Shown here piece after piece: positions 1 to 35,658 of a stretch of 35,658 bases of DNA. The DNA is from Ferruginibacter sp. (lineage in GTDB: Bacteria; Bacteroidota; Bacteroidia; Chitinophagales; Chitinophagaceae). The position numbers and the translations under genes are program-made. Position 1 is the stretch's first letter, and each line of letters begins with the position of its first letter. The notes beneath the pieces are model-generated. The model worked only from the letters and a program-made list of their open reading frames with translations. It was not told the origin of the DNA and made no database searches. The DNA lies in assembly GCA_030157685.1 (NCBI GenBank), contig JAOAUI010000451.1:1-35658 (forward strand), read 5' to 3'.

Positions 1-2
1 TG

Positions 3-788
3 GCGAAGTTGCGGGATACTTTTTTACTGGCAGGCGGACAAAGGTTTGACGGCAGATATAATCCGCATGGTCCTGATCATGGTCCCGGGTTTAAACAGGA
101 GTACAGCAATGAAATCAGGAAATTCACCATTGAATATGATAAGGAAACTCCGGGTATAAAAAATTATTCAGCAATTAATGACAGTGTCAATCTTCACCGC
201 AGAGATTATAATTTAGTGCCGCAGGTATTTAAAAATGATGAACTGGGCTTCACCATGTTTTCAGGCGTTTTTCAATACAACCAGGATGTTCCGTTTACCA
301 ACTTTGTTGATATAGCAGGTGGAACTTATAAAGTGAATACTGGTTTTGAGCAGAAATTCAGTCACTATCATACTGCGGTAATGCCCATTTATGATAGAGC
401 TGCCGCTTCTATGTACTCTGTCTTTTTTGGCGGTATAGCCAGGTATTATCCCGATAAAAATGGTAAAACTATAGATAATAAAGATGTACCTTTTACCAAA
501 ACAATCAGCGTTGTTATCAGAAAAGATGAAAAGGAGGAGGAGATTTTTTTACCGGTACAAATGCCCGGCTATTTGGGTGCAGCTGCCGAATTTATTTTTA
601 TGCCCGATACCAGGATGTATATGGAGGGAATTGCTGATGCCGGTTCTGTGCAGAACGAAGAAAATTTCGTTGGGTATATTGTAGGCGGTATTAACAGCAG
701 CGTAAATAATATTTTCTTTGATAATACCGGGAATGAAAGCAAGGCAAATGGCAAAATCATCAAAGTGTATATGAAGAGAATGAAATAA
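3..788 (+). CDS. C-terminal part of a hypothetical, possibly kelch/beta-propeller-like protein (5' end outside window)
   Basis: The frame stays open upstream of the listed TTG start to the window edge. Ends in MKRMK*. Has repeated 'GG..Y' and 'F.GG' beta-rich segments. Confidence 0.5.
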   Translation, partial: AKLRDTFLLAGGQRFDGRYNPHGPDHGPGFKQEYSNEIRKFTIEYDKETPGIKNYSAINDSVNLHRRDYNLVPQVFKNDELGFTMFSGVFQYNQDVPFTNFVDIAGGTYKVNTGFEQKFSHYHTAVMPIYDRAAASMYSVFFGGIARYYPDKNGKTIDNKDVPFTKTISVVIRKDEKEEEIFLPVQMPGYLGAAAEFIFMPDTRMYMEGIADAGSVQNEENFVGYIVGGINSSVNNIFFDNTGNESKANGKIIKVYMKRMK

Positions 789-830
789 AGCCAGGCCAAT
801 AAGTATCAAACCAGAAACAGCATCAGCAAT

Positions 831-932
831 ATGAAGAAGTGGCCGGCATGGTTGAAATTACTGACAGTATGCATCTTTTGTGTGTTACTGGTTTGGGCAG
901 TTGTTGTGATAATCGGAAAGGCAACGGTTTAG
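831..932 (+). CDS. putative 33-aa single-pass membrane micropeptide
   Basis: ATG...TAG encodes MKKWPAWLKLLTVCIFCVLLVWAVVVIIGKATV: basic N-terminus followed by one hydrophobic helix. Below the ORF-track size cutoff. Confidence 0.35.
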   Translation: MKKWPAWLKLLTVCIFCVLLVWAVVVIIGKATV

Positions 933-937
933 TGATT

Positions 938-953
938 TGTAATAAATGTTACA
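938..953. promoter_or_regulatory. putative Crp/Fnr-family operator, TGTAATAAATGTTACA
   Basis: Near-perfect 16-bp inverted repeat. Same motif at 1406, 4106 and 4584. Ends 21 nt before TAATTTAC (975-982), a 4/6 match to TAnnTTTG. Confidence 0.65.
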
Positions 954-999
954 GAGCATTAACCGACAATTGTTTAATTTACTTTTAAAATTATTTAGT

Positions 1000-1209
1000 A
1001 TGAAAAAGAATATGGGTAACACAGACCGCATTATACGCCTGCTGCTGGCAGCGGTTGTAGCAGTTTTATATTTTACCAATGTCATCACCGGTACGTTGGG
1101 CATTGTATTGCTTTTGGTAGCAGGCGTATTTGTATTAACAAGCCTCATAAGCTTTTGCCCGCTTTATACTTTAATAGGCTTAAATACCTGCCCGGCTAAA
1201 AAGAAATAA
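1000..1209 (+). CDS. DUF2892-like (YgaP-type transmembrane domain) small membrane protein
   Basis: Internal ATG at 1000 gives MKKNMGNTDRIIRLLLAAVVAVLYFTNVITGTLGIVLLLVAGVFVLTSLISFCPLYTLIGLNTCPAKKK, typical DUF2892 ('N.G..DR..R', 'FCPLY...G..TC'). Confidence 0.8.
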   Translation: MKKNMGNTDRIIRLLLAAVVAVLYFTNVITGTLGIVLLLVAGVFVLTSLISFCPLYTLIGLNTCPAKKK

Positions 1210-1405
1210 AGTTGTAGCCGCAATTGAAATACTAATTGCCGGTTTATTTGTCCCGTGTTTTTGTAACGCCTTAATAGATTGTTATTTCGGGTATGTGCCT
1301 GTATTTTAATAATCATCCTGCCTGTTCTTTCTCCAAAATTCGTAATATGCTTTCTGCATGAGCAACATCATATTGCTGTATGAGGCTTATCATAGTTGGG
1401 TATTA

Positions 1406-1421
1406 TGTGATATAAGTTACA
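1406..1421. promoter_or_regulatory. putative Crp/Fnr-family operator, TGTGATATAAGTTACA
   Basis: Fits TGTAAC-N4-GTTACA with changes in the left arm. Ends 21 nt before CAATTTTG (1443-1450), a 5/6 match to TAnnTTTG. Confidence 0.6.
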
Positions 1422-1484
1422 ATGCCGCAGTTTTTTTTGGCACAATTTTGAGTTGTAATTAGATTATCAACTTAAAAAAATGTT

Positions 1485-1940
1485 ATGGAAACCGCTTATC
1501 ATTACGAAGTAAAAGTGAATTGGGAAGCCGACAGAAAAGGCTCAATGAGTTCTCCCGTTTTAAATACAAAAATAGAAGTGGCAACGCCACCTGAATTTCC
1601 AAAGGGCATGCCGGGCATCTGGTCTCCCGAGCATTTGCTGGTAGCTGCAGTTAACAGTTGCCTGATGACAACCTTCCTGGCCATTGCAGAAAACTTCAAA
1701 TTCGATTTTATAGATTTTGAAAGTAATGCCAATGGTACACTTGAAAAAGTGGATGGAAAATTTATGATGAGCGAAGTTATCCTGTCTCCGGTGTTAACCA
1801 TTGCCCCTGATGCAGATAAAGAGAAAGCCATCCGTATCCTGGAAAAATCAGAAGCAGCCTGCCTGATTTCTAATTCTGTAAAAGCAAAAATTGTTTTTAA
1901 GCCCGAAATTAAAATAACTGAACTGGTAGAACCAGTTTAA
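1485..1940 (+). CDS. OsmC family protein
   Basis: SPEHLLVAAVNSCLMTTF and C-terminal SEAACLISNSVKAKI motifs typical of the OsmC/Ohr fold. Confidence 0.85.
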   Translation: METAYHYEVKVNWEADRKGSMSSPVLNTKIEVATPPEFPKGMPGIWSPEHLLVAAVNSCLMTTFLAIAENFKFDFIDFESNANGTLEKVDGKFMMSEVILSPVLTIAPDADKEKAIRILEKSEAACLISNSVKAKIVFKPEIKITELVEPV

Positions 1941-1952
1941 AAACTAACTTAT

Positions 1953-3188
1953 ATGAAACACATTGTAATCTTGGGAGCCGGAACAGCAGGAACCATGATG
2001 GCCAATCACCTGCATCACCAGTTAAAACATCCCGATTGGGAAATAACCATTATTGATGAACGGGAAGAACACCATTATCAACCTGGTTATCTTTTTTTGC
2101 CTTTTGATATTTATGCACCGGAAGATATTATCAAGACAATTGAAGAGTTTATACCAAAGGATGTAAAACTGGTTAAAAATAAAATCAACCGCATTTTACC
2201 TGCCGATAATAAAATAGAACTTACCGGCGGCGATGAGATTGCGTATGATAAACTGATCATTGCAACAGGCGCTAAAATTGCTCCGGAAGAAACCGAAGGT
2301 ATGAAAGGAGCAGAATGGCAGAAATCTGTTTTTGATTTTTACACTTTTGAAGGATCTCTTGCTTTGAGAAACAAACTGAGGGATTGGGAAGGTGGTAAAC
2401 TGGTTGTTCATATTACAGAGATGCCTATTAAATGCCCGGTAGCACCTTTGGAGTTTGCTTTTTTGGCCGATTCTTTTTTCAAACACAAACACATGCGTGA
2501 CAAAGTGGAGATCACTTATGTAACCCCATTAAGCGGTGCATTTACAAAACCAAAAGCTACCGAAGCGCTTGAACATTTATTGCATGAAAAAGGCATCAAC
2601 ATAGAACCTGATTTCGCCATAGAAAAAGTTGATAATGAAAGGAAAGAAATTGTGGATTATGGCGGCAAAGTAATTCCCTTTGATTTGCTGGTAACTGTAC
2701 CCACCAATAAAGGAGATGAATTAATGGAAAGATCAGGCATGGGCGATGATTTGAATTATGTGCCTACCAATAAAGCCACCCTGCAATCCAAAGACTATAC
2801 AAATATTTTTGTTTTAGGCGATGCCAGTAATATACCTGCTTCCAAAGCCGGTTCTGTGGCCCACTTTGAAGCAGAAATATTAACAGATAACATTCTTCGC
2901 TTTGTACATGGCGAGCCTTTGAAAGAAGAATTTGACGGACATGCAAACTGCTTTATCGAAACCGGTAATGGCAAAGCACTGCTGATAGATTTTAATTATA
3001 CCCATGAACCGGTTGAAGGAAGTTTCCCATTTCCTGGTATTGGCCCTTTGCGCTTATTAAAAGAAAGCCGGATGAATCATATGGGCAAACTGGCTTTCAG
3101 GTGGATATACTGGAACGTATTATTGAAAGGAACACATATTCCATTTGTATCAGCAACGATGTCTGAAAAAGGAAAACATTATGCTTAA
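1953..3188 (+). CDS. sulfide:quinone oxidoreductase-like FAD-dependent NAD(P)/FAD oxidoreductase
   Basis: N-terminal GAGTAGTMMANHL Rossmann motif, IIATGAKIAPEE, FVLGDASNIPASKAG. Cys in IKCPVAPLEF and ANCFIETG at positions expected for the SQR redox disulfide. Confidence 0.8.
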   Translation: MKHIVILGAGTAGTMMANHLHHQLKHPDWEITIIDEREEHHYQPGYLFLPFDIYAPEDIIKTIEEFIPKDVKLVKNKINRILPADNKIELTGGDEIAYDKLIIATGAKIAPEETEGMKGAEWQKSVFDFYTFEGSLALRNKLRDWEGGKLVVHITEMPIKCPVAPLEFAFLADSFFKHKHMRDKVEITYVTPLSGAFTKPKATEALEHLLHEKGINIEPDFAIEKVDNERKEIVDYGGKVIPFDLLVTVPTNKGDELMERSGMGDDLNYVPTNKATLQSKDYTNIFVLGDASNIPASKAGSVAHFEAEILTDNILRFVHGEPLKEEFDGHANCFIETGNGKALLIDFNYTHEPVEGSFPFPGIGPLRLLKESRMNHMGKLAFRWIYWNVLLKGTHIPFVSATMSEKGKHYA

Positions 3189-3216
3189 TTTTTTTAAATC
3201 TTTAAAATAAAAAATC

Positions 3217-3525
3217 ATGGAAAAGATAATAGCAGGTAAAAACATTACCGTAAATGAAGAAGGATACTTAACAGACTTTAGCCAATGGGATGAACAAGTA
3301 GGTGAAGCCCTTGCAGCAGAAGCCAACATTCCTTTAAGCGCAAGGCATTGGGAAATATTAAAGTATCTGCAAAACGAACAAAAAAACCAGGTTGCGCTCA
3401 GCATCAGGCGTATTGGTAAAAGCGGTGTAACTGATATCAAGGAGTTCTACCAGTTATTTCCAAATGCACCTTTAAAAACCGCAACAAAAATTGCCGGCAT
3501 ACCAAAGCCCGCCAGTTGTATTTAA
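3217..3525 (+). CDS. TusE/DsrC/DsvC family sulfur carrier protein
   Basis: DEEGYL-like NEEGYLTDFSQWDEQVGEALA, LSARHWEILKYL, and C-terminal AGIPKPASCI with conserved penultimate Cys. Confidence 0.9.
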   Translation: MEKIIAGKNITVNEEGYLTDFSQWDEQVGEALAAEANIPLSARHWEILKYLQNEQKNQVALSIRRIGKSGVTDIKEFYQLFPNAPLKTATKIAGIPKPASCI

Positions 3526-3545
3526 TCAATTAAAATTTGTCAATT

Positions 3546-4028
3546 ATGAGTGAAAATAACGGAGCAATAAAAAAGATGATGATCATCTTATCAAAAGGAA
3601 CATTGGAAAATGTATATGCTGCTTTTGTATTGGCCAACGGAGCCCGTATGGAAGGAATTGAGTCTGAAATATTTTTTACTTTTTTCGGACTTGAAGCAGT
3701 TCATAAAAAGAAACTGGAACACCTGCATGTAGCCACAGTAGGAAATCCGGCTATGCACATGCCAACCATGCTGGGAGGTTTACCGGGTATGGAGGCGCTG
3801 GCAAGCAGCATGATGAAAAAGGAAATGGAAAAAATTGATATGCCGGATGTACATGAGTTTTTAGATATACTGACCGCTTCAGGTGTTAAATTATGGGCAT
3901 GTAAACTGGCGATGGATATGTTTCATTACAAGAAGGAAGATTTATATGAAGGCGTTGATGCAGTTATTACCGTAGGCGATTTTTATAAACAAAGCCAGGG
4001 CGAAGGTGTGCATATGCTGTTTGTATAA
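3546..4028 (+). CDS. DsrE/DsrF/DrsH-like (DsrE2) family protein
   Basis: Internal ATG at 3546. Segments MMIILSKGTLENVYAAFVLANGA, GLEAV, GVKLWACKLAMDMF (conserved Cys), AVITVGDF. Confidence 0.85.
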   Translation: MSENNGAIKKMMIILSKGTLENVYAAFVLANGARMEGIESEIFFTFFGLEAVHKKKLEHLHVATVGNPAMHMPTMLGGLPGMEALASSMMKKEMEKIDMPDVHEFLDILTASGVKLWACKLAMDMFHYKKEDLYEGVDAVITVGDFYKQSQGEGVHMLFV

Positions 4029-4076
4029 ACAGGAATATGTAAGACCTGGATTACGGTTTAAATTCAGTTTAGATAC

Positions 4077-4102
4077 AAAGAGCAGCTGCGGCTGCTCTTT
4101 TA
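4077..4102 (+). terminator. intrinsic terminator after the OsmC-SQR-TusE-DsrE2 operon
   Basis: AAAGAGCAGC-TGCG-GCTGCTCTTTT: perfect 10-bp stem with T-run. Confidence 0.75.
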
Positions 4103-4105
4103 GTT

Positions 4106-4121
4106 TGTAACAAATGTTGCC
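4106..4121. promoter_or_regulatory. putative Crp/Fnr-family operator, TGTAACAAATGTTGCC (degenerate right arm)
   Basis: Matches the TGTAAC-N4-GTTACA family. Lies 21 nt before TTGCTTAG (4143-4150, 4/6 match to TAnnTTTG). Confidence 0.5.
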
Positions 4122-4171
4122 GATATTTATGTTATTTTCAGCTTGCTTAGTTCACTTATTAAATACTAAAT

Positions 4172-4492
4172 ATGAACACTCAAACAAACAATAATATCAA
4201 TAAAGACCTCATTCTGCGGGAGCGGCTGGCGTTACAAAGAACATCCATGAGCAACGATACAACGCTCTTATCTTTTATAAGAACGGCATTGTATTTCTCA
4301 ATTGCAGGCATGTCGGTTAATACACTGTTAAAGGTAAACTACGGGTTATGGATCGAAATTGTTTTTTGGGCAATATCGTTATGCATCTTAACAATCGGAA
4401 TTATAAAATACTTCAGGCAAAAACAAAGCCTGCGGGACAGTGAAAAACACATTGGAGATTATAAACTGAATTGGGAAGCAGATGATGAATAA
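4172..4492 (+). CDS. DUF202 (YidH-like) membrane protein
   Basis: ILRERLALQRTSMSNDTTLLSFIRTALYFSIAGMS, followed by a hydrophobic helix pair. Confidence 0.8.
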   Translation: MNTQTNNNINKDLILRERLALQRTSMSNDTTLLSFIRTALYFSIAGMSVNTLLKVNYGLWIEIVFWAISLCILTIGIIKYFRQKQSLRDSEKHIGDYKLNWEADDE

Positions 4493-4583
4493 GCTGGTTT
4501 TATTGAAAATAAGCACACTTTTAATTCCCCGTATCTTTATTAAATAAGCCTGTTACCGGCGTCGACAGGATATCCTGCTCATA

Positions 4584-4599
4584 TGTAACCTTTGTTACT
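4584..4599. promoter_or_regulatory. putative Crp/Fnr-family operator, TGTAACCTTTGTTACT
   Basis: Inverted repeat GTAAC-N4-GTTAC. Ends exactly 21 nt before a perfect -7 element TACATTTG (4621-4628). Confidence 0.7.
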
Positions 4600-4620
4600 T
4601 AAATACCGCATTAGTGCATT

Positions 4621-4628
4621 TACATTTG
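4621..4628 (+). promoter_or_regulatory. Bacteroidetes-type -7 promoter element TACATTTG
   Basis: Perfect TAnnTTTG match, 18 nt before the ATG at 4647. Confidence 0.55.
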
Positions 4629-4646
4629 CATTAATAAATTGAAACC

Positions 4647-4883
4647 ATGAAACAGACTATTCTTTCAAACTGGACATTAATGAGGTTCCTGCGCCTGGCA
4701 ATGGGTATTGCCATATTGGTGCAGGCTGTAATTGCAAAAGATATGCTGTTTGCTTTTGCAGGCATTGTATTTACAGCAATGCCGGTTTTTAATGTTGGAT
4801 GTTGCGGTACGACTGGCTGTGCTGCTCCGCCTAAAAAAAATCAGGATGCAACAAAAGATATTATTTATGAAGAAGTGGTTTAA
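4647..4883 (+). CDS. DUF2892-like small membrane protein with Cys-rich C-terminus
   Basis: MRFLRLAMGIAILVQAVIAKDMLFAFAGIVFTAMPVFNVGCCGTTGCAAPPKK. Confidence 0.7.
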   Translation: MKQTILSNWTLMRFLRLAMGIAILVQAVIAKDMLFAFAGIVFTAMPVFNVGCCGTTGCAAPPKKNQDATKDIIYEEVV

Positions 4884-5103
4884 AAATAATGCACTGTATT
4901 TTATTGGTGCTGCCGTTGGCGCCCTTGCAGGATATGTTTACTGGCAACAGGTTGGTTGTGCATCCGGCACCTGCATGATCACATCCAAACCAATTAACAG
5001 TACCCTTTACGGAGCTATGATGGGTTCTTTGTTGTTTGGCATTTTTAAAAAAGAAAAGAAAAAAGAAATTATAAAAGAAGGAGAAAATAATCATGACATT
5101 TAA
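4867..5103 (+). CDS. small membrane protein, DUF6132-like (GC.SGTC motif)
   Basis: ATG at 4867 gives MKKWFKNNALYFIGAAVGALAGYVYWQQVGCASGTCMITSKPINSTLYGAMMGSLLFGIF... Overlaps the preceding and following genes (translational coupling). Confidence 0.65.
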   Translation: MKKWFKNNALYFIGAAVGALAGYVYWQQVGCASGTCMITSKPINSTLYGAMMGSLLFGIFKKEKKKEIIKEGENNHDI

Positions 5104-5389
5104 CGAGATCATAAATGCTGACAAACCGGTACTGGTTGATTTTTTTGCAGAATGGTGCGGACCCTGCAAAATGATGGCACCCATTCTTAAAGATGTAAAA
5201 AAAGAAGTTGGGGAAGCTGTTACCATTATTAAGGTTGATGTAGATAAAAGCCCGCAGGCCGCACAGGAATACCAGGTGCAGGGTGTACCCACACTGATAC
5301 TTTTTAAAAATGGCAAACCGCTTTGGAGACAAAGTGGAGTAGTGCCCAAAGCAGGGTTGGTTGGCGTAATAAAAAAATTCACAGTTTAA
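5093..5389 (+). CDS. thioredoxin family protein
   Basis: VLVDFFAEWCGPCKMMAPIL active site, VQGVPTLILFKNGK cis-Pro loop. Confidence 0.95.
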   Translation: MTFNEIINADKPVLVDFFAEWCGPCKMMAPILKDVKKEVGEAVTIIKVDVDKSPQAAQEYQVQGVPTLILFKNGKPLWRQSGVVPKAGLVGVIKKFTV

Positions 5390-5400
5390 AAAATAAAAAA

Positions 5401-5712
5401 ATGAACATTTTACAACAGTTATTTGGTAGTGGTCCCAAAGTAGATATTAAAGCCACCATTGCAGAAGGCGCTTTTTTAGTAGATGTAAGATCACCCGGGG
5501 AATTTAATTCAGGCCATGTAAAAGGATCGGTAAATATTCCATTAGACAGCATTACACATCAGCTGGCAAAATTTAAAAACAAAAAAAATATTATTGTATT
5601 TTGTAGAAGTGGTAACAGAAGCAGCATGGCAAAATCTATCCTTGAACAGAATGGATTTACCAACGTGGTAAACGGCGGTACATGGAATAATGTAAACCAG
5701 TATGTACAATGA
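5401..5712 (+). CDS. cytoplasmic rhodanese-like domain protein
   Basis: FLVDVRSPGEFNSGHVKGSVNIPL, active-site loop FCRSGNRS. Confidence 0.93.
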   Translation: MNILQQLFGSGPKVDIKATIAEGAFLVDVRSPGEFNSGHVKGSVNIPLDSITHQLAKFKNKKNIIVFCRSGNRSSMAKSILEQNGFTNVVNGGTWNNVNQYVQ

Positions 5713-6071
5713 AATACTTTAAATTGAGCCTTGTTGCAGTTACGCTGATGTTTGGTTTGTTGTCATGCACAAATGGCAATGAGGAATCAGGTACAACTGA
5801 AGCAAAACCCGCCGATACTGCCATTGCAAAAACAATTATTGTGGATGTAAGAACTATTGAGGAATGGGAAAATGATGGCCATGCAAATTGCAGCGTTAAC
5901 TATCCTTTAGCCGACCTGGATAAAAAAATAGAAGGACTAAAAGCCTATGATAAGATTGTTTTAGTTTGCCGCAGTGGCAGCAGGGCCGGTGTGGCCAAGG
6001 AAATGCTTGAACAGGCCGGGATTAAAAACGTTGAAAACAAAGGAGCCTGGCAGAATATTAACTGTAAGTAG
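5709..6071 (+). CDS. exported lipoprotein rhodanese
   Basis: Signal peptide with lipobox FGLLSC, IIVDVRTIEEWENDGHANCSVNYPL, VCRSGSRAG. ATGA overlap with upstream gene. Confidence 0.9.
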   Translation: MKYFKLSLVAVTLMFGLLSCTNGNEESGTTEAKPADTAIAKTIIVDVRTIEEWENDGHANCSVNYPLADLDKKIEGLKAYDKIVLVCRSGSRAGVAKEMLEQAGIKNVENKGAWQNINCK

Positions 6072-6095
6072 TTTAAAATTTGTAATTTAAAATTT

Positions 6096-6935
6096 ATGGA
6101 AAGTTTAAAAATACTGATACCAACAGATTTCTCTGTGCAGGCTGAGTTTGCTTACCTGATGGTAAAAAAACTGGAAGAAAAAACTCCCACCGAAATTCAC
6201 TTTCTGCATGTGCTGGATGTGCCGGATACGGTAACCATGGATGAAGGTGGCAATATTCAAACCTGCGGCGAAATTGATGTGAACTATGTAATAACGCAGA
6301 AAGAAATTGCAGAGCGAAAGCTTGCCAATCTTAAAATATTGTATGGCAGCCATATTCAAACAAACCTGGTATTGGGAAAACTTACTGATGCTATTATAAA
6401 TTTTTCGGAGGCCAATCATTTTGATATGATTGTAATGGGTACCAAAGGTGCCTGGGGTATTAAAGAAAAACTTTCGGGTTCCGAAACACAAATTATTGCA
6501 CGCAGATCAAAAACGCCGCTGCTTTCATTAATGTGCGACCGTTCCGACCTGGTCATCAAAAATATATTACTCGTACACAATTTCAGTAACCCGGCAACGG
6601 AAGACCTGAAGCTGATGCATAAACTGATTGGTGCATTTGGTACAAAACTTCACCTGCTGCAGATTACTTCCGGAAATGTGGATGCAGAAAAAACAACCGT
6701 TGAAAGCAACATGAAAAAATTTGCAGCGCTCAACAATATTGAAAATTTCGAATGCCATTTAATAAATGATAAAGATGTTGAGAACGGCGTTATTCATTTT
6801 AACCAGATGATTAATATGGATATTATTTGTATAGGAACGCATGGCAAGGGAGGCGTTTTTCACCAAAGTGCAACTGAAAAACTGATCAACCATTTATTCA
6901 AACCCATTATTTCATTTCAACTAAACAATCAATAA
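6096..6935 (+). CDS. universal stress protein (tandem UspA domains)
   Basis: ILIPTDFSVQAEFAY, DMIVMGTKGA, second domain ending DIICIGTHGKGGVFH. Confidence 0.88.
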   Translation: MESLKILIPTDFSVQAEFAYLMVKKLEEKTPTEIHFLHVLDVPDTVTMDEGGNIQTCGEIDVNYVITQKEIAERKLANLKILYGSHIQTNLVLGKLTDAIINFSEANHFDMIVMGTKGAWGIKEKLSGSETQIIARRSKTPLLSLMCDRSDLVIKNILLVHNFSNPATEDLKLMHKLIGAFGTKLHLLQITSGNVDAEKTTVESNMKKFAALNNIENFECHLINDKDVENGVIHFNQMINMDIICIGTHGKGGVFHQSATEKLINHLFKPIISFQLNNQ

Positions 6936-6941
6936 AAAAAT

Positions 6942-7499
6942 ATGAGAGAGTTGATTACACAAACCTGGTCCTGGTGGTTTTCGGGAGCCATGATAGCAGG
7001 TATCATGTTTTTTCTTTTGTACTTCGGGCAGTCATTTGGTTTTTCTTCTAATTTAAGAACCATTTGCGCTGCTGCAGGAGCAGGCAAAAAAACAAAATTC
7101 TTCGATTTTAAATGGAAAACCCAGATATGGAATTTAGTGTTTTTAGTTGGTGCTATTATCGGCGGTTTTATTGCAAAACAATTTATGTCAACAGATCTGC
7201 CTGTTCAGATTTCTACAGATACCATCAGCGATTTAGCAAAGTTGGGTATTGCAGCGCCGGCATCTTTACAACCTGCAGAGTTATTTAGCCTGGATGCAAT
7301 ACTTTCTGTAAAAGGTTTTTTGGTATTGGCCATGGGCGGGTTGATGGTGGGCTTTGGCTCCCGTTATGCAGGTGGTTGTACTTCAGGTCATGCTATCAGT
7401 GGTTTATCCGATCTGCAGGTTCCTTCTCTAATTGCGGTAGTTGGGTTTTTTATTGGCGGACTGGCAATGACATTTTTAATTCTCCCTTTAATATTTTAA
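6942..7499 (+). CDS. YeeE/YedE family (sulfur-compound transporter) half-protein A
   Basis: MGGLMVGFGSRYAGGCTSGHAISGLSDLQ signature plus several TM helices. Confidence 0.85.
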   Translation: MRELITQTWSWWFSGAMIAGIMFFLLYFGQSFGFSSNLRTICAAAGAGKKTKFFDFKWKTQIWNLVFLVGAIIGGFIAKQFMSTDLPVQISTDTISDLAKLGIAAPASLQPAELFSLDAILSVKGFLVLAMGGLMVGFGSRYAGGCTSGHAISGLSDLQVPSLIAVVGFFIGGLAMTFLILPLIF

Positions 7500-7503
7500 T
7501 CAG

Positions 7504-7917
7504 ATGAAGTTTATAAAATTTCTCATACTCGGAATTGTTTTTGGAATTGTAATGGCAAAGTCAGAAGCCATTTCCTGGTTCAGAATACAGGAGATGTTTC
7601 GTTTTCAGGCTTTTCATATGTATGGTATTATTGGTACGGCTGTTACATTAGGTGTTATTGGTGTTGCCCTGATCAAGAAATTTAAAATAAGAGATTTTCA
7701 TGGCAACCCCATTTCGTTTTATCCCAAAGAAAAATCTATTATACGGTATCTTTTGGGAGGTATCATTTTTGGATTAGGTTGGGCATTGAGTGGTGCCTGT
7801 CCCGGGCCAATGGTAGTTAATATTGGCTATGGCTTTTTAACCATGACGATCGTATTTCTGTTTGCCATTGTTGGTACTTATTTATATGGATTGATTAAGG
7901 ATAAATTACCTCATTAA
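7504..7917 (+). CDS. YeeE/YedE family (sulfur-compound transporter) half-protein B
   Basis: GGIIFGLGWALSGACPGPMVVNIGYG signature. Confidence 0.85.
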   Translation: MKFIKFLILGIVFGIVMAKSEAISWFRIQEMFRFQAFHMYGIIGTAVTLGVIGVALIKKFKIRDFHGNPISFYPKEKSIIRYLLGGIIFGLGWALSGACPGPMVVNIGYGFLTMTIVFLFAIVGTYLYGLIKDKLPH

Positions 7918-7933
7918 TTTTAAAACGTTTCTT

Positions 7934-9016
7934 ATGTACAACGAGCAGGAAGACAAAAGAACCGAGGGACTGGTTTCTATAATCAATAAATTACTGTTGG
8001 TGATTGTGGTATTGGTAATCACCATTGTTGCCATGCCATTTATTTTATTTTACAAAGGCCAACCGGCCAAGCCGGAAACGCAAAATATTGCAACTTCTGC
8101 TGAAGCAGTAAAAACAGATACCACAAATTATTGGACAGCACCGGATATTAATTCAATTACTGACGTCAAACAAAAAGAGCAGGTAGTTTATGGCCAGGAA
8201 TTAATTGCACACACAGCCAAATACTTTGGCCCCAATGGTTCTGTACTAAAAATAACCAATGGCTTAAATTGTCAGAACTGCCACTTGCAGGCAGGTACAG
8301 CCGTTTTTGGTAACAACTATGGTTCTGTTGCTTCGCTGTATCCAAAATTCAGAGCCAGGAGCGGAAGTGTAGAAAATATTTACAAAAGAGTTAATGATTG
8401 TTTTGAAAGAAGTTTAAACGGAAAGGCAATTGATACAGGTGGAAAAGAAATGAAGGCCATTGTTGCATACATCAAATTTGTAGGATCTAATGTAGAGAAG
8501 GGGAAAAAAGCAGCAGGCTCAGGCTTTAAAGATCTTGCCTGGCTTGACCGTGCTGCTGACCCCGGGAAAGGGCAGATAGTTTATACAAGCAAATGCCAAA
8601 GCTGCCACCAGGCAAATGGCGAAGGAGTTTTTAATACCGATAAAACTGAATATACTTACCCGGCTTTATGGGGCAAAAACAGTTTTAACGATGGTGCCGG
8701 TTTATACCGCATCAGCAATTTTGCAAAATATGTAAAGTATAATATGCCGCAGGGAGTAACACATGTAAGTACACAGCTTGCAGATGAAGAAGCCTGGGAT
8801 GTTGCTGCATACATCATTTCACAAACAAGGCCGCATATCAATGTTCCGAAAGACTGGCCCGATATTTCAAAAAAACCGGTTGATCATCCTTTTGGGCCTT
8901 ATGCAGATGTATTTACCGACAAGCAACACAAGTACGGGCCTTTTAAACCCATTGTGGAAGAACAAAAGAAAAGAGAAGAACTGACAAAACAAAAAACTTC
9001 CATTGCAAAAAAATAA
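7934..9016 (+). CDS. dihaem cytochrome c, thiosulfate dehydrogenase (TsdA)-like
   Basis: Two CxxCH motifs (CQNCH, CQSCH) and IYKRVNDCFERSLNGKAID, resembling the TsdA Cys-ligand segment. N-terminal TM anchor. Confidence 0.75.
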   Translation: MYNEQEDKRTEGLVSIINKLLLVIVVLVITIVAMPFILFYKGQPAKPETQNIATSAEAVKTDTTNYWTAPDINSITDVKQKEQVVYGQELIAHTAKYFGPNGSVLKITNGLNCQNCHLQAGTAVFGNNYGSVASLYPKFRARSGSVENIYKRVNDCFERSLNGKAIDTGGKEMKAIVAYIKFVGSNVEKGKKAAGSGFKDLAWLDRAADPGKGQIVYTSKCQSCHQANGEGVFNTDKTEYTYPALWGKNSFNDGAGLYRISNFAKYVKYNMPQGVTHVSTQLADEEAWDVAAYIISQTRPHINVPKDWPDISKKPVDHPFGPYADVFTDKQHKYGPFKPIVEEQKKREELTKQKTSIAKK

Positions 9017-9026
9017 ATTCAGCCAC

Positions 9027-10721
9027 ATGGAAAACAACAGAAGGGATTTTATAAAAAAAATAGGTACGCTGGGCGGTGCAGGGCTGTTGGCTTCCTCACC
9101 AATTATTGCTATGGCAGGTACACAAGAAAATGCAATGCCTGATTATCAGACTTTGGCCGACGATAAACCCTTTACCATTTCTATTTTACAAACTACCGAT
9201 GTGCATTGCCAGGTTCAACCACATGATGAGTTGTTTTGGGAAAACGATCAAGCTGTGTTTCGCAAAACCGGCGGCTACGCTCACTTAGCTACTTATCTGC
9301 AAAATGAAAGAAAGAAAAACCCGAATACTTTTTTAATTGATACCGGCGATATGTTCCAGGGCAGCGAACTGTCTGTAAAAACAACCGGCAAAGCCATGGT
9401 ACCTATCTTAAATGCACTGGGTTACGATCTGTATTTGCCCGGCAACTGGGAAGTTATTTATTACAAAAAAGCTATGCAAACTTTATTGGGTTCATTAAAT
9501 GCGCCCAAGGTTTGTGCCAATATGTATCACGATCTGGGCGAGGGTAAAAAAGGAGAATTGATTTTTCCTCCTTATTATATCTGGAATATCAAAGGCGTGA
9601 AAATTGGTTTTATTGGCTATACAGACCCATTGGTTCCGCTTCGCCAATCGCCCAATTACAGCAAAGGAATTATTTACACCAAGCCCGAAGAAAACCTGGC
9701 ACATTATGTAGATGTATTGCGCAACCAGGAACAATGTGCTTATGTTTTAATTGTTGCCCATTTGGGATTATCGCAGCAAATTCATCTTGCAAATCAGGAA
9801 GAATGTAAGGGTGTTGATTATATTCTTGGGGGCGATACGCATGAAAGGGTGAGAAAACCCATTCAATGCAAATACAGTAAAGTGGTGGAGCCGGGTGCAT
9901 TTGGTTCTTTTGTGGGTAAACTTAATCTTACCATACAAAATGGCAAAGTGATAAAAGATGACTACGAATTGGTGGAAATAACAGCAGACAAATTCAAGCC
10001 TTCAAAAGAAATAGCTGCTTTAATTAAAAACAATGAACAGCCTTTTGAAAAAGATATTTATACAGTTGCAGGTTACAGTACCATTCCGTTGTACAGGTAT
10101 TTTGTGGTAGAAAATCCGATAGACACCATGATACTGGATGCGTTGAAATGGAAAGTGCCGGATATGGATATTGTATTATCAAATGGATTTCGTTTTTGCC
10201 CGCCACGCACAACGCCCGATCATACCGGCAACATTCCCATCACCGACGGATATATTTACGATATGTTTCCGGTGGATAGTACGGTAAGAACCGGCATGGT
10301 GACAGGCAAACAAATTAAAGAATGGCTGGAAAAAGAATTACATAATGTTTTTGCCAAAGATGCATCGGAACGTTTTGGTGGATGGGTGATAAAGTTTAAA
10401 GGAATGAAAGTGACCTTTAATGCTTTTGCAGAAAAAGGTAAAAGAGTACAGACTGTATCTGTTGCCAACACGCCACTTGATCCCGATAAAATGTATAAGA
10501 TATGTGCCTGCGAACGGGATGGCGACCCCAGTGATATGCTTTGCCGGATGAGGAATGTAGCCAATGCGGCAAATACGCATTACACTTTACATTCTGTTAT
10601 GAAAGATTACCTGGCAGCCAATTCGCCGGTTACACCAACGCCGCCGGAGAATGCCGATATACTGGATGCTCCGCAAACATTGCTTACACAGGTTACCGGG
10701 GTAGATTATCAGTTTCATTAA
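9027..10721 (+). CDS. Tat-exported SoxB-like / 5'-nucleotidase-superfamily metallophosphoesterase
   Basis: NNRRDFIKKIGTLGGAGLLASSP twin-arginine signal; metal motifs QTTDVHCQ, DTGDMFQGS, PGNWE, VAHLGL, GGDTHER; C-terminal 5'-nucleotidase-type domain. Confidence 0.75.
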   Translation: MENNRRDFIKKIGTLGGAGLLASSPIIAMAGTQENAMPDYQTLADDKPFTISILQTTDVHCQVQPHDELFWENDQAVFRKTGGYAHLATYLQNERKKNPNTFLIDTGDMFQGSELSVKTTGKAMVPILNALGYDLYLPGNWEVIYYKKAMQTLLGSLNAPKVCANMYHDLGEGKKGELIFPPYYIWNIKGVKIGFIGYTDPLVPLRQSPNYSKGIIYTKPEENLAHYVDVLRNQEQCAYVLIVAHLGLSQQIHLANQEECKGVDYILGGDTHERVRKPIQCKYSKVVEPGAFGSFVGKLNLTIQNGKVIKDDYELVEITADKFKPSKEIAALIKNNEQPFEKDIYTVAGYSTIPLYRYFVVENPIDTMILDALKWKVPDMDIVLSNGFRFCPPRTTPDHTGNIPITDGYIYDMFPVDSTVRTGMVTGKQIKEWLEKELHNVFAKDASERFGGWVIKFKGMKVTFNAFAEKGKRVQTVSVANTPLDPDKMYKICACERDGDPSDMLCRMRNVANAANTHYTLHSVMKDYLAANSPVTPTPPENADILDAPQTLLTQVTGVDYQFH

Positions 10722-10737
10722 TAAAATTTAAAGTAAG

Positions 10738-12159
10738 ATGAAAAAATTACTGGTAGCATCAATGATGTTGCTTGCAGGGCATATTGTATCAGCACAACAC
10801 CAGGAGGTTTCTGAAAAACCTGATATGTATAAAGGCAAACAGGTTCAAACAGTAGATACAACTTCTTTGTTATCGGCATTTAAAAGAGGGCATTTTAACG
10901 GGCATTTCAGATATTTTTTAATGGCTACTGATAATAAAGCAGGCCTTACCGATTATTATGCCAATGCGGCTGGCGGCGGCATCCGCTACGAAACGGCAAG
11001 GTTTCACGGTTTTCAGTTTGCGGTAAGTGGCTTCTATACTTTTAATATTGGTTCATCCGACCTGGGGAAACCAGATAGTACAACAGGCCAATCTAACCGG
11101 TATGAAATAGCGTTGTTTGATGTTGAAAACCCGTACAACAAAAAAGATATTGACAGGCTGGAAGAGTTCTATTTAAAATACCAACGTAAAAATATTTCCA
11201 TCAGTTTTGGCCGGCAGTTACTGAATACGCCGTTCATTAATTTACAGGATGGCAGAATGAGGCCAACAGGTGTAGAGGGAGTCTGGATGGAATATAATGA
11301 TACAAAGAAAATAAAAGCAGAAGGAGGTTTGCTGTATGCTGTTTCTCCAAGAGGTACTACCAAATGGTATCATATCGGAGAATCAGTGGGTGTTTATCCT
11401 TCAGGCGTAAATGCGGATGGAACAAAATCGCAATACAATAATAATGTAAGCAGTAAAATTGTTGCCTTGCTCGGATTAAATTTTAAGGCCCACAAAAATT
11501 TGAATTTACAGGTATGGGATGTATATACAGATAATGTTTTTAACACCGCCATGCTGCAGGCCGATCTGTTGTTTCCTCAAAAAAATAACAGTTCTTTTTT
11601 TGCAGCAACTCAGTTTACCAGGCAGGATGCTATTAATAATGGTGGAAATACAAATGCAGCTAAAACCTATTTTGAAAAGAGCGGAAAATCTTTCAGCTTT
11701 GGTGCCAGAGCCGGCTGGAAAAATAAAACCTGGGAAACCAGTATTAACTATAACCGCATTACAGCCCACGGCCGCTATTTAATGCCCCGTGAATGGGGCC
11801 GGGAACCTTTCTTTACATTTTTACCCCGTGAACGTAATGAAGGTTTTGGTGATGTACATGCCATTATGGGTAAAGTAAATTTCAATATTCCCAAAGCAGG
11901 TATGAAAACATCTCTGGCAGCAGGTTATTATAAATTACCCGATGTAAAAAATTACCGGTTAAATAAGTATGGCTTACCTTCATACACGCAGGTAAATGCC
12001 GATATACGTTATTCGTTTCCTGGTATACTAAAAGGGTTTGAAGCGCAGTTATTGGTTGTTTGGAAAATGAATACCGGGGAAATGTATAACAATAAACGTT
12101 TTGAGATTAACAAGGTAAATATGCTGCAATACAATTTTGTTTTAAACTTTCATTTTTAA
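10738..12159 (+). CDS. OprD-like outer-membrane porin
   Basis: Signal peptide ending VSAQ; beta-barrel pattern; LEEFYLKYQRKNISISFGRQLLNTPFINLQDGRM; terminal aromatic residue (NFHF*). Confidence 0.7.
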   Translation: MKKLLVASMMLLAGHIVSAQHQEVSEKPDMYKGKQVQTVDTTSLLSAFKRGHFNGHFRYFLMATDNKAGLTDYYANAAGGGIRYETARFHGFQFAVSGFYTFNIGSSDLGKPDSTTGQSNRYEIALFDVENPYNKKDIDRLEEFYLKYQRKNISISFGRQLLNTPFINLQDGRMRPTGVEGVWMEYNDTKKIKAEGGLLYAVSPRGTTKWYHIGESVGVYPSGVNADGTKSQYNNNVSSKIVALLGLNFKAHKNLNLQVWDVYTDNVFNTAMLQADLLFPQKNNSSFFAATQFTRQDAINNGGNTNAAKTYFEKSGKSFSFGARAGWKNKTWETSINYNRITAHGRYLMPREWGREPFFTFLPRERNEGFGDVHAIMGKVNFNIPKAGMKTSLAAGYYKLPDVKNYRLNKYGLPSYTQVNADIRYSFPGILKGFEAQLLVVWKMNTGEMYNNKRFEINKVNMLQYNFVLNFHF

Positions 12160-12164
12160 TCAGC

Positions 12165-12800
12165 ATGATGAACATAGATAACCTTAAGCATATTTTTGAA
12201 CCGCAGTTATTGCAGGAAATACAACAGTTCGGCATCATTCAGCATTTTAAAGAAGGGGATCTGATTATGGATTACGGAAAGTACATCCGTATGATGCCCA
12301 TTGTTTTAAACGGAACAATAAAAGTGTACCGCCTGGATGAAGAGGGCCGTGAAATTTTGTTGTATTATTTATCCAGCAGCGAAAGTTGTTCTATGGCTTA
12401 CAGTTGCTGTATTGAAGCAAAGAAGAGTGAAGTAAAAGCCATTGCAGAAGATGATGTGGAGCTGATAGCCATACCCCATATTAAACTGGATGAATGGCTT
12501 TGTAAATATTCCAGCTGGAAAAACTACATCATGCGTAGTTTTAATGAACGCTTTATTGAATTATTGAAATCAATTGAAAGTATTGCTTTTCATAAACTGG
12601 ATGACAGGCTGATAGAGTACCTGAAAGATAAACAGCGCATCACCGGATCCAGCGTTATAAAAGCATCGCATAGTTTAATTGCAGATGAGCTGGCAACATC
12701 AAGGGTTGTAATATCCAGGTTATTGAAACAACTGGAAAACAGTAAGAAGATAATTTTATACCGTAACGAAATAAAATTGTTGCCGGCTTTAGATCAGTGA
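12165..12800 (+). CDS. Crp/Fnr family transcriptional regulator
   Basis: Cyclic-nucleotide-binding-like N-domain (LNGTIKVYRLDEEGREILLYYL) and winged HTH (SLIADELATSRVVISRLLKQLENSKKI). Contains SCSMAYSCC. Confidence 0.9.
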   Translation: MMNIDNLKHIFEPQLLQEIQQFGIIQHFKEGDLIMDYGKYIRMMPIVLNGTIKVYRLDEEGREILLYYLSSSESCSMAYSCCIEAKKSEVKAIAEDDVELIAIPHIKLDEWLCKYSSWKNYIMRSFNERFIELLKSIESIAFHKLDDRLIEYLKDKQRITGSSVIKASHSLIADELATSRVVISRLLKQLENSKKIILYRNEIKLLPALDQ

Positions 12801-12812
12801 TCACAAGTACTT

Positions 12813-12848
12813 AAAAAAAAATCCCCGGTGCATCGGGGATTTTTTTTT
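12813..12848. terminator. bidirectional intrinsic terminator
   Basis: AAAAAAAATCCCCG-GTGCAT-CGGGGATTTTTTTT between convergent genes. Confidence 0.9.
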
Positions 12849-12859
12849 ATTGAGTATCA

Positions 12860-14284
12860 TCATTTTTTTATTATCATTTTTTGTAGCTGGGTTGTTTCAT
12901 TTTTTACAACCAGTATATATGCTCCCGCAACAATTGTTGGGTTAAGGTAAATTGAATAAGCGCCTGCATTTTTAATTTCCAATGTACCAGCCTGCACAAG
13001 CTGCCCGGCAGTATTTATAATGGTATAGTTGTATAATCCTTTTAATGCGGCACCAGCATACAAATCTATATTGGTTGTAACCGGATTGGTAATTACATAA
13101 AACTCTTTGCCTGCGGTATTTGCCGAAACAGTTACTATGTGTGAATAATTTACCTGGCTGCTCAGGTTATTTATTTTTAAACGGTAGAAAGCTGTTCCGT
13201 TTAAAATTTTCCTGTCATCATAACTGTAAAACTCGGTGCCGTTTCTGTTATAAGGCAAATGAACATGTATGGTATAAAAGCTGATACCATCATCGCTGCG
13301 TTGCAATTCGTAATTGGCAACATTCATTTCGCTGCCAATGGTCCAGTTAAGTTTGGTATAATCGGTCATCCGCCCGGCGGTAAAACTTATAATTTTTAAT
13401 GGAAGTGTGTAGGAGACACTGCCAAAAGTAAAATTCCTGTTGAATGCTGAAACGCTGGTTGATGTTACATTGCCCGTTGTTAAAGCGCTTCCGGTTGCAG
13501 TGCCGCCAATGCCTCTCCAGAAAATGCCGTCAAAATGAGCAACTCTTATATCTGATACCATTAAATTAGGAAAAGGAATCTTACTGTGATCCCAGTTCAT
13601 GGCAACCTGTGCAGCAGCTCCGCTTATTTTATTGATGGTCCAGTATTCGGCACTATCAACATACACCAATGGATTATAAAGAGCATACCGGTTTGGCGTT
13701 GTTGGGCCGTTATGCCTTATAGTAAATTCTCCTGATGCTGTAAGGTTGGTTAAGGCAATTGATCTTTCATAAATTGCATTGCCCACCGGGAAAGTAAAAT
13801 TGCTGCTGCCCATTTTTTTAACCCAGCCGTTTACATGGCGGGCATCGCTGCTGCCTGTGTAAGATGAGCCGGCTTCATAAATCATATAATTGGGCGTGGC
13901 AGAAGTGGTTATCATGCCTGCTGTGTAAGTATGTGTGCCGCTTACGCTGAGGTTATTATTAAGGGTGAAACCTGCCGTATTATTGGTAACCAGGTTGTAT
14001 GTTTTAAAAACCTGTGTGCCACTGATTGTTTGTGCTGCACTTCCATCCAGGTAAAGTGTACCTGTGCCTGCCGACATGGAAGATTGACTATTGGTAATAT
14101 CTCCCTTTACATAAAGACTGCCATTATTAATAAGATTACCTGCAGAGCTGTTTGTGAAATTTGAAAACCCGGATACAGATGCATCCGAATATATTTGAAG
14201 GTTGCCGGTATTGGTTATACCTGTCTGTGCAGTTGCATATCCACAGGAAAACAGGAAAGTAATTTGTATGATCGCCTTTTTCAT
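12860..14284 (-). CDS. secreted protein with C-terminal T9SS sorting-like domain
   Basis: Signal peptide (CGYATAQ); C-terminal YVITNPVTTNIDLYAG...YTIINTAGQLVQAGTLEIKNAGAYSIYLNPTIVAGAYILVVKNETTQLQKMIIKK, type A sorting domain-like. Confidence 0.8.
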   Translation of the reverse strand: MKKAIIQITFLFSCGYATAQTGITNTGNLQIYSDASVSGFSNFTNSSAGNLINNGSLYVKGDITNSQSSMSAGTGTLYLDGSAAQTISGTQVFKTYNLVTNNTAGFTLNNNLSVSGTHTYTAGMITTSATPNYMIYEAGSSYTGSSDARHVNGWVKKMGSSNFTFPVGNAIYERSIALTNLTASGEFTIRHNGPTTPNRYALYNPLVYVDSAEYWTINKISGAAAQVAMNWDHSKIPFPNLMVSDIRVAHFDGIFWRGIGGTATGSALTTGNVTSTSVSAFNRNFTFGSVSYTLPLKIISFTAGRMTDYTKLNWTIGSEMNVANYELQRSDDGISFYTIHVHLPYNRNGTEFYSYDDRKILNGTAFYRLKINNLSSQVNYSHIVTVSANTAGKEFYVITNPVTTNIDLYAGAALKGLYNYTIINTAGQLVQAGTLEIKNAGAYSIYLNPTIVAGAYILVVKNETTQLQKMIIKK

Positions 14285-14305
14285 GTTTGAATTTTTGCTT
14301 CTTTA

Positions 14306-16090
14306 TTATTGGGTATTTACATGCCACTGAATATCCTGTATCTTAACCACTTGACCCGCATTTGATGGATTTGAATAATAAATCTCGAAATAATCTCCTG
14401 GTACTATATCTGGTAAATAGGCAATAAATGAAAATGGAAACGGTTGATTTAATGTTGTGACCCTGATCGTTGTTTCACCATATCTTATTGCAGAATTACC
14501 GTTTTTCACAATAGTAATTGATATATTCTGATTGCTGTTATTTATAGAAAGATTTCCGGAAATAATGAATATTCCATTTGTACTGTTCGCAGGCTGATAG
14601 GTTATTTTGTTGCTGGCAATGGTCCACTTGCAGGTTTCAGAAGAGGTGTTTGTACCCCAGTCAGCTTTATACCATGTATTTATTGTGGTTAAGGTTTTAG
14701 TAGTATTGCTATTTATTACATTAATAAAGCAAAATGGTTTTTTATCTCCTACACCGGCATTGCTTTCCAGAATAGCATTTGCATCTCTTCCGTCATTCCT
14801 GGTAAAATCAAATCCCTCGATATATTTTCCTGTATTGTTCCATGTATTTCCTGTGATAGATATACTTGTTATTGATGTAAAAGTAGCGGGCTGATAAAAT
14901 ATTGCAGTATCGCCGCTTGCACCATTATAATATCCTCCGGATGCTAACTGGATGGTTGCGGCCGAACCTTTACTCAAATTTATGCCGTAATTACAACCAA
15001 TAAAATCAGTTTCTGCCACTTTAACTACTACTCCGGCAACAGCTCCATGAATCAGGATACCATTTTTCTGCGCATTGGAAATGTCCGTTTCAAATACCCA
15101 AAGCTCAGCATCTGTTGAATCTAAAATAGTATTATAAAACCTGTCAAATGAGCAATCTTTTACTTCATTGTAAGTGCCGCTTCCTAAAAACCTGATGGCA
15201 TCTTCACCAGCAGATGTTCCATAACCTGCCAACGCAGTAGCATCAAAAACAAGCATTTTAAAATAAGTTTCCGTAAGGCACCGAAACATGGGCTTGCCTG
15301 CTAAACCGGAAGCTGCAGAAATTGTGGAAGAACCATAGGATAATCCCTGGATGGTAAGTGAATATGGCAGATCAATCACGATCGTTTCTGCAAGTGCAAA
15401 ATTTTCATGCGCCAGCCTGATAACAACGGAGCCTGCCATGTGCAGGTTAAGGAAATCAATGGCTTCCTGTATGGTAGTCCAGCTGCTGTTTTCGTCAATA
15501 TCCAGTATATGATCTTCAATATTTTTCGTTGCATCTTTGATGACCCAGTTAGTGCCGGAAACAATAAATGTTTCACCTTTATACCTGGTGAGTTTTGAAT
15601 CGGCTATGCCGTCAATAGTTGCCCCACCGTTTCCTACAACGGTAACAAGATCGGTATGTGTTCCCATATTCTTGACGGATATTTCCATCCCATTATCGGC
15701 AGATGTTACAGCTGGTAATGTTAACGTGATATCGTTACTCGCCATAACAAGGTTTTCGGCTTTTGTTAATGTGGCATTGGCTGTTTTAGTAACCAGGTTC
15801 TTTTCCCCGTTTCCTAATTTTTTCCATTCGGTGCCATTCCAGTAATAATAACCATCGGTTAAAGTTCCGCCGCTGCTGAATACCAGCATGCCTGCGGGAA
15901 CGGTTCCTGTAAGTGGTGCAACAGCACTGAGGCTGTTTAATGCTACCCTTGGCGGAAGAAAACCTTTGTTAGTGCTTTCTAACTCTAATAAAGAATTGGC
16001 ATTAATTGTGCCCGGGTTATTCCCAATCTTAACCTGTGCATTTACAAATATGGAAAGCAGCAGGACAGGAATGAGTAATATTTTTTTCAT
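14306..16090 (-). CDS. secreted beta-helix-like hypothetical protein
   Basis: Signal peptide (SIFVNAQ); KIGNNPGTINANSLLELESTNKGFLPPRV opening common in Bacteroidetes exported proteins; SWTTIQEAIDFLNLH and parallel beta-helix-like middle. Confidence 0.65.
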   Translation of the reverse strand: MKKILLIPVLLLSIFVNAQVKIGNNPGTINANSLLELESTNKGFLPPRVALNSLSAVAPLTGTVPAGMLVFSSGGTLTDGYYYWNGTEWKKLGNGEKNLVTKTANATLTKAENLVMASNDITLTLPAVTSADNGMEISVKNMGTHTDLVTVVGNGGATIDGIADSKLTRYKGETFIVSGTNWVIKDATKNIEDHILDIDENSSWTTIQEAIDFLNLHMAGSVVIRLAHENFALAETIVIDLPYSLTIQGLSYGSSTISAASGLAGKPMFRCLTETYFKMLVFDATALAGYGTSAGEDAIRFLGSGTYNEVKDCSFDRFYNTILDSTDAELWVFETDISNAQKNGILIHGAVAGVVVKVAETDFIGCNYGINLSKGSAATIQLASGGYYNGASGDTAIFYQPATFTSITSISITGNTWNNTGKYIEGFDFTRNDGRDANAILESNAGVGDKKPFCFINVINSNTTKTLTTINTWYKADWGTNTSSETCKWTIASNKITYQPANSTNGIFIISGNLSINNSNQNISITIVKNGNSAIRYGETTIRVTTLNQPFPFSFIAYLPDIVPGDYFEIYYSNPSNAGQVVKIQDIQWHVNTQ

Positions 16091-16133
16091 AGGATGATGA
16101 TTGTAAATGAAAATTGGATATCTGTTTTATTAT

Positions 16134-16745
16134 TTATAGTTCAAGGTTTATACCGATCAACAAATTTATTTTTTTGTCAAAAGGGCTGAATACGTAAACC
16201 GGGATGTTTATTTTTTTTATGTTAAACCCAATCAAAACGCCATATTCAGTTTCAAGCCGTTCTTTATATACCTTAGTTAATTGGGTGCTTACTCCTGTGT
16301 AAAACCATTTAACAGGCTCGTATCCTATTTCTGCCCAGGTATAAAAAAAATTTTCACTTGCCCCGTTTTTGCTTGCTGTGTATTGTGTTTGTACAGAAAT
16401 AAAGAATTTTTTATAATCAGCATCTGCATTTAATGCAACCGAACCGCCGTTAAACCTGCCAAACACCCAGCCCAACATGGGTGTTATTGAATAGCTTAAA
16501 GCACTATCATGGCTGAAATTTTTGCCTATATACACCGATGCTGTTTTGCGTTCTTCATAATTATATCTAAACTCTGTATATAATCCTTTTTTTCCTACCC
16601 GGTGTATTATGGGCATCCATACAAAAGGATCATTTTTGCTTGATAAATTATAATTTTCAAACCCAATTTTGGTTTGAGCATTCGCATTAAGCTGCATCAA
16701 TATGCTCCATATGATAATCAATAAGTTCTTCTTCACTTTCAACAA
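16134..16745 (-). CDS. hypothetical exported protein, probable outer-membrane beta-barrel
   Basis: Signal peptide ending NANAQ; alternating amphipathic strands. Confidence 0.5.
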   Translation of the reverse strand: MLKVKKNLLIIIWSILMQLNANAQTKIGFENYNLSSKNDPFVWMPIIHRVGKKGLYTEFRYNYEERKTASVYIGKNFSHDSALSYSITPMLGWVFGRFNGGSVALNADADYKKFFISVQTQYTASKNGASENFFYTWAEIGYEPVKWFYTGVSTQLTKVYKERLETEYGVLIGFNIKKINIPVYVFSPFDKKINLLIGINLEL

Positions 16746-17277
16746 TTTTAACTTTGGCGTTTTGAATTTTTTTATACAATGAAATCTCTCTCAGAAAAGG
16801 GTTCCAGTAAAATATCAGCCGTTCAATAGGTTTCCACAGCACTACCCAGCTGAAAACATCAATGGCATTGCTGAATATAGAATGTATCCGGTGATCCTGT
16901 CCGAACAGCAATGGTAAAACACCCTGGCAGAACATAACAATCAGAATACTTACGCACAACAGGATGTAATTTTTCTTTTTAAATTTATTGAACTCGTGTT
17001 CTTTTAATTTTTGCAGTAAATAATAATGCCTGCGTATGGTTTTAATAAGCGGTTCAACCATAAACCGCATACTGCCTGTATCGCAACAAAAAACCTTAAA
17101 ATCAATTTCGGTGTACCTGCTGGCATTGGCAATAGAAGTATCCAGATAGTCTTTAAATTCCTGACCCAGTTGCCTTTTATCTAACCGGGCGGGATCATGT
17201 GGGTTGAAATAGTGATTAATGCTGTTGGCATCAATCCGTAAATAGATACTTATTTTTCGTTTTGCTATCTTCCGCAT
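16687..17277 (-). CDS. hypothetical membrane protein
   Basis: ATG at 17277 (MRKIAKRKISIYLRID...); predicted TM segments YILLCVSILIVMFCQGVLPLLF. The ORF could start at 17316. Confidence 0.55.
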   Translation of the reverse strand: MRKIAKRKISIYLRIDANSINHYFNPHDPARLDKRQLGQEFKDYLDTSIANASRYTEIDFKVFCCDTGSMRFMVEPLIKTIRRHYYLLQKLKEHEFNKFKKKNYILLCVSILIVMFCQGVLPLLFGQDHRIHSIFSNAIDVFSWVVLWKPIERLIFYWNPFLREISLYKKIQNAKVKIVESEEELIDYHMEHIDAA

Positions 17278-17550
17278 AGTAGGATATTTGGATTGGTGCG
17301 AATCCTGATTCACCAAACCAAAACGGATTACTCCAAAATAAAGTGTTCAGAAGTGTATAGAATAAACCCCTGTTTTAGCGTAGAAAAAAAGCTACAATAA
17401 GGTAAACCTTTTGCATTTAATTTTGCCCCCGGTATTTAATTTTGAGTAACCAAGGCCTAATAATCTTATATTGTAATAATTATTTACAGTATTAATGCGT
17501 TATTACTGTCTTTGCCGATACTCAAATTGTGTTTCAAGCCTGATTCAAGA

Positions 17551-20500
17551 ATGATAAACAAGGATTCTTTTAATAAAGAAAGCAAAATTAATTTGACGGG
17601 CCGTAATGCTACAGTTGCATCACTTTTAAACAGGCATGTGCTGTTTGGCATTTTGGCTTTTACCATTCTTGCAGCTTTATCTGCTTCGCTTATATATCAG
17701 CAATACCGCATCTTTAAGCAGGAACAAAAGAAACAAGGATATATTGTTGCAGAACATGCCAAAGAAAAACTGCAGGAAGCACTCGCCAATAGTTTATCAG
17801 CAACAAAAATCCTTTCATTTTTTATTGATCAAAACGGAGTGGTTAAAAACTTCGACTCTGTTGCTGCACAAATATTAAGTACCAATAAAGGGATAGATGC
17901 TTTGGAATTGGTACCTGGCGGTGTTATACAGCATATTTATCCCTTGCAGGGAAATGAAAATGTCATCGGCTACAATATTTTAAAAGATTCAACAAGGAGC
18001 AAAGAAGCGCTGAGAGCGATTGAAAAAAATGAGTTGTTTTTTTCGGGGCCATTTAATTTAAAGCAAGGAGGCTTCGGCATTGTGGGAAGGCTGCCTGTTT
18101 TCAGAAATGGGAAGTTCTGGGGATTTTCTGCAGTAGTTATTAAAATGGCCACTTTATTAAAAACAGTGGATATAGACACCACAGGTAAAAACGGGTATTA
18201 TTTTCAACTTTCAAAAATTAACCCAGGTACCGGCAAAAATGAATTTTTTATCCCACATGCAACAAAGCCATTAAAGGATTATGCAATTTATGTAGAACTG
18301 CCTATTGGCGATTGGAAGCTATCTGTAGAGCCGGTGACAGCAAATAAAGGGTTCATACAAATTTTAATTCTTGGTATAATCGGTTTATTGTTTTCTGCTT
18401 TCGGTGGTTTATTTGTGACTACCATTTTACGAAGGCCCGAAAAACTGGAGAGGCTTGTTAAAGAACGCACCAGGGAATTAAAAGGAAGCGAAAAAAAATA
18501 CCGCTCGGTGGTTGAAAGGGTTTCGGATGCTTTTATAGCCCTGGATGTAAACGGGGTTTACACTTATGTAAATGAAAAAGCAGGTGAAATATTATCTAAA
18601 AAACCGGAAAACCTGGTAGGAGAAAATATCTGGGCCGAATTTCCCGAAACTGTTCACCAACCATTTTATTATGCATGCCACAGGGCTATGCAAATGCAGG
18701 AATACCAGTACGTAGAAGAGTTTGACCCGCATTTAAATAAATGGATCGAGAATCATATCTATCCTTCAAAAGACGGGCTGACTATTTTTTTTAAAGATGT
18801 TACCGAAATTAAACAGATAACACTTGCATTAAAAAATAACGAAGAAAAATACCGGTCGCTGATAGAACAGGCCTCGGATGGAATTGTAATTACAGATCTG
18901 GAAGGTGTTATTCTTGAAGTGAATAACAGTATTAAAAAGATGATTGGATATGAGGAAGAAGAAATGATCGGCCATTATCTTGCCAAATATTTACCCGAGC
19001 CGGATATTGACGCAACACCTTTAAGAATAAATGAATTGATGCGGGGTAAAAGCCTTTTGTATGAAAGAAAGCTTGTAAAAAATGACGGAACGCTTATAGA
19101 TGTGGAAATAAATTCCAGGATGGCCAGCTCTCATACATTGATTGGTTTTATAAGGGATATTACCGAAAGAAAGAAACATGAAAATACACTACTGTACCAG
19201 GCAAGGCTGCTTGAAAGTGTTTCAGATGCCATTGTATCGCTGGATATGAACCGCTGTATTGTAAGCTGGAACAAAGCATGCGAAGATTTGTTTGGATTTA
19301 CTGCCGATGAGGTAATTGGAAAAAGAGTACCCGAACTGATAAGTTTTGAATATCCCGATACAAATAATGAAGCCGTATTTAAGCAGGTATTTACCGAAGG
19401 GAAATGGAAAGGCGAATTTAATTTTATACATCCAAAATCCGGAGAAAAGATACATCTGTTAAGCGGGATCAACCTCTTAAAAAACAAAGCAGGTATTGTA
19501 AATGGTTTTATTATTACCAGTAGCAATATTACCGAAAGAAAAAAAGTAGAAGAAGAGATCAGAACATCCAAAGAGCGGTTTGAATTGATAGCCGAAGCTA
19601 CCAACGATGCCATTTGGGATCATGATTTTACAAAGAACGAAACCTGGGGCAATAAAAAATTATATAACCTCTACGGGCTTGCAGCTGATCAGAAAATTAA
19701 TTTTGAAATGTTTTTAGAACACATTCATCCGGATGAAAGAGCAAATATTTTAACCAGGATGAAGCAGGCTATGGATAATTCGGAAAGTTCATTGTCGGAA
19801 ATTTTTCTTTTTAAAACGGACGATGGGTATAAAACATTTTTTGACCGTGCTTATATCAAGTACGACGATGCCGGTAACCCCATCAGGATATTAGGTGCTA
19901 TGCAGGATATTACCGAAAGAGAAAAAGCCGCCGAAATACTACAGCAGTCTGAAAAAAAATACAAGCTGCTTTTCAATAATAATCCGCTGCCGATGTTGAT
20001 GACAACGATACCAGAACTGGATTTTATTGATATTAATGAGGCTGCAATAAAACAGTATGGCTATACCAGGGAAGAGTTTTTGCAAATGAATTCAAGAAGT
20101 TTACGGCCTGATGAAGATGTGGAGAATTTTATAAAGGAGGTAGAAAAAATGCAGGCAGGTGTTATCAACACAAGAAACTGGCGCCACAAAAGAAAGGATG
20201 GCAGTATTATACAGGTAGAAACATACAGTCATCAGATTATGTACGAAGGGAAAATGGTATGGCTTGGATTAATACATGACGTAACCGAAAAGTATGAGGC
20301 TAAGGAGTTGTTGCAAAAATCGTATGAAGATATTCGCCAGCTGGTATCCAACCTGCAAACGATCAGGGAAGATGAACGAACCACCATTGCACGGGAAATA
20401 CATGATGAACTGGGGCAACAACTTACCGGGCTGAAACTGGACCTGCATTGGCTTATGCGAAAAATGAACAGCACCGATGATGAGATTACCGGCAAAATGA

Positions 20501-20991
20501 AAGAGAGTATTGAACTGATCAATGCAACAATAGGTTCGGTAAGAAAAATATCTACAAACCTGCGGCCAAGCATTCTTGATGACCTTGGTTTATTGCCGGC
20601 TTTGGAATGGCATGGCGAAGAGTTTGAAAAACGCTCAGGTACAAAAGTTGTGTTTGTAAATGATGTTGGTGATATCATGGTGTCTCCACAGGTTGCTACA
20701 GGTATTTTCAGGATATACCAGGAACTGCTTACCAATATAGCCCGGCACGCAAATGCCAGCCTGGTAAAGGCTTCTTTAACTAAAGATGAAGACAGATTGT
20801 ATTTCAGCATAAAGGATAACGGTGTTGGGGTTGATACAGAAACTATAAAAAATAAAAAAACACTGGGTTTATTGGGCATTAAAGAACGCAGCCTGCTTTT
20901 TGGCGGCACCTATGAATTTATAAGCAAACCGGGCGAGGGTTCTGTAACTACTATATCTATTCCGTTACAACATGTAAAAACCAACATTTAA
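17551..20991 (+). CDS. sensor histidine kinase: CHASE-like sensor, five PAS domains, HisKA_3 and HATPase
   Basis: ATG at 17551. CHASE-like extracytoplasmic region between two TM helices, repeated DITERKK PAS/PAC segments, TIAREIHDELGQQLTGLKLDLHWL, DNGVGVDTE/LGLLGIKERSLLFGG. Confidence 0.92.
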   Translation: MINKDSFNKESKINLTGRNATVASLLNRHVLFGILAFTILAALSASLIYQQYRIFKQEQKKQGYIVAEHAKEKLQEALANSLSATKILSFFIDQNGVVKNFDSVAAQILSTNKGIDALELVPGGVIQHIYPLQGNENVIGYNILKDSTRSKEALRAIEKNELFFSGPFNLKQGGFGIVGRLPVFRNGKFWGFSAVVIKMATLLKTVDIDTTGKNGYYFQLSKINPGTGKNEFFIPHATKPLKDYAIYVELPIGDWKLSVEPVTANKGFIQILILGIIGLLFSAFGGLFVTTILRRPEKLERLVKERTRELKGSEKKYRSVVERVSDAFIALDVNGVYTYVNEKAGEILSKKPENLVGENIWAEFPETVHQPFYYACHRAMQMQEYQYVEEFDPHLNKWIENHIYPSKDGLTIFFKDVTEIKQITLALKNNEEKYRSLIEQASDGIVITDLEGVILEVNNSIKKMIGYEEEEMIGHYLAKYLPEPDIDATPLRINELMRGKSLLYERKLVKNDGTLIDVEINSRMASSHTLIGFIRDITERKKHENTLLYQARLLESVSDAIVSLDMNRCIVSWNKACEDLFGFTADEVIGKRVPELISFEYPDTNNEAVFKQVFTEGKWKGEFNFIHPKSGEKIHLLSGINLLKNKAGIVNGFIITSSNITERKKVEEEIRTSKERFELIAEATNDAIWDHDFTKNETWGNKKLYNLYGLAADQKINFEMFLEHIHPDERANILTRMKQAMDNSESSLSEIFLFKTDDGYKTFFDRAYIKYDDAGNPIRILGAMQDITEREKAAEILQQSEKKYKLLFNNNPLPMLMTTIPELDFIDINEAAIKQYGYTREEFLQMNSRSLRPDEDVENFIKEVEKMQAGVINTRNWRHKRKDGSIIQVETYSHQIMYEGKMVWLGLIHDVTEKYEAKELLQKSYEDIRQLVSNLQTIREDERTTIAREIHDELGQQLTGLKLDLHWLMRKMNSTDDEITGKMKESIELINATIGSVRKISTNLRPSILDDLGLLPALEWHGEEFEKRSGTKVVFVNDVGDIMVSPQVATGIFRIYQELLTNIARHANASLVKASLTKDEDRLYFSIKDNGVGVDTETIKNKKTLGLLGIKERSLLFGGTYEFISKPGEGSVTTISIPLQHVKTNI

Positions 20992-21001
20992 AACTAAAAA
21001 C

Positions 21002-21631
21002 ATGCTGCGTATTTTAATTGCCGATGACCACACTGTAGTTAGAAAAGGGTTGAGACAGATTTTGCTGGATGAATTTTCAACAGCAGAAATTGAAGAAGTG
21101 GCCGATGCTGAAGCGTTGATACAAAAAGTGATGACTGCAAAATGGGATGTGGTTGTAAGCGACCTGTCTATGCCCGGCCGCAGCGGATTGGATGCCCTGC
21201 AGCAAATTAAGCTCAGTCATCCCAATTTGCCGGTACTCATTTTAAGTATTCATCCCGAGGAGCAATATGCTTTGCGTGCACTTAAATCAGGTGCTTCGGG
21301 CTATTTAAGTAAAGATACCGCACCCGATGAACTGGTAAAAGCAGTACAAAGAGTGCTGCTGGGAAAAAAATATATACCGCAGGGAATTGCCGAAAAACTG
21401 GCCGGCACCATTTCTTCAGATACGTTAATCAGCCCTCATGAAAACCTCAGCGACCGGGAGTTTGATGTAATGAAGCTTCTGGCAAACGGTAAATCAGTTT
21501 CGGAAATTGCCGATATGCTTTCTCTAAGCGCAACCACATTAAGTACTTACCGAACCAGGATAATGGCTAAAATGAATTTGAAATCCAATGCAGACCTTAC
21601 CAGATACGCAATTGAAAACAAGTTGATTTAA
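21002..21631 (+). CDS. NarL/FixJ-type response regulator
   Basis: Receiver domain (ILIADDHTVVRKGL, VVSDLSMPGRSGLD, LSKDTAPDEL) and LuxR HTH (LSDREFDVMKLLANGKSVSEIADMLSLSATTLSTYRTRIMAKM). Confidence 0.95.
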   Translation: MLRILIADDHTVVRKGLRQILLDEFSTAEIEEVADAEALIQKVMTAKWDVVVSDLSMPGRSGLDALQQIKLSHPNLPVLILSIHPEEQYALRALKSGASGYLSKDTAPDELVKAVQRVLLGKKYIPQGIAEKLAGTISSDTLISPHENLSDREFDVMKLLANGKSVSEIADMLSLSATTLSTYRTRIMAKMNLKSNADLTRYAIENKLI

Positions 21632-21647
21632 ATTATACTGAGGTTGA

Positions 21648-23435
21648 TCAGCTGTATATTCTGTCAAACGCAGTTTTGTATTTTTCCATAATAACCTTAC
21701 GCTTCAATTTAAGGGTTGGGGTAAGTTCGCCGCTGTCAATGGTCCATTCGTTGGGCAGCAGTTCAAATTTTTTGATCTGCTCCACATGGTTAAAAAATTT
21801 ATTGAAAGAATCAATCAGTTCTTTATACAGGTCCAAAACCTTTGGATTGTGAATGGCATCTTCAATAGTAGTAAAAGGTATTCCCTTATGCAGCATCCAT
21901 TCTTTTAAATTGATAACAGACGGTACAATTAAAGCACCCACAAATTTTTGTTCGGCACCAACCACCATCATCTGCTCAACAAAAGGTGATTCCTTCATTT
22001 TATTTTCAATGGGCTGTGGAGCCACATATTTACCGCCACTGGTTTTAAACAACTCTTTTTTACGGTCGGTTATTTTTAAATATTTACCATCTTCAAAAAC
22101 ACCAATATCACCGGTATGTAACCAGCCATCTATAATGGTTTCAGCTGTAAGGTCGGGCCTTTTGTAATAACCCATCATCACACTTGGCCCCTTCACACAA
22201 ATCTCTCCATCAGCTTCCAGCTTTACTTCCTGGCCTTCAATAACCAAACCTACGGTGCCAAATTTGGTACCACCTTTTCTACGGCAGTTAACACTTATTA
22301 CCGGGCTGTTTTCTGTTGGCCCGTATCCTTCATAAATCGGAATTCCCGCTGCGGTAAAAATCCTGATCAGTCTTACCTGGCAGGCCGCACCACCGGTTAC
22401 TATCAGTTTTATATTCCCGCCCAATGCCTCACGCCATTTGCTGAAAATTAATTTATTGGCCAATGCCAGCTGTATATTATACCAAATGCCTTTTGATTTT
22501 ACATTATCGTATTCATTTGCCAAAGCTACCGCCCAGTAAAATAGTTTTTTCTTTATACCGGTAAGCTCAGCACCCTTTGCCATTATTTTTTCGTAGGTTT
22601 TTTCAAGCAGCCTGGGCACGGTTGAAAATAAAGTTGGTTTTACTTCTTTTAAATTTTCGGCAATAGTGTCTAAATTTTCGGCATAATAAATAGAAGCACC
22701 ACTGCTTATGTAAATAAGCGAAACCATTCTTTCAAAAATATGATTGAGGGGTAAAAAACTAAGTGCCCTTCCATCCAGGTCATCGGTAAAAGGAAAACTG
22801 TTTTTGGCGTTGATTACATTGGTAACAATATTGCGGTGGCTTAGCATTACACCTTTTGGAGTGCCTGTGGTGCCAGATGTGTAAATGATGGTGGCACAAT
22901 GTTCGGCCTTGATGGTTGCTTTTATGGCTTCCATCTTTTCAAGATCAGCAGCAGTAATATCTGCAATAAGCGTTCTCCAGAATGTTACATCCGGTAATTC
23001 ATCAAAACTATACACATTCACCAAACTGGGTACATTGTCTTTGATGATATTTACTTTGTCTAAAATATCCTGGCCGCTTACAAATACATGTTTAATGGTA
23101 GCATCATTAAAAATAAATTCAAGCTCATTTACATTGGTAGTAGGGTAGATGGGGCAAATGGCAGCACCAATTTGCTGGCAGGCCATATCAAGCATCAGCC
23201 ATTCGGGACGGTTCTTCGAAATAAGAGCGATCTTATCCTGGTTTTCAATGGCCATATCATGGCCGCTTACTCCAATTTTCATCAGGCCGGTGCTCAGTTT
23301 ATTAATCGTTTCTTTTACTTCGGCTGTGCTGAAGTTTCTCCACTTACCGTTTTCTTTTCCGTTAAACATATCCGGTTTTGGAAACCTGTTTAACTGAAAA
23401 TCGATGTAATCAAAAATTCTGGAATGTTCATTCAT
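21648..23435 (-). CDS. AMP-dependent long-chain acyl-CoA synthetase
   Basis: IIYTSGTTGTPKGVMLSHRN, YGPTENSPVIS, GWLHTGDIG, TDRKKELFKTSGGKYVAP. Confidence 0.93.
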   Translation of the reverse strand: MNEHSRIFDYIDFQLNRFPKPDMFNGKENGKWRNFSTAEVKETINKLSTGLMKIGVSGHDMAIENQDKIALISKNRPEWLMLDMACQQIGAAICPIYPTTNVNELEFIFNDATIKHVFVSGQDILDKVNIIKDNVPSLVNVYSFDELPDVTFWRTLIADITAADLEKMEAIKATIKAEHCATIIYTSGTTGTPKGVMLSHRNIVTNVINAKNSFPFTDDLDGRALSFLPLNHIFERMVSLIYISSGASIYYAENLDTIAENLKEVKPTLFSTVPRLLEKTYEKIMAKGAELTGIKKKLFYWAVALANEYDNVKSKGIWYNIQLALANKLIFSKWREALGGNIKLIVTGGAACQVRLIRIFTAAGIPIYEGYGPTENSPVISVNCRRKGGTKFGTVGLVIEGQEVKLEADGEICVKGPSVMMGYYKRPDLTAETIIDGWLHTGDIGVFEDGKYLKITDRKKELFKTSGGKYVAPQPIENKMKESPFVEQMMVVGAEQKFVGALIVPSVINLKEWMLHKGIPFTTIEDAIHNPKVLDLYKELIDSFNKFFNHVEQIKKFELLPNEWTIDSGELTPTLKLKRKVIMEKYKTAFDRIYS

Positions 23436-23458
23436 ATAGCAATGGTTCGTTTGGGTAT

Positions 23459-23737
23459 TTATTTATTCTGATTTTTTAATTTTTCATATTCACGCTCGGC
23501 TATGGTGTCTTTATCAGTTTTATAAGCTCTTAAAAATTTAAAAACAAGGCCAATGCCTAAACCCAGCATAACCCATAGTGGCCAAGGCGTTCCTCCATGA
23601 TAGCCGTGGCGGCCACTGGTAAGATACCAGATAACCCAACAGATACCTGTTGTTACCACAAATCCAATAAGGCTGTTTTGAAAATCGGCCCGGCGTTTGG
23701 CAAGCTGCCATAATTTTTCATCACGTTGCTCTTCCAT
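23459..23737 (-). CDS. 2TM domain-containing small protein
   Basis: LAKRRADFQNSLIGFVVTTGICWVIWYLTSG....WPLWVMLGLGIGLVFKFLRAY. Confidence 0.75.
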   Translation of the reverse strand: MEEQRDEKLWQLAKRRADFQNSLIGFVVTTGICWVIWYLTSGRHGYHGGTPWPLWVMLGLGIGLVFKFLRAYKTDKDTIAEREYEKLKNQNK

Positions 23738-23814
23738 AAAAGATATGTTTAAGCAACAAGTTAATAAAAAATAGCCATTTCCACATTAGTTGGAGAAATA
23801 CGAAAACAAGGCTT

Positions 23815-24819
23815 TTATTTATGGTAGTATTGGCCGGCCGGCACTTTAAATATTCTGTCCTGCAGAAAACGGTTAAGGGCAGTATACTCTTTAAGATGAT
23901 CAGTGATCCATTTCTGATAGGCCGGCATGTTTTGCTCAGTTGCAAAAACCCATTGGTTGTATGCTTCAAACAAGCCTTCCTGAATGTATTGCTTATGCAA
24001 CTGGAATAATTTGTATGGAAATTTTGTTGCATAGTTTGCATCCCATTCTAAAATAAACCTGGTCCTCAGTATAGAAACGCTTTCGGTATTTATACCTGTT
24101 GTAAGCAACGGACTTTGCTTGTTCATTATTTTTAAATAAGCAAGCGTAAATGGGCTTTTGTCTTTATTGTTTTTTTCAACGTTGGCATCTGCAAATAATT
24201 TTTTGTAACCCTCAAATAAAATGTTTTTTATTTCGGGGGTATTTGCACTTTTGGGATCGATATTTATAAATATTTCGCCATACAGTAAACTCCACACTTT
24301 ATCCATGGTAAAATAATAGTACTTGCTGGCATTGTAATAATTGCCTGCAAAACCAGGATCGTTCTCTATTCCTTTTTCCCATTCTTTAATAGCAGTAAAA
24401 TCGTTTTTTGTCCAGAGTACTTTGCCCAGTTCATTGTACAAAGGACCGCTGTTAGGTAATTTTTTAATGCCTTTTCTGTAGGTATCCTCAGCGCCTTTGG
24501 AATCTTCCAGAGCCCAGTATGCATCTCCGGCTATCTGAAATATCTGGTCATCCACATCATTCCTGTCGAATAAGCGTTTTAAAACCTCAATACATTTATT
24601 ATAATCTTTGGAGTAGTAATAATTCAGCCCCAGGTCTTTAACAATTTCAATGTTGCCCGGTTGTTTGCCGAGTGCTCTGTTAAGTATCAATATGGCATTT
24701 GCATAATCTCCCTTATGCATAAAGTCTCTTGCATTGTCTTGTAATTGTTTGGCATCCTGTGCAAACAAAATGGTTTGGCAGCAAACCGCAATCAGTATCA
24801 AAAAAAGTTTTTTCATCAA
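23815..24819 (-). CDS. TPR-repeat exported protein
   Basis: Signal peptide; GDYANAILILNRALGKQPGNIEIVKDLGLNYYYSKDYNKCIEVL and further TPR-like units. Confidence 0.75.
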   Translation of the reverse strand: MMKKLFLILIAVCCQTILFAQDAKQLQDNARDFMHKGDYANAILILNRALGKQPGNIEIVKDLGLNYYYSKDYNKCIEVLKRLFDRNDVDDQIFQIAGDAYWALEDSKGAEDTYRKGIKKLPNSGPLYNELGKVLWTKNDFTAIKEWEKGIENDPGFAGNYYNASKYYYFTMDKVWSLLYGEIFINIDPKSANTPEIKNILFEGYKKLFADANVEKNNKDKSPFTLAYLKIMNKQSPLLTTGINTESVSILRTRFILEWDANYATKFPYKLFQLHKQYIQEGLFEAYNQWVFATEQNMPAYQKWITDHLKEYTALNRFLQDRIFKVPAGQYYHK

Positions 24820-24875
24820 ATGAAGTTACAATGAAATATTAAATAAGATTTCCGGCTATTAAACATTAACAGTGC

Positions 24876-26117
24876 TTACTCAGCTTCTGCATTGGCAATT
24901 AAATGTGTAAGCAATCCATCCCGCAATTTGGGTTCAAACCAGGTGCTTTTAGGCGGCATTACATTTCCGGTGTCGGCAATATCAAATAATTGCTGAATGG
25001 TTACCGGGTGTAAACTGAATGCCACAGCCATTTCACCACTGTTCACTCTTTTTTCCAGTTCGTGTAAACCGCGTATGCCGCCTATAAAATCAATGCGCTT
25101 ATCTGTACGCTGGTCTTTTATATTTAGTACAGGATCCAGTAAATTATTTTGGAGAATGGATATGTCCAATACGCCAATCGGGTCTTCGGAGTAACTGCCT
25201 TCATTGGCTGTTAAACGGTACCATTGTTTATCCATGTACATACCTATTTCGTGCAGTTTTGCCGGAGAAAATGCTTTATCAGCTTTTTCTACTGCAAATT
25301 TATTTTTAATGGCCGATAAAAAATCTTCTGTGCTCAAACCGCCCATATCGCTAACTGCCCTGTTGTAGTCCATAATATACAACTGGTTAGATGGAAATAA
25401 GGTAGTTAAAAAAATATTGGCTCCCTCCGGTGCATCAGCACCAAGCGCTGCCCTTACTTTGGCTGCAGAAGCCGCACGGTGGTGGCCATCGGCAATATAA
25501 GTGCAGGGTACTTTTTCTTTAAAGAGGTTTGATATCTTTTCAATGGTATCATCGTCATTCACAATCCAAACGGTATGCTGAATATCATCATCAGCAGTAA
25601 AATTATACACCGGGCTTTTTTCTTTACATTTATTGATCAGCTCATCAATCTCGGCCACAGTGCGGTAAGCTAAAAAAACATTGCCGGTTTGTGCACCAGT
25701 TATTTTGATGTGATTGATCCTGTCTAATTCTTTTTCGGGCCGGGTGAACTCATGTTTTTTTATCAGGTCATTTTCATAATCATCAACCGAGCTGCCGCAA
25801 ACCAACCCTGTCTGGCTTTTGCCGTTCATCTGCAACTCATATATATAGTAGCAGGCCTTGCTTTCCCTGAATAAAATATTGCGGCTTATAAAAGCATCCA
25901 GGTTTTCCTTTGCTTTTTCATACACTTCGGGTGCATGTGTGTCAATGCTTTCGGGCAGGTCAATTTCACCTTTGGTGATGTGTAAAAAACTTACATTGTT
26001 ACCCTGTGCTTCTACCTTTGCTTCCTTGCTGTTCAGCACATCATAGGGCCTTGATGCTACCTGCTTTGCCAGTTCTGCTGCGGGCCTTAGTGCTTTAAAG
26101 GGTGATATGGTTACCAT
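24876..26117 (-). CDS. DUF1015 family protein
   Basis: FKALRPAAELAKQVASRPYDVLNSKEA, YIADGHHRAASAA. Confidence 0.9.
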   Translation of the reverse strand: MVTISPFKALRPAAELAKQVASRPYDVLNSKEAKVEAQGNNVSFLHITKGEIDLPESIDTHAPEVYEKAKENLDAFISRNILFRESKACYYIYELQMNGKSQTGLVCGSSVDDYENDLIKKHEFTRPEKELDRINHIKITGAQTGNVFLAYRTVAEIDELINKCKEKSPVYNFTADDDIQHTVWIVNDDDTIEKISNLFKEKVPCTYIADGHHRAASAAKVRAALGADAPEGANIFLTTLFPSNQLYIMDYNRAVSDMGGLSTEDFLSAIKNKFAVEKADKAFSPAKLHEIGMYMDKQWYRLTANEGSYSEDPIGVLDISILQNNLLDPVLNIKDQRTDKRIDFIGGIRGLHELEKRVNSGEMAVAFSLHPVTIQQLFDIADTGNVMPPKSTWFEPKLRDGLLTHLIANAEAE

Positions 26118-26143
26118 ACTATTCTTAATTATATAAAATTGAA

Positions 26144-27217
26144 TTATGCTTTTTGCAATGCAAACTCGTGCATTGCCTGTGTTAATACTTTTACGCTGCT
26201 TAATGGCAATGCATTATAAAGTGATGCCCTGAAACCGCCCACCAGCCTGTGTCCTTTAATGCCAACAATACCCTGCTCTTTTGTAAACCGTAAAAAAGAT
26301 TCTTCCAGCGATGTATCGTTCATCACAAAGCAAACATTCATTTTACTTCTGTCTTCTTTATTTACAGTACCGGTAAAAAGCGGGTTATCATCAATAGCGG
26401 TATATAAGAAAGCAGCTTTTTCGTTATTTAATTTTTCTATAACAGCAACACCACCCTGTGCCTTTAACCATCTTAAGGTTAGCATACAAACATACACAGC
26501 AAAAACCGGCGGCGTGTTTAACATGCTGCCCTCCTTAATATGGTTGCGGTAATCCATAATGGTTGGAATAGTACGTTTTACTTTTCCTAAAATATTTTTA
26601 TTAACCACCACCAGGTTTACACCGGCAGGCCCCATGTTTTTTTGTGCGCCTGCATAAATAAGGTCGAAGGTGTTAAAATCCAATACCCTGCTGAAAATAT
26701 CGCTGCTCATATCGGCTACCAGGCTGTTGCTTGTTTTTGGGATATTTTGCCATTGTGTGCCGTAAATGGTATTGTTGGTGGTAATGTGCAGATATTTTGC
26801 ATCGTTTGGCACTGCAAAATCTTTTGGTATATAAGTAAAGTTGGCCTCTTTGCTGCTGCACACAATTTCTACCTTGCCAAAAAGTTTTGCTTCTTTAATG
26901 GCTTTTGTGCTCCAAACGCCGGTATCGGTAAAAGCTGCTGTTTCTTTATCGTCCAGCAAATTCATAGGTACCTGCATAAATTGGGTAGATGCGCCGCCAT
27001 GCAGAAATAAAACCTCATGGTCATCATCCAGCTGCATCAGTTCTTTCACCAATGCCCTGGCCTCATCCATCACTGCCTGAAAAATAGAAGTACGGTGGCC
27101 GATCTCTAAAATGGATAAACCGGTATCATTAAAATTGAGAACGGCTTTGGATGCTTCTTCAAAAACTGATTTTGGTAAAATGGAAGGGCCTGCATTAAAA
27201 TTGTGAACGGCTGTCAT
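26144..27217 (-). CDS. serC: phosphoserine aminotransferase
   Basis: HNFNAGPSILPKSV, EVLFLHGGASTQFMQVPMNLL, DMSSDIFSR, YAGAQKNMGPAG, GHRLVGGFRASLYNA. Confidence 0.95.
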   Translation of the reverse strand: MTAVHNFNAGPSILPKSVFEEASKAVLNFNDTGLSILEIGHRTSIFQAVMDEARALVKELMQLDDDHEVLFLHGGASTQFMQVPMNLLDDKETAAFTDTGVWSTKAIKEAKLFGKVEIVCSSKEANFTYIPKDFAVPNDAKYLHITTNNTIYGTQWQNIPKTSNSLVADMSSDIFSRVLDFNTFDLIYAGAQKNMGPAGVNLVVVNKNILGKVKRTIPTIMDYRNHIKEGSMLNTPPVFAVYVCMLTLRWLKAQGGVAVIEKLNNEKAAFLYTAIDDNPLFTGTVNKEDRSKMNVCFVMNDTSLEESFLRFTKEQGIVGIKGHRLVGGFRASLYNALPLSSVKVLTQAMHEFALQKA

Positions 27218-27270
27218 GTGCTATAAATAAATTTTCAGACGCAAAAATACCCAAATCAAATCAATTGGCT

Positions 27271-28251
27271 TTATTGTTCTTCACGGCCGATCATTTTACC
27301 GCCTGAACTCCATTGTTTATTGAGGTTTTCAAATTCTTTAAGGTCGGCATCGGTAAATTTTTGGGTAACCAGTTCTTTCAGATCTGGCTGGCCTGCATTA
27401 ACCCAGGCTGTGTACCAGAATGAGGCAATGGCATAAATTGATTGGCGCATCCGCCGCTCAATCATGCCATCCAGCATTTTATTATAGGCAATGGTAAAGG
27501 CAGATGAGTACTGACGGATAGTTTTACCATTCCTGTTTTCAAAAGCATATTTTTTATCGTCGGCAAATTTTTTGCTGAGTTCACGTTCGTAGGTTAAAAC
27601 TGTATCGGCAGCCCGGGCGCTTTCCAAAACACGTTTCCAAATAAAATCGCCGGGGTTTTGTATGTATTCTGCCTTGCCAATAAAAAAATCAAATTCCTTT
27701 TCGGCCAGCAACTCGGGCACCCGGCTTTCCCAAAAACCATGAATGCCTTTTTGATTGGTAAGCTGCCCGTTGTGATTACTGCTGGCATGCAGCGGTACAT
27801 GTGCATCCGAAATATAATGGCCTATCTCGGCACTGCATTTCATGATGAGGCTGTAATTCTTTGCTTTAAATGCATCTGTTAACCGGTGCAGCATGGTTTG
27901 TACGTGCCAGGGCACAATGCCATGCAGCCTTAAAGAATCTTCTCCAAATTTTTCAACGGCATCAGTCCATTTGCGGGGCAGGTTTGTGTATGGATAAGCG
28001 CCGTAATGATCAATATCAATATAATGCCTGGGGCCTTCATCAGGCAGGGCGTATCTTCTTTTATCGGGGTCAATGGCATGTTCGCTTAAAAAGACAATAT
28101 TGGGTTTAAACAAAACCATCATCTCTGGAGGCAATAAAAAAACAGCGAAGTAATTTATTTTTTGATGAGCGTAGAATCCCCAGCAGTAAACTTGTTTGCT
28201 GATTAGCAGTAAAATAAAAAATGGTAATAGAAACCGGATAGCTTTTTGCAT
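27271..28251 (-). CDS. zinc-dependent phospholipase C / S1-P1-like hydrolase family protein
   Basis: Signal peptide then WGFYAHQKINYFAV; RHYIDIDHYG; CSAEIGHYISDAHVPLHASSNHNGQ. Confidence 0.7.
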   Translation of the reverse strand: MQKAIRFLLPFFILLLISKQVYCWGFYAHQKINYFAVFLLPPEMMVLFKPNIVFLSEHAIDPDKRRYALPDEGPRHYIDIDHYGAYPYTNLPRKWTDAVEKFGEDSLRLHGIVPWHVQTMLHRLTDAFKAKNYSLIMKCSAEIGHYISDAHVPLHASSNHNGQLTNQKGIHGFWESRVPELLAEKEFDFFIGKAEYIQNPGDFIWKRVLESARAADTVLTYERELSKKFADDKKYAFENRNGKTIRQYSSAFTIAYNKMLDGMIERRMRQSIYAIASFWYTAWVNAGQPDLKELVTQKFTDADLKEFENLNKQWSSGGKMIGREEQ

Positions 28252-28283
28252 GGTACCCCGATTAAGCTATTTAAAAATACAAT

Positions 28284-28901
28284 TTATTTTTTGGTTTCAT
28301 CGTCGTCAATATCGGTAACACCGCCACTTACAGCAAATTTCATGGTTTGCGAGGCGCTGATATTATCTATAAGCCGCACCCTGTTTTTGGGGATAACATA
28401 TACATTGCCTGCAATGGAATAGGCCATGGGTACATATACTGTTACATAATCTTTCAGGCCAAAATCCACCATATCTTCCCTGGTAACAAAACCAAAACGC
28501 CACACATCATTGTCGTCAACATTGGCAAGTACATGTTTGGTAAACTTTTTATGCTCGCCGGCAAATGCTTCAAAAAAATCACGGGTGGTAGCATAAATGT
28601 GCTTAATGCCCGGAGTTTTTTCAAGCAGCTTATCAAAAAAACTTACAAAACGGCTGGTAATAAAAAAAGAACTCACATAGCCGATTATGATCAAAAATGC
28701 GATAATGATCACAAACCCAATTCCATAATTTCTTACATGCACAGTGCCTTGTGCATCTGTATAGGAAAAAATGGGGATCAGGCTGTCGATAGAAGAAACT
28801 GCCCAATACAGAAAATAGGCAGTAATAGTTACCGGGCCTAAAATAAGCAGCCCTTGCAGAAAATACTGTAGCAGTTTTTTATAGTTGAAACTCTTTTGCA
28901 T
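28284..28901 (-). CDS. DUF502 family membrane protein
   Basis: FLQGLLILGPVTITAYFLYWAVSSID, PGIKHIYATTRDFFEAF, VTVYVPMAYSIAGNVYVIPK. Confidence 0.8.
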   Translation of the reverse strand: MQKSFNYKKLLQYFLQGLLILGPVTITAYFLYWAVSSIDSLIPIFSYTDAQGTVHVRNYGIGFVIIIAFLIIIGYVSSFFITSRFVSFFDKLLEKTPGIKHIYATTRDFFEAFAGEHKKFTKHVLANVDDNDVWRFGFVTREDMVDFGLKDYVTVYVPMAYSIAGNVYVIPKNRVRLIDNISASQTMKFAVSGGVTDIDDDETKK

Positions 28902-29063
28902 AACGATTTATTTACGTACCAAAGATAATTGTTTAAAAAGGTATTGCTGTGTGTACCATTAATCATCAGATAATGCCGTTTATTAAAAAATTGTTACGAA
29001 TTGATAAAAAACCTGATGGAAACTATGGTTACATTAAAAGTTTCCTTAGTTTTGCATCCGATT

Positions 29064-29699
29064 ATGACAGAAACAGATACAAAATCAAGAATTCAGAAAG
29101 CAGCACACGACCTGGTGATGCGATACGGTATACGCAGCGTAAGTATGGATGATATTGCCAATAACCTGGGCATGAGCAAAAAAACCATTTACCAGTATTT
29201 TAAAGATAAAGACGAACTGGTAGAAGCCGTGGTAGACGAGGTTATATCAACCAACCAATATGCCTGTAAAGAAGATATTGACAAATCAGAAAATGCAGTG
29301 CATGAGATTTTTCTGGTGATGGAAATGATGGCCGAGATGTTTAAGACCATGAATCCATCCATACTGCATGATATGCAGAAATACCATCCAACAGCCTTCA
29401 GTAAATTCAAAAAACATAAAAACGAATTCCTGTATAACGTGTGTACACAAAACATGCTGCGTGGTGTACAGGAAGAGTTATACCGGCCCGAAATGGCAGT
29501 AGATATTTTATGCCGGTACCGGGTAGAAACTATGTTTATCCCCTTCAATCCTGAATTTCAGCAAAGCTTAAAACACAGTTTGGCAAAAATTGAAGAAGAG
29601 ATACTGATGCATTTTCTTTTTGGGCTGGTATCACAAAAGGGTTACAAACTGATCATTAAGTACAGGGAACAAAAAGAAAAAGAATCGGCAAAAAAATAA
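29064..29699 (+). CDS. TetR/AcrR family transcriptional regulator
   Basis: TKSRIQKAAHDLVMRYGIRSVSMDDIANNLGMSKKTIYQYFKDKDELVEAVV. ATG at 29064. Confidence 0.92.
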   Translation: MTETDTKSRIQKAAHDLVMRYGIRSVSMDDIANNLGMSKKTIYQYFKDKDELVEAVVDEVISTNQYACKEDIDKSENAVHEIFLVMEMMAEMFKTMNPSILHDMQKYHPTAFSKFKKHKNEFLYNVCTQNMLRGVQEELYRPEMAVDILCRYRVETMFIPFNPEFQQSLKHSLAKIEEEILMHFLFGLVSQKGYKLIIKYREQKEKESAKK

Positions 29700-29719
29700 A
29701 AAGTAATAAAATAGTTGCG

Positions 29720-31054
29720 ATGAAAAAATTAAAGAATTACAGCCTTTTAATCATATGCCTGCTGGCTTTGAATATAACAAATGCACAAACAGTAAATTCA
29801 TTTACAGTGCAACAGGCAGCTGATTATGCCAAAAAGAATTCGGTACAGGTAAAAAATGCGCTGCTGGATATTTTAATACAGAAGCAAACCAACAAGGATA
29901 TTACTTCTATTGCATTGCCGCAGATTGGTGGATCAGCCTCGGTAAATGATTACCTGCAAATACCAACTACGCTTTTACCTGGCCAGATTGTTGGACAGCC
30001 CGTCGGTACTTATGTGCCTGTAAAATTTGGCACCAAGTGGAACGCTTCGGCAGGTGTATCGTTGAGCCAGATTGTTTTTGACGGCCAGGTATTTATTGCA
30101 TTGAAGGCACGCAACGGCACCATTACTTACCAGGAACAGATAGCCAAACTTACAGAAGAGAGTATTATTGCCAACGTACATAAAGTGTATTACCAACTGG
30201 TTACCGGTAAAATACAAATTGAATTGCTGGATGCCAACATTGGCCGCCTTGAAAAACTAAAACGTGATGTACAGATCATGTACGATAATGGCTTTACCGA
30301 AAAAGTAGACATTGATAAACTTGCTGTACAGCTTGCCAACCTGCAAACAGAAAAGCTGAAGGCGAACAACCTGATAGCAAATGGATACTCGGGTTTGAAA
30401 ATGCTGATGGGTATGCCAATTAAAGACAGCCTGGTACTTACAGATACACTTGACGACAACAAAATAAGAGAAGGTGTGCTGGAAGCAAGCCAGTATAAAT
30501 ATACCGACCGTAAAGAATTTCAGATAATAGAAACAGCAAATAAACTGAACGGATTGAATGTAAGAAGATATAAACTGAGTGCGATACCCTCTTTCAATCT
30601 TGTAGGTAATTATTCCCTGCAGGCGCAACGCAGCAAGTTTGATTTTTTTGGTAAAGGAGATTGGTTCAGCACTTCCTACATTGGGTTACAAATGCATGTG
30701 CCCATCTTTAATGGCTTTGCTTTAAAAGCCAGAACACAAAAAGCAAGGCTTGAGCTACAGAAAACGAAAAATCAAACTGAGGCATTAAAAATAAATATTG
30801 ATGCTGAAGTTGAGAGCGCTAAAAACAATTTTGTTGCAGCCATTGCCTCTATGGATTTTCAAAAAAAGAATATGGCATTGGCCGAAAAGGTATACGGACA
30901 AACCAAAAAGAAATATGAAATAGGCACCGGCTCTGCCACCGAAATAAATACTGCACAGCTTGATCTTAAAACAGCACAAACCAATTACATCACGGCTTTA
31001 TCAGATGCCATACTTGCAAAAATTGACTTCTTAAAAGCCACCGGAAAATTATAA
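29720..31054 (+). CDS. TolC family outer-membrane efflux protein
   Basis: Signal peptide (ITNAQ); FTVQQAADYAKKNSVQVKNA; repeat half with FNGFALKARTQKARLELQKTKNQ and YEIGTGSATEINTAQLDL. Confidence 0.92.
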   Translation: MKKLKNYSLLIICLLALNITNAQTVNSFTVQQAADYAKKNSVQVKNALLDILIQKQTNKDITSIALPQIGGSASVNDYLQIPTTLLPGQIVGQPVGTYVPVKFGTKWNASAGVSLSQIVFDGQVFIALKARNGTITYQEQIAKLTEESIIANVHKVYYQLVTGKIQIELLDANIGRLEKLKRDVQIMYDNGFTEKVDIDKLAVQLANLQTEKLKANNLIANGYSGLKMLMGMPIKDSLVLTDTLDDNKIREGVLEASQYKYTDRKEFQIIETANKLNGLNVRRYKLSAIPSFNLVGNYSLQAQRSKFDFFGKGDWFSTSYIGLQMHVPIFNGFALKARTQKARLELQKTKNQTEALKINIDAEVESAKNNFVAAIASMDFQKKNMALAEKVYGQTKKKYEIGTGSATEINTAQLDLKTAQTNYITALSDAILAKIDFLKATGKL

Positions 31055-31077
31055 TTAAACAGACCAACTATAAACAG

Positions 31078-32289
31078 ATGAAAAAAGCAACACAAATTTC
31101 CATTGCAGTACTTACGATGTTTTTAATAGCATCATGCGGTAACAGCTCAAAAGACGGAGCGGCAGCTATTAACGATAAAAAAGCTGCCATTGAAAAACTG
31201 AAAGCCGATAAGACCAAAACGGATGAAGAAATTAAAAAACTACAGGCAGAGCTGGAGAAGCTTGACACAAATGCTGCCAATGCAGCTAAAATAAAACTGG
31301 TTGCTGTTACTGCCGTAACCACGGAAGATTTTAAGCATTATATCGATTTGCAGGGTAAGGTTGATGCTGAAAACATTTCTTACATATCGCCCCGTATGGG
31401 CCCTGCGCAGGTAAAGGCTGTGTATGTTTCCCAGGGACAGGCAGTTAAAAAAGGCCAGTTACTGTTAAAGCTTGATGATGCCATTATGCGGCAAAATGTA
31501 ATTGCGGCAACACAGCAATTAGAAGGAATAAAAACACAATTAGGCTTTGCCAAAAACCTATACCAACGACAGCAAAACCTTTGGAAGGAAGGAATTGGTA
31601 CCGAAGTACAGTTGATTACAGCAAAAACAAATGTAACCGGCCTGGAAAATCAATTGTCTGCCGCAGGCGAAAATATAAAAACACTTCAGGAGCAATTAAA
31701 GACTGCAAATGTTTATAGTGATGTAACCGGTATTGCTGATATTGTCGCCATAAGGGTAGGAGAAACTTTTTCTGGAATGAGCGCTACCGGGCCGCAAATA
31801 AAAATTGTAAATACTTCTTCACTGAAAGTAGTTACCAATGTGCCCGAAAATTATTTAACCAGGATGCATAAAGGATCGCAGGTGCAGATATTTATTCCGG
31901 ATGCAAACAAAACAGTTAATTCAACTATTTCGTTAATCAGCCAGTCTATTGATCCGCTGCAAAGAGGTTTTATTGCCGAAGCAAAAATACCTTACGATGC
32001 AGTGTTAAAACCAAGCCAATCAGCCGTGGTAAAAATATTGGATTATGCAGCAGCCAATGCTATTGTAATTCCGGTTAATGTTGTACAGAGCGATGAAACC
32101 GGTAAATATGTTTATGTAGTAAGCAAGAGCAGCAATGGCAAAACACTGGCACACCGTGTAGTAGTAACTATTGGCGAAGTGTATGGCGAAAGGGTTGAGA
32201 TAAAAGCAGGCCTTAAAGCAGGCGATCAGCTGGTTACTGAAGGGTTTCAGAACTTGTACGAAGGGCAGAATATTACCACAACTATGTAA
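31078..32289 (+). CDS. RND efflux periplasmic adaptor subunit (lipoprotein)
   Basis: Lipobox LIASC; coiled-coil; AVYVSQGQAVKKGQLLLKLDD; IRVGETF; GLKAGDQLVTEGFQNLYEGQ. Confidence 0.93.
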   Translation: MKKATQISIAVLTMFLIASCGNSSKDGAAAINDKKAAIEKLKADKTKTDEEIKKLQAELEKLDTNAANAAKIKLVAVTAVTTEDFKHYIDLQGKVDAENISYISPRMGPAQVKAVYVSQGQAVKKGQLLLKLDDAIMRQNVIAATQQLEGIKTQLGFAKNLYQRQQNLWKEGIGTEVQLITAKTNVTGLENQLSAAGENIKTLQEQLKTANVYSDVTGIADIVAIRVGETFSGMSATGPQIKIVNTSSLKVVTNVPENYLTRMHKGSQVQIFIPDANKTVNSTISLISQSIDPLQRGFIAEAKIPYDAVLKPSQSAVVKILDYAAANAIVIPVNVVQSDETGKYVYVVSKSSNGKTLAHRVVVTIGEVYGERVEIKAGLKAGDQLVTEGFQNLYEGQNITTTM

Positions 32290-32360
32290 TGGGTTCTTCG
32301 AAAAAATAAACAGAACTAACTTATTTTCTTTTTATAAGAAAGAGCCACTAAACAATTTTT

Positions 32361-35300
32361 ATGAATTTCATTGAAGGAGTAAAAGAAAAATTTAAAGAAT
32401 TTAAACCTACCAGCTGGGCTGTAAACAACCGTACTGCTGTGTACATAATTGCGGTGTTGATATCGGCTTTTGGACTTATCAAATTTACCACCATGCCCAA
32501 GGAGCAGTTTCCGGACATTGTGGTGCCAACCATTTCGATTGTTACTGTATATGCCGGTAATTCGCCCAAGGATATTGAGAACCTGGTAACCAGGCCTATT
32601 GAAAAACAATTGAAAGGCATCAGCGGTGCCAAGGTTAAAAAAATTACCAGTACATCGCAGGCCGATTATAGTTTGATTGTAACGGAGTTTGATACCGATG
32701 TAAAAACAGAAGTAGCCAAACAGAAAGTAAAGGATGCGATTGATAAGGCAAAAACAGATCTGCCAGACGACCTTACCTCTGAACCCGCTGTTGCCGAGTT
32801 TGCATTCAGCGAAATGCCAATCATGTTTGTAAACGTGAGTGGCGATTATGATGGCATAAAACTGAAGCAGTATGCTGATAAACTGCAGGATAAGTTTGAA
32901 GAACTTACCGAGATAACCCGTGCAGAAATAGTTGGTGCGCCGGAAAGGGAGATACAGGTAAATGTAGATCCGTATAAAATGAGCCAGGCCCGTATTAGTT
33001 TTATGGATATAGAAAACGCCATTAGCCGGGAGAACAGGGATATAACTGGCGGTACACTGGAGATAGGCGACATGAGACGCACCATAAAAGTGAAAGGACA
33101 ATTTATCAGCGCATTAAATCTTAATAATATTGTGGTACGCAGCAGTGCACAGGGTGCTACAGTTTACTTAAGAGATATTGCAGAGTTAAAAGATACAATT
33201 AAAGAAAAAGACAGCTACGCCCGTTTGGATGGTAAGAATGTGGTAACACTCAATATCGTAAAACGTGCAGGTGAAAATCTTATCAATGCCGCAGATAAAA
33301 TAAAAGGTATTGTGGAAGAGATGAAAGTGAAGGAAGAGTTACCCAAAGATTTGAAAGTTGTAATCACCGGTGATTTAAGTAAAGCCACCAAAACATCTTT
33401 TAACGAACTGGTAAATACCATCATCATCGGTTTTGTGCTGGTGCTCATCATCCTCATGTTCTTCATGGGTGTTACCAATGCATTTTTTGTGGCATTGAGT
33501 GTGCCTTTGAGTGTGTTTGTGGCATTTATGTTTTTGCCATTGGCAGATGGGATTATAGGAACAACCATTACACTAAATTTTATTGTACTCTTTGCATTGC
33601 TGCTTGGGCTGGGTATTATTGTGGATGATGCGATTGTCGTCATAGAAAATACGCACCGTATTTATAACAACGGCAAGGTCCCGATAGTCCGAAGTGCCAA
33701 GGAAGCCGCCGGAGAGGTTTTTATTCCGGTGCTGGCTGGTACTGCAACTACATTGGCGCCCTTCTTCCCGCTATTATTATGGAAAGGGCTGATAGGCAAG
33801 TTCATGATTTACCTGCCCACAGTGCTTATACTTACTTTGGCAGCATCGTTGATCGTGGCATTTTTCTTTAACCCTGTTTTTGCAGTAAGCTTTATGAAGC
33901 CCGAGGGCAAAGAATTTGAAAAGCCAAAGCGTGCCATCTGGACCAATAAACGGTTTATCATTTTTGCCATAGCCGGTGTTTTATTGCACCTGCCAGGCTT
34001 CCATGGTACCGCCAACTTCTTTTTAATGATGGCCTTGCTGATGATACTGAATGCATACGTTTTAAACGATGCCATACATGCTTTTCAAAAAAGAGTATTG
34101 CCTGCATTGATGAACCGGTACGAAAAATTATTAAAATGGATATTGGTTGGATGGCGGCCTGTATGGGCATTTGCATCGCTATTTGGTTTGTTTGTTATTT
34201 CTTTATTATTGTTGATGGCAAGAGGAAATAAATCAACCTTCTTCCCCAGCGGCGACCCTAATTTTATTTATGTGTATTTAAAATTGCCGGTTGGTACCGA
34301 CATAAAATACACGGATAGTGTTACGCACTTATTGGAAGAACGTGTACAGAAAATTTTAGAGAAAGAATTGCCTACACAACCCGGTGGTATTGTAGAAAGT
34401 ATTATTACCAATGTGGCTGTTAGTGCCAACAATCCAAGAGATAATAACAGAAGTGTGCAGCCTAACCTGGGCCGTATACAGGTATCGTTTGTAGAGTATG
34501 ATAAAAGAGAAGGTAAAAAAACATTGCCTTTTAAAGAAGAGATACGCAGACAAATGACGGGCATACCGGGAGCCAGTATTGAAGTGGCACAGGAAGATGG
34601 CGGACCTCCAACTGATCCTCCGGTGAACATTGAAATACAGGGCGATAATTTTGAAAGCATTGCCAGGGTGGCCAGCGATCTGTCGCACTATATGGATACC
34701 AACCAGATCAATGGTATAGAAAACCTGCAGATGGATGTAGATCTAAACAGTCCGGAAATAAGTATTAATGTAGACAGGGAGAGAGCCATGATGGAGGGAT
34801 TGAGTACAGCGCAGATTGGTATGGAAATACGTACAGCTTTATTTGGTAAAGAAGTAAGTAAATTAAAAGATGGCGAAGATGAATACAAAATTCAGTTACG
34901 TACGACAGACCTGGTGCGCCATAATATTACCGATCTGATGAACATGCGTATTACATTTATGGATATGAATACGATGCGGATAAAAAGTATTCCCATAAGT
35001 GCAGTGGCAAGTATTGATTATACAACGGCAACCGGTGCCATAAAACGTAAAAATGTAAAACGTACCATACAGTTACAAAGTAATGTACTGGACCCTACAA
35101 TGGTAGGAAAAGTAAATGCCGAATTACAATTAAAGCTGGATGATTTTAAAACAAAGAATAAAATTCCAGCTGACGTTACTTTAAAACTAAGCGGACAAAG
35201 TGAGCAGGAAAAAGAAACACAATCATTTTTAGGCTGGGCACTGGCCATTGCCCTGGGAATTATTTTCCTGATATTGGTATTGCAATTCAACAGTATCAGT

Positions 35301-35658
35301 AAACCGTTTATTGTTATTACTGAAATATTCTTTAGCATAATCGGTGTATTCCTGGGTTATGCCTTAACCGGTATGACGATAGCAACGATCATGTTAGGTG
35401 TAGGCATCATTGCATTGGCGGGTATTGTAATTAAGAATGGTATTCTGTTAATAGAATTTACTGATGAATTAAGGGGCAGGGGCATGCGTACCAGGCATGC
35501 AGCTATTGAAGCCGGTAAGATTCGTATCATTCCGGTAATGCTTACTGCTATAGCAACCATACTTGGTTTGTTGCCATTGGCAGTTGGTTTTAATATCGAT
35601 TTCGTTTCCTTCTTCCAGCACCTGAATCCGCATATTTTCTTTGGTGGCGATAGTGTGG
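32361..35658 (+). CDS. RND (AcrB/MexB-type) efflux permease, 3' truncated by window edge
   Basis: ATG at 32361, sampled frame open to the end: MNFIEGVKEKFKEFKPTSWAVNNRTAVYIIAVLISAFGLIKFTTMPKEQFPDIVVPTISIVTVYAGNSPKDIENLVTRPIEKQL... Not in the ORF track because it has no stop in the window. Confidence 0.92.
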   Translation, partial: MNFIEGVKEKFKEFKPTSWAVNNRTAVYIIAVLISAFGLIKFTTMPKEQFPDIVVPTISIVTVYAGNSPKDIENLVTRPIEKQLKGISGAKVKKITSTSQADYSLIVTEFDTDVKTEVAKQKVKDAIDKAKTDLPDDLTSEPAVAEFAFSEMPIMFVNVSGDYDGIKLKQYADKLQDKFEELTEITRAEIVGAPEREIQVNVDPYKMSQARISFMDIENAISRENRDITGGTLEIGDMRRTIKVKGQFISALNLNNIVVRSSAQGATVYLRDIAELKDTIKEKDSYARLDGKNVVTLNIVKRAGENLINAADKIKGIVEEMKVKEELPKDLKVVITGDLSKATKTSFNELVNTIIIGFVLVLIILMFFMGVTNAFFVALSVPLSVFVAFMFLPLADGIIGTTITLNFIVLFALLLGLGIIVDDAIVVIENTHRIYNNGKVPIVRSAKEAAGEVFIPVLAGTATTLAPFFPLLLWKGLIGKFMIYLPTVLILTLAASLIVAFFFNPVFAVSFMKPEGKEFEKPKRAIWTNKRFIIFAIAGVLLHLPGFHGTANFFLMMALLMILNAYVLNDAIHAFQKRVLPALMNRYEKLLKWILVGWRPVWAFASLFGLFVISLLLLMARGNKSTFFPSGDPNFIYVYLKLPVGTDIKYTDSVTHLLEERVQKILEKELPTQPGGIVESIITNVAVSANNPRDNNRSVQPNLGRIQVSFVEYDKREGKKTLPFKEEIRRQMTGIPGASIEVAQEDGGPPTDPPVNIEIQGDNFESIARVASDLSHYMDTNQINGIENLQMDVDLNSPEISINVDRERAMMEGLSTAQIGMEIRTALFGKEVSKLKDGEDEYKIQLRTTDLVRHNITDLMNMRITFMDMNTMRIKSIPISAVASIDYTTATGAIKRKNVKRTIQLQSNVLDPTMVGKVNAELQLKLDDFKTKNKIPADVTLKLSGQSEQEKETQSFLGWALAIALGIIFLILVLQFNSISKPFIVITEIFFSIIGVFLGYALTGMTIATIMLGVGIIALAGIVIKNGILLIEFTDELRGRGMRTRHAAIEAGKIRIIPVMLTAIATILGLLPLAVGFNIDFVSFFQHLNPHIFFGGDSV

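Follow-up and report, generated by a model that had tools for sequence, protein, structure and literature searches.

What switches on the sulfur genes at this Ferruginibacter locus, and which protein would act on them? The window, i.e., the whole 35,658-nucleotide stretch analyzed here, carries four copies of one 16-bp palindrome, each of which the first-pass annotation had paired with an octamer resembling TAnnTTTG. On rechecking the sequence, all four 16-mers and octamers are base-exact at the coordinates claimed, with the 21-nt spacer present at 4/4 sites and the −7 matches as annotated (ranks are those of a position weight matrix [PWM] described below):

938..953, + strand: operator 1, TGTAATAAATGTTACA, upstream of the DUF2892/YgaP-TM gene; PWM rank 3
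975..982, + strand: candidate −7 element, TAATTTAC, 21 nt after operator 1; weak match, 4/6
1406..1421, + strand: operator 2, TGTGATATAAGTTACA, upstream of osmC-sqr-dsrC-dsrE; PWM rank 2
1443..1450, + strand: −7 element, CAATTTTG, 21 nt after operator 2; 5/6
4106..4121, + strand: operator 3, TGTAACAAATGTTGCC, upstream of DUF202; PWM rank 4, weakest of the four
4143..4150, + strand: candidate −7 element, TTGCTTAG, 21 nt after operator 3; weak match, 4/6
4584..4599, + strand: operator 4, TGTAACCTTTGTTACT, main sulfur operon; PWM rank 1
4621..4628, + strand: −7 element, TACATTTG, 21 nt after operator 4; 6/6

The genes of the sulfur loci are as follows:

1000..1209, + strand: DUF2892/YgaP-like TM protein (Pfam PF11127, 8.8e-23)
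1485..1940, + strand: OsmC family (Pfam PF02566)
1953..3188, + strand: type III sulfide:quinone reductase, SQR (NCBIfam NF049943, 644 bits, cutoff 525)
3217..3525, + strand: DsrC/TusE sulfur relay protein (PF04358, TIGR03342)
3546..4028, + strand: DsrE2-like sulfur carrier (PF13686)
4172..4492, + strand: DUF202 membrane protein (PF02656)
4647..4883, + strand: small membrane protein, first gene of the main operon (no Pfam family)
4867..5103, + strand: DUF6132 (PF19628)
5093..5389, + strand: thioredoxin (PF00085)
5401..6071, + strand: two rhodaneses, 5401-5712 and 5709-6071 (PF00581)
6096..6935, + strand: universal stress protein (PF00582)
6942..7917, + strand: two YeeE/YedE half-transporters, 6942-7499 and 7504-7917 (PF04143)
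7934..9016, + strand: SoxA/TsdA-type cytochrome c (PF21342)
9027..10721, + strand: SoxB-like thiosulfohydrolase (TIGR04486, 246 bits, below the cutoff of 550)
10738..12159, + strand: OprD-type porin (PF03573)
12165..12800, + strand: Crp/Fnr-type regulator, last gene of the main operon (PF00027 and PF13545, over cutoff)

Our reading, which we hold at a probability of roughly 0.83, is that the Crp/Fnr-type regulator encoded at 12165-12800 is predicted to switch on the sulfur genes from these operators with class II geometry. The conserved operator, its spacing, the putative sulfur regulon, and the regulator-operator link are each demonstrated by comparative sequence analysis, as detailed below.

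Could the four sites instead be chance palindromes? With up to 3 mismatches, the bare 16-mer has 31 matches in the window versus 19 expected, a modest excess that is weak evidence for an operator family. The genome scan proposed in the first-pass annotation gave a divided answer: at ≤2 mismatches the composite (operator, 21 nt, and −7 box) occurs 8 times in the genome itself against 17 in the reversed control, i.e., it is not enriched, while the sole perfect copy is the 4584 site. Five of these eight composites fall in the window or on C137, a contig with TauE and peroxiredoxin genes, in a genome that is only 77% complete. The annotated claim that the sites precede only the listed DUF2892, OsmC-SQR, DUF202, and main-operon genes thus holds within the window and fails genome-wide, given the further composites on C137, and the predicted regulon is wider than the window.

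Against chance, a 45-nt PWM trained on outside genomes, excluding the window and its sister genome, placed the four sites at ranks 1-4 among approximately 71,000 window positions (scores of 28.0, 27.6, 14.0, and 13.0; next best, 9.5), with each site at p<0.001 relative to shuffled upstream regions, and the strict spacing recurs in other genomes. Chance as the origin of all four sites is therefore hardly credible. For the 1406 and 4584 sites it is refuted by conservation in the sister genome despite diverged spacers: operator 2 is retained at 16/16 positions and its −7 box at 8/8, with only 11/21 of the spacer, and across 7 related loci operator 4 is kept at 14-16/16, with as few as 5/21 spacer positions matching. 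The 938 and 4106 sites, with their poor −7 boxes (4/6), are the least certain of the four, and chance is still conceivable for each taken singly; orthologous DUF2892 genes have a composite in about 11 other loci, and DUF202 is also found in regulon clusters of other genomes. The first gene of the main operon likewise follows a composite in related loci.

Taken alone, the window is insufficient to prove the pattern, which the comparison with other genomes settles and confirms at the level of sequence. In related loci, the comparison with which had been suggested at the outset, 121 intergenic promoters have the composite with a 21-nt spacer, and spacers of 20 and 22 nt account for 3 each. The offset histogram peaks at exactly 21 nt (33/128 sites at ≤1 mismatch; 69/396 at ≤2), with approximately 1-4 sites at a typical other offset, and four scrambled palindromes gave no offset peak. 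When 297 Bacteroidota genomes were searched by DNA pattern alone, 78 perfect composites emerged versus 4 controls; almost all of the composites belong to class Bacteroidia, and most precede sulfur genes. Among phylum loci found by the DNA pattern alone, 23/28 have a regulon-gene homologue downstream, with metallo-beta-lactamase-rhodanese proteins making up 12 of the 23; the same gene classes thus recur in many genomes, which bears out the candidate sulfur regulon of the first-pass annotation. Upstream of SQR, 20 palindromes have no −7 box in the SQR direction, and the idea that these serve a divergent gene held for 4/20 only (opposite-side box of ≥5/6), which suggests that some use another arrangement or are non-functional.

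The geometry points to activation. In Flavobacterium psychrophilum, the sigma-A box TAnnTTTG has been measured at −12 to −5 (PMC9723704). As the operator centre lies 29.5 nt from the first octamer base at 4/4 window sites, and the box matches the Bacteroidota sigma-A sequence at 6/6 and 5/6 in two of these and 4/6 in the other two, the operators would have their centre at −41.5, where class II sites of NtcA type lie, in support of the earlier estimate. On our reading, the four palindromes would be binding sites of the 12165-12800 protein, the bound dimer of which would occupy the region of a would-be −33 element and, acting as a class II activator, recruit RNA polymerase carrying sigma-A. A protein that binds the same sites and represses, to be released upon appearance of its signal, would be in keeping with the capacity of Crp/Fnr proteins, including NtcA, to repress (PMC3898017); we consider this quite improbable, as NtcA, where it represses, binds downstream of the −35 box (PMC3898017), whereas the constant interval between operator and −7 box here is that of a class II activator, and the operator is the only conserved promoter element upstream of that box. 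The latter follows from the nearly flat spacer columns of the PWM, and is expected if an activator replaces such an element. We infer activation rather than repression, along with the exact start sites and binding itself.

Under the activation model, the genes switched on would be those whose products oxidize or transfer sulfide and sulfane sulfur, i.e., SQR, DsrC/DsrE2, rhodaneses, thioredoxin, YeeE transporters, the SoxA/TsdA-like cytochrome, and the SoxB-like protein in the window, as well as the TauE and peroxiredoxin genes of a different contig. The regulator gene starts 5 nt past the porin gene and is last in the operon controlled from the 4584 site, which implies positive feedback, with the protein promoting its own synthesis.

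Is the 12165-12800 protein, proposed as regulator in the first-pass annotation, the one that binds? It is the likely activator of the four sites because composites cluster at its homologues, its residue 181 covaries with operator base 4, and its gene closes the 4584-driven operon; the first two of these lend the earlier proposal its support. In 29 loci retrieved by regulator similarity alone, 15 composites were found in 104 kb versus 0 reversed controls. Genomes with a close homologue of the regulator contain 81 composites versus 31 controls, and those without any contain 6 versus 12 (counts tallied by hand; Fisher p=0.002). Within the recognition helix (R180-V181-R185), Arg180 and Arg185 are present in 45/45 homologues, and Val or Glu at residue 181 tracks A or G at operator base 4 (71:7 versus 19:61; per-protein means of 0.96 and 0.26, p=5e-9), with the exception of two homologues, L106 and L108, in which Glu181 accompanies A-type operators. 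A lineage-level test with 60% clustering gave p=0.07 with too few lineages (n=6), and the tree-based view was used instead, on which the covariation entails at least 3 changes.

That covariation also bears on whether a different Crp/Fnr protein, e.g., a nitrosative-stress regulator of HcpR2 type, acts at the sites, with the neighbouring regulator a bystander. The published HcpR2 motif, GTAACnnnnGTTAC, has the same core (PMC1274295), one phylum composite (L194) precedes a hybrid-cluster-protein-like gene identified by eye, and a 77% complete genome may hide further Crp/Fnr genes. This is nonetheless improbable, given that base 4 covaries with a residue of the neighbouring protein itself, that HcpR2 has Pro at 181 where the regulator's clade has Val or Glu, and that hcp (Pfam PF03063) had no match in this genome (77% complete) or in four relatives with the regulon. 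Moreover, of the 3 Crp/Fnr proteins found in the genome, only the 12165-12800 protein has R180-V181-R185, the remaining two having different recognition helices.

The preferred regulator scores 35.6 bits for PF00027 (cutoff 27.5) and 27.4 bits for PF13545 (cutoff 27), and the top PDB matches of its AF2 model (pLDDT 92) are all Crp/Fnr proteins. Membership in named families was weighed and rejected for (i) cAMP-CRP, as the pocket residues are gone and the NCBIfam CRP model scores 34 bits against a cutoff of 266, (ii) FNR, as the N-terminal cysteine cluster for 4Fe-4S is lacking, (iii) NtcA, as the TIGR03697 equivalog scores 40.8 bits against 245, and (iv) HcpR2, considered for its identical core motif, given Val181 rather than Pro181 and no hcp match in this genome (77% complete) or in the four relatives.

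What the regulator would sense is a guess, perhaps reactive sulfur via conserved cysteines, and is the most speculative step of the mechanism. Its only cysteines are at 75, 81, 82, and 113; Cys75 is invariant in 45 homologues, and the close clade retains C81/C82, which some wider-family regulators lack. Of the cAMP-pocket positions G71, E72, R82, S83, T127, and S128 (E. coli sequence verified), none is conserved in the 45 homologues, and Cys75 with the mostly conserved C81-C82 sits where cAMP-binding Crp proteins hold phosphate. With cAMP-contact residues absent and cysteines in their place, thiol or persulfide sensing is plausible; that Cys75 and Cys81/82 sense sulfane sulfur or thiol redox state is a tentative proposal, to which we give nearly even odds. 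Alternatively, the activator may sense a diffusible ligand, a haem-bound gas (NO, CO), or a beta-roll nucleotide, a reading that competes with the sensing step alone and not with the regulator-operator model. The fold is of the cyclic-nucleotide Crp type and also resembles P. gingivalis HcpR, and not every wider-family member has C81/C82; the 0/6 conserved pocket positions, the cysteine conservation, and the sulfur targets argue the other way, leaving this alternative possible at somewhat below even odds.

How does this system compare with known ones? NtcA, the cyanobacterial nitrogen regulator, binds GTAN8TAC centred at −41.5, with approximately 22 nt from core to promoter box (PMC3898017), and the present system has the same core and spacing, with the same centre predicted; NtcA is also among the best solved-structure sequence matches of our regulator, which differs in having sulfur rather than nitrogen targets, a TAnnTTTG box, and another sensory part. 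HcpR2, including that of Bacteroidetes, shares the operator (PMC1274295) and differs in residue 181 and in the hcp target noted above; P. gingivalis HcpR (9day, 3.7e-11) is matched more weakly than 3dv8 (2.2e-37). E. coli cAMP-CRP and FNR activate class II promoters from a centre at −41.5, the one predicted here. They share the Crp/Fnr domains and R180/R185 with the regulator, which is without their cAMP-contact residues or N-terminal Fe-S cysteines. In Bacteroidota, to our knowledge, only a few promoters that need an activator are understood.

In the literature searched, with most subscription journals outside its scope, neither a Crp/Fnr-type sulfane-sulfur sensor nor a report of this operator paired with TAnnTTTG was found, and sensing of sulfide or persulfides in Bacteroidota appears undescribed. 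We put forward, at a little under even odds, an undescribed Bacteroidia subfamily of Crp/Fnr activators in which a C-x5-C(C) sulfane-sulfur thiol sensor would replace the cyclic-nucleotide pocket, governing a class-wide sulfide/persulfide regulon via TAnnTTTG class II promoters. Known sulfane-sulfur regulators, i.e., ArsR-type SoxR/sHdrR, MarR, AdpA, and PerR (PMC10451225, PMC12423496, PMC11211675, PMC9239190, PMC9952342), are alike in controlling or responding to sulfane sulfur and belong to other protein families, several being repressors. Beside these, the regulator is a concrete sulfur-sensor candidate, and the composite provides a base-exact, genome-searchable rule, spanning several families of class Bacteroidia, that ties together regulator, operator, unusual −7 box, and sulfur gene set, with its promoters offering a direct test of activator action with the Bacteroidota sigma factor.

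The four 16-bp palindromes of the first-pass annotation (window positions 938, 1406, 4106 and 4584), each said to precede an octamer resembling the −7 box TAnnTTTG by 21 nt, were recovered exactly as claimed, as were the octamers and the spacer. Palindromes alone showed only slight enrichment in the window (31 matches vs 19 expected), and a scan of the source genome (3.18 Mb in 457 contigs, 77% complete), whose contig C451 contains the window, found no enrichment in counts of the composite, i.e., palindrome, 21-nt spacer and −7 box. When the window was scanned with a position weight matrix (PWM) trained on 140 outside composites at offset 21 (window and sister genome excluded), the reported sites took ranks 1, 2, 3 and 4; as the training sites were chosen at that offset, these ranks take in spacing too, for which the offset histogram of related loci provides independent support.

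Those loci, 80 from Chitinophagaceae and relatives, were retrieved with the sulfide:quinone reductase (SQR) of the window:

1953-3188: SQR, matching NCBIfam "type III sulfide quinone reductase, selenoprotein subtype" above cutoff

Despite the selenoprotein-subtype match, this gene has an uninterrupted frame encoding an ordinary 411-aa protein. Across the loci, a −7 box (≥5/6 matches) lay at offset 21 in 69 of 396 palindrome sites vs 0–10 at other offsets, and scrambled palindromes gave no offset peak; intergenic composites preceding a gene were distributed 3:121:3 over offsets 20, 21 and 22. Operators and −7 boxes at 1406 (osmC-sqr) and 4584 (main sulfur operon) are identical in the sister genome, the 4584 composite is still discernible in six more related loci, and spacer identity falls to 5/21 where these elements persist; p-values treating such same-family sequences as independent are over-optimistic because the sequences are related. 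The −7 boxes at 938 (DUF2892) and 4106 (DUF202) are weak; in the sister genome, the site upstream of DUF2892 differs and DUF202 was not found beside the corresponding genes. Support for these two predicted promoters comes from PWM rank and from the same genes in other genomes rather than from sister-genome conservation.

When 297 Bacteroidota genomes were searched on DNA sequence only, 78 perfect composites turned up vs 4 reversed controls. Counted from the results table, 75 fall in the 74 genomes of the window's class (Bacteroidia, since the named relatives are Chitinophagaceae) vs 3 in the other 223. A regulon-gene homologue lay directly downstream in 23 of 28 loci examined; in larger pieces from other families, the sites occurred among YeeE, SoxB, SoxA/TsdA-like, DUF202, DUF2892 and rhodanese genes, and a Crp-type gene was frequently present as well. 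One perfect composite (L194, G394:C3:771959-772003) is upstream of a gene whose product resembles hybrid cluster protein, suggesting that this regulon and HcpR-type regulation overlap in some lineage.

Several lines of evidence link the operator to the Crp/Fnr-type regulator encoded at 12165-12800, homologues of which were found in 125 of 150 family genomes using it as query. Loci selected solely by similarity to this protein contained 15 composites in 104 kb and 0 reversed controls. By hand tally, family genomes with close homologues had 81 composites vs 31 controls, whereas those without any regulator match had 6 vs 12 (Fisher p=0.002). Recognition-helix position 181 is Val or Glu; TGTAA-type half-sites were counted 71:7 beside Val181 proteins and 19:61 beside Glu181 proteins, with the sister-genome locus L018 put in the Glu group here and omitted from a later count. 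Residue 181 has three or more switches on the tree, usually matched by the operator (loci L106 and L108 are exceptions), a covariation in agreement with the published residue-181 specificity rule for Crp/Fnr proteins (PMC1274295). Two further Crp/Fnr proteins detected in the source genome do not have the R180-V181-R185 set. A second, distant Crp/Fnr gene in the sister genome (L018:1849-2514; 33% identity, Glu181) sits directly upstream of that genome's DUF2892 composite GGTAACCTAAGTCACC.

The AlphaFold2 model of the regulator is confident (pLDDT 92) and its best solved-structure matches are Crp/Fnr proteins; cAMP-pocket residues are absent. The invariant Cys75 and Cys81-Cys82 lie at helix 76-84, which matches the CRP phosphate-binding cassette in the alignment; the Cys81-Cys82 pair is missing from some more distant homologues. 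Through these cysteines, the regulator may sense sulfane sulfur or thiol state, which would agree with the target genes.

Among the genes behind composites are those for metallo-beta-lactamase-rhodanese proteins, flavin disulfide reductase-rhodanese fusions, SQR, TauE/SafE, YeeE, DUF2892, OsmC, thioredoxin, peroxiredoxin, cytochrome bd and the TolC component of RND pumps. The source genome holds further composites on another contig:

G000:C137 (L182:135, 922, 2454), minus strand: composites around TauE, TPMT-like methyltransferase and peroxiredoxin genes

Of these, L182:135 points toward the contig end; the sister genome repeats this gene order, followed by a metallo-beta-lactamase-rhodanese gene. 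A relative (G023) has nine composites within 26 kb around the regulator; one palindrome there (L162:5699-5714, G023:C1:2653698-2653713) has a perfect TAnnTTTG 21 nt off on both sides, the boxes facing two divergent genes. TolC/RND-pump operons under a composite in relatives (L019:13339-19158, L164:4483-10260, L165:7989-13734) have small conserved genes and the regulator immediately behind.

In the window, the operon that begins at the 4584 promoter ends with the regulator gene, 5 nt behind the gene for a porin, and gene-to-gene gaps across it are −17 to 24 nt; from this tightly spaced layout, positive feedback through that promoter is likely. Genes further along the window include:

17551-21631: large CHASE/multi-PAS histidine kinase, then LuxR-type response regulator
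29016-32289: TetR-type regulator, then an uncharacterised protein gene and a HlyD/CusB-type membrane-fusion protein gene

In F. psychrophilum, TAnnTTTG occupies −12 to −5 (PMC9723704). Placing the box accordingly would set the operator at −49 to −34 and its centre at −41.5. From geometry alone, class II activation is the best reading, given this placement and the match in both core (GTAN8TAC) and operator position to cyanobacterial NtcA (PMC3898017).
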